Position numbers and translations under genes: made by a program. From a virus, in IMG/VR virus record IMGVR_UViG_3300037247_001116, positions 38,659 through 102,658 of that record: a stretch of DNA of 64,000 nucleotides. One strand, 5' to 3'. How positions within the stretch are numbered: the first letter of the stretch is position 1; each line of letters begins with the position of its first letter. Shown here piece after piece: positions 1-64,000 of this stretch. Below the pieces are notes generated by a model. That model had not been told where the DNA came from and did not search any database. It was given only the letters and a program-made list of their open reading frames with translations.

Positions 1-1
1 T

Positions 2-124
2 AAAAAATGGAACAGTATTAGAGAAGCAAGCCGAACATTGAATGTAGATAATGCTGATATCACAAAATGTGCAAAAGGTAGAGTAAAATCCGCAGGTGGT
101 TATATTTGGAGGTATTTTAAATGA
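2..124 (+). CDS. C-terminal end of a homing endonuclease (NUMOD1 domain), cut by window edge
   Basis: The first 40 readable codons, in frame from base 2 to TGA at 122-124, give a NUMOD1-type DNA-binding module: an SIREASRTLN helix start, a central KCAKG turn and a closing YIWRY. NUMOD1 modules sit at the C terminus of HNH and GIY-YIG homing endonucleases and help recognise the target DNA. The nuclease part lies left of the window. The same module closes the HNH gene at 59135-59614 (SIREAEIKLN ... GYKWKY), so the phage has at least two such elements. The TGA overlaps the next ATG (ATGA). Confidence 0.75.
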   Translation, partial: KKWNSIREASRTLNVDNADITKCAKGRVKSAGGYIWRYFK

Positions 125-267
125 TTAAATTATTAATTTTAATAGCACTTTGTTACCCTCTTTACCATATGGCTCGTATTTGGTGGATAATAAATAAATG
201 GATTATACCAATTGTTTTAAGTATGTGGCTTATTACTCTATTTTCATGGGTTTTAATAATGAGTTAA
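121..267 (+). CDS. Small two-helix membrane protein, unknown function
   Basis: A 48-residue frame starts inside the stop of the upstream gene (ATGA). It has two hydrophobic stretches, roughly residues 2-12 and 25-47, separated by a short basic, Trp-rich turn (MARIWWIINKW). This suggests a small inner-membrane protein. The family is not recognised. A holin role is possible by size, but there is no neighbouring endolysin to support it. Confidence 0.5.
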   Translation: MIKLLILIALCYPLYHMARIWWIINKWIIPIVLSMWLITLFSWVLIMS

Positions 268-282
268 AATAGGAGATCTAAA

Positions 283-435
283 ATGGATGAGTATGTAAGA
301 ATAATTCAATTAGAAGAAAATATCCTAAGTTTAAATAAACAGTTAGAGAATTTAACAAAAATTAATGGTAAACTATTTAATTACTTTAACGATAAATATC
401 CAGATGAAATGAGAACTTTTTTATTGGAGGAATAA
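283..435 (+). CDS. Small coiled-coil protein, unknown function
   Basis: A 50-residue frame with a good ribosome site (AGGAG at 271-275) 7 nt before the ATG. Residues 8-32 have heptad-like spacing of Leu and Ile (LEENILSLNKQLENL), so a short coiled coil is likely. No known family is seen. It lies 1 nt upstream of the next ATG, in a run of tiny genes that look co-transcribed. Confidence 0.5.
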   Translation: MDEYVRIIQLEENILSLNKQLENLTKINGKLFNYFNDKYPDEMRTFLLEE

Positions 436-436
436 A

Positions 437-595
437 ATGACAAGAGAAGATGCTGAAGAAATTATTTATAATTATGAAGAATATGAAGATAAATCTTGCT
501 CATGTCATATGGGCAATCCTCCTTGTTCCAAATGCGTAAATTGTCCTTCAGAAGAAGACTATAGAGAAGCGATCCTTTTTGATTGGAGTAAATAA
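437..595 (+). CDS. Small cysteine-rich, probably zinc-binding protein
   Basis: A 52-residue acidic protein with a dense cysteine cluster in its middle (C-x-C-H, then C-x2-C-x2-C within about 20 residues). The spacing suits one zinc site. It begins 1 nt after the previous stop, with GGAGG at 426-430 as ribosome site. No known family is recognised. Confidence 0.5.
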   Translation: MTREDAEEIIYNYEEYEDKSCSCHMGNPPCSKCVNCPSEEDYREAILFDWSK

Positions 596-598
596 TCT

Positions 599-742
599 AT
601 GTTATCCCCACCTTTCTACAATTTATTTCACTATCTTATGACAGGATCGTTCTTTATCCTCTCTATCAACCAAACAACAATGAGAATGAAAGCTATCGGC
701 GTATTGATCACTGTGGTCAATTATTTATTGTTTTTGAAATAG
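599..742 (+). CDS. Small membrane-associated protein, unknown function
   Basis: A 47-residue frame directly after the Cys-rich gene, with GGAG at 585-588 some 10 nt upstream. Residues 14-24 and 32-46 are hydrophobic (GSFFILS and GVLITVVNYLL), which fits one or two short membrane segments. There are no catalytic motifs. It could be a chance frame, but its position in a tight run of small genes supports it. Confidence 0.4.
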   Translation: MLSPPFYNLFHYLMTGSFFILSINQTTMRMKAIGVLITVVNYLLFLK

Positions 743-757
743 GAGAAAAGCTAATAT

Positions 758-800
758 TCCCTAATTGTATACACTTATTTATATCTATACAAGTTAGGGA
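758..800 (+). promoter_or_regulatory. 14-bp inverted repeat just upstream of a ribosome site
   Basis: TCCCTAATTGTATA (758-771) is the exact reverse complement of TATACAA (786-792) plus TTAGGGA (794-800), apart from a single unpaired G at 793. The loop is 14 nt. No T-tract follows, so it is not a normal terminator. It ends about 7 nt before the AAGGAG of the next gene. It could be an operator for a dimeric repressor or an RNA hairpin controlling translation. Confidence 0.5.
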
Positions 801-817
801 AAATAAAAGGAGTGATT

Positions 818-1009
818 ATGGAATATGTCTATTTACAAGGATCTGAGGATGTGCAAAGAGCAGGGAATAATATTGCTAGTTCTGCAAGTCTTATGCAATC
901 GGCTTCAAATAATATTATGGGCGCATTAGAACAGAATCAGCGATTTATGACTGAGTGGCTAGATCGATTTGAAACGGTCTTAAAAGAAAATAAAAGGAGT
1001 CAACTATGA
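818..1009 (+). CDS. Small predicted helical protein
   Basis: The start was taken as ATG 818, not the GTG at 812, because AAAGGAG at 806-812 ends 5 nt before the ATG. The 63-residue product is rich in Ala, Ser, Asn and Gln in its first two thirds (AGNNIASSASLMQSASNNI), with a charged C-terminal helix. It is predicted to be fully helical and is not recognised. It overlaps the next gene by 4 nt. Confidence 0.5.
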   Translation: MEYVYLQGSEDVQRAGNNIASSASLMQSASNNIMGALEQNQRFMTEWLDRFETVLKENKRSQL

Positions 1010-1155
1010 TTAAGGAAGAAAAAGCGAGTATTAATGCTCAATTGATGCTCATTGCTGGCAGAGTAAGCGATCTTGCCAATGAAACGAGCCAAGATGAGGT
1101 ATACGCGATAGTTGAGGAACTACAAGCGGTATATGATAAGATTTTTAATTTGTAA
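1006..1155 (+). CDS. Small helical protein, unknown function
   Basis: A 49-residue frame coupled to its upstream neighbour by an ATGA overlap and preceded by AAAAGGAGT. It is acidic and helical, with no Cys and no membrane segment. It is the last gene before the control region at 1156-1565. Confidence 0.5.
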   Translation: MIKEEKASINAQLMLIAGRVSDLANETSQDEVYAIVEELQAVYDKIFNL

Positions 1156-1285
1156 TTGATTTTGAAATTAATTTCATTTATTTTCAATCGAAATAAAGAA
1201 TTGTAACTCTTACTCTCCCAACTACTTCGATTTTGAATCGGTTTTTCTCCCTCGTAAGTCATTGATATAACACGACTTAAAAAAC

Positions 1286-1314
1286 TTGACACAACCTCTA
1301 AAATATGTTATACT
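1286..1314 (+). promoter_or_regulatory. Strong sigma70-type promoter with extended -10
   Basis: TTGACA (1286-1291) and TATACT (1309-1314) are 17 nt apart, with TGT directly before the -10 (extended -10). Transcription should start near 1321 and run right. It shares CTTGACA-N14-TGTTATACTT with three other sites in the window, so it belongs to a phage promoter family. Confidence 0.8.
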
Positions 1315-1320
1315 TAACCG

Positions 1321-1473
1321 TAAGGCTAAAATAGGGCTTACTCTGTTTTATGTATTTTTATAATTCGTAAACTATTGTAATTAAAGAAGTTAGTGTTTTA
1401 AATTAAATAATTAAAATGGAATCCCTAGAGATAAAGCTAATAAAAAGTGATTTATCTCTATATATTTTTTTTT
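1321..1473 (+). ncRNA. Candidate phage small RNA (about 150 nt)
   Basis: A near-consensus promoter ends at 1314 and a terminator-type hairpin with T-run ends at about 1473. The stretch between has no reading frame beyond a handful of codons and no ribosome site. This promoter-RNA-terminator layout is what a stand-alone small RNA looks like. The alternative is an attenuated leader of the virion operon that begins at 1566. A reverse promoter at 1515-1543 could make an antisense transcript of the same stretch. Confidence 0.45.
1426..1473 (+). terminator. Rho-independent terminator
   Basis: A perfect 10-bp stem TAGAGATAAA (1426-1435) / TTTATCTCTA (1451-1460), with a 15-nt loop, is followed by TATATTTTTTTTT. 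The stem is AT-rich, so termination may be partial and allow read-through into the virion genes. Read leftward there is no T-run, so it acts on forward transcripts. Confidence 0.6.
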
Positions 1474-1514
1474 ACACTAATAATCAAATTATATGTATAT
1501 TCCGCGTCATTACA

Positions 1515-1543
1515 AGTATAACATATATTTTTAACAATGTCAA
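1515..1543 (-). promoter_or_regulatory. Reverse sigma70-type promoter facing the 1286 promoter
   Basis: On the minus strand, TTGACA (1543-1538) and TATACT (1520-1515) are 17 nt apart, with TGT before the -10. Start would be near 1508, reading left across the terminator hairpin and toward the forward promoter. No minus-strand gene with a ribosome site follows, so its product may be an antisense or regulatory RNA. Confidence 0.65.
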
Positions 1544-1565
1544 GGGGCAACCATAAGGATCATTT

Positions 1566-2357
1566 ATGTGGACTGAAGCAGATTTAAACAAAGAAATAAA
1601 GAGAATCAGCCATTTGGTTCAAAACAAGGATAGGTCTGAAGAAGATCTTTTTCCTTTAGCCAAGATAAATATGATGGTTAGAGATTTTAAGTCCAATTCT
1701 CTTTTCACTGATGCTTCGGAACAAGATCTGGCAATAGAAAAGTTTCGTAGCTATTTGACCAATAATGAAATTGAGTCCAATTCTGATCTTGATACATTGA
1801 GATCTCTTATTTTTAACGAAGTGCTTGAATCAAGAATTCAGAAACAATTTAATAAATTAGCAGAAGAAAAGAAATACCCAACCGATAAACTTATCAAATC
1901 ACTTGTTGACATTCAGGATCAAAAAAGTGCGCTAAAAATAAAACTTGGTATTGATAAGAAAGCAGATGAAGTCGATGATTTAAGTGCTTATCAACTTTTA
2001 CATAAAAGAGTAGATAAATATGTGAATGACCACAAAGATGAGTTCACTATAGGTTTGGGCTTTGAATGCGAAAAATGCTCCCACCAAAATTGGGAAACAT
2101 TTCTGCTTTATAAAAGAGTCAAAGATTTTAAGATGATCAAGCATGGTTGGTTTGCAGGTCGTTTTCTTTTCAACTATGAACTAATGCTAGATGTCAAAAA
2201 CAAAAAGATTTCGAAAGAACAGGCGACACGCTATTTAATGTGTAGCGGTCAGGGTAAATTTTATCGACCTCAAGCCGAAGACAAAAAATGGTGCAACGAC
2301 TACGTTGATTATTTATTAGAAAATTGGCTTGAAATAACAGAATTGTTACCGAAATAA
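1566..2357 (+). CDS. Putative terminase small subunit or packaging-associated protein
   Basis: A 263-residue protein immediately upstream of the HNH/TerL pair, the usual place of the small terminase subunit. TerS binds the packaging site and hands DNA to TerL. I recognise no TerS motif, so the call rests on position. The middle (about 85-160) is charged and helical. Near residue 168 there is a C-x2-C pair (CEKCSHQNW), and two further Cys lie near the C terminus, possibly a zinc site. AAGGA lies 7 nt before ATG 1566. The stop overlaps the next ATG (TAATG). Confidence 0.4.
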   Translation: MWTEADLNKEIKRISHLVQNKDRSEEDLFPLAKINMMVRDFKSNSLFTDASEQDLAIEKFRSYLTNNEIESNSDLDTLRSLIFNEVLESRIQKQFNKLAEEKKYPTDKLIKSLVDIQDQKSALKIKLGIDKKADEVDDLSAYQLLHKRVDKYVNDHKDEFTIGLGFECEKCSHQNWETFLLYKRVKDFKMIKHGWFAGRFLFNYELMLDVKNKKISKEQATRYLMCSGQGKFYRPQAEDKKWCNDYVDYLLENWLEITELLPK

Positions 2358-3118
2358 TGCAAAATAAAACTTGTACAAAATGTAATGATGAAAAAGAGAT
2401 TTCTGAATTCAACAAACAATGTTCTCACAAAGACGGTCATAGGTCTGCTTGCAAAAAGTGTATGAGAGAATATAGAGATAACAATAAAGAAAAAATCAAA
2501 AAGCAACAACAAACCTATCATATAAATAACAAAGAATATGTGTCACAAAAACAGAGTCGGTATAGAGAAATAAACAAAGAAAAAATTTCTAAACAGAAAC
2601 AATTGTTTTCTAAAAATAATTCTGAAAAAATAAAAATTCGTGGGCAAAATTATTATTTAAAAAATAAATCTATAATTAATAAAAAATCCAAAGATTATTA
2701 TTTAAAAAATAAAGGAAAACTTTTAGATTATCAATCGAATTATAACAAGAATAATCGAGAAACAATTTCGCAATATCAGAAACATTGGCAAAAATTAAAA
2801 AGAGATACTGATATTTCTTTTAAACTCAAATCAAATTTAAGAACTAGAATTCATCATGCGATTGAGGGCAACATCAAATCTCTCAGAACAATGTTTCTTA
2901 TTGGTTGTGAGGTTGATTATCTCATGTATCATCTTCAAGAACAATTTCAACCTGGCATGTCTTGGGATAATTATGGCGATTGGCATGTAGACCACATCAA
3001 ACCATGTGCAAGATTTGATTTAAGCAAACCCGAAGAACAACTAAAATGTTTTCGCTACACAAATCTTCAGCCCCTGTGGTCTGAAGATAATTTAAGAAAA
3101 GGCTCAAAATATGCGTGA
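2357..3118 (+). CDS. HNH endonuclease inserted between packaging genes
   Basis: 253 residues. The N-terminal zinc knuckle has C-x2-C (residues 6-9) and C-x2-C (about 32-35). Residues about 40-150 hold roughly seven 15-residue repeats with NNKEKI-type starts, likely a basic helical spacer. The C terminus is an HNH nuclease: WHVDHIKPC near 213-221, then NLQPLW and a final N-x-KGSK. This layout is common in free-standing phage HNH enzymes, which nick DNA and either spread as homing elements or assist terminase. It lies beside TerL, as many such genes do, and overlaps TerL by 8 nt. Confidence 0.85.
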   Translation: MQNKTCTKCNDEKEISEFNKQCSHKDGHRSACKKCMREYRDNNKEKIKKQQQTYHINNKEYVSQKQSRYREINKEKISKQKQLFSKNNSEKIKIRGQNYYLKNKSIINKKSKDYYLKNKGKLLDYQSNYNKNNRETISQYQKHWQKLKRDTDISFKLKSNLRTRIHHAIEGNIKSLRTMFLIGCEVDYLMYHLQEQFQPGMSWDNYGDWHVDHIKPCARFDLSKPEEQLKCFRYTNLQPLWSEDNLRKGSKYA

Positions 3119-4754
3119 GAACATTACAGAGAGTCAAATTTCGTTTATCTGCGGTCTTCATGATCCAGTGTGCGTGAAGGAGAGCTTGTACCCTGAGAAC
3201 CTGAAGGCATGTCATACTTGGATTGAACCTGATTGCAAGCTTTTCACGATAAGGAATTACCAGCGCGCATGGCAACCTTATAATTGGCTACTTTGTGATG
3301 ACACTTCTTTAAGGAAAGAACAAAACTTAAAGAAAAAAATATTAGCTGGTAAATGCTATAATTTAGGGGCAAGAGATATAGGAAAGTCATATGACTTTGT
3401 TCAAGCAGATTTTCCGTTACATATTGTTTTAAATCCAGGCAAAGAGAGTTGTTTGATTTCTGCAACTTCAGGATTTTTACAAAAAGTAGCAAGTCCTATT
3501 TTAAACATTTTCCGTGACCATGCCTTCTTCAAACTATTTCAGAAGAAAGGCAAGTCTCAAGGTATTAAAGCTGGCGAAAATATGGAGATACAAGCCAGGA
3601 CAGGTCATACTTGGTATGGTCGAAATGAAAAAATCAGTGACCCCGAACCAGGACAAAAAGTACAGGGTCTTCATTACGAGATACTTGGATATGAAGAATA
3701 TTCATATGCTACATCAAAGGGCGAAGAAAAAAGGATTGACTCTGGAACTTCGGTTGGCGAAATAGAAAGATTTAGTGGCATCCCTGATATTCGTATTGAT
3801 TCTCCCCTTGGCGATGTCTTTAACGATGAACAGAATAAAAAATTTATTTGTCGTCTTCCTCAATACGTACGCGAGGATTGGAGCGAAGCACAAAAAAAGA
3901 AAAGAGCCGATAAATATAAAGGCGAATCTTCTCTTGCCTTCAAATTAAATGTTATTGGCGAAAAACAAGAAGGTGCATTCGGGTTTTGGGATATTCCAAA
4001 AATCAAAGAAGCTTGTCTTGTAAAATCGAAACTAATAAAACAATTTGATATTGACGAAAAAAGATTCAAGAATTTTGAGAAGTATTTAGTTATTGACAGA
4101 TTGCCAGCCCAACAAATTTATATGTGTGCTGATATTGGTGCTGGTGCAAGACCAACAGAAATAGCGATTTTATTCTTTAACGGCACTCATTATGAATTGA
4201 CTTACAACGTCACATTGAATATCAAATCAAGTCAAGCACAAGCAGAGGTTTTTGCTTATATTTATAAACAATTGGGTGGAGCTTTTGTTGGTATTGATGC
4301 TACGACAGATTACGGTATTGCTGAAAGATTAAAGAATGATTACGATTTTATAAAACCTGAACATATTTTTGCTATTGATTTGCGGAAAAATATTCCAGTC
4401 GCATACGAAAGACATCCTGATAAAAAAGATGGCACACCTGGATTAATAAAAAGAAACCGTGATGGTTCTCCGATTATCAAATATATGATCGCGATAGATT
4501 TTGCAATGACACAGTTAGAAGATTTGTTGTACAATGGAAAAATAAAAGTTCCTTTAGATAATAAATTTTTCAAAGAGTTTTCGGATTTTCTTGTATTACA
4601 ATCAAAGATAAGAAAAACATACGATACATCAAGCACAGACGATTATCACCAAGCATTTCAGATTTTTGCCATCGTAAGACACGAATATGAGTGGCAACAG
4701 TTAATTAATATGAATAACACAGACACAAGCTCTGGTTGTTTAGGCTCAATTTAA
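3111..4754 (+). CDS. terL: Terminase large subunit (DNA packaging ATPase/nuclease)
   Basis: 547 residues, the usual TerL length. An ATPase domain comes first: a Walker A variant GARDIGKS at 86-93 and an acidic strand end EILGYEE near 190-196 in the Walker B position. The RNase H-like nuclease follows, with the expected acidic residues: D341 (YMCADIG), D396 (VGIDATTD) and D510/D511 (STDDYHQAF). TerL powers DNA entry through the portal and cuts the concatemer. It starts at ATG 3111 inside the HNH gene, and the portal gene follows 12 nt after its stop. Confidence 0.9.
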   Translation: MRENITESQISFICGLHDPVCVKESLYPENLKACHTWIEPDCKLFTIRNYQRAWQPYNWLLCDDTSLRKEQNLKKKILAGKCYNLGARDIGKSYDFVQADFPLHIVLNPGKESCLISATSGFLQKVASPILNIFRDHAFFKLFQKKGKSQGIKAGENMEIQARTGHTWYGRNEKISDPEPGQKVQGLHYEILGYEEYSYATSKGEEKRIDSGTSVGEIERFSGIPDIRIDSPLGDVFNDEQNKKFICRLPQYVREDWSEAQKKKRADKYKGESSLAFKLNVIGEKQEGAFGFWDIPKIKEACLVKSKLIKQFDIDEKRFKNFEKYLVIDRLPAQQIYMCADIGAGARPTEIAILFFNGTHYELTYNVTLNIKSSQAQAEVFAYIYKQLGGAFVGIDATTDYGIAERLKNDYDFIKPEHIFAIDLRKNIPVAYERHPDKKDGTPGLIKRNRDGSPIIKYMIAIDFAMTQLEDLLYNGKIKVPLDNKFFKEFSDFLVLQSKIRKTYDTSSTDDYHQAFQIFAIVRHEYEWQQLINMNNTDTSSGCLGSI

Positions 4755-4766
4755 TAAGGAGAAAGA

Positions 4767-6758
4767 ATGTCACTTCCAATCACATCATTTTCAGAAATAT
4801 TTAATTCATTGAGAAAACTTCGATCTAATATAAAAGTTGCTTGTGGATTTTCTAATCAAGTGACTCAGGTTGATACTATTTTAGACAATGACAAAACAGG
4901 AATGGTATCGCCTATTTATAATTTCATGGTTCAGGCGGCAACGGTTCCAATGAAGATAGAAACAGGCAATGAAACACTGAATGAAGTTTTACATATTTGG
5001 CAAACCAAAGTTTTAAACCGCAATACTAACATAGCTATTCAAAGCGGATTAAGAGCATTATCTACAGAAAATTTTAGGGAACGATGGCGCAGTTCTTTGC
5101 TGGGTTTGAATGTTCAGTGGGGCGAAGAGGATTTTGGCGGGAACACAGGCAAATGGATTGTTCCAAAACGGATGTGGTTTTTTAATGGCGGAGCAATCAG
5201 GACAGAAGAAGGTAAATCATTAGATGTTCGCAAATTTTATTTAAAGGTTAGTAAAAAGAAAGATGAAGACATAGAATTAAGGTCTGTCTTAAACAAATCG
5301 ATATATATTCGCAGACCATTCACGGCGTTGCATAAAGATGAGGTTGTTCCTTATTTTACTCAAAGAGGAACAGTTTTTAATGCATTATATAAAAGTTCTA
5401 TTACTCAAAAACAATCCGATGTAATCGAAAGTTTAATTCCTCTTATCTTAAAATTACAGGCTGGCAGTGATGATTTGATGAAACAAGGGATTAAACCTTC
5501 CAAAGAGGATTTTGATGATTTAAAGAAACAACTCACCGATGCATATGATAACTATCGGGAAACAGGAAACGTAAGTGATTTAATTGCTTCATTAAGACAT
5601 GATGTAAATTTAGATTATTTAATTCCTGATTTAACAAAGATTTTTAGTGACGGAATTAGTAAATCTGTTAATAGAGATTTAATGTCTTCTTTGGGCATGA
5701 TTGAACTTCAGGGGTTTGGTACGCGCCAGGAAGCAATGTTGAATCCAAAAGTAATGATTGAAGAAGTAGTTGATGCGGTAAAAGATTGGTCAGATTTACT
5801 TCACGAAGTCATGCTTGATATGCTTCAGAGAAATGAAGCGACACATCCTACTTTGGCTAATGCCGACGTTCAGATTATCCCTGGTATTATTCAGGCGTTC
5901 CTCACAGACGAAATGAGAGCAATGATTCGCTCAATGTATGATAGAGGCGACATTTCGCGTCAAAGCGGCGTAGAAGAAACCACAGGTCTTGATTTTGAAA
6001 CACAGGTTCAGCGCATTATTAAAGAGAAGGAAAGGGGCTTAGACAAGATTTGCAAGCCGCCTGTTATACAGAATCTTGAGCAATATTTAGATCCTATTGT
6101 TGATAATACCAACTTGGAAGACCAGGGGAAAAAACCTGGAACGCCCGAAGCCGATAATTTCAACAAGGCTATTTTAGAAAATTACAAAAGTATTTTGGAA
6201 CAAAAGAAAAAGGCTAAGTCAGATGAAATAAAAGCAACAAAAGAACCTGAAGTGGAAACCTCTCCTTTTGAGAATATTGACTCTTTACCGAAAGAATTAA
6301 AGGATGCTTTGCCTGTCGGCGCAAGACTTATTTGGACAAAAGAATTCAACGATGCATTTAAGTTATCTGCGGATAAAGAACTTGCATGTCAATCTGCTTG
6401 GTCAAAAGTAGATGAGAAGTATGAAAAAACTCCTGATGAAGAAAAATGGGTAAAAAAGGCTAGTATCGAATCGCACAAAGATTATATGTCTTCCGCAACA
6501 TTCAAGTTTTTTGAAGAAATTTATAAATCAGCATTGATCAACAGTAAATCAACAGAAAATGCTATAGAAACTGCATTGGCGATCACAGAAAAGGTTTCTA
6601 ATAAAAACAAAAATGGTATTTTGGTTAAAGATAAAAAAATTACGAAGGCTCAACTTAAAAAATTAGATGATTCCAATGTAATTGATGCCCTTTTGAACCT
6701 TGAGTTACGAGAGAAAAAACTTGACTTGCTCAATAAACTCTTAAAATCGGAAGAATAA
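4767..6758 (+). CDS. Portal protein with C-terminal ChaB-like domain
   Basis: 663 residues directly after TerL, the standard portal position. Portal is the dodecameric ring at the capsid vertex. Residues 1-430 look portal-like, with an Asp/Gly loop region near 35-60, a long helical part and an E-x2-T-G segment near 405. Residues about 505-575 match a ChaB-like fold: SLPKELKDALP, EFNDAF, an AWSKVDEKYEK helix and EKWV. The last 90 residues are Lys/Glu-rich helix. ChaB-like modules occur in some phage structural proteins. Here it may be a tail-like attachment or scaffold contact. Ribosome site AAGGAGAAAGA. Confidence 0.75.
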   Translation: MSLPITSFSEIFNSLRKLRSNIKVACGFSNQVTQVDTILDNDKTGMVSPIYNFMVQAATVPMKIETGNETLNEVLHIWQTKVLNRNTNIAIQSGLRALSTENFRERWRSSLLGLNVQWGEEDFGGNTGKWIVPKRMWFFNGGAIRTEEGKSLDVRKFYLKVSKKKDEDIELRSVLNKSIYIRRPFTALHKDEVVPYFTQRGTVFNALYKSSITQKQSDVIESLIPLILKLQAGSDDLMKQGIKPSKEDFDDLKKQLTDAYDNYRETGNVSDLIASLRHDVNLDYLIPDLTKIFSDGISKSVNRDLMSSLGMIELQGFGTRQEAMLNPKVMIEEVVDAVKDWSDLLHEVMLDMLQRNEATHPTLANADVQIIPGIIQAFLTDEMRAMIRSMYDRGDISRQSGVEETTGLDFETQVQRIIKEKERGLDKICKPPVIQNLEQYLDPIVDNTNLEDQGKKPGTPEADNFNKAILENYKSILEQKKKAKSDEIKATKEPEVETSPFENIDSLPKELKDALPVGARLIWTKEFNDAFKLSADKELACQSAWSKVDEKYEKTPDEEKWVKKASIESHKDYMSSATFKFFEEIYKSALINSKSTENAIETALAITEKVSNKNKNGILVKDKKITKAQLKKLDDSNVIDALLNLELREKKLDLLNKLLKSEE

Positions 6759-6761
6759 ACT

Positions 6762-7070
6762 ATGAAAGATTTCAAGCTGTATTTAGACAAGACACTACAA
6801 ATCCCTGCTGGCGACCCTATTGAATTAGGGAAACTCAAAGCTGGGGAAACCAAGAAATATAAATATTATATTTATAATTCAAGCGTCTTCCCTTATGAAG
6901 AAATCAAGTATGAGTTTGATGCCAACGATGTAAAAGTTTTAAAAGCACCATCTGAATTATCCGAGAAGGGAAGCACAGAATTCGTTATTGAATGGAAGCC
7001 AAAAGTTGATGTTGAAAAGGGTTTAAAAACAACTTTAGAAATTGACGGCTACCGCGTTATAAAGGGATAA
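6762..7070 (+). CDS. Small beta-sandwich virion protein, unknown role
   Basis: 102 residues, alternating short beta strands and turns with no helix-rich part (TKKYKYYIYNSS, EFVIEWKP), ending TLEIDGYRVIKG. This looks like an immunoglobulin-type fold. It lies 3 nt after the portal gene and 1 nt before a fibre gene. A capsid decoration or fibre adaptor is plausible, but the family is not recognised. Confidence 0.5.
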   Translation: MKDFKLYLDKTLQIPAGDPIELGKLKAGETKKYKYYIYNSSVFPYEEIKYEFDANDVKVLKAPSELSEKGSTEFVIEWKPKVDVEKGLKTTLEIDGYRVIKG

Positions 7071-7071
7071 A

Positions 7072-8418
7072 ATGCCATTTCTTAAAAAAAGCAATAATGC
7101 TCAATCAACTATCAATCAAGTGGGTGGTCTTACCCTTTTAGACACAGAGTTAATTGTAACAGATGCTTCCAGTTTTCCAGCAACAGGTGACTTTTTACTG
7201 ACGGTTTGGAATAGTGAAACACATCCTGACCCAACTGATGATGTCGGCAGAGAAATTATTTTAGTAACTGCTGTGGCTGGAAACACATTTACAATAGTAC
7301 GTGGTCAAGAAGACACAGTTGCCAGTTTACATGCTAACGGCACAATTGTTGCAATGCTTATTACAGCAGGTACATTTGAGGAAATTGAACAAGCAATACC
7401 AGCTAGTAGTCATGATCAAAATACTGATACGATTTTACAAACAGCAGGACTCATACTAGACCAGAGCCAATTACTTTTTGATACAGATGCAAAGTTCTAT
7501 AACACTAATACAGGCGTTCAAATCGCTCAATCTTTCATACCTGCTAACTCTGGAAATTTATCAAGGATTATTGTAAAGGTATTTAGAGCAAGTGGTGGCG
7601 CAAACGATCTTATTGTAGAATTAAGAGGAACTTCGGCTGGTCTGCCTACGGCGGGAGTTTTGGCGACAGAAACAATTCTAGCATCATCGTTAGAACAAGG
7701 CGAATGGGTAGATTTAACGATAGATTTTTCTTCCCCATTTTCGGTGACGACTGGAACTACTTACGCTGTTGTTTTTAGACAAGAAGGAAGTGAACAATAT
7801 TATTTTGAAAATGAGCCGTTTGTAAACCCTTATCCTAATGGATCAGCTCAAGTAAAAACTGGTGCAGGTGCTTGGATACCCGATGTGGCAGATGATCTTT
7901 ATTTTCAGATTTTTACCTTTATTGATGCCACCGATTTAATCAACAATGGAACTTTAAAAAGTGATTTAGATGCTGATGGAGGAATTCTAGTTGATGGTCG
8001 TGACCTATCAGTTGATGGCGCGGCACAAGATTCGCATATTGCTGATCAAAACAACCCTCATAATGTTAGCAAAACAAATGTCGGGTTAAGCAATGTTCCA
8101 GATTTAGACACAACTGATGCTGTCAACCATGTTTCTGATACAAATAATCCACATGGCGTTGAGGCTGACCAGATAGCGACTGATGATAGCGGTGTTACAG
8201 TTCAAGAAGCCTTAGATGCTTTAGAGGCTGGCGGAGGACAACTTGAAAGTTTGATGGCACAAGATATAGATGGAGATTTAAGACCGATTGATGATTATAT
8301 TCTTCAAGGCGGAAGCTTTGAATTAGATTCAAACTATGCTTTACAACCAAAAACTACTATTGAAGAAGATTTGTTTTTTGAATATGATATTAATAACGAT
8401 TTAATACCAAAGGAATAA
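7072..8418 (+). CDS. Fibre-type virion protein with NPH motifs
   Basis: 448 residues. Residues 1-115 form a beta-rich N-terminal domain typical of fibre attachment (FLLTVWNS, ITAGTFEEIE). The middle (about 130-290) is a beta domain resembling a carbohydrate-binding sandwich (SGNLSRIIVKVFRA, TGTTYAVVFRQ). Residues 320-375 carry tail-fibre repeats (NNPHNVSKTNVGL, NNPHGV). It sits between portal and capsid genes, which is unusual, and the next gene shares the same repeats. It is probably a receptor-binding or head/neck fibre. Confidence 0.65.
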   Translation: MPFLKKSNNAQSTINQVGGLTLLDTELIVTDASSFPATGDFLLTVWNSETHPDPTDDVGREIILVTAVAGNTFTIVRGQEDTVASLHANGTIVAMLITAGTFEEIEQAIPASSHDQNTDTILQTAGLILDQSQLLFDTDAKFYNTNTGVQIAQSFIPANSGNLSRIIVKVFRASGGANDLIVELRGTSAGLPTAGVLATETILASSLEQGEWVDLTIDFSSPFSVTTGTTYAVVFRQEGSEQYYFENEPFVNPYPNGSAQVKTGAGAWIPDVADDLYFQIFTFIDATDLINNGTLKSDLDADGGILVDGRDLSVDGAAQDSHIADQNNPHNVSKTNVGLSNVPDLDTTDAVNHVSDTNNPHGVEADQIATDDSGVTVQEALDALEAGGGQLESLMAQDIDGDLRPIDDYILQGGSFELDSNYALQPKTTIEEDLFFEYDINNDLIPKE

Positions 8419-8420
8419 AA

Positions 8421-10931
8421 ATGGGCACTCGGAATATAGTTCCACGCGAAAATAACGAAGGAAATATCGGTACATCTGTAAAAAAATGGCTTAAAGGCTG
8501 GTTTGCTTCTGTTTTTGTCAATGGCAATATTACAGATGGTGTAAACAATGTCACTGTTGCTGAGTTGAGAAACCAACTTGATAATCCATCCACTCCTGAT
8601 GCAGACCAAATCGCAACAACTGATTCGGGCGAAACAGTCCAATCGAAAATTGACGATGCAGACGCACATGCGGTAAACACATCAAACCCACATTCTGTAA
8701 CACCAGCCCAGGTTGCTACTGCACATACTGATTTAACTGACATGCCAAGCGCGAGCAATTCTGACCATGACGAAAGATATACTTCAAGGTCACTTGTTAA
8801 TGGATCATTTAAAGAAACATTTAACTCTTTGGCTTCCTCTGATGGCGCAACTGTTTTGGCTGATTTAGAGCAATCAGGTGGTGGAGATTTAACGATGCAG
8901 TTTAGTGATGGAGATACAATTTTAGATACCACTCCTTCTCCTATAACAATCGAACTTACTGCGGGAACAGACACTAATCCTCAATCAAATTATATTTATA
9001 TCCCTCAATCAACAAAAATACTTACTAAATCTATTTCTGGATTTCCTACAGATACAGAACACATTAAGGTAGCATATTTCTTGGTTCCAAGCGCACCATA
9101 TGTAGCGGCAGATGGAGTTTATATCAATCAGAACTGGAACGACCATTTAATCGGCGGAGATAATCAAGGACATCTTTCTCATATGTCTGAAAGACAAAGG
9201 CGAATGGGAGCCTCTTATTTTAGCGGATTAGACCCTGCTGGAACAGATGATTCGGTAGCTACATCATATTTTGATTATGTCGGCGCGTCAGAGAGTTATT
9301 TTAAATGTTCTTCGGGTGTTATTTACCAGTTACACACCCATCCTGTATTAGCAACTGATAGCAGAACTGACATCATTCATGTTATAAACTGGAATGGAAA
9401 TTCTTACAACGATATAAACAACCTTGCTGATATTATTTCTGATTCGGAGGGCGTTTCATTAGGAAATAAATATTTCAATTTATTTTTCTTTGAAGTTGGA
9501 AATAAAACAGGCGCGTATTCTCCAATAATGTGTATGTTGCCTAGTGGATCATATAATTCGGAAATAAGTGCTTTAAACGATAGTTCTGGTTATGGAAATC
9601 TTAACATGCCTAGAGAGTTTGGTTTAGAGTCCTCTACTGGTATTCCTATATGCAAATTGACTTTGAAGTGGTCTGGTGGAACAACAACATTAACTCATAT
9701 ATCCACAGTAGATCTAAGACAAGGCGCTGGCTTGAGTGGTGGCGATGGAGGAGTAACAGATCACGGAGCATTGACAGGCTTGGCTGACGACGACCATTCT
9801 CAATATCACAATGATTCAAGGGGCGACACAAGATATTTATATAAAGAGAACACAACACCGTTTACGCCAGATGCGGATCACGAACCATCAACAAAGAAAT
9901 ACACTGATGATACAGTAAGCACTCATGCTACCAACACAAGCAACCCCCATTCAGTAACAAAAACACAGGTGGGTTTAACAAACGTCGATGATGTTCAGCA
10001 AATGCCTTTATCTTATTTAGATACTGACCCTGCACTCGCCGCAGATTCAGATACAAAGGTTGCTTCTCAAAAAGCTGGAAAAGCATATATTAATGCTCTC
10101 TTAGAAGCCAACGATGCAATGGTTTACAAAGGAGTTATTGATTGTGGTGGAAATCCTGATTATCCCGCCGCAGAAGCAGGTCATACTTATAGAATTAGTG
10201 TGGCTGGAAAACTCGGTGGAGCCTCTGGTGAAAACGTAGAAGTTGGTGATATGGCTATTTGTGTTGCTGATAGTACAGCATCGGGCGACCAAGCGGCTGT
10301 AGGTGAATTTTGGAATATCATTCAAGTAAACATTGACGGAAATGTTGTAGCATTAAGTCCATTTATTTCTGTTGATGATAACATACCAAAATATAGCGGA
10401 ACATCTGGAAGAATTCTTGAAGATAGCGGAGTAGCCATTTCTGATGTCACAGGTCACATTGCTGATACAGCCAACCCTCACAGCGTTGTCGCGGATCAAG
10501 TAGGAACCGATGATAGTGGTGTTACAGTCCAGTCGGCTTTAGATGCAGTTGAATCCGATGTCGTTGATTTAAAAGAATCCGTTCTTACCTTTGTTATTGA
10601 TGGTGGCGGAAGTGAAATTTCGACAGGTGTTAAAGGTGATTTATTAGTTCCTTTCGGATGTACGATTACCAAAGTCACTTTATTAGCAGACCAAACAGGA
10701 AGTGTGGTTATAGATATTTGGAAAGATACTTATGCTAATTTCGATCCTACGGTTGCTGATTCAATTACGGCAAGTGCTAAACCGACGATTACAACAGCAA
10801 AAAAATCGCAAGATGCAACATTAACTGGTTGGACAACTGCGATAACTGCGGAAGATATTTTAAGATTTAATGTTGACAGTATTACTGACATTCAAAGAGT
10901 TTCAATTATTTTATCGATAACGAGGAATTAA
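8421..10931 (+). CDS. Large fibre protein, probable receptor-binding appendage
   Basis: 836 residues. The N-terminal 35 residues (IGTSVKKWLKGWF) resemble a virion-attachment peptide. The shaft contains several NPHSV repeats (near 95, 515 and 685), a DDDHSQYH stretch near 455 and a DSGVTVQ-x-ALDA module shared with the upstream gene. The last 110 residues are a beta-rich tip (LLVPFGCTITKVTLLADQ) common at the end of phage fibres. It lies 2 nt after the previous fibre gene and 1 nt before a LamG gene. No lyase or protease motif is visible. Confidence 0.7.
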   Translation: MGTRNIVPRENNEGNIGTSVKKWLKGWFASVFVNGNITDGVNNVTVAELRNQLDNPSTPDADQIATTDSGETVQSKIDDADAHAVNTSNPHSVTPAQVATAHTDLTDMPSASNSDHDERYTSRSLVNGSFKETFNSLASSDGATVLADLEQSGGGDLTMQFSDGDTILDTTPSPITIELTAGTDTNPQSNYIYIPQSTKILTKSISGFPTDTEHIKVAYFLVPSAPYVAADGVYINQNWNDHLIGGDNQGHLSHMSERQRRMGASYFSGLDPAGTDDSVATSYFDYVGASESYFKCSSGVIYQLHTHPVLATDSRTDIIHVINWNGNSYNDINNLADIISDSEGVSLGNKYFNLFFFEVGNKTGAYSPIMCMLPSGSYNSEISALNDSSGYGNLNMPREFGLESSTGIPICKLTLKWSGGTTTLTHISTVDLRQGAGLSGGDGGVTDHGALTGLADDDHSQYHNDSRGDTRYLYKENTTPFTPDADHEPSTKKYTDDTVSTHATNTSNPHSVTKTQVGLTNVDDVQQMPLSYLDTDPALAADSDTKVASQKAGKAYINALLEANDAMVYKGVIDCGGNPDYPAAEAGHTYRISVAGKLGGASGENVEVGDMAICVADSTASGDQAAVGEFWNIIQVNIDGNVVALSPFISVDDNIPKYSGTSGRILEDSGVAISDVTGHIADTANPHSVVADQVGTDDSGVTVQSALDAVESDVVDLKESVLTFVIDGGGSEISTGVKGDLLVPFGCTITKVTLLADQTGSVVIDIWKDTYANFDPTVADSITASAKPTITTAKKSQDATLTGWTTAITAEDILRFNVDSITDIQRVSIILSITRN

Positions 10932-10932
10932 A

Positions 10933-11670
10933 ATGGCTGGTAATAACGTAGACACAAAATTGCTTTTACATATGAACGGTGCTGATGAATCTATTACATT
11001 TATTGATTCAAGAGCAACAGGAACTCCGCATACCGTAACTGCCGTGGGCAATGCTCAGATAGATACGGCACAGTCAGTTTTTGGTGGAGCAAGCGGTTTA
11101 TTCGACGGCGCGGGGGATTATTTATCTATGCCCGATTCGCCTGATTGGGATGTATTCGCGAGTAGCATTGATGATTGGACTTTGGATGCACATATTAGAA
11201 GGATTGGCGATGGAGGCAATACATCAGAGCCTATATTTTCTCAAGCAAATACAACCGCTTCTATGTATTGGCGTTTTGAACATCACAGATCTAGGGGGCT
11301 TCGCATTGTGGTATATGATTCAGGACAGATTATTGTCACTGCTGATCTTACTCCTTTATCCAATGATACTTGGTATCACATTGCTATGTGTAAAGTGGGT
11401 AGTTTATATGGAATATACATCGACGGAACACAAGTATCTTTTGTTGATGATAGTTCTACACTTAGTATAGCGGGATTATTCGCTATCGGAACACGACCAC
11501 AATCTTCACCTGTTGCTTTTTTTAATGGAAACATAGACGAGGCAAGAGTTCAAAAGAGCAATTATTTTACCGCATCGCCAAATGTGGGTTTATCTGATAC
11601 AATTGTTGTTCCTACAGAAGAATATTCGCTTGCAGGGTTTCCACATAGTCAAGGATATATTGTTTCTTAA
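10933..11670 (+). CDS. LamG (concanavalin A-like) virion protein
   Basis: 245 residues, nearly all one LamG/concanavalin-like jelly roll: LLLHMNGADES at the start, a DTAQSVFGGASGLFDG strand, DTWYHIAM near 152, IYIDG near 168 and GNIDEARV near 220. These folds bind glycans or act as spacers on virions. The N-terminal domain of the tail-tip gene at 29975 is a close paralogue (DTAQSVFGGASGLFEG). It follows two fibre genes and may be part of the same appendage. Confidence 0.75.
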   Translation: MAGNNVDTKLLLHMNGADESITFIDSRATGTPHTVTAVGNAQIDTAQSVFGGASGLFDGAGDYLSMPDSPDWDVFASSIDDWTLDAHIRRIGDGGNTSEPIFSQANTTASMYWRFEHHRSRGLRIVVYDSGQIIVTADLTPLSNDTWYHIAMCKVGSLYGIYIDGTQVSFVDDSSTLSIAGLFAIGTRPQSSPVAFFNGNIDEARVQKSNYFTASPNVGLSDTIVVPTEEYSLAGFPHSQGYIVS

Positions 11671-11679
11671 AGGAGTTAT

Positions 11680-12219
11680 ATGTTTAATTCGTGCAAATTT
11701 AATACTGTTAAATATAACTCTGTTTGTGTAGCAGAAGTGGTCACACCAGTTATTCCAGGCAAAGTTCAAATAACCAAAAGAAGACGCAGAAGACAACATG
11801 TTTTACAACATTTTCAATTCGTTGGTACTAAATTAATTCCTAAAGTTCATAGGCTTGATTTTATAGGAACAGTTCTTGTCAACAACACAGAAACAATCAC
11901 ATTTATAGCTCAACTTTTAAACAAGAAGGTTTCAACGATAGAATTAAATGGCGCGTTATGTTTCCCATTTAATGCGACACAACAAGTTAATGGAAGAGTC
12001 AAAATTTTAACAAAAGATAATATCGAGATAACTGCATCGACTTTATTTTTAGGAAAACATCAGTATAGAATTCAGGGAACCAAATCCCTTCATTTTAGAA
12101 ACATACAAAAAGTAAACGGAAAAGTTAAATTTCCTTATAGACAAAAGCAATTGATCAAAGGCAAAAAAGACATTACAAACATATTCGAAGCATTAGACCT
12201 CTTCGATATTGGAGATTAA
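11680..12219 (+). CDS. Beta-rich virion protein, unknown role
   Basis: 179 residues, Lys/Arg-rich, with strand-turn pattern. It starts MFNSCKFNTVKYNS and has a poly-basic patch KRRRRRQ near 33-39. AAGGAG lies before the ATG. It lies between the LamG gene and the protease gene, so a capsid or appendage role is likely. No family is recognised. Confidence 0.45.
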   Translation: MFNSCKFNTVKYNSVCVAEVVTPVIPGKVQITKRRRRRQHVLQHFQFVGTKLIPKVHRLDFIGTVLVNNTETITFIAQLLNKKVSTIELNGALCFPFNATQQVNGRVKILTKDNIEITASTLFLGKHQYRIQGTKSLHFRNIQKVNGKVKFPYRQKQLIKGKKDITNIFEALDLFDIGD

Positions 12220-12220
12220 A

Positions 12221-13726
12221 ATGAAACAAAAAATTTATTCAAAATCAGTAACTGTAGCTAAAGAAACAGAACACATCAAAGCCGTTGCAGAAAAGTTAGG
12301 TATTGTTTTGCCTTCCACTCATACTGCTTTATTCCAAAGCGTTTTTGCCCCTCTTGATGAGGCGAACTTAAACGGTCATCGTCTTGACAGTAAAATTGTT
12401 GATGTTGAAATTAAAAAAATGATTGGCGCACAAGCTAATCTTGAACACATGGGTTATGGATGGATTGTTGGTGTTATATTAGATGCTTGGGTAAATGATT
12501 CAAACGAAATAGAAATCATTTATTCTTTTGCTAAAAATATTTATAAAGATGAATATGTATTGGCATTAGAAGCAATGGCTAACGGTGACCTCGCAGTTTC
12601 ATTTGAACTTGATGCTGAAATTGCAGGACAGGAAAAATTAGCTGACGGAACACTTTTACTTCATGATTACAGTTTTACAGGCGTTGGAGTATTGATCCAG
12701 AACCCCCCTGCATATGCAAATGCAAAAACATATGAATTTGCAAACGCGATTAAAGACAGATTGCAAGAATCAACAAATAAAGAATTTGTCTTTGCTTCAC
12801 AATTGGAAAAAACATGTGATAATGTTCTTTCTAATACCAATGAAAAAACAGAAACCCCCGCTTTGACTGAATCGAAGATTGATTCAGATAAAAATGATAT
12901 AAAAGACAAAGATTTAGAAAACAAAACAAGTAAAGAGGGAGGAAACACAAAAATGGAATTAACAAAAGAACAAAAAGCCGAAATCGAGAACCTTAGAGCA
13001 GAGCTTGGTGATTTAGCAAAAGATGTTTCTGATGAAGAATTGCTTGACGAAACTATCGTTGCCGAACTTCGCACTAAAGCCGAAGAAGCAAGAGTTACAC
13101 AGTTAGCTTATCAGGTAGACGTTGTAGAAGTCCGTACATATTCGTTGGTTGAAAAAGACGGAGTTGACACTATCAAAGAAACAGTTGAAATTGTCAAAAG
13201 AATCGACTACAATTCTCAGCTTGCCGCAGTTGCTAAAGTTGAAGAACTTGAAGCAACATTGTCCGCTAAAGATTCAGAAATTGAATCTGTTAGGGAAAAT
13301 GCGGAAAAGGTTGGCAAAGCAAAAGTAGAGTTGAAAGACAATACATTTGCCGCTGATTTTACTGATGAGGATTATCTTGATGATGTCAAGGTTGCAAAGG
13401 CTATTCAGGATAAAACTGATGCCGAGGTTATTGCCACTCGCAAAGAAGAATTGAAAGACAATAAATATGCCACTGACTTTTCAGATGAAGATTATCTGGA
13501 TGAAACGAAAGTTGAGTTAGCGGTTGTTAAAGCGGAAAAAGACGAATTAGTTGCTAAAGTTCCAGCAGAAGAAGTAGTTGCAACAACCGTTGTTGAAAAA
13601 CCAACACCGATGAATGCTGGCGTAAAGACTGAAACTACTGATGAGAATAAATCAGTGGAAGTTATGGCTTCAATTCGAAAAGCAAATAAAGATGGAAGAG
13701 AAGCAATCAAAGTTTATACAAAATAA
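12221..13726 (+). CDS. Prohead protease fused to scaffold (putative)
   Basis: ATG 12221 was chosen over TTG 12209 because GGAG (12211-12214) lies 6 nt before it. 501 residues. The N-terminal 200 residues look like a capsid-maturation protease: NGHRLDSKIV, EHMGYGWIVGV, IIYSFAKNIY and GDLAVSFELD strands. The catalytic residues are not certain. From about 245 on it is acidic and helical like a scaffold, with two 40-residue repeats (ADFTDEDYLDD and TDFSDEDYLDE). It precedes the capsid gene, as protease/scaffold genes do. A nested start gives scaffold alone. Confidence 0.6.
   Translation: MKQKIYSKSVTVAKETEHIKAVAEKLGIVLPSTHTALFQSVFAPLDEANLNGHRLDSKIVDVEIKKMIGAQANLEHMGYGWIVGVILDAWVNDSNEIEIIYSFAKNIYKDEYVLALEAMANGDLAVSFELDAEIAGQEKLADGTLLLHDYSFTGVGVLIQNPPAYANAKTYEFANAIKDRLQESTNKEFVFASQLEKTCDNVLSNTNEKTETPALTESKIDSDKNDIKDKDLENKTSKEGGNTKMELTKEQKAEIENLRAELGDLAKDVSDEELLDETIVAELRTKAEEARVTQLAYQVDVVEVRTYSLVEKDGVDTIKETVEIVKRIDYNSQLAAVAKVEELEATLSAKDSEIESVRENAEKVGKAKVELKDNTFAADFTDEDYLDDVKVAKAIQDKTDAEVIATRKEELKDNKYATDFSDEDYLDETKVELAVVKAEKDELVAKVPAEEVVATTVVEKPTPMNAGVKTETTDENKSVEVMASIRKANKDGREAIKVYTK
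12953..13726 (+). CDS. Nested scaffold protein (internal start in protease gene)
   Basis: An internal ATG at 12953, in frame with the protease, is preceded by GGGAGG (12937-12942). Translation from it gives a 257-residue, Glu/Lys/Asp-rich helical protein starting MELTKEQKAEIENLRAELG. In lambda-type phages the scaffold is made from an internal start of the protease gene in the same way. The linker just upstream (DKNDIKDKDLENK) is low-complexity, as at a domain border. The start-to-site distance of 10 nt is slightly long. Confidence 0.55.
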   Translation: MELTKEQKAEIENLRAELGDLAKDVSDEELLDETIVAELRTKAEEARVTQLAYQVDVVEVRTYSLVEKDGVDTIKETVEIVKRIDYNSQLAAVAKVEELEATLSAKDSEIESVRENAEKVGKAKVELKDNTFAADFTDEDYLDDVKVAKAIQDKTDAEVIATRKEELKDNKYATDFSDEDYLDETKVELAVVKAEKDELVAKVPAEEVVATTVVEKPTPMNAGVKTETTDENKSVEVMASIRKANKDGREAIKVYTK

Positions 13727-13758
13727 CAATATTGGAAAAAAACAGGAGGAAGTAAATA

Positions 13759-14736
13759 ATGAAAGTTAAATTAACTGCTGAACAAAAATCAGCACTAAAA
13801 GAAGAAATGCAGAAAGCAGGAGCAATGTCTGCGGCTGATAGAGAAATTTTTATCGCCAAGACGATAGGTGAGGTCTATGATTTAGAACTCCCTATTCCTG
13901 AAGTTATTTCTGCAATTGCTCGTTTCGAGCGCGTTGCTGTTGGAGAGCATTTGTTTTATAATGTTCCTGCCGCAATTACAAAAGCCGTTAGAACGATTAC
14001 ATCAGGTTGTGTTTTAACGCAAACCAAAGTTAGCCCGAACACTCGTACAGAGGTTTCTTGGACTGACTTGGTTTCTGAACAAGTATATGTTTGTTTGCAT
14101 GATTGGGTCAAAGGCGATCACGACGTGCTTACATTCAATGCTGACGCGATTCAGGAAGCAATGGATCGTAAGGAAATCTATCTTGTATTAGCTTTGGCTC
14201 TTGCAGGAGCAGTTTCCGAAAGTAATGTGTATACACTTCGCAGTGGTGAAGATAAGTTCGTTTATCCTGACCTTGTTGATATGGCTCGTTCTATCGCAAG
14301 ATATGGTAAAGATCTTGTGCTTATTACTGGTGGAGAAATCACGACTGACATTCAGTTGTTGAATTATGATGCTGATAAAAATAGTTCGGTTTCTATTTTT
14401 GACGTTGTTCAGAAGCATATTCCAATTGAAGAGTTAAGCGTTACGATTAATGGCACACCTACGGTTGTGCTTGCGGCTGATGTAGCCATTTTGGTTGCTG
14501 TATCTGATGCCAAAAAGAATCGTTCCCTGCTTGTCGCTCGTCGTCAGATGGGTCAAGTTGTACAGAAAAGCGATACGGAATACATGGATCAAGCGGCTGA
14601 ACGTATTGTTATTTCTACTGGCAACACGGTAGGTGTTGGAACTGACATGTTGTTAGCAAAGGGTTTTGTCGGTTTTGAAGAGTTTAGTGGCACGTCTTTG
14701 AATGACAAGACGTATGCTAAGTTCACGCGAGAATAA
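13759..14736 (+). CDS. Major capsid protein (putative, HK97-type)
   Basis: 325 residues with a strong ribosome site (AGGAGGAA before ATG 13759). It is mixed alpha/beta: an N-terminal helix (TAEQKSALKEEMQKAG), a long alpha region, and a strand-rich end (MGQVVQKSDTEYMDQAAERIVIS). Size, strong translation signal and place right after protease/scaffold all fit the capsid protein. The HK97 fold is inferred from length and gene order, not from a clear motif. A stable hairpin follows the gene. Confidence 0.7.
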   Translation: MKVKLTAEQKSALKEEMQKAGAMSAADREIFIAKTIGEVYDLELPIPEVISAIARFERVAVGEHLFYNVPAAITKAVRTITSGCVLTQTKVSPNTRTEVSWTDLVSEQVYVCLHDWVKGDHDVLTFNADAIQEAMDRKEIYLVLALALAGAVSESNVYTLRSGEDKFVYPDLVDMARSIARYGKDLVLITGGEITTDIQLLNYDADKNSSVSIFDVVQKHIPIEELSVTINGTPTVVLAADVAILVAVSDAKKNRSLLVARRQMGQVVQKSDTEYMDQAAERIVISTGNTVGVGTDMLLAKGFVGFEEFSGTSLNDKTYAKFTRE

Positions 14737-14750
14737 ACCTCGTTTAGTAA

Positions 14751-14783
14751 AGAGAAGGGGAGAACAAGATTCTCCTCTTCTCT
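14751..14783 (+). terminator. Stable hairpin after the capsid gene
   Basis: AGAGAAGGGGAGAA (14751-14764) pairs with TTCTCCTCTTCTCT (14770-14783) over 14 positions with one G-U wobble and a 5-nt loop. No T-run follows, so it is a weak terminator at best. It may protect the 3' end of the capsid message from nucleases or set a processing site. Confidence 0.55.
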
Positions 14784-14810
14784 CCGATTAATATTTAACA
14801 GGAAATAAAA

Positions 14811-15329
14811 ATGCTAAGACAAATTACTCCAAAAGATAGATCTAATTTCATTCATTTCTGTCAATTTCGTGATCCTTATTCAGATTTTTTTATCACAAAG
14901 AATAATAAACGATTATATTTGACCAATATCAAAAATGCATCACTAGCATTCGATGACTGTTTAAAGCGAGGAAATAAATGCTTTATTAAAGAAGAAAACG
15001 GTGAAATAAAAGCTGTTCTTTTGGTAGTCGGTTTCAAAGATAAATTTGAAAGAAAATATATAAAAGTTTTAGCAAAATCAAAGAGAGACATCTTAGATTT
15101 ATTTTCGTTTCTTCAATGGCAGGACTTGACCGATTTATTCATGAAAGTCAAAGTGTCAAACACAAATTTTGTTCGATATGATGAAAGAATTAAGCGTTAC
15201 AAACCATCATATGTTCTTAGGAAAAACGGTTTTTCAGTCATCTCAATAAGAGATAGAGAAGCCCTTCTTAAAAAAGAAGAGATGAAATTCAAATATAACA
15301 AAATAAAATTTAACAAAGATGAGGAATAA
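14811..15329 (+). CDS. Unknown protein with weak acetyltransferase-like layout
   Basis: 172 residues, very basic. The order of strands and helices (CFIKEENGEIKAVLLVVGF, then a long helix, then SYVLRKNGFSVISI near the end) faintly resembles a GNAT acetyltransferase, including the KNGF turn. The acetyl-CoA loop is not visible, so an enzyme function is not claimed. It lies between capsid and connector genes. A connector role is an alternative. Confidence 0.35.
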   Translation: MLRQITPKDRSNFIHFCQFRDPYSDFFITKNNKRLYLTNIKNASLAFDDCLKRGNKCFIKEENGEIKAVLLVVGFKDKFERKYIKVLAKSKRDILDLFSFLQWQDLTDLFMKVKVSNTNFVRYDERIKRYKPSYVLRKNGFSVISIRDREALLKKEEMKFKYNKIKFNKDEE

Positions 15330-15331
15330 TT

Positions 15332-15934
15332 ATGGCTATCGTCAATACAATAACCAGTGTAACCTCAATTATCAGGGGATTGATTCAAGATCCTTTAAGA
15401 ACTGATGGTCGTATTGCCTACACTTATAAAACATCTAACGTCTTTACATTGCCTGACCCGTATTTATCGTCTGCAACAATAGTGGTTTTTCACAACGGTG
15501 CAGAACTTGTATTAAACACGGATTATACTTATAATTCGGATAATAATCAAATCACCATCACAGCCTCTTTAACAGCTAACGATAGTATTGTTGTCACATA
15601 TTCTTATTATAAGAAATATTCTGATAACGAAATCGAAGGTTATTTAGCAAGTTCTTTCGTGTATTTTGTGCAGTATAAATACAAGAAAACATTTTTACTT
15701 AATGATGACGATGAAATTGTTGCTGAAAATGACTATGATCCATCAACAGACGAGTTATACTTTATTGCTATTATTGCGTCAATTTTGATTGATCCACAGA
15801 ACATTAAAATTTCTATTCCAGATTTGGCTATTGATGCTAAAAGGGATAAATCAGACCAAGAACAGATAAAAGATGCATTTAATAATTTTCAAAGTTATCT
15901 TGGCTCAATTGATTTTACAAAATATATTAATTAA
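15332..15934 (+). CDS. Head-tail connector candidate
   Basis: 200 residues. Residues 35-90 form a beta module (VVFHNGAELVLNTDYTY, then a NDSIVVTYSY strand) also found in the genes at 15946, 16519 and 21797. The C-terminal half is helical, a pattern seen in head completion proteins. GAGG lies before ATG 15332. Assignment rests on position just after capsid and on this pattern. Confidence 0.45.
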   Translation: MAIVNTITSVTSIIRGLIQDPLRTDGRIAYTYKTSNVFTLPDPYLSSATIVVFHNGAELVLNTDYTYNSDNNQITITASLTANDSIVVTYSYYKKYSDNEIEGYLASSFVYFVQYKYKKTFLLNDDDEIVAENDYDPSTDELYFIAIIASILIDPQNIKISIPDLAIDAKRDKSDQEQIKDAFNNFQSYLGSIDFTKYIN

Positions 15935-15945
15935 AAGAGGTAATT

Positions 15946-16206
15946 ATGGCTGGTAGATGTTATGAAATTAAAATATCAAATGAAATTATAACCAATGAAA
16001 TTCCTGACGGTTCTGTTAATTCGTCAAATAAAGATTTTGAGTTATTAAATACGCCTGTTATTGGAACTGTTGAGGTATATTTGGGCGGTTTAATACAATC
16101 TCCTGGTGCTGGTCTGGATTATACGATAAGTGGCAAAACCATCTTGTTTATCAAAGCTCCTAGAAATAACAGTGAACTTTTGGTTAGTTATATTAAAGAC
16201 AATTAA
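15946..16206 (+). CDS. Single-module beta protein
   Basis: 86 residues that are almost only the beta module seen at the end of the next fibre gene: NEIPDGSVNSSN, VEVYLGGLIQSPGAGLDYT, LLVSYIKDN. The neighbour has NEIPTGLINSSN and VEVYLNGIFQAQGAGLDYE. It may form a trimeric collar or cap for the fibre. Ribosome site AGAGG before ATG 15946. Confidence 0.5.
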   Translation: MAGRCYEIKISNEIITNEIPDGSVNSSNKDFELLNTPVIGTVEVYLGGLIQSPGAGLDYTISGKTILFIKAPRNNSELLVSYIKDN

Positions 16207-16228
16207 TAATTTAAAAAGGAGAAATAAA

Positions 16229-16477
16229 ATGGCTTCTTCAAGACCAAAAAAAACTATAGCGAAGAAAAGAGTAACTAAGAAAAAAGTTATAAACACAGAT
16301 ATTAAAAAAGAAATCATTGAAAAACTGTTGAGTGAAAAAAGAGCAGAAATTCAAAAAAAACTTGAACTTGTTAATAAAGTCAAACAATCTTTACAAAATG
16401 AAGCTAAAAAATTATCCGAACTTGAAGGAGCAATTATCGTTCTTCATGAATTATTAACAGGCGAAAAGGTAGAGTAA
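16229..16477 (+). CDS. Small basic coiled-coil protein
   Basis: The start at 16229 was chosen because AAAAAGGAG sits just before it; an upstream in-frame ATG at 16130 lies inside the previous gene without a ribosome site. The 82-residue product starts with a Lys/Arg-rich tail (KKTIAKKRVTKKK), possibly DNA- or RNA-binding, followed by a heptad-rich helix. It could be a head or tail assembly factor. Confidence 0.5.
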   Translation: MASSRPKKTIAKKRVTKKKVINTDIKKEIIEKLLSEKRAEIQKKLELVNKVKQSLQNEAKKLSELEGAIIVLHELLTGEKVE

Positions 16478-16518
16478 AAGAGTAGAGGAAATAGAAAGAG
16501 TACAAGGAGGATTTAAAA

Positions 16519-17199
16519 ATGGGAAATAGAAATACAGTTATATATGGTGATCAAATTGATGATACAGTCCTGGGTGCTGGTTTAGTCAAGAATGTTTCTG
16601 ATGATTTCACACATAAGCTCGATGTTAATGTCGATGATTCATCTATTGAAATTGACACAAACATAGTTAGAGTTAAAGCATCAGGTGTAACCAATGATAT
16701 GTTAGCTGGTTCAATTGCTGATGGAAAATTGTTACAGGATTATATCCAAACTTCTGAAGTTGATGATAGCACAATCGAATTTGGTGGAGGAAGTCTTAAT
16801 GTTAAAGCATTAGGAATTAATACTGCTGAATTGGCTAATGAGGCTGTCACTGAAGGAAAAATTGCAATCTTTAATAGCCCGACCATTGGAGAGTATTTAA
16901 AATTTACTTCTAATGGAATGGAATGGATTGCTCTTTCTACTGAGTTTGTTGAAATAACAGATGTTGTTACTAATGAAATTCCAACTGGCTTAATTAATTC
17001 TAGCAATACAGATTATGACTTAGCTAATACACCTGTCGAGGCTACAGTAGAAGTATATTTAAATGGTATATTTCAAGCTCAAGGAGCAGGTTTAGATTAT
17101 GAACTTAATCCTTCATCTGGTCAAACAGAAACTATTGTTTTCTCTAAAGCACCGAGAACTAATAGTGACATTTATGTGAGTTATATAATCAATAATTAA
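16519..17199 (+). CDS. Fibre-like virion protein
   Basis: 226 residues with AGGAGG before the ATG. The N-terminal half has short repeats around D-D-S-x-I-E (DDSSIEIDTN and DDSTIEFGGG) and a VTNDML / TAELAN pair, as in trimeric fibre shafts. The C-terminal 75 residues are the beta module shared with the gene at 15946. A strong terminator follows, so it ends a transcription unit. Confidence 0.55.
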   Translation: MGNRNTVIYGDQIDDTVLGAGLVKNVSDDFTHKLDVNVDDSSIEIDTNIVRVKASGVTNDMLAGSIADGKLLQDYIQTSEVDDSTIEFGGGSLNVKALGINTAELANEAVTEGKIAIFNSPTIGEYLKFTSNGMEWIALSTEFVEITDVVTNEIPTGLINSSNTDYDLANTPVEATVEVYLNGIFQAQGAGLDYELNPSSGQTETIVFSKAPRTNSDIYVSYIINN

Positions 17200-17213
17200 C
17201 AATAATATTTTCA

Positions 17214-17253
17214 GGGGCAGTTAGAAATAACTGCCCTTGTTAATACTTTTTAA
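17214..17253 (+). terminator. Rho-independent terminator
   Basis: GGGCAGTTA (17215-17223) and TAACTGCCC (17228-17236) form a perfect 9-bp stem with a GAAA tetraloop, followed by a T-rich run (TTGTTAATACTTTTT). It separates the fibre gene at 16519 from the beta-helix gene. Confidence 0.85.
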
Positions 17254-17263
17254 AGGCTAAATC

Positions 17264-18742
17264 ATGGCAGATGATGATAGAAGAACGACAATAGATGGCG
17301 ATCAAATCACTCAGCACACAGTAAGTCCAGAGGAATTAAGAGAAACTGGTACTCCACAAGTAGGTCAAACACCAGTTTACAAAGAAAATCCTTCAGGTAC
17401 ACCTGATGAATTTAAATGGGTAGGCTGTGATTTTGCACAAACTGTTACTGTAGCAAAAGAAGGCGGTGATTATACTACTATTCAAGATGCAATAGATTCT
17501 ATCACCGATGCTTCTATTGCTAAATTATATGTTATTTTAGTATATCCAGGTACTTATACAGAAAATATTATATTAAAATCTTTTGTATCTCTTATAGGAA
17601 CCAGTGGCACTCATACCTCTATTGCTGGAACAATAGTTTTTCCTGACGATGCATTAAATCTTGCAGAAATAAGAAATATAGATATTCAGTGGACTTATTC
17701 TACCGCAGGTAGTCTTGAAACAGTTATATCTATTCCTAACTGTGCATTGATAATCTTTGATGCTGTAAGATTAGCTATAGATTCTACTACTAATGATAGT
17801 CAAGTATGTATGCTTAATATACAAGGAGGAACTGTTTTATTTATATCAAGCAGGATTTTATTAGATCATACTGGCACAAGTGCCTCATCAAACACAATTA
17901 ATTTAATAAATATTAATGGATCTGGAACAATAGAATTTAATAATAATAGTATAAATGTTAATTATGATGATGAAGTTGATAATGTTAGATTTATTAATGA
18001 GAATAGTAGTGCAGATATATCTGCAACTTTTAGAAGTAATGTTATTTTTATGACTTTAGGACATGATTCTTATTCTGGATTAGCGAGAATTTTTAGAATT
18101 AGAGGAACAGCATCTGATAAAATTTTTCATAATAATTTTTTTAGTCTTAAAGCAACTGGTGGATCTGTAACGGGAACTGCTGATTGTATTTCTACCAATA
18201 CTGATGCTGGTGGTGCTGTAATAAGACTATTCGCCAATCAATTAGAAGTAGATGGATTTACCGATAACGATGGTTTCCACATTGCTTCGGGAGATACAGT
18301 TATTAATAGAAATACTGCTGTACATGCGACATCGCCCTTTGTGGGAAGTGGTAATAAAGATTATTTACCTCGGAATGAATATGATTCCAGTGAATCATCA
18401 TCCACTACAACATCGACTTCTTTACAGGATAAAATATCTTTAACAATTGTACCAGGCGCTTCTTCTGAAGTTTGGAGAATTCATGCGTCTTTTGAAGTTA
18501 GAGGTAATACTGCTGATATGTATGTAAGAGCAAGATTAAGAGACACCACAAACAATGATACTTTATTTGAAAATTGGGAACACATTCATTCAGTTGTTGT
18601 TGATGAAGAAATTCAAATAAGTGGATTTGAACAATTAACAATCACAGAAGATACCACATTTGTTATACAGTGGCAATCAAATAATGGAGCGAATACTGCT
18701 TCTATAAGAAAAGCCCGAATTTGGGCTGAAAGAGTATCATAA
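17264..18742 (+). CDS. Right-handed beta-helix tailspike-type protein
   Basis: 492 residues. After a short N-terminal adaptor (IDGDQITQHT) it carries a pectate-lyase-type beta-helix: the entry VAKEGGDYTTIQDAID near 67-82, VYPGTYTENI near 98-107, then many short strands with N-stacks (FNNNSINVN, FHNNFF). The last 110 residues are a beta-sandwich tip. Such proteins bind or cut host sugars; catalytic residues are not evident. It starts right after the terminator, with AAAGG as ribosome site. Confidence 0.7.
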   Translation: MADDDRRTTIDGDQITQHTVSPEELRETGTPQVGQTPVYKENPSGTPDEFKWVGCDFAQTVTVAKEGGDYTTIQDAIDSITDASIAKLYVILVYPGTYTENIILKSFVSLIGTSGTHTSIAGTIVFPDDALNLAEIRNIDIQWTYSTAGSLETVISIPNCALIIFDAVRLAIDSTTNDSQVCMLNIQGGTVLFISSRILLDHTGTSASSNTINLININGSGTIEFNNNSINVNYDDEVDNVRFINENSSADISATFRSNVIFMTLGHDSYSGLARIFRIRGTASDKIFHNNFFSLKATGGSVTGTADCISTNTDAGGAVIRLFANQLEVDGFTDNDGFHIASGDTVINRNTAVHATSPFVGSGNKDYLPRNEYDSSESSSTTTSTSLQDKISLTIVPGASSEVWRIHASFEVRGNTADMYVRARLRDTTNNDTLFENWEHIHSVVVDEEIQISGFEQLTITEDTTFVIQWQSNNGANTASIRKARIWAERVS

Positions 18743-18957
18743 TGGATTATTTGTATACAAATATTTCAAATCCTAATTTACAAAATATAGAATCGGCAAT
18801 AATAAATTCTGATATGTTTGATAAAACTATAGAATTTAGTCGATGGGATGAAGATCCTGAAGAATTAACTGTAGGTATTTTAAATTTAATATTTACCAAT
18901 ATATTATCTGATGATGACAAAAGTAAACTTGACATCATTGTGAATGATAATACATAA
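18742..18957 (+). CDS. Small acidic protein, unknown
   Basis: 71 residues, acidic, overlapping the upstream stop (TAATG). No cysteine or membrane segment. It lies between the beta-helix gene and an Ig-like gene, so it may be a chaperone or small appendage part. Not recognised. Confidence 0.45.
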   Translation: MDYLYTNISNPNLQNIESAIINSDMFDKTIEFSRWDEDPEELTVGILNLIFTNILSDDDKSKLDIIVNDNT

Positions 18958-18974
18958 ATAGGGCATAGCCGATT

Positions 18975-19475
18975 ATGGCAAAAATAGATATAGGAACAAC
19001 TTTTTATTTAGAAACATTAGTATTAGATTCTAATGGCGATCCTATCACAAGTTTATCTGTGAGCTATAAGGTCATTCGAAGTTCTGATAATACTCTTTTA
19101 GATTCTGGAAGTCTTACTCATATAGCCGATGGTGTCTATCAAAGCTCATATGTTTTTAGTGCAACAGGTCAATATAGAGTTTTATATATAACACCAACAC
19201 AATATACTGATGATATTGAAACAATTTTAGTAGAAGCAATTTCCAATAGTGATATCTATGATTTATGCAAGAGAATTTTAGGGTTATCTCAAGAAAATTA
19301 TAGATTCACCAATCAAGTGTATGATGGCGAAGGATGTTTAACATCTGGAAAAATATCTATTTATTCTAGTGTTTCTGATACAGATAATGAAATTAACCCT
19401 ATTACTGAATACGCTATAGTTGCTGTCTACAATGCAAACAAAGAATTAATAGACTATAAGGTAACGGAGATTTAA
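18975..19475 (+). CDS. Immunoglobulin-like virion protein
   Basis: 166 residues. Residues 1-88 have the strand pattern of an Ig or carboxypeptidase-regulatory-like domain (YLETLVLDSNGDPI, DGVYQSSYVF, GQYRVLYI), followed by a short helix (NSDIYDLCKRILGL) and a second beta part. Ig-like domains decorate many phage capsids and tails. No strong ribosome site is seen: AGGG lies 14 nt upstream. Confidence 0.5.
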   Translation: MAKIDIGTTFYLETLVLDSNGDPITSLSVSYKVIRSSDNTLLDSGSLTHIADGVYQSSYVFSATGQYRVLYITPTQYTDDIETILVEAISNSDIYDLCKRILGLSQENYRFTNQVYDGEGCLTSGKISIYSSVSDTDNEINPITEYAIVAVYNANKELIDYKVTEI

Positions 19476-19478
19476 TTT

Positions 19479-19733
19479 ATGTCAGGTCAATCAATTGCGT
19501 TAGCTACTAAAGGAATTATTTGCATGGGAGGGGATCGAATTATCCGAAGAGTTCTTCCATTACATATGAATCTATTAAATACTACTATTAAATTAAATTT
19601 AAAATATTTAGAAACGATTAAATTAAATACATTTTTAGACCAGAAGAAATTAAGTTTGAAATTAGATGATTTAAAATTAAGCCAAAAATTTACAAATAAT
19701 TTGAAATTAAATTTGAAAAAATGCGAGGAATAA
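19479..19733 (+). CDS. Small Leu/Lys-rich protein, unknown
   Basis: 84 residues, the second half being low-complexity Lys/Leu/Asn repeats (IKLNLKYLETIKLN, LSLKLDDLKLS, LKLNLKK). It is in line with its plus-strand neighbours; the opposite-strand frame is a mirror of this composition. A parallel beta or amphipathic repeat is likely. Not recognised. Confidence 0.4.
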   Translation: MSGQSIALATKGIICMGGDRIIRRVLPLHMNLLNTTIKLNLKYLETIKLNTFLDQKKLSLKLDDLKLSQKFTNNLKLNLKKCEE

Positions 19734-19734
19734 T

Positions 19735-20097
19735 ATGAAGCGAAAATATAAACCAATCACCAATATTATAAAAGGCGACTCTTTTAATTTAGAAGGGGAT
19801 TTAGACACATCCATAGTTGATTGGAAACTTCGGTGTGAAATCTATGATGGTTGTAATTCTATTAAATTAGCTACTGAAAATAGTGGCGGTTCTGATGATG
19901 AAATTGAAATCGCCGACGCGGCAAATGGACAATTTATTATTAACGTCGGAAAAAACCTAACAACATGTTTTGATAATAAAAGTTATATTGAAATAGAAGG
20001 CGAAACAGCAGATACACCGACAAAGATTTTTACAATTCACCAAGGCGAAATTTACTTTGAAGATGAAAAAATAATCTGGACTGACCCAAATGCTTAA
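19735..20097 (+). CDS. Small beta-rich virion protein
   Basis: 120 residues, strand-rich (GDSFNLEGDLD, WKLRCEIYDG, GQFIINVGK, KIFTIHQGEIYF). The pattern resembles small neck or fibre-adaptor proteins encoded next to connectors. GAGG lies before the ATG. The family is not recognised. Confidence 0.45.
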   Translation: MKRKYKPITNIIKGDSFNLEGDLDTSIVDWKLRCEIYDGCNSIKLATENSGGSDDEIEIADAANGQFIINVGKNLTTCFDNKSYIEIEGETADTPTKIFTIHQGEIYFEDEKIIWTDPNA

Positions 20098-20143
20098 AGG
20101 TTATTTAGGTAATATAAACATAGATTGGACAGAAAAACAATGA
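20090..20143 (+). CDS. Possible 17-codon coupling peptide
   Basis: ATG 20090 opens inside the end of the previous gene and reads 17 codons (MLKGYLGNINIDWTEKQ) to a TGA at 20141-20143 that overlaps the ATG of the next gene. The next gene has no clear ribosome site, so this short frame may feed ribosomes to it. It could equally be chance. Confidence 0.25.
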   Translation: MLKGYLGNINIDWTEKQ

Positions 20144-20559
20144 GTTTCGAACATATTGACCAAAAGATATTTGATGATATTTTTCGTAGAACAGCAGTAA
20201 GAGCAATGGTTACTTTGCGAAGTTCTAAGACTAAAGGTGCTAATTTCGATCCTAGCAGAAATACGGGGTACGACCACACAAATCAGAACCCATTTGCTGT
20301 CAATGTTATTACAAGAACGGTCACAGCAGGTTCTTTGATGTATAATCAAATCGGCTTAGTAAAGGCTGGCGCAATTCAAATTATATGCAGTAATAATGAT
20401 GTTTCGTTGATTGAAAACAGTGAAGTAATTACGATTAATGATGTCAATTATTACACCAGAGATGATGCTGTAGGGAACAAATTTTTAATATTTCCTACCC
20501 AATTTGCTAAGTATAGTAAAATAATTATATTCAGAAAAGAAGTGGGCGAAATTGGCTAA
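20140..20559 (+). CDS. Head-tail connector / neck protein candidate
   Basis: The ATG at 20140 was chosen; a TTG at 20125 is possible. 139 residues: an N-terminal helix rich in charged residues, then beta strands (FAVNVITRTVTAG, AIQIICSNNDVS, KFLIFPTQFAKYS). Gene order (connector, gp10-like, terminator, tube) suggests a stopper or adaptor. There is weak or no Shine-Dalgarno, so translation is probably coupled to the upstream frame. It overlaps the next gene by 8 nt. Confidence 0.45.
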   Translation: MSFEHIDQKIFDDIFRRTAVRAMVTLRSSKTKGANFDPSRNTGYDHTNQNPFAVNVITRTVTAGSLMYNQIGLVKAGAIQIICSNNDVSLIENSEVITINDVNYYTRDDAVGNKFLIFPTQFAKYSKIIIFRKEVGEIG

Positions 20560-21040
20560 CGGAAAAGTAACAATTACAGGTCTTGGCGCAAAATTTGTAC
20601 AAAATCAGGTAACAGCTATTGTCGCAATATCTGAAAGACAGATGGAAGCGATGGCTAGAGAGACTGAGTTGGTTATTCAAACCAAGATCCAAGAGCGCAT
20701 TAAAAGAGATGGTTCCACAGGTAAATTAGCGAAATCTTTTTATACAATTAAAACTCCTGGTGGTTGGGGTGTTGGCGACATAGACTACTTAAACGCGAAT
20801 GCAAAACAATGGTATTGGTTGAATTTCGGAATTGCACAGTCTGGAAGAACAATCCCGCCTGGTACAAATGAAAATAGTAGAATTAGAGGTCATTTTTCAC
20901 CAGCTACCAAGGGGCGGTTCGTAAAAGGTTCACCCAGTTTTCCAATGAATCCAACTAAACCAATCGAAGCTATTAATTATATTCAGGCAACACTTAATGA
21001 AGTAAACAGTATCATTGCAAAGGTACTGGCGAGAGGATAA
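20552..21040 (+). CDS. HK97 gp10-like head-tail joining protein
   Basis: 162 residues. The pattern fits the HK97 gp10-type neck family: an N-terminal helix (ISERQMEAMARETELVIQTKIQERI), a DGSTGKLAKSF turn, and a GHFSPATKGRFV segment. These proteins join capsid connector to tail. The only suitable start is TTG 20552 (encoding the usual M-A-N), so it appears to use a non-ATG start while overlapping the upstream gene by 8 nt. Confidence 0.65.
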   Translation: MANGKVTITGLGAKFVQNQVTAIVAISERQMEAMARETELVIQTKIQERIKRDGSTGKLAKSFYTIKTPGGWGVGDIDYLNANAKQWYWLNFGIAQSGRTIPPGTNENSRIRGHFSPATKGRFVKGSPSFPMNPTKPIEAINYIQATLNEVNSIIAKVLARG

Positions 21041-21042
21041 AC

Positions 21043-21537
21043 ATGGCAAATATTCCTTGGAGTATTGAAAGAAATTTAGAAACTTCTTTAGAAGAATTTT
21101 TAAACACTGAAGTTTCTGGAACAACTGTTTTTTATAAAGGCGTGGCGCAACCTATTAATATTCGTGTAGGCAATGCTTACAAAGATAATTGGTCTATGCC
21201 CGTCATCTCTGTTTATGCTGATAGCAAAACTTCTGAGCGCGGATTTATTGGAAGTAATAAACGATTAAAATCATATTTAATGATTATTGATGTGCGCGCC
21301 CTAGATTTTGGAATGCGTTCTGATTTAACAGATTGGGTAGAAACCACAATTAATGATGGCTTTCCAGTCTATACATATACACCATCCGTGTCAACGCCTG
21401 ACACTCCTGACAAAGTTCTTTTTGGTAAAGCGTCAATAGATTTTCTATCCAACGCTCCAACGCGCGACACACAGGACTTAAATTTTTATGAGAAGTTCAG
21501 ACAGAATTTGAGTATTTCTGTCACAATATCTTTATAA
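21043..21537 (+). CDS. Tail terminator / completion protein candidate
   Basis: 164 residues, alpha/beta with an N-terminal helix (IERNLETSLEEFLN), a central strand (YLMIIDVRALDFG), a second helix (DLTDWVETTI) and a final strand (LSISVTISL). This is the usual fold pattern of the protein that caps the tail tube before it joins the head. It lies between gp10-like and tail tube genes, the expected place. Confidence 0.6.
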   Translation: MANIPWSIERNLETSLEEFLNTEVSGTTVFYKGVAQPINIRVGNAYKDNWSMPVISVYADSKTSERGFIGSNKRLKSYLMIIDVRALDFGMRSDLTDWVETTINDGFPVYTYTPSVSTPDTPDKVLFGKASIDFLSNAPTRDTQDLNFYEKFRQNLSISVTISL

Positions 21538-21547
21538 GGAGATTAAT

Positions 21548-21781
21548 ATGGTAATTTTTTCAGATTGGAAATTTTGGTTATTTGTAGTTGGTATATCTCA
21601 GATTGCCTTGACGACATATGGCTTTGCAATTATTAAATTTAATGATTTAAAACATCTTTCTAAAGATGTTGGTGATATTAAAACGAATGTAAATGTATTA
21701 ACAAGTAAGGTGGTTAAAATAGATAAAGGATTGGCAGTGCAGAAACAAAGAATAAACGATTTAGCGAAATCTAGTAATTAA
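21548..21781 (+). CDS. Membrane anchor plus coiled-coil protein
   Basis: 77 residues. Residues 7-29 are one membrane helix (FWLFVVGISQIALTTYGFAII). Residues 32-75 are a helical coiled coil (DLKHLSKDVGDIKTN, VLTSKVVKIDK). It is inserted between tail terminator and tail tube genes, where a membrane protein is not usual. It could be a holin-like, superinfection-immunity or infection-related protein. AAGGAG lies before the ATG. Confidence 0.5.
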   Translation: MVIFSDWKFWLFVVGISQIALTTYGFAIIKFNDLKHLSKDVGDIKTNVNVLTSKVVKIDKGLAVQKQRINDLAKSSN

Positions 21782-21796
21782 GAGGAGAAATAAATC

Positions 21797-23029
21797 ATGG
21801 CAGATGAAATTTTACATGGGAGAGCAATTAGTCCTTGGATCATCCCAAACAAGGGTGGAAGTCCTGACGACTTTCATGGATTGACAAATGTTGGAGCAGA
21901 CCCAAGTGTTGCTTCAGAAAAAGTTTATGTTATTGGAAAAACGGCGGCATGTGGTACAGATAAAGAAACACCAGTGGTAACGGTTCCGTTACCGATGTTA
22001 GAAAGAGGAGAAATTGATTCGTATCTTACGCTTGCAAATTTAGATGCCGAACCTGCTGGTGGTTTTGACCTGCTTGATTTCAGTTCCTCTTTGGTTGATG
22101 TAGTTTATTATATTAGAGATGCAAATGCTGGTAATGTTTTAGCGTCCATGTGGATGCCGAAATGTGCATTAAACAGTTTAGCGATCAATTTCGACGACCC
22201 CAAGGGTAGGATTACAAGGGATTTAGAAGTTGGAAGCGACGATAGACGAGTTTTCTTAGGTGGAAATAAATATCTTATCCATCTTGAAGACACTGCGCCA
22301 TCTGGAACTTCTGGTTCTTATGAAATAGATGTTTCTGATCCTGCACCTGTTGTTGACCCAAATGTTGCATTGTCATATATTCTTCGTATTGATAGAACAA
22401 GAGCTGGTGTAACAACCTCTTTGGCTATCACAACGGATTATACATATACACATGGAACTTTTACGATTGATGTCCTAGCCGCATTAGCTGATGATGTTTA
22501 TAATGTTTATTATAGTGCCGCGTCTTTTGGTACGCCAGCAGATCCGACAAGTATTGATTCGGATTCGATTTGTTATTTGAAGGCAGAAAACATCACGGTT
22601 CTTATTGACGACGGATCTACAGAAGTAGAGATGGACAGGTTAAGTTCATTATCAATTTCTGTAACGATTAATCGTATTGATGAGAATGTTCTTGGAGATG
22701 ACGAAACAATTCTTCGTGAAATTACGGACACACCAGTTACAGTAGCATTTTCTGGTCGTGTTAAAAATTATAACGGAGAAAAGGCATGGATGGCTCAGTT
22801 AGGCGACACAGAAGTTATTTCAAGTGTCAAACTTTTTAGCGATGCTGTTAAAATCTCTGTTAAAATCCACGACAATGCAGATAAAGACACCTTTTTGATT
22901 GGTTATCAGGTTGATAATCTGTCTTACACAGACGGAAGCTTTTCAACTGATGCTAATGAATTTGGTACGATGGATGTGACCGCCGAAGGCGATAATCTTT
23001 TGATTACCACTACTGAAGGCGATCTGTAA
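21797..23029 (+). CDS. Major tail tube protein
   Basis: 410 residues with GAGGAG before the ATG. The N-terminal 190 and C-terminal 130 residues form the tube-like beta pattern (GRAISPWIIPN, SLSISVTINRID, KNYNGEKAWMAQLGD). Residues about 190-270 hold an inserted beta module (YILRIDRTRAG, TDYTYTHGTF, DDVYNVYYSA) like the one in other virion genes, which would project from the tube. It precedes chaperones and tape measure, as tail tube genes do. Confidence 0.65.
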   Translation: MADEILHGRAISPWIIPNKGGSPDDFHGLTNVGADPSVASEKVYVIGKTAACGTDKETPVVTVPLPMLERGEIDSYLTLANLDAEPAGGFDLLDFSSSLVDVVYYIRDANAGNVLASMWMPKCALNSLAINFDDPKGRITRDLEVGSDDRRVFLGGNKYLIHLEDTAPSGTSGSYEIDVSDPAPVVDPNVALSYILRIDRTRAGVTTSLAITTDYTYTHGTFTIDVLAALADDVYNVYYSAASFGTPADPTSIDSDSICYLKAENITVLIDDGSTEVEMDRLSSLSISVTINRIDENVLGDDETILREITDTPVTVAFSGRVKNYNGEKAWMAQLGDTEVISSVKLFSDAVKISVKIHDNADKDTFLIGYQVDNLSYTDGSFSTDANEFGTMDVTAEGDNLLITTTEGDL

Positions 23030-23285
23030 TCTACTCTGAAATCATTGCCGTAAGGCTTGATTGTCAGTTATGTCTAAATCCACATAGGTATAAAGGCTGA
23101 GAATTTTATATTTGATATGTGGAGAATGGAATTTGGTGACACCTTCTCAGAGGTAAAACACCATTTTCCGATATATGAATGGTAGATAATTGTTGGGTTT
23201 CCCGAAGGTTATCTATAAAATGTTTTGAGAAGGAGTGGGATACATGAGCGTCCTACCCTTCTCTTACATAAAAAGTGAGGAACGT
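23030..23285 (+). ncRNA. Highly self-complementary leader, candidate structured RNA
   Basis: A 256-nt stretch with no good gene and several strong stems. These are GCC-GTAA-GGC near 23047-23056; CCACATA (23080-23086) / TATGTGG (23116-23122); GGAA-TTT-GGTG (23128-23138) / CACC-ATT-TTCC (23159-23169) enclosing CCT/AGG; and TAGATAA (23183-23189) / TTATCTA (23209-23215) with GGG/CCC inside. The last is GAGAAGG-GTGGGA (23227-23240) / TCCTAC-CCTTCTC (23251-23263). The GAGAAGG arm can also pair with CCTTCTC at about 23142-23148, so two folds are possible. It may be a regulatory leader for the tail-chaperone region. Confidence 0.45.
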
Positions 23286-23555
23286 ATGGATAAGAAATTG
23301 AAAGAATTTATAAATAAACTCTGTAAAGATCAGAGCCGAACCCTTGTAGGAAGAATTTGCAAACAAATAGAAATTCTTCAGGATCAACCTAATCTTTCTA
23401 TTGAAACAAAACAGACTTTAGACCTTTTAAAATCTCTTAACAAAGAACTCATTTATGAGGAATTTAGGGATTTGAAGAATGCTGTTGTTTTTTATTCAGA
23501 AGGTCGCGAATACGAAAAATATCCAATCTACACCCCCACTAAAGAAACAAAATAG
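23286..23555 (+). CDS. Small helical protein in tail chaperone region
   Basis: The start at ATG 23286 (AGTGAGGA just before) is preferred over GTG 23235, which lies inside a stable hairpin. The 89-residue product is helical and charged, with two Cys in its first 30 residues (KLCKDQ and GRICKQ). A terminator overlaps its last codons. Unknown role; position between tail tube and chaperones suggests a tail assembly factor. Confidence 0.5.
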   Translation: MDKKLKEFINKLCKDQSRTLVGRICKQIEILQDQPNLSIETKQTLDLLKSLNKELIYEEFRDLKNAVVFYSEGREYEKYPIYTPTKETK

Positions 23556-23570
23556 GTGGGGTCTTTTTAT
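23534..23570 (+). terminator. Rho-independent terminator over a gene end
   Basis: CCCCAC (23534-23539) pairs with GTGGGG (23556-23561), followed by TCTTTTTATTT. It overlaps the last codons of the 23286 gene. Together with the structured leader it isolates this small gene as its own unit and could reduce transcription into the tape-measure genes. Confidence 0.6.
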
Positions 23571-23587
23571 TTACCGAAAGGCTTATT

Positions 23588-23728
23588 ATGGAAGAACGAA
23601 TGAAGGCATTAGAAGTTGAGATTTCCTATTTGAGAAAAGTTATCGAAGAGTTAAAAGAAATGCGTACTGTCGAAATTCACACCCATTTTACAAGTCAATA
23701 TTTACAATGCCCTGGAAACAAGGAATAA
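23588..23728 (+). CDS. Small coiled-coil protein
   Basis: 46 residues starting at ATG 23588 with AAAGG upstream. Residues 1-25 are a heptad-like helix (MKALEVEISYLRKVIEELKEM). The end has a His-rich turn and one Cys (EIHTHF, QYLQCPG). It is followed 17 nt later by a chaperone candidate. Unknown role. Confidence 0.45.
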   Translation: MEERMKALEVEISYLRKVIEELKEMRTVEIHTHFTSQYLQCPGNKE

Positions 23729-23745
23729 TCGTAAGGAGTAAAAGC

Positions 23746-24384
23746 ATGGATATTTTATCACCCGAAAAAATAGCGCAACTCAAAGCCGTTTTGAAAGAGA
23801 TGGATGTGAGTTCTGCAAACGAATCATTGATTCAAGATAATAAAATTGTGTTCCCTTATAAGGATAAAATTTATCGCGTCCGAATGCCTAACCAAATCGA
23901 ACAGACACTTGCCGAAGAAGCACAGAACAAAGTCAAGCTCCGTTTAACCCAAGAGAAGGGCAATCGTTCAAGAAACCAGCTAATAAGAGATTTGAAAGAG
24001 AACAACGGTCTTGATGTGAAAGCTCTTGAAGCCGAAAAAGATGGAATTAAAGAAGAGTTGCAGTATGTTTATTTAGAATTGGCAGTTGTTCCTTCTGAGT
24101 TTCCTGATAAGATTGAAGCACTTATTAAAAAGAAGGAAGAAATCGAACTGCGTTTCATGGAAATTTTTGTCGAGCTTGCAGAAGTTCTTGAGCCTTGTAT
24201 TCAAGAACAAGCAAAAATCGAATTTTATAGATTTTTAGCTTTTACATGTGCAGAAGTCAAAACAGGAAAAGAAGATTTCACTTCTGTGTGGGAAACTTAT
24301 GATGATTGTAAAAAAGATGGTAGTGGATTATCAACACTTTTCTTAAATAATCTTCAAAGTTTATTGCTAAAGATTAAGGAATAA
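23746..24384 (+). CDS. Tail assembly chaperone candidate
   Basis: ATG 23746 was chosen because AAGGAG (23733-23738) precedes it. 212 residues, alpha-helical and acidic in its centre (EEIELRFMEIFVELAEVLEP). It lies just before a small gene and the tape measure, where phages encode the two tail chaperones (gpG/gpT-type). The family itself is not recognised. I see no obvious slippery site linking it to the next gene. Confidence 0.5.
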   Translation: MDILSPEKIAQLKAVLKEMDVSSANESLIQDNKIVFPYKDKIYRVRMPNQIEQTLAEEAQNKVKLRLTQEKGNRSRNQLIRDLKENNGLDVKALEAEKDGIKEELQYVYLELAVVPSEFPDKIEALIKKKEEIELRFMEIFVELAEVLEPCIQEQAKIEFYRFLAFTCAEVKTGKEDFTSVWETYDDCKKDGSGLSTLFLNNLQSLLLKIKE

Positions 24385-24385
24385 A

Positions 24386-24769
24386 ATGTTATTAGAAGCC
24401 CATATCAGAAAACTTGCGAGAAGCAATTACTGGCAAGAAATTTATAATTCTTCTAAAACTTGTTCTGGAATTTATTTATTCGAAAATCAAACAAAATTTA
24501 GCGGAATCCAATACCTCTTTTTATATTGGTTGAGAGTATATGCAATGATATATTCTGAACTTGCTCAATTAGAGTGGACAAATTTGGATGAGGAAGTTAT
24601 TGAAAACAATGATAGATTCGATGCTTTTATGTATTGGCGGTCAAAGCATATAGAAAAACAGATAAGAAAATCGAAGTCAGAAGAGAAAAAACATAAAGAG
24701 AAACCAGGAATGTTAAATGTTCCGATTTATACTGGTAATAAAAATAAAGATAAAGAAGGTGACAAATAA
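24386..24769 (+). CDS. Second tail assembly chaperone candidate
   Basis: 127 residues, starting 1 nt after the previous stop. Helical N-terminal 90 residues with aromatic clusters (FLYWLRVYAMIYSEL, FMYWRSKHIEK), then a Lys/Glu-rich tail. The size and position match the second chaperone before a tape measure. Its stop overlaps the tape-measure ATG (TAATG). Confidence 0.5.
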   Translation: MLLEAHIRKLARSNYWQEIYNSSKTCSGIYLFENQTKFSGIQYLFLYWLRVYAMIYSELAQLEWTNLDEEVIENNDRFDAFMYWRSKHIEKQIRKSKSEEKKHKEKPGMLNVPIYTGNKNKDKEGDK

Positions 24770-27504
24770 TGGCTGAAGGATTAGGAGCAACAGCAGTTAT
24801 CAATTACAGATTAAATGTTGAGGATGTCAAACGTCAGGTGAAACAGTTACAGCGCCTCAATTCGATTATGGCAAAAAACCTTGGTAAAGATTTTACCAAA
24901 GGAGCAATTATTGTTAGAAAAGAACTGACAAAAATTTCAGAATCAGTTAAACCCATCACATTAAAATCTGGTAAAACAACCAAAGAAATAAGAACTTTTA
25001 CAACCGTTGTTCGCGCCGCTAATGGACAATTAGCTACAATCACGCAGAGAACTGCTGGGCTTGGTAAAAATTTCAAAGTTTTAAACACCACTATTAAATC
25101 TGGTGCGGCTGGTATGCGAACATTTGGTCAAAACCTTGCCACTCTTGCCAAAAGAGCCGCTTTGACTATTCCATTATGGTTTGTTTTAAGACAAGGCATA
25201 GGTTCTGTTTTTCGAACCATCAAAGAAGGTTTATCAAGTATTGTTGCCTTTGATGCGGCATTGCAAAAAGCAAAACGAAATCTTCAAGGAACTACTGCTA
25301 GTATTGCACAAAATTTTGCCACATTAAAAACGGAAGTCACTAAATTATCTATCGAAACAGGAAGAAGTGTTGAAGACATCACGAATGCTTTTCAAAAATT
25401 CGCCACAGTTGGTTTTGATTTTGAAACATCAATGGCTGGCGCACAGAACGCGACGAAATTATCTATTCTATTGTTTGGTGATGCTACTGAAACGGCTAAT
25501 GCCTTTGCAAGAACCATGAGAGTTTTGATTGATGAAACAAATGGAGCCAAACCAGCAAGTGAGCAGTTAGCAGATGTCATGGCTTTAACAGCCGAATTGT
25601 GGGAAACAAATGCTTTCGAATTAAATGAAATGACCGCATCATTAGAAAGATTTGCCCCAGCCGCAAAGGTTGCTGGTTTCTCTGCTGATGAAGCTGTAAA
25701 ACTTATGGCTGGATTAAGCACCGCAGGACTTCGCGGAAGCAAAGCTGGGCGGTTGTTATCAACTTCATTGGTTCGTTTGTTAGTAAATACTGATAAATTA
25801 GCTGAAAGTTTAGGAGTTAAAGTAAATCCTGAAATGGACAGAACATTTGATGTGTTTTTAAGAACATTAGATGCCTTAAATAAAACAAGAAATGCGGCAG
25901 GTAAGGTTTCCCCTGCATTTGAAAAGATTACCAAGTCAATATTCGGCTTGCGCTCTGGTTTAGCTGTTAAAGGACTTATTGCTTTAAGAAAAAATTTACA
26001 AGAAGTTCTTAATGTTAAAGGCGATGTTTCTGACTTTAATAATAAATTTGAAGAAATAAACAAAACGACATTTCAATTGGACGCACAGGTTAAAAATTTA
26101 AATGTAACATTGGGTAGGGCTTTTGCTACTGGTATTGTTGGCGGTGAGGATTATGATGACGTACTACAAACTATTATAAATACGCAATTGAAATTGAGTG
26201 AAGGAATGGAACAGTTTGGCACAGTCGCCAGAAATGCTATCATATCTGGTGGTGTCGGGTCATTATTAATCTTCCGCGCCCAAATATTAAAAACGCTTGC
26301 TTTTGTAGCGGCAAACCCCATTGTTTTAGGAACAATAGCTACTTTTACAACATTAAATCTTATAGAGGACGTTATCAGGTTAAGAAAAGAATCAGATAAG
26401 GCTTCTATATCCCTTGCGGATGTTGCTATCGACTTTGCGAAAGAAATAGATAAAGCTCTATTGGGCGATTTAAATTTTGATGAAATAGATTTACTTATTG
26501 CTAGATTAGAAACCTTTGGAGCAAAACAAATCGGATTTGATGAAGTCAATTTTAATAATACTTTAAAAGTATTAAAAGAAATTCGGGCAGAAGAGGAAAA
26601 AATCAGCAAAGAAAAACAAAACCAAATTGATGCTGGTGAAAAAGCGACTATTCTTGAAGGAAAACGCACAAAGATTGCGAAGATTGTGTTAGAACATGAG
26701 TTAAAAATTTTAGAAGCAAGAGGGGCTAGTACGTCAGAATTGTTAAAGGCTGAAGGACTTATCAGAAACCAATTAAATATTGAAAAAAGTGCGAATGATC
26801 AATATAAAGATCGTTTGGAATTACAACGTGCAATAAATCAGGAAAAAGAACTCGAATCCACTTTATCTTCTAGGACACAAAAATTAGCCAAAATCGGAAG
26901 AGAAGAAGGCGTTCAAACAGCCAGACGATTAAGCGAGGTTTTATCAGGCGATTTCGACTTTGATTTGTTTGAAAGAATAGGCGGAAAGAATTTAGAAATA
27001 TTTAAAAAGGAATTTGCCAATATTTTTCAAGAACAACAAGATCTTAAATTTTTAAGAGGAAAAGGTTTTGATATCACTCCTGCTCAACGAGATATAGCTA
27101 AAATTAGTGGAGTATCTGTTGACCCAAGGGCAACATCGTTATCTCAAAGACAAGCCCAATTAGATATACGCAGGTTAGAAAAAACACCATTACTTATAGC
27201 AGGATTGAACGCAAACACAAATGCTAATATTGCCAACACACAATCATTATCTAGCTTATTAGCCGTTTTTGAGTCAACAGGATTTGTTAGGGGAGCCGAT
27301 ATTGTATCAGCTAAAAAAGCGGAAGCACAAAAAATAGATTTTAATATAACAATAGATGGTAAAAACTTAGATTTGAAATTTGGTTCTGAAAAAGAAGCTA
27401 GAGATATACTCACAAGTTTGCTTTCTGATAGAAGCACCATTGACAGAATAGTAAATAGTATACCATTTAAAAAAGCAACGGATGAAAGAATAGATAAATT
27501 TTAA
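24769..27504 (+). CDS. Tape measure protein
   Basis: 911 residues, by far the longest helical protein in the module. Residues about 110-165 contain hydrophobic segments (LAKRAALTIPLWFVL). Residues 160-410 match the tail tape-measure core: VEDITNAFQKFATVGFDFE, TASLERFAPAAKVAGFSADEAVKLMAGLS, GSKAGRLLSTSLVRL. A second hydrophobic segment lies near 485-530, and the rest is coiled coil. It fixes tail length; at about 0.15 nm per residue it implies a tail near 135 nm. It shows no lytic domain. Confidence 0.9.
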   Translation: MAEGLGATAVINYRLNVEDVKRQVKQLQRLNSIMAKNLGKDFTKGAIIVRKELTKISESVKPITLKSGKTTKEIRTFTTVVRAANGQLATITQRTAGLGKNFKVLNTTIKSGAAGMRTFGQNLATLAKRAALTIPLWFVLRQGIGSVFRTIKEGLSSIVAFDAALQKAKRNLQGTTASIAQNFATLKTEVTKLSIETGRSVEDITNAFQKFATVGFDFETSMAGAQNATKLSILLFGDATETANAFARTMRVLIDETNGAKPASEQLADVMALTAELWETNAFELNEMTASLERFAPAAKVAGFSADEAVKLMAGLSTAGLRGSKAGRLLSTSLVRLLVNTDKLAESLGVKVNPEMDRTFDVFLRTLDALNKTRNAAGKVSPAFEKITKSIFGLRSGLAVKGLIALRKNLQEVLNVKGDVSDFNNKFEEINKTTFQLDAQVKNLNVTLGRAFATGIVGGEDYDDVLQTIINTQLKLSEGMEQFGTVARNAIISGGVGSLLIFRAQILKTLAFVAANPIVLGTIATFTTLNLIEDVIRLRKESDKASISLADVAIDFAKEIDKALLGDLNFDEIDLLIARLETFGAKQIGFDEVNFNNTLKVLKEIRAEEEKISKEKQNQIDAGEKATILEGKRTKIAKIVLEHELKILEARGASTSELLKAEGLIRNQLNIEKSANDQYKDRLELQRAINQEKELESTLSSRTQKLAKIGREEGVQTARRLSEVLSGDFDFDLFERIGGKNLEIFKKEFANIFQEQQDLKFLRGKGFDITPAQRDIAKISGVSVDPRATSLSQRQAQLDIRRLEKTPLLIAGLNANTNANIANTQSLSSLLAVFESTGFVRGADIVSAKKAEAQKIDFNITIDGKNLDLKFGSEKEARDILTSLLSDRSTIDRIVNSIPFKKATDERIDKF

Positions 27505-27515
27505 GGAGATAAATC

Positions 27516-27944
27516 ATGGCAGGTACATTTCCACGTTTTAGATTATATGAATCAGACGGGTCAACTCCCGTTTATGAATTCGACAGTGTTGTAGATTGGG
27601 GCGATTCACCCTTTGAAGATCCAATCACATTTGCTGAACATACATCTTTAAGAGGTCAAGGATCAATCATTTCTGATGGAGCAGACCAATCATGGGATCT
27701 ACCATTGCAATTTGTTCTTATCGAGGCTGATTATGAAGCTCTTGTTGCACTTCAGAATGTCTTACCATCAACAATTGTAAAGAATAAAAAATATATATTA
27801 AAAATAGACTTGACTGATTCAACAACGAAAGATTTAAAGGTAAAACGACTTACCCCGATTAGATTTCCGTCAGGAACAAGGAGAAAGAAATTAGTCACTT
27901 TCGCAGATTGTTTTATCACATTGCGAGTAGGAACATGGGCTTAA
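27516..27944 (+). CDS. Distal tail / tail-tip protein candidate
   Basis: 142 residues, beta-rich (FRLYESDGSTPVYEFD, LPLQFVLIEADYEAL, DCFITLRVGTWA). The place right after the tape measure is typical for distal tail proteins that build the tip hub. AAGGAG lies before ATG. The next gene begins 1 nt later. Confidence 0.5.
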   Translation: MAGTFPRFRLYESDGSTPVYEFDSVVDWGDSPFEDPITFAEHTSLRGQGSIISDGADQSWDLPLQFVLIEADYEALVALQNVLPSTIVKNKKYILKIDLTDSTTKDLKVKRLTPIRFPSGTRRKKLVTFADCFITLRVGTWA

Positions 27945-27945
27945 A

Positions 27946-28116
27946 ATGAATAATCATGAAATAAAATCAGTTATTAGAGATGGAACCCCAATATTAAAAT
28001 TTAAATGTCCTAGTTGTAAGATTTGGGGCGCAATAGATAATGATCAGTTTAATGGAAAAATATCTATTTTTTGTGATTGTGGATTTCATAAGACTATTAA
28101 TTTAAAGGAGAAATAA
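27946..28116 (+). CDS. Small zinc-ribbon protein
   Basis: 56 residues from ATG 27946. Two Cys pairs, C-x2-C near 21-24 (KCPSCKIW) and C-x-C near 43-45 (FCDCGF), give a zinc-ribbon layout. It sits between tail-tip genes, where a zinc protein is unexpected. Role unknown. AAAGGAG follows for the next gene. Confidence 0.55.
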   Translation: MNNHEIKSVIRDGTPILKFKCPSCKIWGAIDNDQFNGKISIFCDCGFHKTINLKEK

Positions 28117-28117
28117 G

Positions 28118-28750
28118 ATGGCTCTAAATGTATATGTAAATGCAGACACTCAAGATTTGGCTCTTAACTCAAGCGGAGTTGATTGGGTCGAATTTTCAGA
28201 AGGCAATGATCAGTTCATTTTCACTAATGGCAACACAGAAGTTGCGGATGGTGCAGATATTCCTACACAGGCTGAATTGATTTCGGCAGGGATTAGATTA
28301 GATGGCATACAGATTGTTATGGACACCTATTTGCTTCAGGACACCGATGTGAATGAATTAAAAGATATTGTGAACATGGGTAACATAAATAAAAGGTATG
28401 TAGTTGCCTTTGATTTTGATGGTGTAACCGCCTCAGAACCCGTTTATGAGGTATATGATGACACTAATTTGAACACTGCCACAGGAACCATGTTAGGTGG
28501 AGGAACGCCATCCTCAAGCTTCATAAGGGGTATTACGACCACTGCTGGCTTGCCTGGTGTTAATTGGATCACAGGAGCGACTAGGATGGCTGGAAGCGGT
28601 GATGGAAATTTCCTCTATCTTAATGATCAGAGTGGTTTTCTCACAGAAGCGACGACGCTTTATTGTAATCTCTGTGTTGTTGTTCCTGCAAGTCAAACAA
28701 CAGGTTTTTCCGCTAATCCAGTATTTGTTGTTAAATGGTTGGAGAACTAA
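28118..28750 (+). CDS. Beta-rich tail protein
   Basis: 210 residues, mainly strands and turns (LNVYVNADTQDLAL, YVVAFDFDGVTAS, GGTPSSSFIRGI). Strong AAAGGAG site. The layout resembles small baseplate or tail-fibre adaptor proteins. No catalytic motif; family not recognised. Confidence 0.5.
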   Translation: MALNVYVNADTQDLALNSSGVDWVEFSEGNDQFIFTNGNTEVADGADIPTQAELISAGIRLDGIQIVMDTYLLQDTDVNELKDIVNMGNINKRYVVAFDFDGVTASEPVYEVYDDTNLNTATGTMLGGGTPSSSFIRGITTTAGLPGVNWITGATRMAGSGDGNFLYLNDQSGFLTEATTLYCNLCVVVPASQTTGFSANPVFVVKWLEN

Positions 28751-28752
28751 TC

Positions 28753-28917
28753 ATGGCAGATAAGAACATAGCAAAATTCACAGTTCGTTTCTGGGATTAT
28801 TGGGTTGATGATCCTATTGATAGAGGATCAAACCCTATGATTCTAAATATGATATATGAAATAGAAAATACTAGAAAATTATATTTTATACAGAAGGAAC
28901 TAAATGACGACAATTAA
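28753..28917 (+). CDS. Small tail-region protein, unknown
   Basis: 54 residues from ATG 28753, with GGAG at 28741. Trp/aromatic-rich N-terminal half (FTVRFWDYWVDD), then a helix (NMIYEIENTRKLYFI). It overlaps the next gene by 14 nt. Unknown role. Confidence 0.45.
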   Translation: MADKNIAKFTVRFWDYWVDDPIDRGSNPMILNMIYEIENTRKLYFIQKELNDDN

Positions 28918-29500
28918 TCGATTCACTTATTCTAGGAAACAAATAACAGCGCAGAAAGCTGATAACTTCAATGATTATTTATGGATAGCTTTTGCACAAA
29001 ATTCCTCTGGTGTTTGTTTTTTAGAGAAGAAAGCCAAATTTAAACCAGACCAAACATATTATTCTTTGGAAAGAGAAGTCACAGAAATAAACGCACTTGA
29101 TATAGACTCATCAAATCTTTATGTGTCTTATACTGATTCAATACTTCTAGGTGAAATTATTTCTACAACAACTCCTTTATCTATTACTACAGAGATTAGT
29201 CGTGATTCTATTGTTGAATCTCCCGTCGCTGTTGTGATAAATGATACAGAACTATGGTTTTTATTGCCTGGCGATATAAGTGGCAGTAATGCTCAATTAT
29301 TAAAATACAACACATCAGGTGTTTTACAAGACACGATTGATTTAACAAAAAGTGGAATATCCGTTGTTAATGCTAAAAGCATGGCTATCGATGATAACGA
29401 TGATATATGGATTGTAACAAATACTAATCCAGTTCAACTCATAAGAGTTTTTGGACTTTCAGGCGGAATATACGATTTTGCAGTTACAGAAATTAGTTAA
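28904..29500 (+). CDS. Beta-propeller-like virion protein
   Basis: 198 residues with repeated short strands of the type DLWIAF, LYVSYTD, ELWFLLPG, DIWIVTN, and acidic turns (AIDDNDD). This looks like blades of a beta-propeller or similar repeat fold. It lies in the tail-tip cluster and may face the host. The family is not named. Confidence 0.45.
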   Translation: MTTINRFTYSRKQITAQKADNFNDYLWIAFAQNSSGVCFLEKKAKFKPDQTYYSLEREVTEINALDIDSSNLYVSYTDSILLGEIISTTTPLSITTEISRDSIVESPVAVVINDTELWFLLPGDISGSNAQLLKYNTSGVLQDTIDLTKSGISVVNAKSMAIDDNDDIWIVTNTNPVQLIRVFGLSGGIYDFAVTEIS

Positions 29501-29520
29501 TAATTAAGGAGAATTTTAAA

Positions 29521-29964
29521 ATGAATAACAAATTAAAAATAAGAGTCAATGCAATCATTCAAACAATCAATCAAAAGACGGGCAAGGTTACTAAAGAAAC
29601 TAAATGTCACAATTTGGTTGTGAATACAGGTCTTGAAGAGGTTATCGATAACGGCTTGGCAAATATTGATTATGTAGCTATCGGAACTGATAATACGGCG
29701 GTTCAAGCAACTGATACAGAACTTGGCGTAGAAGTCACAAGAGAGACAGACGCTCCAAGCAATGAAGGAACTGGAATCAGATTGTATGATAAAACATTCA
29801 CGTTTTCATCTGGTGAGTCATATACGATTGTAGAAGCTGGTTTATTTGTTGGCGCGACAGTTTCGGGATCTACAATGTTTAACAGATTGATATTTTCTGG
29901 ACATGAAGTTGATGTGGACAATGGAGTAAGAGTCCGAATAACACTTACATTATCGGCTGTTTAA
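29521..29964 (+). CDS. Beta-rich tail/fibre domain protein
   Basis: 147 residues with AAGGAG before ATG. It has the phage pattern of CHNLVVNTGLEE near 29-40, YVAIGTDN near 52, a polar loop, then TFTFSSGESYTI and FNRLIFSG. This module occurs in tail fibre or baseplate proteins of many phages. Its partner is probably the large gene that follows. Confidence 0.55.
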   Translation: MNNKLKIRVNAIIQTINQKTGKVTKETKCHNLVVNTGLEEVIDNGLANIDYVAIGTDNTAVQATDTELGVEVTRETDAPSNEGTGIRLYDKTFTFSSGESYTIVEAGLFVGATVSGSTMFNRLIFSGHEVDVDNGVRVRITLTLSAV

Positions 29965-29974
29965 GGGGTGATAC

Positions 29975-32665
29975 ATGTCTGGAATAGATAATTTTACAAA
30001 ATTAATGTTACATTGTAATGGTTCGGATGAATCAACAACTTTTACGGATGATTCTGCTTCCGCACATATCCCTTCTGTTATAGGATCTGCTCAAATAGAT
30101 ACTGCACAGTCTGTTTTTGGTGGCGCAAGTGGTTTATTCGAAGGTTCTAGTGATTATTTGAGTATTCCTACTTCCACAGATTTCAACCCTGGCGCTGGCG
30201 ATTTTACATATGATTTTCGTGTAAGATTTAATACATTATCAGGAAGTCAAGGGTTCTTTGGAATAGAAACTGCCCCTGGCAGTAGTTATCTATATTGTGC
30301 TTGGGAAGGCGGAAACAAAATACGATTCAGAGATTTTGGTGGTTCTGGCGGCGATTTCTCATTTGCTTGGAGTCCTGTTGTAGATACTTTCTATCATATT
30401 GCTATAGTTAAAAGTTCAGGAACAGTAACTTGCTATGTTAATGGAGTTGCATTATCAGGCAGTGGTGCATCAGGTACTTATTTAGATAGAACAGTTCCTT
30501 TATTTGTAGCCTCGTCTTTTGGCGGAGCTTATGATCTTAATGGTTGGATAGATGAATTTAGATGGTCTAAGGGCGTTGCAAGATGGACTGTAAATTTCAC
30601 GCCCCCTATATCTGAATATTCTAGCGGAACAGACCAGGAATCATCTGATGATTTACAAATTACTGATTCAATTCTTGTAACAGACACGATGATCATAGAA
30701 TCAGAAGCATTACAAATATCTGATTCGATCACTGTTATAGATACTGCGATAATGGAATCTGATAATATACAAATTTCTGATAGTATTATTGTGACAGACA
30801 CAAATCAAGATGCGAACTTTGCTTATAAAATACTCTCTATTAATCCTTTAATTTTTGTCACCAATACTTCTCCTCTTGAAATAGTAAAGGTTGATACGAC
30901 TGATCCAATAAATCCGTCTTGGCAAGTTAAGACTGTAAGTGGAGTTAATTCTGCAAAGGACGTTGCTCTTAATAAAGATGGTACTTATATGTACATTGCT
31001 GGTGATGCAGGACAGGTCATCAAAGTAGAAGTCGCCGATTTAGCGAACCAAACAATTATTGATGTTAGCGATGCTGATGATATTTTAACGATTGAACATA
31101 ATGAAGCTTTTGGTATTACATATGCTGGCACTGATAATGCCGTCGGAGAACTATATTTAATTGATGAACGTACTACGTTTGAAATTGATTCTGATTTCAC
31201 ATGTCTTGCTCCGCAAACTTTTAAGTTAGAGACTGATTTTAATATCGTATCTGCTTTTGAAATTGATTCAGCTTTTACTGCTTTATCATATTCTTTTTTC
31301 AAAATGGGTAGTGCTTTTAATTGTTTTGATTATCAACCTGCATCACCAATAACTACTGTTGATGATGTCACCCCTATTGATTTACAGGATTGTCATATTT
31401 TTATTGACGATGTTGAATTAGAGGACACAGATGTTGTTTTAAGTTCGGTCACAATTACTCTTGGTGTTGGGGAAGAATCTAACGCTACATTTCAATTAAC
31501 AAGGAAACACGATCAACTTGATACCACTTTAGAGGGAGTTGGATCTGTAATAACAAATCAAAACACTGTTAAAATCACTTGTAAAGGCAAGACTCTCTTC
31601 CCTTATAATGATATTGGTACTGGTAGAATTTCTGATTTAGATTGTCAGTATCAAAATGAAACAGAATTTATTACGGTCACTGCTTTTGCTGAAGAGGCTT
31701 TTAATAAATTGAACGGCATTACCATGTCTTTGCCAGGGCTTACATCAAGGCTTTCTCTTTATGATGTTCTTATTCAGAATCCTTTAATTGTAAACCCATT
31801 TGTTGATCCTCTTAATGAAGATGATCCAAAAAAATACAAGGGTATTAGGGTTGATTTAGGAACAAAGATCCAACAGAGCGTATCTAATTGGGATATTTTT
31901 GATAATAATGGAAGTATCGCGGATGCCATACAAGACGGAACATTTAATGCTATGCAAAACTGGACTTATTTTTGGAGTCCTACCGTTACTAAATTTGGTA
32001 ATTTGGATTTAGGCGAAATAAATTCTATTAGATTTTTATATATTGGAACGTCTTTATCTCCTGTATCTGAAGATTTATGGGATCTAAATTTTGCGAGGCA
32101 TTGGCGACAGAGAACATTTGATGATATCGAAACTGCTTTGGGAACATACGAAGTTGGTGAAGCCCCATTTAAAAATGTAAGTGTTCGCAATGGAGAAAAA
32201 ATAACCAAACCAAAATTGACGGATGAAACAAATGGTCTTTACTCTATAAAAGATGCTGGATATAATTTTATCGAATATGCTAAAGATGTTGCTGATTTAG
32301 AGTATGAATTATTAAAAAATATTAATGGAGATATATTACCCGACACTTCTTGTGTATTTGGTTTGACTCTTGATTCCTATTTGTATTATGATATAGGCTT
32401 ATTAACGAGAATTAATGTGGACAACACAACCACAAATAGTATTTATAATAAAACCAACGGGTTTCCAGTAAGTGTCAAATCAATCACTATTTCTTTAAGC
32501 GATAGGAAGGTGTCTATTGATGCTGATAATACGAAGTCTGAAGCTGAGTTGGAAATTATTAACTCTCAATATCCAGACGAAGATTCTGATGAATATAATG
32601 AAGAAGAAACGAGAACTCTGATTGCTGTAAAAACCGATATGAAAACACGATTAGAGGTCGAATAA
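29975..32665 (+). CDS. Large tail-tip protein: LamG, repeat linker, hub-like end
   Basis: 896 residues. Residues 1-215 are a LamG domain close to the gene at 10933. About 220-270 is a three-copy linker (LQITDSILVTDT, LQISDSITVIDT, IQISDSIIVTDT). Residues 275-400 resemble propeller blades (YMYIAGDAGQVIKVE). From about 460 on it resembles a tail hub: DCHIFIDDVELED, NATFQLTRKHD, KITCKGKTLFPY and FITVTAFAEEAFNKL, ending in charged strands. It probably forms the tail tip that touches the host surface. Stop and next ATG overlap. Confidence 0.65.
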   Translation: MSGIDNFTKLMLHCNGSDESTTFTDDSASAHIPSVIGSAQIDTAQSVFGGASGLFEGSSDYLSIPTSTDFNPGAGDFTYDFRVRFNTLSGSQGFFGIETAPGSSYLYCAWEGGNKIRFRDFGGSGGDFSFAWSPVVDTFYHIAIVKSSGTVTCYVNGVALSGSGASGTYLDRTVPLFVASSFGGAYDLNGWIDEFRWSKGVARWTVNFTPPISEYSSGTDQESSDDLQITDSILVTDTMIIESEALQISDSITVIDTAIMESDNIQISDSIIVTDTNQDANFAYKILSINPLIFVTNTSPLEIVKVDTTDPINPSWQVKTVSGVNSAKDVALNKDGTYMYIAGDAGQVIKVEVADLANQTIIDVSDADDILTIEHNEAFGITYAGTDNAVGELYLIDERTTFEIDSDFTCLAPQTFKLETDFNIVSAFEIDSAFTALSYSFFKMGSAFNCFDYQPASPITTVDDVTPIDLQDCHIFIDDVELEDTDVVLSSVTITLGVGEESNATFQLTRKHDQLDTTLEGVGSVITNQNTVKITCKGKTLFPYNDIGTGRISDLDCQYQNETEFITVTAFAEEAFNKLNGITMSLPGLTSRLSLYDVLIQNPLIVNPFVDPLNEDDPKKYKGIRVDLGTKIQQSVSNWDIFDNNGSIADAIQDGTFNAMQNWTYFWSPTVTKFGNLDLGEINSIRFLYIGTSLSPVSEDLWDLNFARHWRQRTFDDIETALGTYEVGEAPFKNVSVRNGEKITKPKLTDETNGLYSIKDAGYNFIEYAKDVADLEYELLKNINGDILPDTSCVFGLTLDSYLYYDIGLLTRINVDNTTTNSIYNKTNGFPVSVKSITISLSDRKVSIDADNTKSEAELEIINSQYPDEDSDEYNEEETRTLIAVKTDMKTRLEVE

Positions 32666-33186
32666 TGGGTTATGAATCTTTCATAAATTCTAAGAATAAA
32701 TTTAGCAAAATTTGGGAAAAATACCAAGCCAATTCTAATGAAATAGAGAATTCGTTAGACTCACTTCAGGTCGATTTCAGTTCAGTGAGTTTTTCTAAAA
32801 AAATAACAACTATTCCAATAATAGAAAATCATGAAATAGATGTGTTTTTTCAAGAGACTATCACGGTACAGTTAAATAATATACCTGAGTGGATAATAAA
32901 CCATATAAATGTATTCTCTTTAGTAACTCCTATAGGCGATGTCAATACCGATGTTGTTACGTTGGACACAACAAATTTAAAGGTAGGCGATATTATACCC
33001 ATTTCCAGAGCTAAATATTGGTATACAAGTCTATCAAATAATAACTATTTATTAAAAATAGAAATATTTGTTAATCCTAGAATCGTAACATCTGTTGTTG
33101 ATGAGAGTTTTATAACAGCACCCCTAGCATCAACCTTGGATTTATCCCTAAAAATTATAAACCCTAGAATGTATGGTAAAAAATAA
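32665..33186 (+). CDS. Tail-tip protein, shared N-terminal motif (1 of 3)
   Basis: 173 residues. It begins with a short helix (NKFSKIWEKYQANSNEI) found in similar form in the next two genes, then a beta part (DVFFQETITVQLNN, LLKIEIFVNPRI). The shared start suggests all three bind the same baseplate partner. Function not known. TAATG overlaps with both neighbours. Confidence 0.5.
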   Translation: MGYESFINSKNKFSKIWEKYQANSNEIENSLDSLQVDFSSVSFSKKITTIPIIENHEIDVFFQETITVQLNNIPEWIINHINVFSLVTPIGDVNTDVVTLDTTNLKVGDIIPISRAKYWYTSLSNNNYLLKIEIFVNPRIVTSVVDESFITAPLASTLDLSLKIINPRMYGKK

Positions 33187-34715
33187 TGTCTAAATTTTCT
33201 ACATTAAAACAAAAATTTCGAAAAATTTGGGAAGATGTTTCTCAAAATACTAACGATTTAAAAATAAAAGATAATTCGTCGCAAATAGCTATTACAACTG
33301 ATATATCTAAACAATTAACAAACAAAGCTATTATTAAATTATCTGATTCCGATTTTAATATCGCCACTGTTTCATCCCCTGTTGATGCCTCTTTTAAAAC
33401 CACTAATGAAAATGGTGATATTTTAACTACTTCTGTAAATAAAAACACTGCCTTACCTCAACGATATTCTTATCAACAAAATTTTAATTTAAAAATTCCA
33501 GAACATTACTTGCCCTTCCTTAAAACTGTGCCACAAGTTAAAAATATTCCTAGTCATAGTCTTGTTTTAGGAAAACAATATCAATCTAGTCGATTTGGTG
33601 AAGACAATGATATTATATCTATTAGTGGCGATGGAAGCATTCTATATCAAGGATCTCCTGAAGATATCAATGCAAGTGTTGTTAGAATCAACACTTTATT
33701 AAGCGCGTTTACATTGGAAGAATTAACCACCAATTCAATACCTTTAGTAAATACTAAAAAAATTTTTGAGGGCGATATTGTTTATACAAGAGGCGGAGAA
33801 CAATTTCAAATAACAGGCAATGTCACACACCTAACAGCTCACTTTGATCAGGGAGCATCCTGCAATCCTACTAATAATGAAGATATCCATCAAGCATTAG
33901 CGTTTCAAGAAGGAACAGGCTCAGAAAGACATACAGATCAGTTTTTGGCGTTGACACCAACAACATTTTCGATGAATGCTAGAAAAACAGAGTCGAGATG
34001 GGTTAATATACCGCCATGCACACAACAAGTGACTGTTACGCAAGGCGTTCTTATTAATGCTACATTCGCTTCAACATCCAAATATAATATTCGCATAATA
34101 GGAAGTCATAGAAATTTAACCACAAACACATTCCTTGGCAATAATCAAACAGTCACAGTTTTTTCAGATGTTGACATAATTGATAGTCAAGATTTTACTC
34201 ATACTGGATATCGAGCTTATTATGATAGTTTAAAACAAGGGGTTTTATCTGTTATAGAAGGATCTGCCGATGGGAATTTTTTAAATTCTTTTGCATTATT
34301 CGCGAATAATTTGCCAAATACCGCAGACGGTCATACACTGACTTATAATAATATTTTTTATACAAGAAATTCCGAGTTTGATGGAACTATATTTGAAACC
34401 GATAATTATATACAACATAGCGAATCAGAACTGCCAGTATTTTTTAAAAAAGGCACAGATGATTATTATGTCAATTATAATCAAGATTTTTTATTGGAGA
34501 GCGAAGCAAAAGTAATAGATATTAATTCAAGACACTTCCCTAAATATAATGATATTTATGGCAAAACTGCTACGACATATACCATTTCTCAGGAAGAACA
34601 TTCGTTTGCTGATACCCCGATTTATACCCCTGAATTGGTAGATGCAGAAATAAAAATCGACTTGTATTTACAAAATACATTGGTTTGGAAAGAAGATAGA
34701 AACTATAATGTTTAA
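33186..34715 (+). CDS. Large tail-tip protein, shared N-terminal motif (2 of 3)
   Basis: 509 residues. Start helix LKQKFRKIWEDVSQNTND, then strand-rich domains (QYQSSRFGEDNDI near 133, VTHLTAHFDQGASC near 213, TQQVTVTQGVLINATF near 280). It ends with IKIDLYLQNTLVWKED. It has no repeats typical of fibres. It may be the central part of a baseplate or receptor complex with the genes on each side, which it overlaps. Confidence 0.5.
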   Translation: MSKFSTLKQKFRKIWEDVSQNTNDLKIKDNSSQIAITTDISKQLTNKAIIKLSDSDFNIATVSSPVDASFKTTNENGDILTTSVNKNTALPQRYSYQQNFNLKIPEHYLPFLKTVPQVKNIPSHSLVLGKQYQSSRFGEDNDIISISGDGSILYQGSPEDINASVVRINTLLSAFTLEELTTNSIPLVNTKKIFEGDIVYTRGGEQFQITGNVTHLTAHFDQGASCNPTNNEDIHQALAFQEGTGSERHTDQFLALTPTTFSMNARKTESRWVNIPPCTQQVTVTQGVLINATFASTSKYNIRIIGSHRNLTTNTFLGNNQTVTVFSDVDIIDSQDFTHTGYRAYYDSLKQGVLSVIEGSADGNFLNSFALFANNLPNTADGHTLTYNNIFYTRNSEFDGTIFETDNYIQHSESELPVFFKKGTDDYYVNYNQDFLLESEAKVIDINSRHFPKYNDIYGKTATTYTISQEEHSFADTPIYTPELVDAEIKIDLYLQNTLVWKEDRNYNV

Positions 34716-35256
34716 TACTGATAAAAATAAATTAGAAAAATTATGGAATATAGTTGATGATAATAGCAATATTATTATTACTCAAAAAAATACCAATGAT
34801 CTTATAATTGACGGTGTAAATAAATTAAATAATGTGAATACTTCTATGGCAGTATTGACCAATTTTGGCACAGATTGGTTTATTCCAAATGTCTTGGAAA
34901 CAACTGAGGATAGCGAGACAATTATTGATGGGAATTACACCGAATTTAAATTAACATTCAATGATATAGATGCTACGTTTATACCGTATATTCATTGTGA
35001 GATTTTATATCGCGCGGGAGAGAGTGGGTTTATACCGATGGTAGATGATCCTTCTGATGGTAATAAAGAGTTGCCATTCGATGAAGTTTTGGGCTTGAGT
35101 AATCGGCTGGTTACTAATGAAATATTTCAGATAACCGATAGTAGCGTTGAATATATTGCTTTTATAAGAATGGATTTTAACACCGTTGATCCGCAAGAAA
35201 TAGAATATAAAATTGTGTGTTATATTCAAAACCCGCATTATTACCGAGCCACCTAA
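34708..35256 (+). CDS. Tail-tip protein, shared N-terminal motif (3 of 3)
   Basis: 182 residues. Start helix DKNKLEKLWNIVDDNSN, then beta-rich domain (TEFKLTFNDIDATFIPYIHCEI, VEYIAFIRMDFN). It is the last plus-strand gene; its TAA overlaps by 4 nt the TAG of the first minus gene. No terminator separates them. Confidence 0.5.
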   Translation: MFNTDKNKLEKLWNIVDDNSNIIITQKNTNDLIIDGVNKLNNVNTSMAVLTNFGTDWFIPNVLETTEDSETIIDGNYTEFKLTFNDIDATFIPYIHCEILYRAGESGFIPMVDDPSDGNKELPFDEVLGLSNRLVTNEIFQITDSSVEYIAFIRMDFNTVDPQEIEYKIVCYIQNPHYYRAT

Positions 35257-35522
35257 GACATCCATTTATTCTTTCCTTCGTTCCAAACACTTCCATTTTT
35301 TTCGTGAATATAGAACATGATCCAAAGGTCATTCAGTGACTGTTTGGCTAAATAGGAATCACAACACATCTTACCAAGACCTACCCTAAAATGACTTAAT
35401 AATTGAAGGTAGGTCTTTTTTCTATATTTGGGAAGATTTTTACACATTTCTACTAAATCATCTTGGGTAAGAGGGAACATACAGAGAGCGTCACACTTTT
35501 TGATATAAGATTTACTATACAT
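35253..35522 (-). CDS. Small Cys-containing protein, unknown
   Basis: The start at 35522 places the ATG 2 nt after the previous stop; an upstream in-frame ATG at 35573 is an alternative. 89 residues, basic and helical, with five Cys (KKCDALCM, MCKNLP, KMCCDSY), which may bind zinc. Last gene of the minus-strand set. Confidence 0.5.
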   Translation of the reverse strand: MYSKSYIKKCDALCMFPLTQDDLVEMCKNLPKYRKKTYLQLLSHFRVGLGKMCCDSYLAKQSLNDLWIMFYIHEKNGSVWNEGKNKWMS

Positions 35523-35524
35523 TT

Positions 35525-35785
35525 TTAGGCATCCAAGCTGTTTGTTGAATCGGGAATTTTTAACATTGACCATCTTCCGTCTTCATGTTGAGAATACATT
35601 CTTTGCTCTTTTAGTGTGCATTCTGTAATTATATTGCTCTCAACTAAATACATAGGTTTTCCCATGAAAAATTCTGGCAGTTTGATTGGTTCTTCTAACG
35701 GAGAACATTCTGTTCTATAACATTTCGGATCACCAATAAAATGATTATCCCCTCCCCTTCCACATCCACATTTTAATCTATCCAT
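35525..35785 (-). CDS. Small Cys-rich protein, unknown
   Basis: ATG 35785 was chosen: AAAGGAG lies 4 nt before it. 86 residues with a Cys-rich front (CGCGRGGDNH, CYRTECS) and a beta-like middle (MYLVESNIITECTL). Probably metal-binding. Not recognised. Confidence 0.5.
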   Translation of the reverse strand: MDRLKCGCGRGGDNHFIGDPKCYRTECSPLEEPIKLPEFFMGKPMYLVESNIITECTLKEQRMYSQHEDGRWSMLKIPDSTNSLDA

Positions 35786-35795
35786 AATTCTCCTT

Positions 35796-37001
35796 TTAAA
35801 CAATTATCTTTTTCAAAATATTTTTATATGTATACTCTTGCAAAACCATTTGTTGTAATTCTGCAACTGATATGTTGTTTTTTAATTTTAAAGTGTTATA
35901 ATTAATTTTATCTTTAGGATAATAATGATCAAAAAATTGTTTTAAAACTTCTTTATTAACATAATTTAATTCTAAAAGTAAATCAAATCTCCCTGGTCGA
36001 ATTAAAGCTTTATCTAATGTTTTAATATGATTCGTTGTTCCTATTAAAATTCTTCCATGAACATTTGCCAATCCATCTAAACTATTTAAAATATCTGATA
36101 AATTTAATAGAGAAAATCCTTCAAAAATATCGGTTTGTTCTTTAGATTTCCCTTTCTTTGTTCGTTTAGAAACAATACTGTTTGTATCTATATCTTCGAT
36201 AACAATGATTGATTTTTCTGATATTGTACTGAATGCTTTCTCTATCGATCCTAATTTTGAAGGTGATAAATAATAAATAGCATAGTTTAAATGACTGGCT
36301 AAACATTTAATAAGGCTTGTCTTCCCTGTACCTGGCGAACCATACAATAAAATTCCGAGTTGATAAGGAATTCCAGAATTAATATACCATTGTTCTTTAT
36401 TGGTAAATTTATTTAATGAATTTAAAATTAAATCCTTCTTTTGTTTTTCAATAAAAAGAGTCTTAAAAGGTCTTTTTTTCAAATCTCTAATAAAACACCA
36501 ACAATCTTCGCCCATCTTATGAAAAGCTATTGTGTCTTTTTTCTGTTTTCTGGTATCTTTTATTCCTTGAATCATGTCATCAAATAATTTTCTTGAACGA
36601 CCCAATTTTGTCAAAACAATTATTTCTTTAAGATTACTAGATAACGACTCTTTTTCTTTAGTATAATTTATAAATAAAAATGATCTTTTATACCAAATTA
36701 GATGAGTACCATATCCCAAACTTAAATCAAAGTCAACATTGCTACCCCATCGCCCATTATTTAATTTAAATGTTCTAAATTTCCTATTACGATTATATTG
36801 TTGTATAAATTTTAATAGTTCATAAAATACTTCATCACTATTTGCAATAATTAAATCTGTCGTGAGTTGTCTTTTTAAAAACCCAAAAAGTTTTAAAGGA
36901 ACATCTTTAATCCAAAAAGAAAGTAAGCCGAACCCACCAACTCCTATTCCAGCCATTAACCACTCATTTTCTTGAATAAAACTGAAAAGATTTTCTAACA
37001 T
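35796..37001 (-). CDS. BCS1-like membrane AAA ATPase
   Basis: 401 residues with the order of BCS1-type proteins: a single N-terminal membrane segment (MAGIGVGGFGLLSFWI, about 16-31), a BCS1-type middle, the FHKMGEDCW and LKKRPFKTL segments, then the AAA core. The core has Walker A GSPGTGKT (221-228), Walker B IIVIEDID (265-272), a sensor-like GTTNH (321-325) and the arginine motif RPGRFD (335-340). BCS1 ATPases thread a folded client across a membrane; client and role here are unknown. Such genes occur in some bacteria and phages. Confidence 0.85.
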   Translation of the reverse strand: MLENLFSFIQENEWLMAGIGVGGFGLLSFWIKDVPLKLFGFLKRQLTTDLIIANSDEVFYELLKFIQQYNRNRKFRTFKLNNGRWGSNVDFDLSLGYGTHLIWYKRSFLFINYTKEKESLSSNLKEIIVLTKLGRSRKLFDDMIQGIKDTRKQKKDTIAFHKMGEDCWCFIRDLKKRPFKTLFIEKQKKDLILNSLNKFTNKEQWYINSGIPYQLGILLYGSPGTGKTSLIKCLASHLNYAIYYLSPSKLGSIEKAFSTISEKSIIVIEDIDTNSIVSKRTKKGKSKEQTDIFEGFSLLNLSDILNSLDGLANVHGRILIGTTNHIKTLDKALIRPGRFDLLLELNYVNKEVLKQFFDHYYPKDKINYNTLKLKNNISVAELQQMVLQEYTYKNILKKIIV

Positions 37002-37009
37002 AATATCCT

Positions 37010-37390
37010 TTAATTTATCTTTTTAAATGCCGCTTTTGGTGTGCCTAATTTTCCTTTTTGCCAGCCGTTTAAAATTTGATCGCCATACTCTCTATAAGCT
37101 GGTTTATAATCTTTATAACACTTATTGTTTGCCAAGTCCAAAATAATAAGTTCTGATTCTTCGTTTGTCCTTCCCATCAACAAAATTCTTTGTAGCCCCT
37201 TTTTCCCTGTATATGCATGTTCTAAAGCGTGGTTATATTGTTTATAACCTTCCATCATTACACCAACATTATTGAAATAATATTCTAATTTGACAATGCT
37301 TTTTGTTTCATCTATTTTATTCCAATCGCGTGCTAAAGGATCGCCTTCAAACTTTGTTCCGTCTTCATAAAAAACTGTGAATTTATTCAT
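37010..37390 (-). CDS. Unknown 126-residue protein
   Basis: Starts MNKFTVFYEDGTKFEGDPLARDW, a beta-strand front, then a charged alpha/beta body (LQRILLMGRTNEESELI). GGAGG precedes the ATG, and the frame overlaps the upstream gene by 4 nt. No domain named; it may belong to a phage-specific family. Confidence 0.5.
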   Translation of the reverse strand: MNKFTVFYEDGTKFEGDPLARDWNKIDETKSIVKLEYYFNNVGVMMEGYKQYNHALEHAYTGKKGLQRILLMGRTNEESELIILDLANNKCYKDYKPAYREYGDQILNGWQKGKLGTPKAAFKKIN

Positions 37391-37674
37391 TTCGCCTCCT
37401 TATGGCTACAACATCCGTCACACCCATGAATCCCAGCCCATTTCTCTCCATTCCCATGAAAATATGCAACACTGTCTGGATCATCATGTCCAACACCATG
37501 CTTGCATATCCTCTCGACCAAACCGCCCTTATCTATTCTTATATTAATAGGTGCATCTTTTAGTGGATGGTCTGATGGGTCATGAAATGGACAATACTCT
37601 CCCTTACATAAATCTCTGTGATGAATATTCCATTCAACACCTGCACTATCTCTCCATTTTTCAGTATCTGACAT
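37387..37674 (-). CDS. Small Cys/His-rich protein
   Basis: 95 residues with many Cys and His in pairs (NIHHRDLCKGEYCPFHDP, HGCDGCCSH), which suggests one or two metal sites. Strong AGGAG site. It looks like a conserved phage protein of unknown function. Confidence 0.55.
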   Translation of the reverse strand: MSDTEKWRDSAGVEWNIHHRDLCKGEYCPFHDPSDHPLKDAPINIRIDKGGLVERICKHGVGHDDPDSVAYFHGNGEKWAGIHGCDGCCSHKEAK

Positions 37675-37686
37675 TATTTCTCCTCC

Positions 37687-38373
37687 TTATTTAAAATATA
37701 TCCAGTATATTACAAATATTTGAATTCCCATAACAAAAATCCATCCACTCACATGAATAAACTTTTTAAACCCTTTTGACAATTTCTTCTCTATCATATA
37801 ATACCAAATCAATCCCCCATCAAGAGGAACAATAGGTATTAAATTCGAAAGACCACAGAACAAATTCAGTATAGACAATTGCAATAAAAATATGTTTATC
37901 GGTATATATCTAAAAATACCTTCTACCACAGTGTAATCTTGAGTAAACATCGCCTTTAACATTATCCAATCTATTTTTAATCCTAACGAAACAGATCCGT
38001 AATGAACCATATATATCCCTAAAGCCAATAAAATATTAACTGTTACGCCCGCCACCAAAACAGCAAATTTATGCGCGTACCTGTGGGCTAAAAAATCATC
38101 TTTATCCTTCCTTGTATTCATGCCCTTTAAATTGCAATATCCACCCAATAGGACAGGACTTAGCCTATAATCGATACCTTTGATGGTTTTATGCAAATAC
38201 GGCTTGCCAAAGCCTATTGAGAAGGCTTTTACCCCTATTCCACAGCGTAAAGCAACCAATAAATGCGCTAATTCATGAAGTGAGACAGTAATTAGCAAAC
38301 AGATCAAAAAAGTGCCTAATCCTTGATAATTTTCGACAAGCCAGCTACCTATATTTAAGAACATTTCGACCAT
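37687..38373 (-). CDS. Site-2 (M50) intramembrane metalloprotease
   Basis: 228 residues from ATG 38373; TTG 38385 is possible. The zinc-binding HELAH (residues 33-37) sits at the end of a hydrophobic helix, and the second metal motif LDG (PIVPLDGG, about 181-188) lies in a later membrane helix. GFGKPY and the LGGYCNLKG turn near 77-84 match S2P/RseP folds. There is no PDZ domain. S2P enzymes cut a membrane protein inside the bilayer, often releasing a regulator. Its substrate is unknown. Confidence 0.85.
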   Translation of the reverse strand: MVEMFLNIGSWLVENYQGLGTFLICLLITVSLHELAHLLVALRCGIGVKAFSIGFGKPYLHKTIKGIDYRLSPVLLGGYCNLKGMNTRKDKDDFLAHRYAHKFAVLVAGVTVNILLALGIYMVHYGSVSLGLKIDWIMLKAMFTQDYTVVEGIFRYIPINIFLLQLSILNLFCGLSNLIPIVPLDGGLIWYYMIEKKLSKGFKKFIHVSGWIFVMGIQIFVIYWIYFK

Positions 38374-38419
38374 TTTAGACCCCAATCAATTCAGGATTTT
38401 CGTGTATGTTTCCGTTATC

Positions 38420-38809
38420 TTACCAATCTATATCTATAATATAATCTCCTGCATCTATTAAACCTTTTTTATGTAGGTCGTTAGCAACTTCATGAACATC
38501 AGGATAAAAATTTCTATCCCAAAACAAACTGATAGAACAAGCACCATTCTCATGTCCTATTGCTTTTTTAGGGTCACGTTTTAACCATGCTTTAAAATTA
38601 ACACCCATTCCATCACCATTAATCTTTTCTGGTATAGAATCAGGCATATCTATATCTTCAGAACAATCTGAAGGAATAGTCATTCCAAACGTGCCTCTAT
38701 CTTTACACCCATCTTGCTGTTGAAAATTGTAAGGTCTACCATAAGTATCAGAAACTAATTGATCCCAATCGCTTACATCTATCATTTTTATATTTCTTAT
38801 TTTTATCAT
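38420..38809 (-). CDS. Unknown 129-residue protein
   Basis: 129 residues, Asp/Gly-rich (IDVSDWDQLVSDTYG, QQQDGCKDRGTFGM). AGGG precedes the first ATG. It follows the glycosyltransferase gene and overlaps its stop (TAATG). Not recognised. Confidence 0.45.
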   Translation of the reverse strand: MIKIRNIKMIDVSDWDQLVSDTYGRPYNFQQQDGCKDRGTFGMTIPSDCSEDIDMPDSIPEKINGDGMGVNFKAWLKRDPKKAIGHENGACSISLFWDRNFYPDVHEVANDLHKKGLIDAGDYIIDIDW

Positions 38810-39705
38810 TATTTTCCCTTAATTTTTGTGCGTTCTAAATGTATATATTTTACCCAACTTTTTAATTCCCACTTTAGTTTAAGGTACTCTTTCCCCATTC
38901 GCATATTCTTATTTCGTAACTGTTTGTATTTATTGTCTATACAAGGTGCGTATTCTCCTTCACAATAATTTGTCCAACCGACTTTATACCCCTCTTGTTT
39001 GTATCTCCAAAAGAAATCTTCATGTTCAGCCATTTTTAAATTATCATCCCACCTAACGTCCAAAAGCGATTTAGTTGATGCTAAAAAGAAATTGCGAACA
39101 ATATCACAATGAAAAATATTTATAACTCTTCCAACCATCGGCGATGTTCCATCACCACATATCCAGTCTTCTGATGGCTTCATATTATCCAGCATTGCGT
39201 ATTCTTCATCGGGTCGTTCAGTTTTATCAATAAAATCTAATATAAATGAATTTTTTAAATCTAATTTTGCTTCCCAACCTATTCTGTCTTTTAATTCAAA
39301 ACCCAACAAATCAATTCCAAATCCGCGATTGTAACTTAAAAACCTTGTTAAACAACTCACCTGTTGCATGGATTCTGTAAACTTAATTGAGTCAGCCCCG
39401 ATCAGGCAATAATTAACACCTAATTCATGTGCCTTTTCAACTAATTTATTTCTTGCATAAGACAATCCACAATCAAAGGGTAATTGCACAACTTTGATAT
39501 GGTCGTCATTTAGAGTTCTGGTATGAGCATAGGCACATGCTGTTTCGTAAAATACGTGTTTTTCAACACTATAATCATCCAGATGGTTTTGATCGCCTAT
39601 CAAAACAACGAAATCATCACTCCAATTATCAATGATGGAATTTAATACTTCCATTAATATGTCGTCTTTTAGAATTGTGGGTATGAGTATAGCTATTTTA
39701 TTCAT
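38809..39705 (-). CDS. GT2-family glycosyltransferase
   Basis: The start at 39705 was chosen, with GGGGTGA before it. 298 residues. The GT-A front IAILIPTILKD, the FDCGLSYARNKLVEKA segment near 78 and a later acidic E-H-E-D segment near 234 (MAEHEDFFWRY) match family 2. The metal-binding position reads LIGADSI, not D-x-D. It is probably a soluble cytoplasmic enzyme adding a sugar to a glycan. It closely resembles the middle domain of the gene at 39929 (FNSGLSYNRNYLVEK, VEHTDHFLR). Confidence 0.8.
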   Translation of the reverse strand: MNKIAILIPTILKDDILMEVLNSIIDNWSDDFVVLIGDQNHLDDYSVEKHVFYETACAYAHTRTLNDDHIKVVQLPFDCGLSYARNKLVEKAHELGVNYCLIGADSIKFTESMQQVSCLTRFLSYNRGFGIDLLGFELKDRIGWEAKLDLKNSFILDFIDKTERPDEEYAMLDNMKPSEDWICGDGTSPMVGRVINIFHCDIVRNFFLASTKSLLDVRWDDNLKMAEHEDFFWRYKQEGYKVGWTNYCEGEYAPCIDNKYKQLRNKNMRMGKEYLKLKWELKSWVKYIHLERTKIKGK

Positions 39706-39898
39706 CTTCACCCCTGTTTGGTCTTAGATAATAACATGCTTGTTCTACAGCTATTCCGTATTCCAACGAATCATCCATTCCATTCATAACTAAATCAATT
39801 GAATCCCATCTCCTTAATAGCTCATAAATAACTTTATGAGAATACGGATAATGCTTTGCTAAAACTTTTGCCAATTCTTGTTTTAATGATTCTCTCAT
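39698..39898 (-). CDS. Small helical protein, paralogue of 62984 gene
   Basis: 66 residues with AGGTGA before the ATG and a promoter 19 nt upstream. It is helical: AKHYPYSHKVIYELL, then DLVMNGMDDSLEYGIAVEQ. The gene at 62984 has the same plan (AKYCPFSSKELLSGL). Both are unknown. It lies in the sugar cassette and overlaps the glycosyltransferase gene by 8 nt. Confidence 0.5.
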   Translation of the reverse strand: MRESLKQELAKVLAKHYPYSHKVIYELLRRWDSIDLVMNGMDDSLEYGIAVEQACYYLRPNRGEDE

Positions 39899-39916
39899 TA
39901 TTCACCTTTTGTTATA

Positions 39917-39945
39917 AGTATACCATAATTAATCTTCTGTGTCAA
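39917..39945 (-). promoter_or_regulatory. Sigma70-type promoter inside a gene end
   Basis: Minus strand: TTGACA (39945-39940), 17 nt, TATACT (39922-39917) with TG before the -10. The -35 lies in the last codons of the gene at 39929. A transcript would start near 39910, only about 12 nt before ATG 39898, giving a short leader. It belongs to the shared promoter family. Confidence 0.8.
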
Positions 39946-42676
39946 GTCCAAACACCCTCCACTTTTGTCCAGATCCGTACAGATTACTTAAATAAGGAAG
40001 GCTTGGGAATGGAATATTCCTAGCAACTCCAAAAAAGCCTATCTGTTTTGTTTGTGCAGGATAAGACCCACAAATATTAACTTTCAATTTTAAATTTAAT
40101 TGTTTAATGATCTCAGATGCCTTTTTTAAATCTTTCACAGCAAGATATAATTCGTCTGGTTTAATTTTTAATTCACCAAACCGCACAGCATCTAAACAAG
40201 TTGTTTTTATTAAACAATATTCAACCTTTTCTCTTTGGAAATAAGAATCTAACAATCTGAATTCTTCCTTGATTGATGAATTTTGCGGATTAATATTTGG
40301 GTCTTTATTTGCGACCACTTTAAAAATCGGGTTCTTTTCGCCTAGCTCCTCTTTGTAAAGTGTTTCATAAATTTGTAATAAATTTTGTGGTGTGTAAACT
40401 TCTATTCTCCAAGTTTTTAAAATATTCTTTCTCCAATCATCAATATTTTCAGGATGCAGTATAGAATCAAGAAGGGTGGATTCTAATGAATTTATGTCTG
40501 TTTTTAAAGCTGGGAACCATTGTCCACTATAGTTTGTTAATGGAACAGCATTTAATAATGCCGCCTCTATAGTTGTGTTATGAGCTTTTTCATAATTATC
40601 ATCCACATCATCAATCAAGATATCACAAAGTGCTTTTTCCTGTAAATTTTCTTCATAAGGCAAGCCCTCAATCAATTTAAAATTAAAACAAATATCACTT
40701 CTCAATTTCAATTTTTTAATAATATTCATTACATCGTCATATCGCTTACTTCCTATCCCAACATTTTCATGATTCGTAGGTGAAAACCCTATCGTAATGG
40801 GAGATTCAGCTTTCTTTATAAAATTTAATCCGAATAACATCTTGACTAAAGGCACATATGTCGTCGAGATATCGTTAAACATTTTCTTCTGCAACGGTTG
40901 ATCAGCAACAGTCACTGTACCAAATGATTTTAACTTATCTAAATAATTCCTATTGAATTCACTATCTTTATATTGCAAAGAATTCGTCAGATTATATACT
41001 GTGCTTATCACTCTCTTCCCTTTTAAATAGGGTTCGATCTCTTTCCAAGAATCGTGGTGAATATGTACAATATCTGCTTCTTGAATTGCTTTAATACATT
41101 CTGCTTCCTCATCTTCCCAAAATAAGTCATGTGGAAATGCACGATATGGTATTGAACCTATTTTTTTGCTATATCCATGTCCTAAAATATAACGCGATTC
41201 AAATTTGCCCGAATATGCATTGAGGAGTTTTGACAGTTCATATCCACTATTGGCACATGGAATCCTTGCTATTTGCACAACCTTGATTTTCTTATAGTCA
41301 GGTTCTTTACAAGCAATATCATTGATATTTTTTTCATATACTCTTATAAAATGTGCTTCGTCTTTCAATCCCCATTTATCTAAAAACATCTTTGTATATT
41401 CAGGATTGCTTCTAAAAGATTTGTATTCTTTTGAAACACTAGATGTGATATGTTTACATGTGGTATTTGGATAATGGCACACTTTCCATTTATTTGATTG
41501 TTTAATTCTTAAAAAATGATCCGTATGTTCTACTAATTTAAGATCGTTATCCAATGGTATTTCTTCCAAAACCTCTCGTTTTGCTAAAAAGAAATTTAAA
41601 ACAATATCTGTATAAAAATATATGAGTTCTTTATGTTTTTTTGTTGTATTATATACATGAACCTTCTGCGCCTCATTTAATTTTTGAATTCTAAATAAAT
41701 AACGTCCGCGCTCTTTTTCTTCAAAAACCAAATCAGCATGATAGGGAGGTCTGTTCTCTATATTACCACCAACAATCCCATTGTTTTCTCTGTGATTTAA
41801 TATTTCAAGAAAAGCACCAAGATCTGTATTGGCTGTAAATTCGAAATCGTCGTCAACAATCATCACATATGGCTCAACACTTTTCTCAACCAAATAATTC
41901 CTATTATATGAAAGTCCAGAGTTAAAAGGAGTCTTATATACTTTATGACCACCTTTTTCCAGTTTTTTATAAAATTCAGTCTTTGTTTCAGACCATTCTT
42001 TGTGACCTTGATCGGCAACATAAATCCTAACCCATTTCCTAAATGTATTATCACGATCACATCTTTTTAAAATAGAATCAACCGATTTCATTAACCGTTC
42101 ATCTCTTAAAAAAGTTGGAATCAAAATAGCGATGGTTCGATGGTCTTCATCAAATGATTGTAGTTTTGTATGACTCCATTTTGTGTCTGGTGTTTTCCAA
42201 TCACCATAATTTTCTGTAAGATGAGATTCTGGTTTACCAGGGATAGTAAACTTATGTTTTAAAAATTTAACTGTTTTTAGTGGATAGATATTCTCTTTTG
42301 CGAATTTCATTCCAGATTCGATATTGATACCGCTTTGTGCTTTATTGCCCAAGTATGCGGATGAATACATTATATTATTTTTTTCTGTATAAAAGAATAA
42401 ATCAATATGTGCTTTATCATTTTCATATAATGCGATCTCTGTCCTCCAAAGTCTTTTGATTTTTAAAACATCTTGAGATTCTAAAAGATTCCTAACTTTC
42501 CAATAATCTTTCTGATTCAGACCTATATCAATGTCATGAGTATCATGTTCTAAGAAGTTCTGTTCTCTTATCGCCCCCAATAAAGTACCATATGCTAACC
42601 AATATTCAATATTGTTATCAGTCAGTAGTGTTTTGAGTTTCATTAAAAGTTTTAATTGTGCTGTCATTATCGCCAT
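39929..42676 (-). CDS. Multidomain LicD - GT2 - GT4-like sugar/phosphate transferase
   Basis: 915 residues (start 42676 or ATG 42667). Residues 1-150 are a LicD-type nucleotidyltransferase fold (YGTLLGAIREQNF, HDTHDIDIGL). Residues 180-440 are GT2 (TIAILIPTFLRDE, VDDDFEF, VEHTDHFLR). Residues 455-780 look like a GT-B/GT4 domain (VVQIARIPCANSGYEL, ADIVHIHHDSW, IGFSPTNH). The end (about 790-915) is another nucleotidyltransferase-like domain (LLDSYFQREKVEYCLIKTTC). Such proteins add sugar phosphates or phospho-alcohols to surface glycans. Substrates are unknown. Confidence 0.75.
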   Translation of the reverse strand: MAIMTAQLKLLMKLKTLLTDNNIEYWLAYGTLLGAIREQNFLEHDTHDIDIGLNQKDYWKVRNLLESQDVLKIKRLWRTEIALYENDKAHIDLFFYTEKNNIMYSSAYLGNKAQSGINIESGMKFAKENIYPLKTVKFLKHKFTIPGKPESHLTENYGDWKTPDTKWSHTKLQSFDEDHRTIAILIPTFLRDERLMKSVDSILKRCDRDNTFRKWVRIYVADQGHKEWSETKTEFYKKLEKGGHKVYKTPFNSGLSYNRNYLVEKSVEPYVMIVDDDFEFTANTDLGAFLEILNHRENNGIVGGNIENRPPYHADLVFEEKERGRYLFRIQKLNEAQKVHVYNTTKKHKELIYFYTDIVLNFFLAKREVLEEIPLDNDLKLVEHTDHFLRIKQSNKWKVCHYPNTTCKHITSSVSKEYKSFRSNPEYTKMFLDKWGLKDEAHFIRVYEKNINDIACKEPDYKKIKVVQIARIPCANSGYELSKLLNAYSGKFESRYILGHGYSKKIGSIPYRAFPHDLFWEDEEAECIKAIQEADIVHIHHDSWKEIEPYLKGKRVISTVYNLTNSLQYKDSEFNRNYLDKLKSFGTVTVADQPLQKKMFNDISTTYVPLVKMLFGLNFIKKAESPITIGFSPTNHENVGIGSKRYDDVMNIIKKLKLRSDICFNFKLIEGLPYEENLQEKALCDILIDDVDDNYEKAHNTTIEAALLNAVPLTNYSGQWFPALKTDINSLESTLLDSILHPENIDDWRKNILKTWRIEVYTPQNLLQIYETLYKEELGEKNPIFKVVANKDPNINPQNSSIKEEFRLLDSYFQREKVEYCLIKTTCLDAVRFGELKIKPDELYLAVKDLKKASEIIKQLNLKLKVNICGSYPAQTKQIGFFGVARNIPFPSLPYLSNLYGSGQKWRVFGLDTED

Positions 42677-42677
42677 C

Positions 42678-43286
42678 CTATTTATAGTTATGCATCCATT
42701 TTTTCACTTTAAATGATTTTGTTTTTGGCTTAGATGTTATCCACTCTTTTCCATAAAGATGTTTTAAAAGTAATTTGGAATTTTTAGGAGCAACCATATC
42801 AATATCCCTTATTTTTTCTGAAGTAAAAGGAACAATTTCTGACTTGTCTATTTCCCCATATAAGTGAGGGGCTAAATAGAATCCATTGTTTATTACCCAT
42901 GAGCTAAATACATCAACATAAAGCAAGTCATCGGGGGTTCTTACATGCATTTGCCCTGCGAAATTTAGATCTAAATCTTTTACTGTAGGATGTAATATTC
43001 CCTTTCTGTTTATCCAAATCTTCCCTAACAGCCCATGTTTGATCAATACAGCCGCGATATAATATAGCTCTTGTCTAATTTCAGGCATTGTTGAATATTT
43101 AGAAATGTACGCGATATCAATGTCATTATCATGCCCAATAACATTGTTCTCTCTTATCGCCCCCAGGAGCGTTCCGTAGCACATATATGCGTGTACACCA
43201 CACTTGGTCTTGAAGAATTTAATCAATTCTTTCGTAGCCAAGAGATGTTTATAGATAGTTTCTGGTTTTCGATGCGAAAAAGCCAT
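42678..43286 (-). CDS. LicD-family phosphotransferase
   Basis: 202 residues. LicD core: CYGTLLGAIRENNVIGHDNDIDIAY near 36-60 carries the conserved Gly and Asp pair, then a longer beta part (VDVFSSWVINNGFY). LicD enzymes transfer phosphocholine, and fukutin-type relatives transfer ribitol phosphate, from a CDP-alcohol to a glycan. It lies between a cytidylyltransferase and the 915-residue protein, which fits a CDP-alcohol pathway. The gap to each neighbour is 1-2 nt. Confidence 0.75.
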   Translation of the reverse strand: MAFSHRKPETIYKHLLATKELIKFFKTKCGVHAYMCYGTLLGAIRENNVIGHDNDIDIAYISKYSTMPEIRQELYYIAAVLIKHGLLGKIWINRKGILHPTVKDLDLNFAGQMHVRTPDDLLYVDVFSSWVINNGFYLAPHLYGEIDKSEIVPFTSEKIRDIDMVAPKNSKLLLKHLYGKEWITSKPKTKSFKVKKWMHNYK

Positions 43287-43288
43287 AC

Positions 43289-43741
43289 TTACCTCTCGTT
43301 TCTTTTATTTAGATTCTCAGTGATTTTATCAGACATTTCTATGATATCTTTTTTGATTTTCGAAGTTGAAAGTCTTTTTGTGTATGGAATCCACACCATT
43401 TTGTTATTATCTCTTAACCAATTAATATCATCATTCTCATAATTGTTTTCCCAATCATTACCTAAAGCAAATAAAGCGTTGTCGGTATCTTTAAAAAGTC
43501 TTAAATCTACTAAACTTATCTGTTTATAAACAACATCTACACATCTAAGTTCTTTGATAATCGCGGCTCTATCTTCAAGACAAACCACAGGTTTTATACC
43601 CTTATATGATTCGATGAGTTCATCTGTAGACACACCAACGACTAAAACACTGCCTAATTTTTTTGCTTCTAAAAGAATATTCAGATGACCAAAATGAAAT
43701 AGGTCAAAACATCCGCTTGTGAAAATAATTTTTCTATTCAA
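43289..43741 (-). CDS. TagD-like cytidylyltransferase
   Basis: 150 residues. The signature GCFDLFHFGHLNIL (residues 10-23) with HFGH, a VVGVSTDELI strand, an R-containing helix and a RLSTSKIK end match the glycerol-3-phosphate / choline-phosphate / RfaE-type cytidylyltransferases. It makes CDP- or ADP-linked small alcohols; which one cannot be told. It overlaps the SDR gene by 8 nt. No choline kinase is seen nearby. Confidence 0.8.
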   Translation of the reverse strand: MNRKIIFTSGCFDLFHFGHLNILLEAKKLGSVLVVGVSTDELIESYKGIKPVVCLEDRAAIIKELRCVDVVYKQISLVDLRLFKDTDNALFALGNDWENNYENDDINWLRDNNKMVWIPYTKRLSTSKIKKDIIEMSDKITENLNKRNER

Positions 43742-44456
43742 GGTGGAATCCTCCGTCTACACAAATTGTTTGACCGTTCACATAATCGTTTTCGATAATG
43801 AATTGACAGGCTTTTGCGACTTCCTCTTTTGTGCCTAACCTTCTCATCGTGATCTGTTTCTTAATTCTATCTATTTGTTCTTTGCTTTTATCTACATGCC
43901 ACTTTGTTGCTATAAATCCTGGTGCGACGGTATTGACAGTTATCTTCCTTTTTCCCAAATCTCGCGCCAAATATTTAGTTAAAATTTCTAAACTTCCTTT
44001 AGACACTCCGTAAGGGATAGATACCGAGTTTGCTACATGTCCAGTAACACTTCCTATAAAAATAATTCTTTTCTTAATAAGAGGTAAAAGTTTCTGTATT
44101 AAAAAGAATGGATGTGTTAAATTCATATTCATAACATCATTCCACTCCTTCATAGAAATTTCTTCCAAAGGTTTTCTACATGTAGCACCGACATTCAAAA
44201 TAAGATTATCAACTTCTAAATTATTTAGAATCAAGAAATCATATAGTGTGGTTATATTTGTAACAACAGATAGATCTATATTGTGCAATATTTCAAACTG
44301 AGAATAATCTTTAGAAACTTCGTTATATAATTTCTTGCATTTCTTTTTATCCCTGCCTGTAAAAATGACCTTATGCCCTTTCATAAGACAAGTCATTCCT
44401 ATTTGTTTGCCTATCCCACTTGTAGAGCCTGTGATTAATGTGGTTTCTTTAATCAT
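43734..44456 (-). CDS. SDR-family oxidoreductase
   Basis: 240 residues. NAD(P)-binding TGSTSGIG (residues 9-16), LNVGATCRK in place of the usual NAG strand end, IGSVTG with the catalytic Ser, and YGVSK with the Tyr-Lys pair. The C terminus G-FIATKW and VDGG are FabG-like. It may reduce a sugar phosphate to the polyol that the TagD-like enzyme activates, or may make a lipid or sugar precursor. It overlaps both neighbours by 8 nt. Confidence 0.8.
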   Translation of the reverse strand: MIKETTLITGSTSGIGKQIGMTCLMKGHKVIFTGRDKKKCKKLYNEVSKDYSQFEILHNIDLSVVTNITTLYDFLILNNLEVDNLILNVGATCRKPLEEISMKEWNDVMNMNLTHPFFLIQKLLPLIKKRIIFIGSVTGHVANSVSIPYGVSKGSLEILTKYLARDLGKRKITVNTVAPGFIATKWHVDKSKEQIDRIKKQITMRRLGTKEEVAKACQFIIENDYVNGQTICVDGGFHLE

Positions 44457-44940
44457 ATAATACCAATCCTATTCTGTAAATATTGTTTTTAACTGGAAAT
44501 GTAACATCGACATTATATTGTTTCATTAATTTAACCACGTTCACTCCTGTGGCTTCCAATGGCACGATAGCATTTTGTGGTTGTCTACAAGGAAACGCGC
44601 AATCTTTTGGACACAATTTGCATGAGCCAGCACCAAATAGGGCTATCAAAAAATGTCCGTCAGCAAATAACATTTCTCTTTCCTTTAATAAATGGTGATG
44701 TATTGCTAAACTGCTCTCTTTACCAACTATTTTCCAATCCGCTAAATCTGCACATTCAAATGTGTCATACCAAATAACACCGTGCTTATATTGTCTTAAT
44801 AGTTTTTCATAATATTCGACAGATTCGGTGTGTGGTGGACAAGTCGCTTTGAAGTCATAACGCTTACAACTTTTGCACATCTCTATGACTTTATTATCAA
44901 ATGCGAGAATCTTTGGATTTATAACTATGCTTTTCATCAT
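44449..44940 (-). CDS. DUF2284-like Cys-rich metal-binding protein
   Basis: 163 residues. N-terminal CKSCKRYDFKATCPPH and C-terminal GAGSCKLCPKDCAFPCRQP give six to seven Cys in the spacing of DUF2284-type predicted metal-binding proteins. DUF2284 is known mainly from anaerobes and methanogens. It is unusual in a phage and is placed at the head of the sugar cassette. Possibly a metal or redox helper. Confidence 0.65.
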   Translation of the reverse strand: MMKSIVINPKILAFDNKVIEMCKSCKRYDFKATCPPHTESVEYYEKLLRQYKHGVIWYDTFECADLADWKIVGKESSLAIHHHLLKEREMLFADGHFLIALFGAGSCKLCPKDCAFPCRQPQNAIVPLEATGVNVVKLMKQYNVDVTFPVKNNIYRIGLVLYD

Positions 44941-45185
44941 TATTCAACCCCATTTAAAAGTTCTATGATTTGATTTTCAAATATGTGAAAATTTTCATGT
45001 GGAAAACTGAATTTACCACTTTCCAATCTTATCAATTTATAATATGATGATAACCTCGCATCGCCACTTTTATATACTGTTAAACAAAGTTTCTCCTTTG
45101 AATATGATGCACTACTTTTATCTCCGCTATGTGAGTATAAACTATAGCCTAATTTTTTAGCTTCTTCTTCGCCTGGAAAATTCAT
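44940..45185 (-). CDS. Unknown 81-residue protein
   Basis: 81 residues. N-terminal FPGEEEAKKLGYSLYS, middle basic/aromatic, acidic end. It touches the stop of its neighbour (TAATG). Not recognised. Confidence 0.45.
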   Translation of the reverse strand: MNFPGEEEAKKLGYSLYSHSGDKSSASYSKEKLCLTVYKSGDARLSSYYKLIRLESGKFSFPHENFHIFENQIIELLNGVE

Positions 45186-45187
45186 AA

Positions 45188-45610
45188 TTACCTTATGTAA
45201 ATATCTATTGGAATTTTTTTAGTTATTGCTAACGAAATTGAATGCTTAGTGCCTACACTCGTTCCGTTCCAAAAAGCTATTACTTTATCTGCTTCATCAA
45301 TAATTAATTGATTCCTAATAAACCCTGCCCTTTTACCATATCTATCCCAATCAGGTAATAAAATGATTTTCTTAAATTGTTTTGGTGTTGTAGAATAACT
45401 ATATGCAATTTTATTCCATTCATCAATAGTTTTTTCTGCAAAAATATCAACACCCTTTGCTCCACCACTTATTAAAATATCTCCACCTGAAAATCCATCG
45501 ATTAGAATATAATGAGCAAATCTTTCTTTGTCTTTATCAACAATATATTTTCCACTTTTATAATCATAAATTAAAAAGAAATCTCTACTTCCGACAACGG
45601 CTATTTTCAT
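45188..45610 (-). CDS. SLOG / YspA-like nucleotide-binding protein
   Basis: 140 residues with a Rossmann-like fold: front VVGSRDF (5-11), LISGGAKGVDIFAEK near 47, LPDWDRYGKRAGFIRN near 86, and IAFWNGTSVGTKHS near 112. These match the YspA/DUF2493 SLOG family, which binds nucleotide-derived signals. Such domains occur in phages and in defence loci. The ligand is unknown. It overlaps its upstream neighbour by 4 nt. Confidence 0.75.
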   Translation of the reverse strand: MKIAVVGSRDFFLIYDYKSGKYIVDKDKERFAHYILIDGFSGGDILISGGAKGVDIFAEKTIDEWNKIAYSYSTTPKQFKKIILLPDWDRYGKRAGFIRNQLIIDEADKVIAFWNGTSVGTKHSISLAITKKIPIDIYIR

Positions 45611-45789
45611 ATTCTGTTCTCCCTAATATCTGAAATTCTGCCATTTATTTTCATAATTTCGCATAAAAGCATTTCTGGACATACAGTTCCAACCATAGAT
45701 TGTATTAATTTATATCTAATTTTAGTTTGTTGGATTAATTTATCCTTATCTTTGAGAATTAGACATTTATCTAATGATATCATTTTCAT
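45607..45789 (-). CDS. Small basic protein, unknown
   Basis: 60 residues, helical, Ile/Lys-rich (LILKDKDKLIQQTKIRYKLI), two Cys near the middle. 4-nt overlaps on both sides support it as a real gene. No family recognised. Confidence 0.45.
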   Translation of the reverse strand: MKMISLDKCLILKDKDKLIQQTKIRYKLIQSMVGTVCPEMLLCEIMKINGRISDIRENRI

Positions 45790-46076
45790 AAGTTTATCCT
45801 TGTAAAATTTTGAATGTCTGGAACATGAACTATTAAAACCTTGCCCTGAATTAATTCATTGCTAAAAAGATTGCAAAGAGCTTCTTGTTTTTCTTTAGCA
45901 GTATACGCTATGCGTGACGAATCAAATTCAAGTCGGGGGTCCTCTTTTAAAACCATTATAAGCACTCGTTTATTGCAATCTAATTGTAGCCTGATGGCAT
46001 CAATTAATTCTTGATGAATAGGTATTTCCCTAAAATATGCAGAAATTGTTTCCCAAGTTCTATGATCTCTACTCAT
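45786..46076 (-). CDS. Nucleotidyltransferase-like fragment, unknown
   Basis: 96 residues. RVLIMVLKEDP near 37-47 followed by a YTAKEKQEALCNLF helix and VLIVHVPDIQN resembles the middle of an adenylyl- or cytidylyltransferase. It lacks the N-terminal HxGH motif. It could be a short non-enzymatic relative. Overlaps of 4 and 8 nt with its neighbours. Confidence 0.4.
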   Translation of the reverse strand: MSRDHRTWETISAYFREIPIHQELIDAIRLQLDCNKRVLIMVLKEDPRLEFDSSRIAYTAKEKQEALCNLFSNELIQGKVLIVHVPDIQNFTRINL

Positions 46077-46251
46077 TTTCCACCTCGCAATTTAAAAAGT
46101 TTAGGATAGCCTCATGATATTTATCTGTAATAACCCCTTTCAGTTCTTTTTCAATTGATAAATCACCGTTCCTCTTGTATATATCATTTAATTGATTATC
46201 CATGCTCATTAATAGCCCTTTTACACAATCTAGCCTTTGAAATTTATCCAT
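46069..46251 (-). CDS. Small helical protein, unknown
   Basis: 60 residues, helical and charged (DCVKGLLMSMDNQLNDIY). AAGGAG lies before the ATG. It overlaps the next gene by 8 nt. Not recognised. Confidence 0.45.
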   Translation of the reverse strand: MDKFQRLDCVKGLLMSMDNQLNDIYKRNGDLSIEKELKGVITDKYHEAILNFLNCEVENE

Positions 46252-46277
46252 TATTTTTCTCCTTTATAATTTTCATT

Positions 46278-46526
46278 TTATTCCTCTATTATTAATGTGG
46301 CTCTTTTACATTCGCCTGGTTTTAACCCCATATGTTTTCCTTCGGGCAGTGGTAGAGGTTGATTTGGGTATTCTCCACTCCATCCAATACCACCTTCACC
46401 ATTAACTATTTCATCGCAAAATTCTATTTCATATTGTTCTGGTTTATGTACATGTATACAAGTTTCAGAAAAAGAAGGATACGCGGGTCGAGACGTTCTT
46501 GTTATCCATATTCTTAATTTTTTCAT
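46278..46526 (-). CDS. Small beta-rich protein, unknown
   Basis: ATG 46526 was chosen, with GGAG just before it. 82 residues: IWITRTSRPAY, then HVHKPEQYEIEF and a Gly/Pro-rich stretch (GGIGWSGEYPNQPLPLPEG). Not recognised. It overlaps the upstream membrane gene by 4 nt. Confidence 0.45.
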   Translation of the reverse strand: MKKLRIWITRTSRPAYPSFSETCIHVHKPEQYEIEFCDEIVNGEGGIGWSGEYPNQPLPLPEGKHMGLKPGECKRATLIIEE

Positions 46527-46795
46527 TGTTTCTCCTTCGGTAATTTGCCTACCCAAATCCATTCGTCTTTTTTATTAGACCACTTTTTTAATCCATAATA
46601 ATTAATAACAATTAATAGCACTGATAATGCAAATAAACTAATACCTTCAAAACCCATTAATATCGCGAACACAACATAACAAGCATTTCCAGCCACCTGA
46701 CAATGCCAACCTAATATTGATTTCTTGGCTAAAAGCAATGCTCCTAAGAGAAAAGCCACATTGCCTAACCAGCCAAATATAGATAATATAGTCAT
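46523..46795 (-). CDS. Three-helix membrane protein, PnuC/SemiSWEET-like
   Basis: 90 residues with about three membrane helices (LSIFGWLGNVAFLLGALLLA, then a VFAILMGF part, then LFALSVLLIVINYYGLKKW). GWHCQVAGNACY and the NYYGLKKW end resemble half of a PnuC-type vitamin transporter or a SemiSWEET. A pore or small-molecule channel is possible. It ends in a Lys/Glu tail. Confidence 0.5.
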   Translation of the reverse strand: MTILSIFGWLGNVAFLLGALLLAKKSILGWHCQVAGNACYVVFAILMGFEGISLFALSVLLIVINYYGLKKWSNKKDEWIWVGKLPKEKQ

Positions 46796-46797
46796 TA

Positions 46798-47130
46798 TTA
46801 ACCTGCCTTTTTACTATCTAAGTTTTCTAGTTGTTTATTCAATTTTGTTAATCTATCACAAGAAGATATTTTCATCATTTCTTGTGCTGTATTGCAATGA
46901 TCGCAATCAATTCTATGTTCTTCTATCCTAGCCCCCAACAACTCGTTTTGATGTTGCTTGTCCTCTATTACCCCTTGCCTCCACATTATAACCCTATATT
47001 CCTTCTCCACCCTCTCTAGTGAGGATTTGAGGAAGGCTTTGATTTCACAAGCAAACGGTGGGTGATATACCCAATCCCCATTCACTCTTGGAAACTTCTC
47101 ATCAAACTCTTTCATGATTTTATTTATCAT
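46798..47130 (-). CDS. Helical protein of a repeated phage family
   Basis: ATG 47130 was chosen, with GGAG before it. 110 residues. It begins KIMKEFDEKFPRV and has EIKAFLKSSLERVEKEYR near 33-50, a pattern also seen in the interrupted gene at 55482 (VIKEFREKFV, IESFLQQAL). A C-x2-C with nearby His (CDHCNTAQEM) near the end may bind zinc. Confidence 0.5.
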   Translation of the reverse strand: MINKIMKEFDEKFPRVNGDWVYHPPFACEIKAFLKSSLERVEKEYRVIMWRQGVIEDKQHQNELLGARIEEHRIDCDHCNTAQEMMKISSCDRLTKLNKQLENLDSKKAG

Positions 47131-47224
47131 TTTTATCTCCTTTTCTAAGAAGGTAAAACACATACGCTGGGATCAAAAAAATTACAATCGCGATACATAG
47201 CATTGCTATTATTAAACTTTTCAT
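47120..47224 (-). CDS. 34-residue membrane peptide
   Basis: ATG 47224 to TAA at 47120-47122: a single strongly hydrophobic helix (SLIIAMLCIAIVIFLIPAYV) followed by a basic-charged tail (LRKGDKNDK). Overlaps the upstream gene (ATGA) and the next one by 11 nt. Typical of small phage membrane peptides; function unknown. Confidence 0.5.
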   Translation of the reverse strand: MKSLIIAMLCIAIVIFLIPAYVFYLLRKGDKNDK

Positions 47225-47385
47225 TCTCTAAAATCACTTTCGAATTCTGGTTCCCATATCTTTTGAATTGATTCTGTAAATCCTGGGAATCGTTTATCTA
47301 GTTTAGTTAATAAATCTGACGCACAACAACCACCATCGGCTGTCATCATAATTTTTGCTATTTGAATGATTTCTTTTTTAGTCAT
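47221..47385 (-). CDS. Small helical protein, unknown
   Basis: 54 residues. N-terminal Lys/Ile-rich helix, a GGCCASDLL turn near 18-26, acidic end (EPEFESDFRE). ATG 47385 overlaps the stop of the 47378 gene. Its TGA overlaps the next ATG. GGAG lies before the start. Confidence 0.45.
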   Translation of the reverse strand: MTKKEIIQIAKIMMTADGGCCASDLLTKLDKRFPGFTESIQKIWEPEFESDFRE

Positions 47386-48196
47386 TAGTTTTCTCCGTTA
47401 TAAACTTTCTAATTTCTTCTCTTGCCTCATTTTGGTCGATATGATTATTCCAAACTCTCAAATAAAAGGAGTCGTAATCGATTTTTTCAAAAAGGTCTAT
47501 CTTTGATTCTGATGATACATTATAAATTTTAATATCTTTCAAATCTTTAAACGGCTTGAACCATTGGTTGTTTAAATTCTCTGTTCTATTATATGTTGAT
47601 GTTGAATATCTTTCGCCCTTCTTTGTTTGCTTTTTCCCAAGTCCTCTATGCATCAATTCCTCCCCAACCTTCTTCCCGTTCACATATAATTCTCTCTTTT
47701 TGTTTAAATCAATCACTCCTTGATAAAAATGTGTTTTGCCGTTAATTTCACAACAATCATAGCCCAATAAATAAATCTCTTTAAATCCTAATGCTATTGC
47801 CACCGTTAATGCCCAAATTCCTACAAGCTGATTGGAATATACCCCTTCTGAAAATGAATCCTTCCCTTTATATCCGCTAGACTTTTTAAGCAAAATAGTG
47901 TTTGGATGTGTAATATCATGTTGATGTCTTTTTAATACAGGACTTGTCTTCCCTATTAATAAAGGCACATGTTTCAAATTTTCATAATTATCTTCATAAA
48001 ATTCGGAATCAACAAATGATAAAAAAGTGGTTGCAGATCCATATTTAAAAAAGTGGTTTAATCCAATAGAATAATTGGTTTTAATAATGGTTTCTAATTT
48101 TATAGGAAGCCCATGATGATTTCTATAATATAAAGAATTCAAAAAAGGAATCGATGCACCTGCACCACAAATTATAATTGGTTTTGTAGTATCCAT
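47378..48196 (-). CDS. MptE/GT42-like protein (possible sialyltransferase fold)
   Basis: 272 residues. N-terminal IIICGAGASIPFLNSL (7-22), then NQLVGIWALTVAIALGFKEIYLLGYDCCE near 125-153, the pattern of the DUF115/MptE and GT42 sialyltransferase fold. The gene may transfer a sialic-acid-like or other sugar, or bind a pterin; sequence alone cannot decide. It belongs with the surface-sugar cassette 3-9 kb away. Confidence 0.55.
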   Translation of the reverse strand: MDTTKPIIICGAGASIPFLNSLYYRNHHGLPIKLETIIKTNYSIGLNHFFKYGSATTFLSFVDSEFYEDNYENLKHVPLLIGKTSPVLKRHQHDITHPNTILLKKSSGYKGKDSFSEGVYSNQLVGIWALTVAIALGFKEIYLLGYDCCEINGKTHFYQGVIDLNKKRELYVNGKKVGEELMHRGLGKKQTKKGERYSTSTYNRTENLNNQWFKPFKDLKDIKIYNVSSESKIDLFEKIDYDSFYLRVWNNHIDQNEAREEIRKFITEKTND

Positions 48197-48390
48197 TATT
48201 CTTTCCTATTTATAAGTTTCATTGACCTGTCTTTATTTCCTATCCCAACAACCTCGTTATCAACCCAAAAGAACTCAATAGTCTCCCCTAACTCCTTCTT
48301 CATTTCTTTTTCCAAATCATCTACCTCAGAGTAATAAGAGTTCTCAATGCTTGTCAGTTTAACGAAATATTTTTGATATTTTTTATTCAT
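48196..48390 (-). CDS. Small acidic protein, unknown
   Basis: 64 residues: YQKYFVKLTSIENSYYSEVDD, then FFWVDNEVVGIGN. TAATG overlaps on both sides. Not recognised. Confidence 0.4.
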   Translation of the reverse strand: MNKKYQKYFVKLTSIENSYYSEVDDLEKEMKKELGETIEFFWVDNEVVGIGNKDRSMKLINRKE

Positions 48391-49001
48391 TATTTTACCT
48401 CTATTAGTTTATCAGCCATGTCCATCATCTTAGGTTGATGGCTTATAGCGATAATTTGTCTTCCAAGTTTTGTGTTGATTTCTTTCAAAAATTGTCTTGC
48501 TTTATCAACATGGTCTTCAGAAAGATTTGCAAAGCTTTCATCGCTTAGAATAAACCCGTTTACTTTCGGAGTTGCCACTTCCATTAAAACAACCCTCAAG
48601 GCAAATGAAATAATATTTAATACTCCGCCAGCATCAGTGGTCATAGGATCAAGAGGCTCATTTTTATCAGGGGTTTGCACCGCGAAGCTGAGTTCCTGTA
48701 GATTACCCCTTCTACTAAATACTAGATGAAATGAATATTTATCACTTTCAAAAATATAATTTAATGCATGAGTCACAATATTTTCGAATGAATCCTTTAT
48801 TTTATCCCTCGTAACTTTTTGTACTAATGAAAGAAGTTCTACCGCTTTGACATAAGTTTCTTCATCCACTTTTAGTTTCTCAATAAGAATCTCGCTCTTT
48901 TCCTGTTGGTCTTTAAGAGTAGAAAACTCTCCCTGTAAGCGCCCAACTCTCTGAGTAAATTCTTGAAATTGGCTTTCTAATTGTTTAATTTCAGATTGCA
49001 T
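48390..49001 (-). CDS. C-terminal half of a Rad50/SbcC-like ATPase (split gene)
   Basis: 203 residues. Residues 1-60 are coiled coil. Then comes an ABC-type C lobe: signature TTDAGGVLNIISFALR (about 121-136), Walker B and D-loop ILSDESFANL (151-160) and a switch AISHQ (185-189). It has no Walker A of its own. The matching N-terminal half with Walker A is the separate gene at 53052, 4 kb upstream in the same set. The two would form one ATPase head with the Mre11-like enzyme at 51954. Confidence 0.8.
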   Translation of the reverse strand: MQSEIKQLESQFQEFTQRVGRLQGEFSTLKDQQEKSEILIEKLKVDEETYVKAVELLSLVQKVTRDKIKDSFENIVTHALNYIFESDKYSFHLVFSRRGNLQELSFAVQTPDKNEPLDPMTTDAGGVLNIISFALRVVLMEVATPKVNGFILSDESFANLSEDHVDKARQFLKEINTKLGRQIIAISHQPKMMDMADKLIEVK

Positions 49002-49179
49002 TTTTACCTTCTCTTGTTATTTGATAATATCCGTCAGGAACATAACTTTTCCTGAACATAAATTTCATTAAACCTTTATCGCATAAATTTGACATGTCTT
49101 CGCTATCACCGCAATAAATACGGTTTCTTAAAGTGTGTTCCAATATTGCTATTTGCTCTTTGTTTAATTTATTTTTCAT
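48991..49179 (-). CDS. Small protein, unknown
   Basis: 62 residues, N-terminal Lys-rich helix (LNKEQIAILEHTLRN), C-terminal beta hairpin (DGYYQITREGKN). It resembles a small winged-helix fragment but no motif proves it. Overlaps both neighbours. Confidence 0.4.
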   Translation of the reverse strand: MKNKLNKEQIAILEHTLRNRIYCGDSEDMSNLCDKGLMKFMFRKSYVPDGYYQITREGKNAI

Positions 49180-49394
49180 TAGATATAGTTCTTTTTCAAA
49201 GCTTTATACATATCATTAAGTTCTTTCATCCAGTTTTTGTGAGGATTTTCACAATGTTCGTTGGCAATATGTGAATATCTGTAAATTTCATCAAGAATGC
49301 GTTCTGCGTCTTTCAATGATCTTTTGCCATCTTGATAAAGCATTGTTAAACCTTCAATGGTTTTTAACGCTTTTAGCTTAATGTCTTTTGGCAT
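49179..49394 (-). CDS. Small helical protein, unknown
   Basis: 71 residues, helical (LKALKTIEGLTMLYQDGK, LKDAERILDEIYRYS). AGGAG lies 8 nt before the ATG. It overlaps the coiled-coil gene by 22 nt. Confidence 0.45.
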   Translation of the reverse strand: MPKDIKLKALKTIEGLTMLYQDGKRSLKDAERILDEIYRYSHIANEHCENPHKNWMKELNDMYKALKKNYI

Positions 49395-49603
49395 TTCTCT
49401 AACTCTCCTTTTATCTCTTCCTCTAATTTAGAAATGACATCTTCTAATTCATCAGAAGTCACACCCAATTCTTTCAAATCTTCATGAATCTGTTTTTGTT
49501 CTTTTAAAAGATTTTCTTGGCGTTCTTCGAGTTTCGCCTTTTCTAATTTCTTATTATTTATTGTTTCTTGAATCTCATCAAATTGTTTTTTGTAATCTGA
49601 CAT
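49373..49603 (-). CDS. Coiled-coil protein, possible partner of the split Rad50
   Basis: 76 residues, nearly all a coiled coil: ETINNKKLEKAKLEERQEN, then EDLKELGVTSDELEDVISKLEEEIK. It lies between the two Rad50 halves. It could supply coil, or be unrelated. The only Cys is near the end (EKCQKTL). Confidence 0.45.
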   Translation of the reverse strand: MSDYKKQFDEIQETINNKKLEKAKLEERQENLLKEQKQIHEDLKELGVTSDELEDVISKLEEEIKGELEKCQKTLS

Positions 49604-49605
49604 AA

Positions 49606-49719
49606 TTATTCTCCCTCCGATTCAATATCTCGAAGCCTACTATTATATTCATGAATATCAATGTTTCCGCTTGCAAAATCTTCTTCTAATATGTTCAACT
49701 CATCTGTATATGCACTCAT
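49606..49719 (-). CDS. 37-residue acidic peptide
   Basis: ATG 49719 with GAGGAG 5 nt upstream; TAA at 49606-49608. Acidic and helical (YTDELNILEEDFASG, YNSRLRDIESEGE). It lies in a row of coupled small genes. Function unknown. Confidence 0.45.
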   Translation of the reverse strand: MSAYTDELNILEEDFASGNIDIHEYNSRLRDIESEGE

Positions 49720-49721
49720 GA

Positions 49722-49913
49722 CTACTCCTCTAATAAATAAATTGTATTTAGTGTTTCTGCTTCCATTTTCACAAAATCTATATTTAATAATTTAGACGTT
49801 GAAACATAAAGCGTTTTTAGTCTTGGATGGTCTATTGCATCCCCTTCTAAATGGAAATAACCATATTCATCCGTGATTATGAAATTTTCTAATTTTACTC
49901 TTGGCTTGTTCAT
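49722..49913 (-). CDS. Small beta-rich protein, unknown
   Basis: 63 residues: strand-rich front (KLENFIITDEYGYFHLEGD), then TLYVSTSKLLNIDFV. It overlaps its upstream neighbour by 4 nt. Not recognised. Confidence 0.4.
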   Translation of the reverse strand: MNKPRVKLENFIITDEYGYFHLEGDAIDHPRLKTLYVSTSKLLNIDFVKMEAETLNTIYLLEE

Positions 49914-50257
49914 TTCCTTGACTCCTTCTTTAAAATTTCTAAAGATCTTCTTACCCCTTCTTGTATATCGAGTTCAGAACCGTCTTTTTTCAAATATTTT
50001 AATTCATCTTCTAAAAGATTTATATATCCAAACCGTTGCTCGACTATCGTTTTTGTATGGATTGCTTTTGGAATATAACTTGTATCAACAAATTCCTGTA
50101 TTTGTTTTGAAATAAAATGTAATTCTTGTTGAAAACTCCTCTCGGTTCGCCTCGCAAAAATCCTAATCAATGCATCGCTGATAATCCTTACGATTATTTT
50201 GTATTCTTTATTCCTTGCTTTTCTTACCTTCTTTGGCGACTTCTTTTTATTTTTCAT
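49910..50257 (-). CDS. Basic helical protein, unknown
   Basis: 115 residues. Very basic start (KNKKKSPKKVRKARNKEYK) suggests nucleic-acid binding, followed by a helical body (LISKQIQ-type, LEDELKYLKKDGSEL). Overlaps of 4 and 11 nt. Function unknown. Confidence 0.45.
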   Translation of the reverse strand: MKNKKKSPKKVRKARNKEYKIIVRIISDALIRIFARRTERSFQQELHFISKQIQEFVDTSYIPKAIHTKTIVEQRFGYINLLEDELKYLKKDGSELDIQEGVRRSLEILKKESRK

Positions 50258-50411
50258 TTTTTTCCTTTTCTTGAAAGAATTCGACCTTGACAGAAAATCC
50301 TTTCACAAACCCGATTGATAATTCAAGAAGTTTTAACAACTTCAATTTTAATAATTTATCTAATATTTTAACAAATAGTGCATCTTTCTTCTTCTTTGGT
50401 TTCTTATTCAT
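50247..50411 (-). CDS. Small Lys/Leu-rich protein
   Basis: 54 residues from ATG 50411. A Lys-rich start (NKKPKKKKDALFV) leads into Leu repeats (KLLKLKLLKLLELSIGF), an amphipathic or membrane-bound helix. A frame start at 50441 is longer but less likely. Function unknown. Confidence 0.4.
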   Translation of the reverse strand: MNKKPKKKKDALFVKILDKLLKLKLLKLLELSIGFVKGFSVKVEFFQEKEKNEK

Positions 50412-50878
50412 TATAACCCCCATTTTACTAATTTTTCCCATTCATCACAAATTTTATCCATTTCTTTTTCATTATCCCAACAACCTATTCTTTCTGCTTC
50501 TTTAAAAAGTTTATTGATTTTTTCTTTTAATTTTTCATCCCCAGCCAAAACCAACTGAGGTTGAACAGTTCCATGATCTCCTAAAATTAACAACACTGCC
50601 TTTGGAGATATCTTCTTCCAGATTTTTTTAGCTTCTTTTATAATATCTTCTTCTGTATTAAATCTATCTGAAAAATCTCCTTGCTTATAATTACCAAAAG
50701 TATCTTTTTTATTTAAATATCTTATTTCCTTTAAAGATAATTTTCTTTTAATTCTAATAGCATGATCATATTCATACTCGCATTTTATAGATTCATTATA
50801 TAATTTGCCATAGCAATGTTCAGCATCAATACTAATCCCTGCCCAACTACTGATTTCAATATAAGAAACATCTATCAT
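50411..50878 (-). CDS. Unknown 155-residue protein
   Basis: 155 residues, alpha/beta. SYIEISSWAGISIDAEHC near the start, a YDHAIRIKRKLSLKEIRYL segment, AVLLILGDHGTVQPQLV near 104-120, then an acidic helix with a Trp. Could be an enzyme-like fold, but I recognise none. 4-nt overlap with its upstream neighbour. Confidence 0.45.
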   Translation of the reverse strand: MIDVSYIEISSWAGISIDAEHCYGKLYNESIKCEYEYDHAIRIKRKLSLKEIRYLNKKDTFGNYKQGDFSDRFNTEEDIIKEAKKIWKKISPKAVLLILGDHGTVQPQLVLAGDEKLKEKINKLFKEAERIGCWDNEKEMDKICDEWEKLVKWGL

Positions 50879-51063
50879 TTTATCTCCTCCATAAATTTAT
50901 AAATCTGTTTTAAACAATCTTTACAAAATATCGTATCTTCTTTCGGTTCAAAAATTAAACATTTCCAGTCATCATCATAGATAATATCTCCAAGCTCTAT
51001 CTCGCCATTATAGACACCCCACCAACCGTCAAGTTTTACAAACTCAAGTTTCTTCTTTCTCAT
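50875..51063 (-). CDS. Small protein with C-x2-C pair
   Basis: 62 residues: LDGWWGVYNGEIELGD, then IIYDDDWKCLIFEP, then FCKDCLKQIYKF. The C-x2-C with one earlier Cys may bind zinc. 4-nt overlaps on both sides. Confidence 0.45.
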   Translation of the reverse strand: MRKKKLEFVKLDGWWGVYNGEIELGDIIYDDDWKCLIFEPKEDTIFCKDCLKQIYKFMEEIK

Positions 51064-51710
51064 TTAATTTCCTCATAGTATTTGTCAAATGTAATTTGAA
51101 ATTGATCAATCAATCTTAAATTTATTAAATAATCAATGGGAGATACCATTCCTTTTCTCAACCCCGTGGCTAAGTATGCGTGAATCTCATCTTTCATTAC
51201 TTGTTTACAATACCCGCGCTTCTTTAAATTTGCTTCGAATTTCTCCGCCATTGTCTTAGGTAATTGTTTTAAAAGGTGGTTCATCTCTTTTTTATATTCT
51301 TTATTTAAATAATAAAAACCATGTGCTATTTCATGTTTCATAGCTTCTTCTTTGCCTTCTACACAACCGATAATATAAAAATTATCAGAAATATCTAATG
51401 TAGAAACGGGTAAATCTCCTAATAATTTCGTTTCTTTATTCGTACATTTATTCAAAAATTTTATTTCAAATTGATGAACAACATTGCCTGGCACATTAAA
51501 CCCATCCCAGTCCTCAAAATAAGTAAATTTATTATCTTTTTGATCTTTAGCATACCTATCCATATATTTTTCTAAAGTAAAATATTTTCCTTTAATGTCT
51601 TTATATGGACTTTCATAAAATTCCTGTAGTCTAATGAAAGAACTTGCCAAATCATATTGATTAGGAAAAGTGTATAAAAATAATCCTTTAGAAATTTCTT
51701 TAACCTTCAT
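51060..51710 (-). CDS. Putative zinc metallopeptidase-like protein
   Basis: 216 residues. The middle contains MKHEIAHGFYY near 124-134, an HExxH-type zinc motif, followed by helices and DEIHAYLAT near 175, where a third ligand could lie. The front is unlike known peptidases. It may be an enzyme acting inside the cell. It overlaps the upstream gene by 11 nt. Confidence 0.5.
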   Translation of the reverse strand: MKVKEISKGLFLYTFPNQYDLASSFIRLQEFYESPYKDIKGKYFTLEKYMDRYAKDQKDNKFTYFEDWDGFNVPGNVVHQFEIKFLNKCTNKETKLLGDLPVSTLDISDNFYIIGCVEGKEEAMKHEIAHGFYYLNKEYKKEMNHLLKQLPKTMAEKFEANLKKRGYCKQVMKDEIHAYLATGLRKGMVSPIDYLINLRLIDQFQITFDKYYEEIK

Positions 51711-51954
51711 GTTTTACCTCGCATATTAAATCCATTAATGTATCAAATTTTCCTTGATAGTATGATGTGGCAAATCCAGTTATTGCTGAATCGTTAATAG
51801 CGTCGTCAGATGGTATTTTAGATAATAAATATTTAAAATATTCTTTATATTCATCATGAGTTTTGTTACTAGCAGAATAACAATCATTTTGATGAAGTTT
51901 TGTTATCTCTGTTGCTCCTGGGTATGGTATATCTTTCCTCTTTGGTTTATCCAT
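51700..51954 (-). CDS. Small protein, unknown
   Basis: 84 residues: KDIPYPGATEITKLHQND front, then helical (EYFKYLLSKIPSDDAIN). It touches the Mre11-like stop (TAATG). Not recognised. Confidence 0.4.
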   Translation of the reverse strand: MDKPKRKDIPYPGATEITKLHQNDCYSASNKTHDEYKEYFKYLLSKIPSDDAINDSAITGFATSYYQGKFDTLMDLICEVKHEG

Positions 51955-52901
51955 TATTCTAATTCCTTTATTTTATCAATTATTAAGTCAATCACTTTTT
52001 TCTCAACCTTCTTCTCTTTTCCAATAAATTTGATGTTATCTTCAATATTTGTTGCTTGAAAGTCTGCTGATTCGATGCTTTTAATAAATTTATCTATGCC
52101 TTGGTCAAATACTTTTTTCTCATCCACTTTTGTGAGGTCAAACACTTCTTTTCCAGGTCTTGCAGATTTTAATTTAATTACTTCAACGCTTCTCTTCTCT
52201 GTATCTAATAAAACGATTGAAGGCTCCACTTTGTGTTCTGTAATACTGGTTCTTCCTAAACAACCGATGTCCAAGAAGCGAGTATTCCCAATTGTTTTTT
52301 CCCATTGGGCATGATAATGCGCGCAAAGCACCAAATGAGCATTTGTTTTTATATCGTCACAAACAACATGCGAAGCGTAAGGAAATTTCTTAGGGCAAAT
52401 AAATGCATGAACTATCGCAATTTTCCAACAATCATCAAATTTTTCATCGAACATTATCCCGTCTTCTTGGATTTTTTCTTCAACATCATGAGAATATTCT
52501 ATTCCTTTGATTGAAAACCCGCGTTGTTTCCCGTTTTTTAAATACGGATGATCCAAATATCTAAAATATTCACTTCTCTTAATAAGGTGAGCCAACCCTG
52601 TGTATTTAGAATAATCGACTGAATGGTATCTTGTACAATGATTGCCAAATAAAGAATACATAGGGATTTTTCCTTTTTCAAAGCGGTCAGCTATCTCATC
52701 TAAAATTCGGTAAGATGGTTCGGGTGCATCAAAGAAATCCCCGCCGTCTAAAATTGCTTCGGCTTTATTTTCTTTCGCAATAGATAAAATTTCATCTAGC
52801 ATTAACAGGCAATCTTGAAAATAATTACCTATATAATTGACGGAATTTCTTCCAATAATTTGCGCGTCTTGTAAATAAATAAATTTCATAATATCTTCCA
52901 T
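51954..52901 (-). CDS. Mre11/SbcD-like nuclease
   Basis: 315 residues. Metallophosphatase-type motifs in order: D12-A-Q14 in place of the usual D-x-H, GGDFFD (53-58), FGNHC (85-89) where D is usual after GNH, VHAFICP near 164-170, and CAHYHAQ near 193-199. Both changed positions normally bind metal, so activity may be altered. Mre11/gp47-type proteins trim DNA ends with Rad50. The partner is split: 48390 and 53052. Start 52901 or 52889. Confidence 0.7.
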   Translation of the reverse strand: MEDIMKFIYLQDAQIIGRNSVNYIGNYFQDCLLMLDEILSIAKENKAEAILDGGDFFDAPEPSYRILDEIADRFEKGKIPMYSLFGNHCTRYHSVDYSKYTGLAHLIKRSEYFRYLDHPYLKNGKQRGFSIKGIEYSHDVEEKIQEDGIMFDEKFDDCWKIAIVHAFICPKKFPYASHVVCDDIKTNAHLVLCAHYHAQWEKTIGNTRFLDIGCLGRTSITEHKVEPSIVLLDTEKRSVEVIKLKSARPGKEVFDLTKVDEKKVFDQGIDKFIKSIESADFQATNIEDNIKFIGKEKKVEKKVIDLIIDKIKELE

Positions 52902-52928
52902 TTAAAACCACCAGCAGAGTTTCGATGA

Positions 52929-53048
52929 TTATTGATTAATAAATCCCATTATTTGCCAATCATTTGAAAATCTAAAATACCAATGATGTGTTTTTGGAAT
53001 AGCCCCTTCTGAATATGCAATCCTACATAATGGTTTTTTCGGTTTCAT
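52929..53048 (-). CDS. 39-residue small protein
   Basis: ATG 53048 with AAGGAG upstream; TAA at 52929-52931. Basic and aromatic (KPKKPLCRIAYSEG, HHWYFRFSNDW). It sits between the Rad50 N-half and the Mre11-like gene. Unknown. Confidence 0.45.
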   Translation of the reverse strand: MKPKKPLCRIAYSEGAIPKTHHWYFRFSNDWQIMGFINQ

Positions 53049-53051
53049 AAT

Positions 53052-54173
53052 TTATCTCCTTAAACAATCCTCTGTTATGTCGTGTTTGCAATTAGGACAC
53101 AAAATTTTAGCCTCTTTTAAAAGATCCTTATACTCTTGGATTTTATCAGCCAAATCTAAACAAACATGGTGAACTTTTTGTTCAATTTTAAGCTGTGTGT
53201 CTCTTTTCTCTTGATATTTCCCACTGTATGTATTGAGAGCGTCAAGACGTTCTATTTTGCCCCCCAGCTTCTCAATATCAAGGCTCACAGGCTTTAAATC
53301 GCTCAATTGAGCGTTGACCTTCTTTAAACTAAGAGAAACCTTCTCATAGCTGTTTTTTACCGATTTTAGCTGATCAAAATGTTCTATTTTTACTTTAAGT
53401 CCTTGCACTAATTGTACTTCTGGAACTTTTAAATTCTTTAATTTAAGTTTTGTTTCTTCCAAACTGCTCGCTGTTTCTTCTTGTAAAGTCTTTATTTCCA
53501 CTAACTTAGAATATTTTTTGTACAAAAACTGCACATTCAATATGCGCTTTTTCAATCTTCCATAGACCGCTTCTGCCTTCTCTTTCTCGATTTGTTTCTT
53601 TTTCAAATCAATTGCTCTTTCCTCAAATCTTTCAACTTCCTCTCTTAGCCCTCTTTTGATCCGCAATATATCTGTATTGAATTGTCCAAAAAGCTTATCG
53701 AGTACATCGTTTCCAGTCAATTTGTTGAAAAGCTTCATTCTAAAGCTAGGTGACTTATCGAAAAGGAAAGGCAACGCTATTTGAGGTTGCGAGTTTAAAT
53801 AAATACTCTCTCCACCAACTTCGATTGGATAAATTGTAAGCTTCTCTTTTATCTCATCGGGAATGGTTTTTCCAACCGCATTAAAAACAGACTCTTTTCC
53901 ATCTTCTCTTAATATGTAGCGGTTAATACTCGTAGATCTCACTTTCTCAATTTCTATTCCGTTGTCTAAAACGATTGTAACCGATGTTTGTTTAGTTCCA
54001 ATTTTTCTAATACCATCAATACTCTCGTTCTGAACAATCCATTCCATAGCCCTTCGTATACAAGACTTCCCAGCATCAGAAGAACCATGAAGAATATTCA
54101 CACCTTTACAAAAATCAATTTGTAAATCAGCGTGTTTCTGGAAGTTAATTAGATGTAATGATTTTATGTACAT
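53052..54173 (-). CDS. N-terminal half of a Rad50/SbcC-like ATPase (split gene)
   Basis: 373 residues. N lobe: Walker A GSSDAGKS (30-37) after FQKHADLQIDF, and a Q-loop-like segment NSQPQIALPF near 127. Then comes a long coiled coil (about 180-350) and a hook-like CPNC at 359-362 with a third Cys at 370. A Rad50 hook normally sits mid-protein and is followed by a return coil and C lobe. Here the protein ends after the hook, and the C lobe is in the 48390 gene. A natural split is the simplest reading. Confidence 0.8.
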   Translation of the reverse strand: MYIKSLHLINFQKHADLQIDFCKGVNILHGSSDAGKSCIRRAMEWIVQNESIDGIRKIGTKQTSVTIVLDNGIEIEKVRSTSINRYILREDGKESVFNAVGKTIPDEIKEKLTIYPIEVGGESIYLNSQPQIALPFLFDKSPSFRMKLFNKLTGNDVLDKLFGQFNTDILRIKRGLREEVERFEERAIDLKKKQIEKEKAEAVYGRLKKRILNVQFLYKKYSKLVEIKTLQEETASSLEETKLKLKNLKVPEVQLVQGLKVKIEHFDQLKSVKNSYEKVSLSLKKVNAQLSDLKPVSLDIEKLGGKIERLDALNTYSGKYQEKRDTQLKIEQKVHHVCLDLADKIQEYKDLLKEAKILCPNCKHDITEDCLRR

Positions 54174-54192
54174 TATCTCTTTTCAGTTGTTT

Positions 54193-54318
54193 TCAAAACA
54201 AAAATTGGCAAAATCCATAAAGAAAATATATATTATAATATGTGATTTTTCGACTCACGCCCAACACGTTCTGAACCTGTGTCTGAGTTTTAAAAATATG
54301 TTTCGTTATCCAAATCAT
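54193..54318 (-). CDS. Possible 41-residue basic/aromatic peptide
   Basis: ATG 54318 has a good AAAGGAG upstream; the frame runs to TGA 54193-54195. The product is aromatic and basic (ITYYNIYFLYGFCQFLF at the end). The DNA around 54250-54290 is richer in G+C than its surroundings. It may be a real small gene or a leader with regulatory sequence; TATTATAAT at about 54236-54228 could be a promoter for the Rad50 half. Confidence 0.3.
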   Translation of the reverse strand: MIWITKHIFKTQTQVQNVLGVSRKITYYNIYFLYGFCQFLF

Positions 54319-54329
54319 CTTATTCTCCT

Positions 54330-54572
54330 TTATTCTGTAGCCTTTTCATATGCATAATTCTTTTTAATATTTTTGTGAAAAAACACCCCTTGGCTGTCTG
54401 CTTTTAAAAAGTCATCATAAACTTCTTTTGGAACGCGATAATAATCATATGCGCCTCCATGAGAAAAAATAACCCTCATTCGGGTTATAGCTCTACTCCC
54501 CATACTGATTCTATAATCTTCTTCAAAACCGACCATATCAATGTTATTACTTTTAACTTTTACAATTTTCAT
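54330..54572 (-). CDS. KTSC-domain protein
   Basis: 80 residues. KTSC pattern: ITRMRVIFSHGGAYDYYRVP near 29-48, DDFLKADSQGVFFHKNIKKNY near 53-73. KTSC domains occur in phage and some bacterial proteins and may bind nucleic acid. ATGA overlap with its upstream neighbour. Role here unknown. Confidence 0.7.
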   Translation of the reverse strand: MKIVKVKSNNIDMVGFEEDYRISMGSRAITRMRVIFSHGGAYDYYRVPKEVYDDFLKADSQGVFFHKNIKKNYAYEKATE

Positions 54573-54709
54573 TTACTTAATCCTTTTTCTAGTTCTGCTA
54601 TGCGTTGCTCTATAAACCAATTATCTAATTTCTTGGAGTTATTCAATTCATCTATCCTAGCCTTTGTTATATAGTCCTCTATGGCTTCAATTAACTTATT
54701 TACAGCCAA
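54569..54709 (-). CDS. Small helical protein, uncertain start
   Basis: 46 residues if it starts at TTG 54709; the frame has no ATG. GGAGGA lies directly before the TTG, too near for a normal site, so the start is doubtful. Product helical (NKLIEAIEDYITKARIDELN). It resembles the second part of the interrupted gene at 55482 (IESFLQQALIDARIDEVK). Perhaps a piece of a frameshifted gene together with 54700. Confidence 0.35.
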   Translation of the reverse strand: MAVNKLIEAIEDYITKARIDELNNSKKLDNWFIEQRIAELEKGLSK

Positions 54710-54789
54710 TCCTCCATGAAGAAAGGATGAACACTAACAAAAACTGAATATATACTGCTATCTTTTATTAATCGTTCGATATCTGTCAT
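54700..54789 (-). CDS. Short 29-codon frame, possible first part of a broken gene
   Basis: ATG 54789 (ATGA overlap with the 54786 gene) reads 29 codons to TAA 54700-54702, ending HPFFMEDWL. The next frame, at 54569-54709, overlaps it by 10 nt and resembles a known second half. Either two coupled tiny genes or one frameshifted gene. Confidence 0.35.
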   Translation of the reverse strand: MTDIERLIKDSSIYSVFVSVHPFFMEDWL

Positions 54790-55052
54790 TCTAAAATCCC
54801 CTCATGAAATTCAGGTTTGTCGTTTAAGATTCGATATCTCATTTCACAACAATATTTCTCTAGTCTCTTCAATGATTCTCTTTGTGCATCTTTTAAGTCT
54901 TCAAACAAATCTGGCTCTCTTAAATATGCATTTGTTGAGTCTATATAATAAAGTTCTTCCCCTTCTATATAAGCCATGTCTATTTTTACTAATTCTATAT
55001 TAAACACAACTGGATTGATATAATATAATATGTCGTCTTCTTTAAATTTCAT
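54786..55052 (-). CDS. Unknown 88-residue acidic protein
   Basis: 88 residues, beta front (DILYYINPVVFNIELVKID), then helices with adjacent Cys (LEKYCCEMRYR). Separated by 1 nt from the upstream gene. Not recognised. Confidence 0.45.
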   Translation of the reverse strand: MKFKEDDILYYINPVVFNIELVKIDMAYIEGEELYYIDSTNAYLREPDLFEDLKDAQRESLKRLEKYCCEMRYRILNDKPEFHEGILE

Positions 55053-55053
55053 C

Positions 55054-55341
55054 TTATGTTACTTTCATTAATGTGATTAAAATTAAATCGTTTGCTCTGC
55101 CTTTATAAAACATATTCATTAAATCGAACAATTCTTGGCTTCCACAATCTGCATCTCGAAAAGCAATGGTAGATGTTATATCTTTTTGAGTCAAATATCT
55201 TATACCAACAATCTCTGCATGAAACTGTTGTTTGGGTGTTGTAACACAAATCTTCTGTCCTTCTTTATAATAACCACCATTATGTCTGATGGTTGTAAAA
55301 ATAGGATAAGCTAATTTAGAATATTCTTTTGAAAATTTCAT
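55054..55341 (-). CDS. Possible ASCH-like RNA-binding protein
   Basis: 95 residues. The order of strands (YPIFTTIRHNGGYYKEGQKICV, then FHAEIVGIRYL, then helix, then DLILITLMKV) resembles ASCH domains, which bind RNA. No firm motif decides it. It lies in a row of small genes with 1-nt gaps. Confidence 0.35.
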   Translation of the reverse strand: MKFSKEYSKLAYPIFTTIRHNGGYYKEGQKICVTTPKQQFHAEIVGIRYLTQKDITSTIAFRDADCGSQELFDLMNMFYKGRANDLILITLMKVT

Positions 55342-55374
55342 TATTCCCCTTTAGATGTGTTACAGCCGTATTTA

Positions 55375-55485
55375 TTATCGCTGGCTTGTTGATTTTGTAG
55401 TAGACACTCCGTTATGCAAACAATGTGCCGAACAATCTTTGCAACCTTTATGTATCTCAAGCGGTATGGGTTTTGGTTTTCTCAT
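55375..55485 (-). CDS. 36-residue Cys-rich peptide
   Basis: ATG 55485 with GGAG just before. CKDCSAHC gives three Cys and one His in 8 residues, a likely metal site. The C-terminal tail is polar (SVSTTKSTSQR-type). It overlaps the TGA of the interrupted gene upstream (ATGA). Confidence 0.5.
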   Translation of the reverse strand: MRKPKPIPLEIHKGCKDCSAHCLHNGVSTTKSTSQR

Positions 55486-55732
55486 AGTTTCTCCTTTTCT
55501 TTCCTAAGCATTATTAATCTATGATCTAAATGATCTTGTAAATATGGTGCAATATCACACAGTTCTGATATAGAAATCTTCCGTTTTACTTCATCTATCC
55601 TGGCATCTATTAAGGCTTGTTGTAAGAAGGATTCAATATTCTTATTGTTGCTTCTTTTGTTAGGAAATCCTCTCTCGTTAATCCGTTATGTAACACAAAC
55701 TTTTCCCGAAACTCTTTAATCACTTTGTTCAT
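55482..55732 (-). pseudogene. Frameshifted helical gene (family of the 46798 gene)
   Basis: ATG 55732 (GAGG upstream) reads VIKEFREKFVLHNGLTRE and then a stop-terminated short frame ending at 55610. A second frame, open from just before that point, continues NNKNIESFLQQALIDARIDEVK to TGA at 55482. Joined, they give one protein like the 46798 gene (KIMKEFDEKFPRV ... EIKAFLKSSLERVEK). A single-base shift near codon 20-25 explains it. It may be a pseudogene, a sequence error or programmed frameshifting; no clear slippery site is seen. Confidence 0.5.
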
Positions 55733-55853
55733 CTTGAACCTCATCATCGTTAATCATATCTTTTTTTAATTTATTAAAATCCCTCATCACCTGTTTTGTT
55801 TTCTTATCCAATTTCAATGTTCTATAAAACTTATCCTTGCCGTTTCTGGTCAT
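55716..55853 (-). CDS. Small basic protein
   Basis: 45 residues from ATG 55853. Basic front (TRNGKDKFYRTLKLDKK), acidic end (INDDEVQDEQSD). It overlaps the 55482 gene by 17 nt and the upstream stop (TAATG). Unknown. Confidence 0.45.
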   Translation of the reverse strand: MTRNGKDKFYRTLKLDKKTKQVMRDFNKLKKDMINDDEVQDEQSD

Positions 55854-56038
55854 TATTCGCTCCATTGATCATCTTTATCCCAAGGTTTAAAAGCGGGTTT
55901 CTTTATAGGAATATTCCCTCTTCCTTTACAAAAAGGACAGTTTTCATCTTTATCTTCTATAAAATCGAGTCTACTTTTTAATATAGAAAGTTTTCCAGCC
56001 CCATCACATAAAAAACATTTCCGCCACACAATAGCCAT
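55853..56038 (-). CDS. DnaJ-type zinc-binding small protein
   Basis: ATG 56038 was chosen. 61 residues with CFLCDGAGKL near 8-17 and CPFCKGRGNI near 36-45, two C-x2-C-x-G-x-G units as in the DnaJ zinc centre. It probably forms one zinc site. Its partner is unknown. Confidence 0.65.
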   Translation of the reverse strand: MAIVWRKCFLCDGAGKLSILKSRLDFIEDKDENCPFCKGRGNIPIKKPAFKPWDKDDQWSE

Positions 56039-56051
56039 GATTCTCTTTCTA

Positions 56052-57104
56052 TTATTTATTACCATCATAAATTTTATTATTATGAATAAAACGACCTTTG
56101 ACAATTCTTTTAAGATCAACAAAAAAGTCGCCTGTTTTCTTATCTACATAAAGAATGGCAAACCCATGAGTCCATTTATGCGGTCTTCCTCTCATAAAAT
56201 CTGGAGCCATATCACAAAGGCAACCCAAATTATATCCACCAAATGCTAATAGCCTTGCTTCGGACGAAGCATATTTTTCGGCTTGAGTATGGGTATGACC
56301 AAACATAACATTTACTTTTAGTTCATCCAAATGTTTCTTAGTTGAGTCGGCGCAAGCATAAATACCATGTGTGATCGTTAATTTCCCAAACTTCTCCTGG
56401 TGATTGTATGGGAAAACCTTGTAACCTCTTTCAATTAGTTTTAATTCTTTAGTGGGATCGGCAAATCCTTCCAGGGCTGGAAGTTCTTCAATAAATTGGT
56501 TATACCAATCTTCATGATTTCCCCAAAAATAATATTTTGGTGCATTTTTTGGTAAGCGTTTATCAAACTCATCCAATAATATATTTCCTACAACATAATC
56601 TTCATACAATCTTCGCCCTTCAAGTGTTTTCCTTTTATTTTTAGTCCAATGGCTTATAGGTTCCATATCCATATAATCACCTAAATTAATTAATGCATCA
56701 AAATTCTCATCGTCCATTAGTTTTAAAACAGCTTTGATGCACGGCTCATTATGTTTAGGAATGTGAACATCGGCAACAACCAAATATTTAGTGAAACCCT
56801 TATATTTATTTTTCTCAATTCCCGTTCTCCCTTTAGGAATCTTCCAATTTAATGAACATTCCTTTTTTAATTTCTCAAATTCTTTTGGATCTATACCTTC
56901 AAGCATTTTCTGAGTTGTACTAGAAGAAGCTTTATCCTTTGTAACCTTTCTATAATGAGTCAAATTATACCTTCGTAGCGCGTGTTTGACAGCATCATAA
57001 GACGTTTTCAGTTCTGTTGCTATGTCAGATACAGAATATGAGGGATTAACCCATAAATCTCTCAACACACTGACTTTATCTTGTGTCCAAAATTTTTTAT
57101 TCAT
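56052..57104 (-). CDS. HTH plus calcineurin-like phosphoesterase
   Basis: 350 residues. Residues 4-46 form a helix-turn-helix of the sigma/homeodomain kind (YSVSDIATELKTSYDAVKHAL). Then come the metallophosphatase motifs: ADVH (111-114), GDYMD (142-146), GNHED (195-199), TITHG (243-247) and GHTHT (269-273). All expected metal ligands are present, unlike the Mre11-like gene. It could be a nuclease or phosphatase led to a DNA site by its HTH. It overlaps the MgtC gene by 8 nt. Confidence 0.75.
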   Translation of the reverse strand: MNKKFWTQDKVSVLRDLWVNPSYSVSDIATELKTSYDAVKHALRRYNLTHYRKVTKDKASSSTTQKMLEGIDPKEFEKLKKECSLNWKIPKGRTGIEKNKYKGFTKYLVVADVHIPKHNEPCIKAVLKLMDDENFDALINLGDYMDMEPISHWTKNKRKTLEGRRLYEDYVVGNILLDEFDKRLPKNAPKYYFWGNHEDWYNQFIEELPALEGFADPTKELKLIERGYKVFPYNHQEKFGKLTITHGIYACADSTKKHLDELKVNVMFGHTHTQAEKYASSEARLLAFGGYNLGCLCDMAPDFMRGRPHKWTHGFAILYVDKKTGDFFVDLKRIVKGRFIHNNKIYDGNK

Positions 57105-57525
57105 TAGGATCTCCTGTCCAGTTTTTGATTTCTAAAACAATGTATGTTATAACACTCGCTGTGATACCTAAAAAATAATAACCTAATCCAATGGAAATTC
57201 CTATCGGCACGATTGCAAATAATGATCCAGCCGTTGTTAATCCTTCTACACTTCCTTTATTATGCACAATAATTCCAGAGCCTAAAAAACCCATAGAAAC
57301 AATTGTATAACTGATCATTCTTGTAAAGTTAATAACGACCCCTGCTGGCAGGGGCATTTTTAATAATTCCAATGATATTAAGGCGGTTAGTGCAGAACCT
57401 AAACAAACAAGGGCAAAAGTCCTAGATCCGCCTGGCTTATCGTTTTTCTTACGTTCTCTTCCTATAAGAAACCCGACCATGCCAGCTATTAGTAATTTTG
57501 CAATTATAATAAATTCGTTATACAT
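57097..57525 (-). CDS. MgtC/SapB-family membrane protein
   Basis: 142 residues with about four hydrophobic helices. MgtC signature: LIGRERKKNDKPGGSRTF near 20-37, then SYTIVSMGFLGSGIIVHNKG near 72-91 and GLTTAGSLFAIVPIG near 95-109. MgtC helps bacteria live in low magnesium or inside hosts and affects ATP synthase and membrane potential. Carriage by a phage suggests it alters host membrane energy. There are 8 nt between it and the protease gene upstream. Confidence 0.8.
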   Translation of the reverse strand: MYNEFIIIAKLLIAGMVGFLIGRERKKNDKPGGSRTFALVCLGSALTALISLELLKMPLPAGVVINFTRMISYTIVSMGFLGSGIIVHNKGSVEGLTTAGSLFAIVPIGISIGLGYYFLGITASVITYIVLEIKNWTGDPNE

Positions 57526-57533
57526 AATTTCAC

Positions 57534-58319
57534 CTAGATTCTTAATCCAATTTGATACAAGAAAATTCTTACATCTTTTAAAGGTTCAGCTATTGTTTTT
57601 AATGGCGATTCTGGTTTCACCCGATCAAACCCACCCCACAGAACAGAAACTAATTCACCATCAGAGTTAAATATGCCACCACCAGAACATCCACCAATAG
57701 CTTTAAAATCTAAATATTGATGGTCTTTAGTATATCTTGTGACTTTACCAGATGTTTTATATGTAATTCCGCTAGGATACGAATAATGATATACATCTTC
57801 ATCTATATATGCTTCCCAATCCGAAATAACAGCTACCTTTTTATTTGGTATTTTACCGTCGGTCACTAAAACAGCCAAATCATCATCAACAGAGGTTATA
57901 ATATATAAAACATTAGTGTGTTCTACATACATTTCTTCTGTCAGATTAATACAGTGTTTTGCCGTTAATACATAATGATTGCCATCCTTTTCATCAATAA
58001 CTGTTCCACTACAACTTCCTACTCCTCGACCAAACATCATAATCGAAACTGTTTGATTATTTAATTTCTTATCTAATTCTTTTGATGCAGTATATTTAGG
58101 TTTTTTAACGGCTGTTGGGAAAAGAACGCCAATAACATTCTGTTTATTTTGATGTTCTAAAATAGCACCAACGCTACTAAATTTAACAGGTGAACTGTTA
58201 AAGACTTCATGATCATTATCTGTTGTGATTGTTATATTGCCAAATAACAATGACATTATAATAAACGCTGTAACAAAGGCTCCAATCACAGTAAATATTC
58301 TTTCAATTATTTTAATCAT
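57534..58319 (-). CDS. Membrane-anchored trypsin-like serine protease
   Basis: 261 residues. One N-terminal membrane segment (FTVIGAFVTAFIIMSLLF, about 9-26). A trypsin-like fold has catalytic H122 (LTAKHC), D147 (VDDDLAVL) and S212 (GGCSGGG). There is a C-x-C-H-like pair, but no PDZ domain. Topology puts the catalytic part outside the cytoplasm. This resembles DegS-type sensors in layout but is shorter. It overlaps the upstream gene by 4 nt. Confidence 0.8.
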   Translation of the reverse strand: MIKIIERIFTVIGAFVTAFIIMSLLFGNITITTDNDHEVFNSSPVKFSSVGAILEHQNKQNVIGVLFPTAVKKPKYTASKELDKKLNNQTVSIMMFGRGVGSCSGTVIDEKDGNHYVLTAKHCINLTEEMYVEHTNVLYIITSVDDDLAVLVTDGKIPNKKVAVISDWEAYIDEDVYHYSYPSGITYKTSGKVTRYTKDHQYLDFKAIGGCSGGGIFNSDGELVSVLWGGFDRVKPESPLKTIAEPLKDVRIFLYQIGLRI

Positions 58320-58627
58320 TTTTTCTCCTTCTTTATTTGACAGCGAAGCACATAGTTGTGTGTTTTGTTTGCAGGGATTGTTAAAACCAAAGTTGCTAAG
58401 TTTTTCAATTTCCCAGCTTTGTTATAAATACTTTGTATAAGTTGTTGTGTGATTCTAAAAGAGGATTGCCCCTTTTTCACAGATTTATATACGATAGATG
58501 TTTTAAAATTCGGTAATACGTTTTTGATTAGAACTTTTGACAGTGATTTCATCCCTCTTTTACAATAACAATCACCTTCTTCATTAATTATATAACCACA
58601 GCCAAGACATTTATATTCTTTTTTCAT
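58316..58627 (-). CDS. Zinc-ribbon protein, unknown
   Basis: 103 residues. CLGCGYIINEEGDCYCKRG near 7-25 gives four Cys in zinc-ribbon order. The rest is basic and strand-rich. Ribosome site AAGGAG. It lies directly upstream of the serine protease gene and might be its partner. Confidence 0.5.
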   Translation of the reverse strand: MKKEYKCLGCGYIINEEGDCYCKRGMKSLSKVLIKNVLPNFKTSIVYKSVKKGQSSFRITQQLIQSIYNKAGKLKNLATLVLTIPANKTHNYVLRCQIKKEKK

Positions 58628-58779
58628 AAACAGGCTCCTTCAAACATATCGTAAACTTCATAAGCAATATCACAATCACATGCGTCTTGAAGGTTGCGTA
58701 ATTCGCTTTTTGCAATATCAACTTCTCCCATTTTTACATCCAATAAATCTTTTATAACTAATCTAATATCATATTTCAT
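58624..58779 (-). CDS. Small acidic protein, unknown
   Basis: 51 residues from ATG 58779 to TGA 58624-58626. Helical (YDIRLVIKDLLDVKMGE), with CDCDIAYEV in the second half. ATGA overlaps on the downstream side. Unknown. Confidence 0.45.
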   Translation of the reverse strand: MKYDIRLVIKDLLDVKMGEVDIAKSELRNLQDACDCDIAYEVYDMFEGACL

Positions 58780-59102
58780 AAGAATTTCTCCAAGTATTTC
58801 ATTTTTTCATTATCAGATAAAACAACCATTTGTTGAATGTGATATTCCCAAGCTGGTATTTTTAAACTAATATAAACAATGTCGTCATCGCAATAAAGAT
58901 ATTTGTAATGAACATCGTCACCAAAATCATTTAATACTATCTCAATTTCCTCTTCTCCCCAAAAAGCTTTTGCGAAATCATGGGAGAAAATAATTCCTCG
59001 ATAATCACATGGATTCGATTTATAAGTAGAAATACATTCTGCTGTTTCTTTATTTGCCCCTGTTTCTAATATTGCTTTATATAATATCTCTTTATCTGTC
59101 AT
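58776..59102 (-). CDS. Unknown 108-residue protein
   Basis: First gene behind the 59123 promoter, with AAAGGA upstream of the ATG. GIIFSHDFAKAFWGEEE near 36-52 and WEYHIQQMVVL near 85-95 look conserved, as in phage proteins of this size, but no function is known. Two Cys near 24 and 32. Confidence 0.5.
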   Translation of the reverse strand: MTDKEILYKAILETGANKETAECISTYKSNPCDYRGIIFSHDFAKAFWGEEEIEIVLNDFGDDVHYKYLYCDDDIVYISLKIPAWEYHIQQMVVLSDNEKMKYLEKFL

Positions 59103-59122
59103 TTCTCAATCCTTTCGCTCTA

Positions 59123-59151
59123 AGTATACCACAATTAAGTGTTTGTGTCAA
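59123..59151 (-). promoter_or_regulatory. Sigma70-type promoter inside HNH gene end
   Basis: Minus strand: TTGACA (59151-59146), 17 nt, TATACT (59128-59123) with GTGG before the -10. The -35 lies in the last codons of the HNH gene. A transcript would start near 59116, about 14 nt before ATG 59102. It shares CTTGACACA and TATACTTA with the 39917 promoter. Confidence 0.8.
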
Positions 59152-59614
59152 GCTTATATTTCCATTTATAGCCATACATTGTTTTATATATCCCACTACA
59201 ACATTTGCCTATGGCACTCTTATACTTGTTCAGTTTTATTTCAGCTTCTCTAATACTCACAAAATCTCTTATAAAATTGCCATCTAAATCATATTGGATA
59301 ACTGGTTTTAATTTTATTCCTTGATTAGCAATACTGCTATTTTCGCTTAATTCCATATATCTACAGTTATCAAAGACATAATCACCATCATTATCTTCTC
59401 TGTCAATACTTGCTTGATTTAACAACCAAGCCTTATCTCTAAACCACAATTCTTTTAATTCAGATTCGCTAATTCTACATTTAATTCCTCTCCCACCATA
59501 TCTATCATATCTAATATGATTTTTATTATTACATCTGGTTTTTATATCGACCAATGTTCTCTTCCAAGGATATTTTTTATAATATTCCTTGTTTTTTTGA
59601 GATTGATTACTCAT
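59135..59614 (-). CDS. HNH homing endonuclease with NUMOD1 domain
   Basis: 159 residues. RYDRYGGRGIKC near 35-46 and ASIDREDNDGDYVFDNCR near 68-85 are the HNH-type core of phage homing enzymes, with D-R-x-D-N-D-G and the final N-C-R. The last 50 residues are NUMOD1 (SIREAEIKLNKYKS). It follows the DNA polymerase gene, a common site for these elements, and overlaps it by 8 nt. The polymerase reading frame itself is intact. Confidence 0.8.
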   Translation of the reverse strand: MSNQSQKNKEYYKKYPWKRTLVDIKTRCNNKNHIRYDRYGGRGIKCRISESELKELWFRDKAWLLNQASIDREDNDGDYVFDNCRYMELSENSSIANQGIKLKPVIQYDLDGNFIRDFVSIREAEIKLNKYKSAIGKCCSGIYKTMYGYKWKYKLDTNT

Positions 59615-61652
59615 GTATTATAAAAACCTCTAGTTCGTTATTTACTTTTTCAAGGTCAAGATCTTTTAATGTTAATTTAGCATCAATAGCCTCTTGAACA
59701 CTGCAATACTTATCGCCCTTACCTGCCTTGCCTATTTTATAGTTTTTGATAAGGCTTATAACACCAGCGCCCTTATTAAAATAGCCCTCGCTTATTTGGG
59801 CATAAATAGTCGTTGGTTCTTTTCCTTCTTTTAGGCATTTTGCAGTACGATATGATTCATACGGTTTTATCTTAAATTCTCTTGAAAGCAAGTCTAAAAT
59901 CTCTTTCTTTTTCAAGTAAGATTCTAAGTGTCCATCGATAAATTCTTTTGAGAACTTCGCTGTCTTCTCTTTTAATATCTTAGGTTCTAAAATCTCTTTG
60001 TAAATCTTGATCCCTAATTGAGTAGCCCCAGCTTTCTTAATGGGTAGTCCGACCAATTTGACTTTTAATTTATCATTGTCTTTGTATATGTATAAATAAT
60101 TCTTTTTTCTCCCTCTACGACTCTTAACCCAGCTTCTACCAACCTTAACAACCTCGTTTGTACTTGTATCTATAATAACATTTTTCTTCTCCCGTTCTTC
60201 TATGATATATTGTTCGACTTTTTGTTCTTCCTTCTCGGTCATATTTTTCTGAGAAAATTTAGATGTAAGAAGTTTTCTTGTATCTTCCTCAACAAGTTCT
60301 TGTTCCGAAAAAGGAAACAGCATGTATTCGACGAATGTTTCAATAGCAATATCAAATGTTTCGACAGGAAACGGTACATTCTTTAAAATCTTTTTAATGA
60401 TTTGTTTTAAACATGTCTTTAGATAATCTCTGTCGAGATGTTTTTTAGACACTGCCAATATCATTCGGGAATCTGTATCTCCATAGATTGACTCGAATCC
60501 ATATTTTTTTAATTCGCTTTGAGCAAAATCAGTTATTTGTTGACCCAAAAAACATGTATCATAGCCACCATTAGGCGTGTGAACTTTTTCAAAAAGAGCG
60601 CTTCTAAGAACCCCATATAAACCATTCAACCAAATCTTTAAGGTCTGAACAAAAGGATCGTCTTTATCTTTCGCTTTCAAATCAAGTCGCTGTTTTATTT
60701 TTTTAGCAACTTCTACTGCTAGTTTATGTTTGTAAGAAACATCATAATAGCCTTTTACCTTAAACATCTCATTGCCATGCCAAGCCCCTTCAGTTCCTTC
60801 CTCGACTTCGGCAAATAAATTAAACATACACATGATATGAGGGTACAGACTTGAAAAGTCTACATACCATACGTCTTTTGCCTCTTCGTATTTTGGTAAT
60901 AAAACCTTTCCTCCCATTTCTTCTTTTTTGCTTGGGTGTTCAGAATAAGTCGGTTCCACTCCCATAGAGAAACAAGCAGATTTATAAATCAACGCGGCAA
61001 TAGAGCTTCTTATCCATGAAAAATTTAATACATCTTTCCAATCGATAAGATCTGTAAACGGCATCCAATACGTCCATAATTTATCAAACATTCCTTTGTT
61101 AGCCATCACATCATTTCTTAAATATTTTATGATTTCTGTGCTTTCTGCTTCTGTATATTTATCTTTATAAAAAATCTTGTAATCTATTTTGCTTTTTTGA
61201 AACTCTAATTTCATTGTTTCCGCCATGCACTCTAATGTGTTCTTTTTAAATTTAAATTTCATTAAATCGCCTCTGCCTTTAAATGCAAATCCTCTTTTGT
61301 CTTTGAAAGTTGGCGATCCAAGAATTTTCATACAATCAATATGAGTAATGTATTGTTTTTTTTCAATCAATCTGTTATTTACAAGGATGGGATAGTCAAA
61401 TTCTTCACAATTAAATCCGATTAAAATATTATGTTCAGATAATAACTGTAGTATTAATCTTCTATCCTTAGATATATCTAAATAATATTCTTTTTTATGT
61501 TTATATGAATAAATACCAACCCATTTGACTTTGGCATACAAAACATAATCATCAAAATTGGATCGAATATCCACGGCTCTCCCATCTGGATAATGAGAAC
61601 TCGTTTCCAAATCATATACAAGTGCGTTATTTAAAAGTGATTCAATATTCAT
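59607..61652 (-). CDS. Family B DNA polymerase
   Basis: 681 residues. Exonuclease motifs: YDLET (13-17), NCEEFDYP (81-88) and YLRNDV (177-182). Polymerase motifs: DFSSLYP (265-271), KIWLNGLYG (339-347) and YGDTDS (390-395). All catalytic Asp are present. It replicates phage DNA with proofreading. Length is compact for family B; no protein-priming insertion is evident. It overlaps its upstream gene by 4 nt. Confidence 0.9.
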   Translation of the reverse strand: MNIESLLNNALVYDLETSSHYPDGRAVDIRSNFDDYVLYAKVKWVGIYSYKHKKEYYLDISKDRRLILQLLSEHNILIGFNCEEFDYPILVNNRLIEKKQYITHIDCMKILGSPTFKDKRGFAFKGRGDLMKFKFKKNTLECMAETMKLEFQKSKIDYKIFYKDKYTEAESTEIIKYLRNDVMANKGMFDKLWTYWMPFTDLIDWKDVLNFSWIRSSIAALIYKSACFSMGVEPTYSEHPSKKEEMGGKVLLPKYEEAKDVWYVDFSSLYPHIMCMFNLFAEVEEGTEGAWHGNEMFKVKGYYDVSYKHKLAVEVAKKIKQRLDLKAKDKDDPFVQTLKIWLNGLYGVLRSALFEKVHTPNGGYDTCFLGQQITDFAQSELKKYGFESIYGDTDSRMILAVSKKHLDRDYLKTCLKQIIKKILKNVPFPVETFDIAIETFVEYMLFPFSEQELVEEDTRKLLTSKFSQKNMTEKEEQKVEQYIIEEREKKNVIIDTSTNEVVKVGRSWVKSRRGRKKNYLYIYKDNDKLKVKLVGLPIKKAGATQLGIKIYKEILEPKILKEKTAKFSKEFIDGHLESYLKKKEILDLLSREFKIKPYESYRTAKCLKEGKEPTTIYAQISEGYFNKGAGVISLIKNYKIGKAGKGDKYCSVQEAIDAKLTLKDLDLEKVNNELEVFIIHE

Positions 61653-61954
61653 TTTATAATTCCTTCATGTCGTAGTTCTTCTAAAGTCTCTTTAAACCCT
61701 TTTGTTGTATGAAACCAAGATTTTTCAAAACATCCTTGACATTCATATACTAACGCTAGAGGTCTTGCTAACTTCTTAGTCAATCCACCAACCCAGGGAG
61801 CTTTACAAACAGCAACAATCTTCAGTTTGTTCCAATTTGTTTTCCAGTCTTTTTCTTCCCCAAAACCACACTTAGGACATCCATCTAATCCACAGCCTCT
61901 GTCCATGTTCATAACTGTTAATTCGCATGGTTGCTTTGTAGAAAATCTTTTCAT
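61649..61954 (-). CDS. Small zinc-finger protein
   Basis: 101 residues. CGLDGCPKCGFGEE near 21-34 is a Cys-rich zinc knuckle. YECQGCFEKSW near 70-80 gives a second pair. The rest is Lys-rich. It is coupled to the polymerase gene and may help DNA binding. Not recognised. Confidence 0.55.
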   Translation of the reverse strand: MKRFSTKQPCELTVMNMDRGCGLDGCPKCGFGEEKDWKTNWNKLKIVAVCKAPWVGGLTKKLARPLALVYECQGCFEKSWFHTTKGFKETLEELRHEGIIK

Positions 61955-62508
61955 GTCTTTTTCCTTAATCTTGAAGATAGTTCAAACGCTCTGCAATTAG
62001 ATAATCTTCTAGCTATTTTATATAAATATTTTTTAGGGTCGTAATTCTTGTGTAAAAACCCTGCTCTTTTGTAAGTTATAATTCCATATGTTTGTGTGGG
62101 TTCTTCTGTATAAACATACAAACCATATTTTGTATTTGTTTTGTCAATCCATTCTTCAGCCACTTCTTTCAATGATACTGGAACACACAGCGCGAATTTA
62201 TTTGTTCTTGATTCTCGCCATAAATCATGTTTGTTTCTGACTTTTCTTACACGATTTTCATAAAAATAAACATTTTTCTTGGCTTCTCCTTGAACCAAAT
62301 CGCTTTTAGAAGTCTTGATCTCTACTTCCATTGTGTATTTCCCTGTATCTACAATAATATCGCCGATAAACGCACCGCTTTTTACTTCATCAGCACAGAT
62401 CCAACCTCTTTTAAGGCGGAAATAATGCATTAAACCTGTTTTAATATGACCCGAATGGATTTCCACTTTACCATCCATTTTTTGCCCCATTCTTTGAGCC
62501 AGTATCAT
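61951..62508 (-). CDS. PD-(D/E)XK-like nuclease
   Basis: The start is not certain: ATG 62508 (AGAAGAG before) is taken; GTG 62532 and ATG 62478 are options. The core DIIVDTGKYTMEVEIKTSKSDL resembles the D...E-x-K motif of PD-(D/E)XK or MmcB-type nucleases. Basic residues follow. It probably handles DNA near replication genes. It overlaps both neighbours. Confidence 0.55.
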   Translation of the reverse strand: MILAQRMGQKMDGKVEIHSGHIKTGLMHYFRLKRGWICADEVKSGAFIGDIIVDTGKYTMEVEIKTSKSDLVQGEAKKNVYFYENRVRKVRNKHDLWRESRTNKFALCVPVSLKEVAEEWIDKTNTKYGLYVYTEEPTQTYGIITYKRAGFLHKNYDPKKYLYKIARRLSNCRAFELSSRLRKKT

Positions 62509-62980
62509 TTTTCTCTTCTTGAGGAACCTCACCAGTATAATCGACCCCTTTGTTCGCCTTCTCTACAGAAAGCCTTTTTAAACGGCTTTGCGCGACTGTC
62601 ACAGTGTTTTGGCATGAATAAGTATATCTAGTGAAGTCAGACGCATACCTACGAAGATCCGAAGCCTTTTCTCTTGCCTTTGCCTTACAACTGTTTTGAT
62701 CTTGAATCCTATCTTTTTCACAATCACTTTCCTCTTTGACCATATAACGATTTTCATACTCAACCACCATCGCCTCAAGACAGCCAGCAATTGGATTTAA
62801 CTTGCTTTGACAACCGTTCAACTGCTCCATACACTGGCTCAATTCGTATTCATCTAATAAATTACCACCAATTAATTTCTCAGCCCATTCATCAATTAAT
62901 TCAAAATATTTAAGATTCTTTTTATAAATGATGTCGATTTGTCCATCATCATACAATTTTTTTATTTCTTTTGATAACAT
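62468..62980 (-). CDS. Helical protein, unknown
   Basis: 170 residues, charged and helical with six Cys spread out (LSQCMEQLNGCQSKL, ESDCEKDR, YSCQNTV). The end is low-complexity polar. It lies between the recombinase set and the nuclease gene. Not recognised. Confidence 0.45.
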   Translation of the reverse strand: MLSKEIKKLYDDGQIDIIYKKNLKYFELIDEWAEKLIGGNLLDEYELSQCMEQLNGCQSKLNPIAGCLEAMVVEYENRYMVKEESDCEKDRIQDQNSCKAKAREKASDLRRYASDFTRYTYSCQNTVTVAQSRLKRLSVEKANKGVDYTGEVPQEEKNDTGSKNGAKNGW

Positions 62981-62983
62981 TTT

Positions 62984-63184
62984 TTAACCTCCATTATATA
63001 ATTGTTTTATTGTGGTGCATTCTTCCAATAAATGCGTGTTATGTTGTAGAGATAAATTTACCGATACCATTAATAAATCATAAGATTTAGTTATTGCCAA
63101 ACCAGATAATAATTCTTTAGAAGAAAAAGGACAATATTTTGCCATTGCGTCACAGATAGATTTATTGACTCCTAGTTTTTTCAT
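62984..63184 (-). CDS. Small helical protein, paralogue of 39698 gene
   Basis: 66 residues. MAKYCPFSSKELLSGLAITKSYDLLM resembles AKHYPYSHKVIYELLRRWDSIDLVM in the 39698 gene, and both have two helices of like length. 4-nt overlap with the recombinase gene. Unknown. Confidence 0.5.
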   Translation of the reverse strand: MKKLGVNKSICDAMAKYCPFSSKELLSGLAITKSYDLLMVSVNLSLQHNTHLLEECTTIKQLYNGG

Positions 63185-64000
63185 TTCTTCTCCTTCTTTG
63201 GTCTACCTCTTCCGCGTTTCTTAGGTTTTCCTTCTTTTGCTAATTTTTTCAATTCTTTTTTAGCTTCTTTTACATCAATACCTGCCTCTTCAAGATCATC
63301 AATTGATTCTTTCACCATGTCAATCACTTTACTTTTCTTTTCTCCCGTACCAATTAAAGTAGGCTCGCCTCGTGCAGATGGTTGAGGCTCTTTGAACCCT
63401 GTTTCAAAATAAAAGGGAAGATGGATGTCTTCGCCCTCTCTTACCGAATCGCTGATATGACTCTTAACCATTTTTAAAACACAATCAAACCCTAAAACTG
63501 TTGTGACTGTTTTCTTGTGTTTTGTGCCATCAGGAGCAATTATTTCTTTCTTCTCTTTCTTAGTAGGTGCATCAGCTTTTTGTCCTTTTCTTGAAAACGT
63601 ACAAATACTCATCCAATGTTTTAAAGCATTACCACCACTTAGATCTGCAAAGGCAAAGAACCCACCTAAATTCTGTCTTACCTGTCCGATAAGATATACA
63701 GCCATCTTAGCATTGAATACATCGGCAGAAGTAACTCTAAAGAACTTTCCTAATTTTCTAGCCAACAATGCCATCTCATCATTCTCAATCGATTTCTTTT
63801 TGCCCTTCTTCGTTTCTTGTTCCCCTTTAGGACTCATTGCCTGAATACTATCAACGACAACCAGATCGGCGACTTTATCAACAGCCATCTTTTTTATCGA
63901 ATCCATCGCCTCCTCCGCCGTCACAATAGTTTGTGACAAAACCAGTTCATCCAGATTTACTCCCATAGATTTTGCCCGTTCCTTATCAAACTTTCTTTCC
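63181..64000 (-). CDS. RecA-like recombinase, cut by window edge
   Basis: 273 codons remain; the frame stays open past base 64000, so the ATG at 63966 is probably internal. VADLVVVDSIQAMSPKGE is the Walker B / post-B stretch of RecA/UvsX proteins. YLIGQVRQNLGG and GGNALKHWMS fit the following strands and the L2-type loop. The C-terminal tail is Lys/Gly-rich (GKPKKRGRGRPKK). The P-loop should lie right of the window. It works in strand exchange with the Rad50/Mre11 and polymerase genes. Confidence 0.85.
   Translation of the reverse strand, partial: ERKFDKERAKSMGVNLDELVLSQTIVTAEEAMDSIKKMAVDKVADLVVVDSIQAMSPKGEQETKKGKKKSIENDEMALLARKLGKFFRVTSADVFNAKMAVYLIGQVRQNLGGFFAFADLSGGNALKHWMSICTFSRKGQKADAPTKKEKKEIIAPDGTKHKKTVTTVLGFDCVLKMVKSHISDSVREGEDIHLPFYFETGFKEPQPSARGEPTLIGTGEKKSKVIDMVKESIDDLEEAGIDVKEAKKELKKLAKEGKPKKRGRGRPKKEKK

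Follow-up and report, generated by a model that had tools for sequence, protein, structure and literature searches.

A phage gene cassette of DUF2284, SDR, TagD-like and LicD proteins that may couple CDP-alcohol synthesis to glycan assembly

The window, the 64,000-nucleotide stretch of DNA analysed here, belongs to a tailed-phage record of 102.7 kb. Matches to a tape measure protein, a baseplate wedge and a DNA polymerase bear out that the record comes from a phage. On its minus strand we found every gene of the set that a preliminary description had named, at or within the bounds it had drawn (Table 1). Genes for a DUF2284 protein, a short-chain dehydrogenase/reductase (SDR), a TagD/ECT-type cytidylyltransferase, a LicD protein and a 915 aa LicD fusion follow one another in that order with start and stop codons that overlap or abut throughout, the DUF2284 and SDR genes overlapping by 8 bases and the TagD-like gene opening with a TTG start behind GGAGG. 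A gap of 217 bp separates the fusion gene from a GT2 gene; upstream of the overlapping run, at a distance of 2.4 kb, there is a GT42/MptE-like gene. Scanning for promoters and terminators returned no more sites than were found in shuffles. The cassette in the window lies outside the virion operon. Its enzymes are without a strong hydrophobic segment and look soluble, the cassette holds neither a flippase nor a carrier-lipid gene and, as had been described, no choline kinase match was found among its proteins.

Table 1. Cassette genes and their neighbours in the window, with Pfam matches
Feature	Length	Position	Strand	Pfam match
GT2-like glycosyltransferase	300 aa	38809..39711	-	PF00535, 0.0011, 19.3 bits, below cut-off (weak)
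LicD-GT2 fusion	915 aa	39929..42676	-	PF04991, 1.3e-9, 39 bits; PF00535, 5.2e-11, 43.2 bits; both above cut-off
LicD/fukutin-type phosphotransferase, GTLLGAIRENNVIGHDNDIDI	202 aa	42678..43286	-	PF04991, 30.7 bits (cut-off 22.6)
TagD/ECT-type cytidylyltransferase	150 aa	43289..43741	-	PF01467, 3.9e-15, 56.7 bits (cut-off 21)
Short-chain dehydrogenase/reductase	240 aa	43734..44456	-	PF13561, 1.6e-43, 149 bits (cut-off 27)
DUF2284 protein	163 aa	44449..44940	-	PF10050, 1.9e-29, 102.9 bits (cut-off 25)
GT42/MptE-like protein	272 aa	47378..48196	-	PF01973, 24.1 bits, below cut-off

The SDR belongs to PF13561 and, in the alignment, has the TGxxxGIG, Ser and YxxxK motifs. The TagD-like protein is a member of the HxGH superfamily (PF01467) carrying the motifs HFGH and PYTKRLST, and it matched ethanolamine-P, glycerol-3-P and choline-P cytidylyltransferases as well as the cytidylyltransferase domain of Fom1. 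Its PDB matches (3elb 1e-19, 1coz 5e-18, 5x3d 8e-12) are led by ECT and TagD in both profile and single-sequence searches, and no match to the IspD family was found in Pfam, NCBIfam or PDB. It falls short of the curated equivalog cut-off for TagD (TIGR01518, 73.8 bits against 165.4) and does not carry the R-TEGIST motif of TagD, its PYTKRLST, like the Fom1 motif, having a Tyr where TagD has Arg.

The 202 aa protein and the N-terminus of the fusion belong to the LicD family and are predicted to transfer alcohol-phosphate. A profile of the phage LicD proteins matched human FKRP (6kaj) at 1.5e-20, which, with the ECT, TagD and Fom1 matches, puts the LicD and TagD-like genes in the families expected of them. 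Both N-terminal LicD domains have the metal-binding motif GTLLG..RE....HD.DIDI and a downstream Asp, and that of the fusion gave an hhalign match of 9.4e-27. The fusion comprises an active-type LicD domain (residues ~1-170), a GT2 domain (~180-440), a GT-B-like region (~460-780) and a degenerate tail (~805-915); the tail is LicD-like over the last ~110 residues (hhalign probability 95%, P 3.6e-8) and has neither the DxD nor the complete metal-binding motif. The protein had been labelled LicD-GT2-GT4-like, and the LicD and GT2 parts of that label hold. The GT4 part was not confirmed: the middle of the protein has no Pfam match and, in profile comparison, matched none of three further GT-B-like proteins from phages, it displays an alternating beta/alpha pattern only, leaving its family unproven, and the model of the GT-B-like and C-terminal half, built from a two-sequence alignment, had a pLDDT of 44 and was left out of the fold search. 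A single-sequence scan found no relatives of the fusion, and an alignment scan found only those in sister phage L071/L118.

Both flanking genes persist in related phages. The GT2-like protein has conserved counterparts in L071 (57%), a sister phage, and in L008 (32%), and the GT42/MptE-like gene is retained near the cassette in the same two. The GT42/MptE-like protein is likely a glycosyltransferase, as suggested by its matches to phrog_4603 (PHROG alpha-2,3-sialyltransferase, 9.8e-11) and, over 44 residues at E ~0.006, to GT42 sialyltransferases of the PDB.

The DUF2284 protein was assigned to PF10050 both by the Pfam cut-off and by its conserved cysteines: C22, C25, C34, C107, C110, C114 and C118 are invariant in an alignment of six phage sequences, and the protein is predicted to bind an Fe-S cluster or metal. 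A PDB search with its model (pLDDT 78) gave nothing significant (best E 0.05); there was a faint trend toward nitroreductase, CblD and QueG folds, which we do not count as evidence. The closest cellular DUF2284 proteins, ~33% identical and from Lachnospiraceae and Ruminococcus, are encoded beside a LicC-like cytidylyltransferase gene, usually behind a PLP enzyme, and DUF2284 precedes the LicC-like gene in 19 of 22 cellular loci. Because viral and cellular DUF2284 genes alike lie close to cytidylyltransferase genes, gene context in phages and bacteria ties the family to what is probably CDP-alcohol synthesis. The preliminary description gave DUF2284 no role, whereas it is consistently found together with the cytidylyltransferase.

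Of 82 viral loci, 37 have TagD-like and LicD genes side by side or fused, and L028 has a GT2-LicD-cytidylyltransferase fusion. An independent scan of viral contigs with DUF2284 as its sole target placed it exclusively in SDR/TagD/LicD cassettes, in nine non-redundant phages including that of the window; LicD is present in all nine, an SDR gene lies beside DUF2284 in eight, and TagD is adjacent or one gene away, again in eight. Since the cassette recurs in unrelated viral contigs, chance co-location was ruled out; the recurrent LicD/TagD linkage also led us to set aside a DNA-modification role for the cassette and the idea that the SDR is simply a fatty-acid (FabG) enzyme. Blocks have been exchanged between sister phages. 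L071 is without DUF2284 and most TagD-LicD loci are without both SDR and DUF2284, which must therefore be dispensable in general. In unrelated phages the set often has capsid genes on one side and tail genes on the other; in at least nine relatives, picked as cases, the cassette sits within a head/tail operon (L012, L126, L009, L010, L025, L028, L033, L040, L004/L011). A tblastn search of 50,697 GenBank phage records with two LicD queries, which reach close relatives only, found none. The TagD-like genes of cultured phages (of Streptomyces, Arthrobacter and Vibrio, and cyanophages) mostly adjoin glycosyltransferase or sugar-nucleotide genes; like the cassette, these phages carry an HxGH nucleotidyltransferase, whereas no LicD or DUF2284 gene, both present in the cassette, was detected within 6 kb of it in the records examined.

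The families represented, the intact LicD, SDR and cytidylyltransferase motifs, the tight and recurrent linkage and the TagD-LicD-GT2 fusions of other phages all support the reading that the phage probably encodes a CDP-alcohol pathway coupled to glycan assembly. We infer the enzyme activities, the alcohol, the part played by DUF2284 and the acceptor as follows. Starting from a host metabolite, the SDR together with the DUF2284 protein of Fe-S type would produce a phospho- (or phosphono-) alcohol, which the TagD-type enzyme would join to CTP. With the CDP-alcohol as donor, LicD domains would then place its alcohol-phosphate on sugars added by GT2 and GT-B-like domains, both fused and neighbouring, and the outcome would be a glycan decorated with phosphodiesters.

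Two other readings concern the donor. The cytidylyltransferase could be of the HldE/RfaE domain II type and supply the glycosyltransferases with a nucleotide-activated sugar while LicD draws on a separate, host-made donor; TIGR02199 does score slightly higher (82.7 bits) than TIGR01518, and PHROG 7878, which the protein matches, bears the HldE name. Both scores are, however, far below their cut-offs (181.5 bits for TIGR02199), ECT and TagD head the PDB matches, and the enzyme is tightly paired or fused with LicD, whose known members use CDP donors, so that we regard this reading as very improbable. Hardly better are the prospects of a phosphonate route, in which the SDR would yield hydroxyethylphosphonate or a similar compound and the TagD-like enzyme, acting like Fom1, would make its CMP ester for LicD. 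The Fom1 domain is among the best solved relatives and shares the motif PYT-GIS (PRT-GIS in TagD), with the Y found in 19 of 29 phage sequences, and a PhnW-like aminotransferase adjoins DUF2284 in cellular clusters. Yet PEP mutase was found neither in the phage record nor in ten viral records related to it, so a phosphonate would need a host source, and the stretches fetched around the cellular loci show no PEP mutase motif.

As to the target of the CDP-alcohol pathway, the preliminary description had proposed the host surface, which our results do not favour over the virion. During infection the cassette could add a phospho-alcohol to the host's teichoic acid, LPS or capsule, which would mask the receptor and exclude other phages; we give this reading a real chance, though one clearly below even. 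Bacterial LicD and LicC/PntC systems work on surface glycans (PMC6697681), surface-polymer genes occur in the nearest cellular DUF2284 clusters, and superinfection exclusion has been proposed for LicD phages (Benler et al., PMC8008677). Against this, the enzymes look soluble and come with no flippase or carrier-lipid gene, and relatives have the cassette inside head/tail operons, as expected of late virion-directed genes, although both observations are compatible with use of host lipid-linked glycans. Because related cassettes sit inside virion operons, decoration of the virion is at least as likely as that of the host surface; we lean slightly toward the phage's own particle, to which we give a little less than an even chance. 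Phages may thus coat their own particles, or the host, with teichoic-acid-like decorations. A more specific proposal, rather unlikely as a whole, is that DUF2284 is an Fe-S enzyme of phospho-alcohol biosynthesis with interchangeable partners (a PLP enzyme or SDR; a LicC- or TagD-type cytidylyltransferase), used by phages to coat their virions with a phosphodiester-linked, teichoic-acid-like glycan. Whether phage particles carry phosphodiester-linked glycans can now be tested, and their presence would matter for how phages adsorb, persist and are recognised by the immune system. A family of no known function would also be joined to CDP-alcohol chemistry through two independent contexts, phage and bacterial, whose cytidylyltransferases are non-homologous.

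The cytidylyltransferases of Bcs1 and TarI are IspD-like and not of the HxGH type. Since that of the cassette is of the HxGH type, CDP-ribitol is not specially indicated: the proposed CDP-alcohol chemistry stands broadly, on families, linkage and fusions, its ribitol version does not, and the analogy drawn to Bcs1 is one of logic only. Like the cassette, the Bcs1 CDP-ribitol synthase of Haemophilus influenzae combines a reductase with a cytidylyltransferase, and its product is a CDP-polyol; unlike it, Bcs1 is a single bifunctional protein without DUF2284 and supplies its donor to Bcs3, a capsule polymerase (PMC10299916). The HS5.17/HS5.18 CDP-6-D-glucitol pathway of Campylobacter jejuni has separate SDR and cytidylyltransferase proteins, as here, and reduction can come after CTP activation, but its SDR has an extra N-terminal helix and it has no named LicD and no DUF2284 (PMC10918830). 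In the ISPD system with FKTN and FKRP on alpha-dystroglycan, LicD-type enzymes likewise take alcohol-phosphate from a CDP-alcohol and add it to a glycan, and the TagD-LicD fusions of phages have a parallel in bacterial fusions of ISPD with LicD, whereas that system is eukaryotic and uses ribitol and an IspD-type synthase (PMC4873967). Cytidylyl activation, there for surface tailoring, is shared with LicC/PntC (PMC6697681), and DUF2284 beside a cytidylyltransferase with the Lachnospiraceae and Ruminococcus clusters; these use a LicC fold and a PLP enzyme where the cassette has a TagD fold and an SDR. In phages, a LicD and IspD-family pair was already described in Flandersviridae (Benler et al. 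2021, PMC8008677). There too a phage-borne LicD adjoins a cytidylyltransferase-superfamily gene, but that gene is IspD-type and in the replication module rather than TagD-type, and the SDR, DUF2284 and LicD-GT fusion of the cassette were not described with it (PMC8008677). The Flandersviridae IspD was interpreted as isoprenoid metabolism (PMC8008677); the pair can be read as a single CDP-alcohol pathway.

The sequence analysed is the stretch from base 38659 to the end (base 102658) of a virus record 102,658 bases long, and its matches to tape measure, baseplate wedge and DNA polymerase proteins make it a tailed phage. The cassette genes named in the preliminary description were confirmed on the minus strand, in the 5'-3' order DUF2284, SDR, TagD-like, LicD, a 915 aa fusion and GT2-like, and the five genes from DUF2284 to the fusion each overlap or abut the next. 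The TagD-like gene starts with TTG, preceded by a strong GGAGG, and the cassette (G+C 0.32) matches the phage (0.335) in base composition. Three further minus-strand genes were seen in the vicinity: a small SLOG/DprA-like protein two genes upstream of DUF2284 (45188-45610; phrog_289, 1.7e-19; Pfam below cut-off), an M50 family intramembrane peptidase (37687-38385; PF02163, 1.1e-31), a similar gene being near the cassette by eye in viral loci L071, L007 and L132, and a phage AAA ATPase with a BCS1 N-terminal domain (35796-37001; PF08740, 56 bits, above cut-off). That family includes the mitochondrial translocase Bcs1; Haemophilus Bcs1 is unrelated to it.

Cassette and neighboring genes in the window
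Gene	Position	Strand	Remarks
DUF2284	44449-44940	minus	above Pfam cut-off
SDR	43734-44456	minus	above Pfam cut-off
TagD-like cytidylyltransferase	43289-43741	minus	above Pfam cut-off for CTP_transf_like
LicD	42678-43286	minus	above Pfam cut-off
915 aa fusion	39929-42676	minus	N-terminal LicD and fused GT2 above Pfam cut-offs
GT2-like	38809-39711	minus	217 bases past 915 aa fusion gene
GT42/MptE-like	47378-48196	minus	2.4 kb upstream of DUF2284

When two aligned TagD-like sequences were used to scan viral contigs, 80 loci were obtained. After pooling with LicD-fetched loci, a TagD-like ORF was present in 82, with LicD adjacent or fused to it in 37 and within three genes in 45, in a set that includes some near-duplicates, the loci that LicD had itself brought in, and a few in which the LicD-like and TagD-like ORFs lie on opposite strands. 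One locus (L028) encodes GT2, LicD and cytidylyltransferase domains in a single 1112 aa ORF. With DUF2284 as the only query, a scan of viral contigs gave nine loci, of which three had not come up before; with the window added and one member of a near-duplicate pair dropped, nine phages remain. Eight of these have SDR beside DUF2284. In eight a TagD-like gene is adjacent to DUF2284 or one gene away (the contig of the ninth stops right behind DUF2284), and LicD is in the cluster in all nine. The linkage of TagD-like, LicD and DUF2284 genes is not chance. In viral locus L008, the LicD-GT2 gene (9096-11399) is interrupted within the conserved EH-[ST]-[DE]-H segment of its GT2 domain by an insert that resembles an intein: it covers about residues 363-690, begins in Hint-like fashion with SVTEETPV, matches LAGLIDADG_3 at 5.4e-9 and finishes with HN ahead of S.

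The sister phage L071 resembles the window in its surroundings (SbcC 67%, MptE-like 52%, GT2 57%) and in the long fusion (59%). Its TagD and SDR, however, are other proteins (33% and 23% identical), and its cassette has no DUF2284; for these two enzymes the window has closer counterparts in L007 and L008 (44-51%). This comparison points to an SDR-DUF2284-TagD block that behaves as an exchangeable unit and may set the alcohol, with LicD and the glycosyltransferases staying in place. The L071 cassette also holds two sulfotransferase-like genes (6653-7387 and 12233-12844, the second below cut-off), suggesting that glycans may be sulfated as well as phosphorylated; inspection by eye showed ORFs like these genes in L126 and L127.

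The proposed chemistry, synthesis of a CDP-polyol and attachment of phospho-alcohol sugars, found partial support in the enzyme families. The phage LicD profile matched human fukutin-related protein (1.5e-20), and the TagD-like profile matched ethanolamine-phosphate (2e-48) and glycerol-3-phosphate (3e-45) cytidylyltransferases, with further matches to the cytidylyltransferase domain of Fom1 (3.5e-32) and to the choline-phosphate enzymes; the window protein as lone query gave the same leading matches. Because it reached neither the curated TagD nor the HldE cut-off, homology does not set its substrate. The 915 aa fusion comprises LicD, GT2, a GT-B-like region (family unproven) and a degenerate LicD-like tail, with the DxD motif preserved in the N-terminal LicD but not in the tail.

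CDP-ribitol (PMC10299916) and CDP-glucitol (PMC10918830) are products of a reductase working with a cytidylyltransferase. Fusions of ISPD with LicD suggested that FKTN and FKRP use CDP-ribitol (PMC4873967), and LicC/PntC tailoring has been described (PMC6697681). In some Flandersviridae phages LicD occurs with an IspD-family gene, reported as new to phages, with teichoic acid modification and superinfection exclusion suggested as functions and the IspD linked to isoprenoids (PMC8008677); from our results we infer that these pairs form CDP-alcohol pathways. TagD-like genes of cultured phages are mostly beside glycosyltransferases, LicD was not found with them in the records examined, and we found no description of TagD-LicD phage cassettes in the open literature.

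As to what is decorated, the preliminary description proposed the host surface. In loci L012, L126, L009, L010, L025, L028, L033, L040 and L004/L011, examples picked from the loci rather than a frequency over all of them, the cassette lies amid virion genes (terminase, portal, major head, tail terminator, minor tail or tape measure). The window's cassette enzymes have no strong hydrophobic segments, and the cassette has no flippase or carrier-lipid enzyme. Gene location and predicted protein features fit soluble enzymes that act on phage proteins at a late stage of infection, and we lean slightly toward the virion as target over host-surface modification by way of the host's lipid-linked glycans.

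The most interesting part of the finding is a testable function for DUF2284, for which the open literature that mentions it gives none; its predicted structure (pLDDT 78) had no significant match in a PDB fold search. The closest relatives in cells, at about 33% identity, come from 22 loci in Lachnospiraceae, Ruminococcus and kin. An NTP transferase directly follows DUF2284 in 19 of the 22 (in cellular locus L100 a mobile element lies between), and for one such transferase LicC was the sole solved relative (3.4e-10). A PLP enzyme, PhnW-like or HisC/CobD-like, usually lies upstream, and a TagD-Gfo/Idh fusion, CDP-glycerol glycerophosphotransferase or LicD is often nearby. The cellular and phage contexts therefore join one Fe-S-type DUF2284 protein with two unrelated cytidylyltransferase folds, its partner being an SDR in phages and a PLP enzyme in cells. 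On the simplest reading, DUF2284 would help supply a carbonyl or alcohol phosphate, which would then be reduced or aminated and activated with CTP. In the cellular loci L107 (4495-5832) and L108 (8182-9567), from Lachnospiraceae and Ruminococcus, a TagD-type cytidylyltransferase is fused to a Gfo/Idh/MocA oxidoreductase, which parallels in one protein the SDR and TagD pair of the phages.
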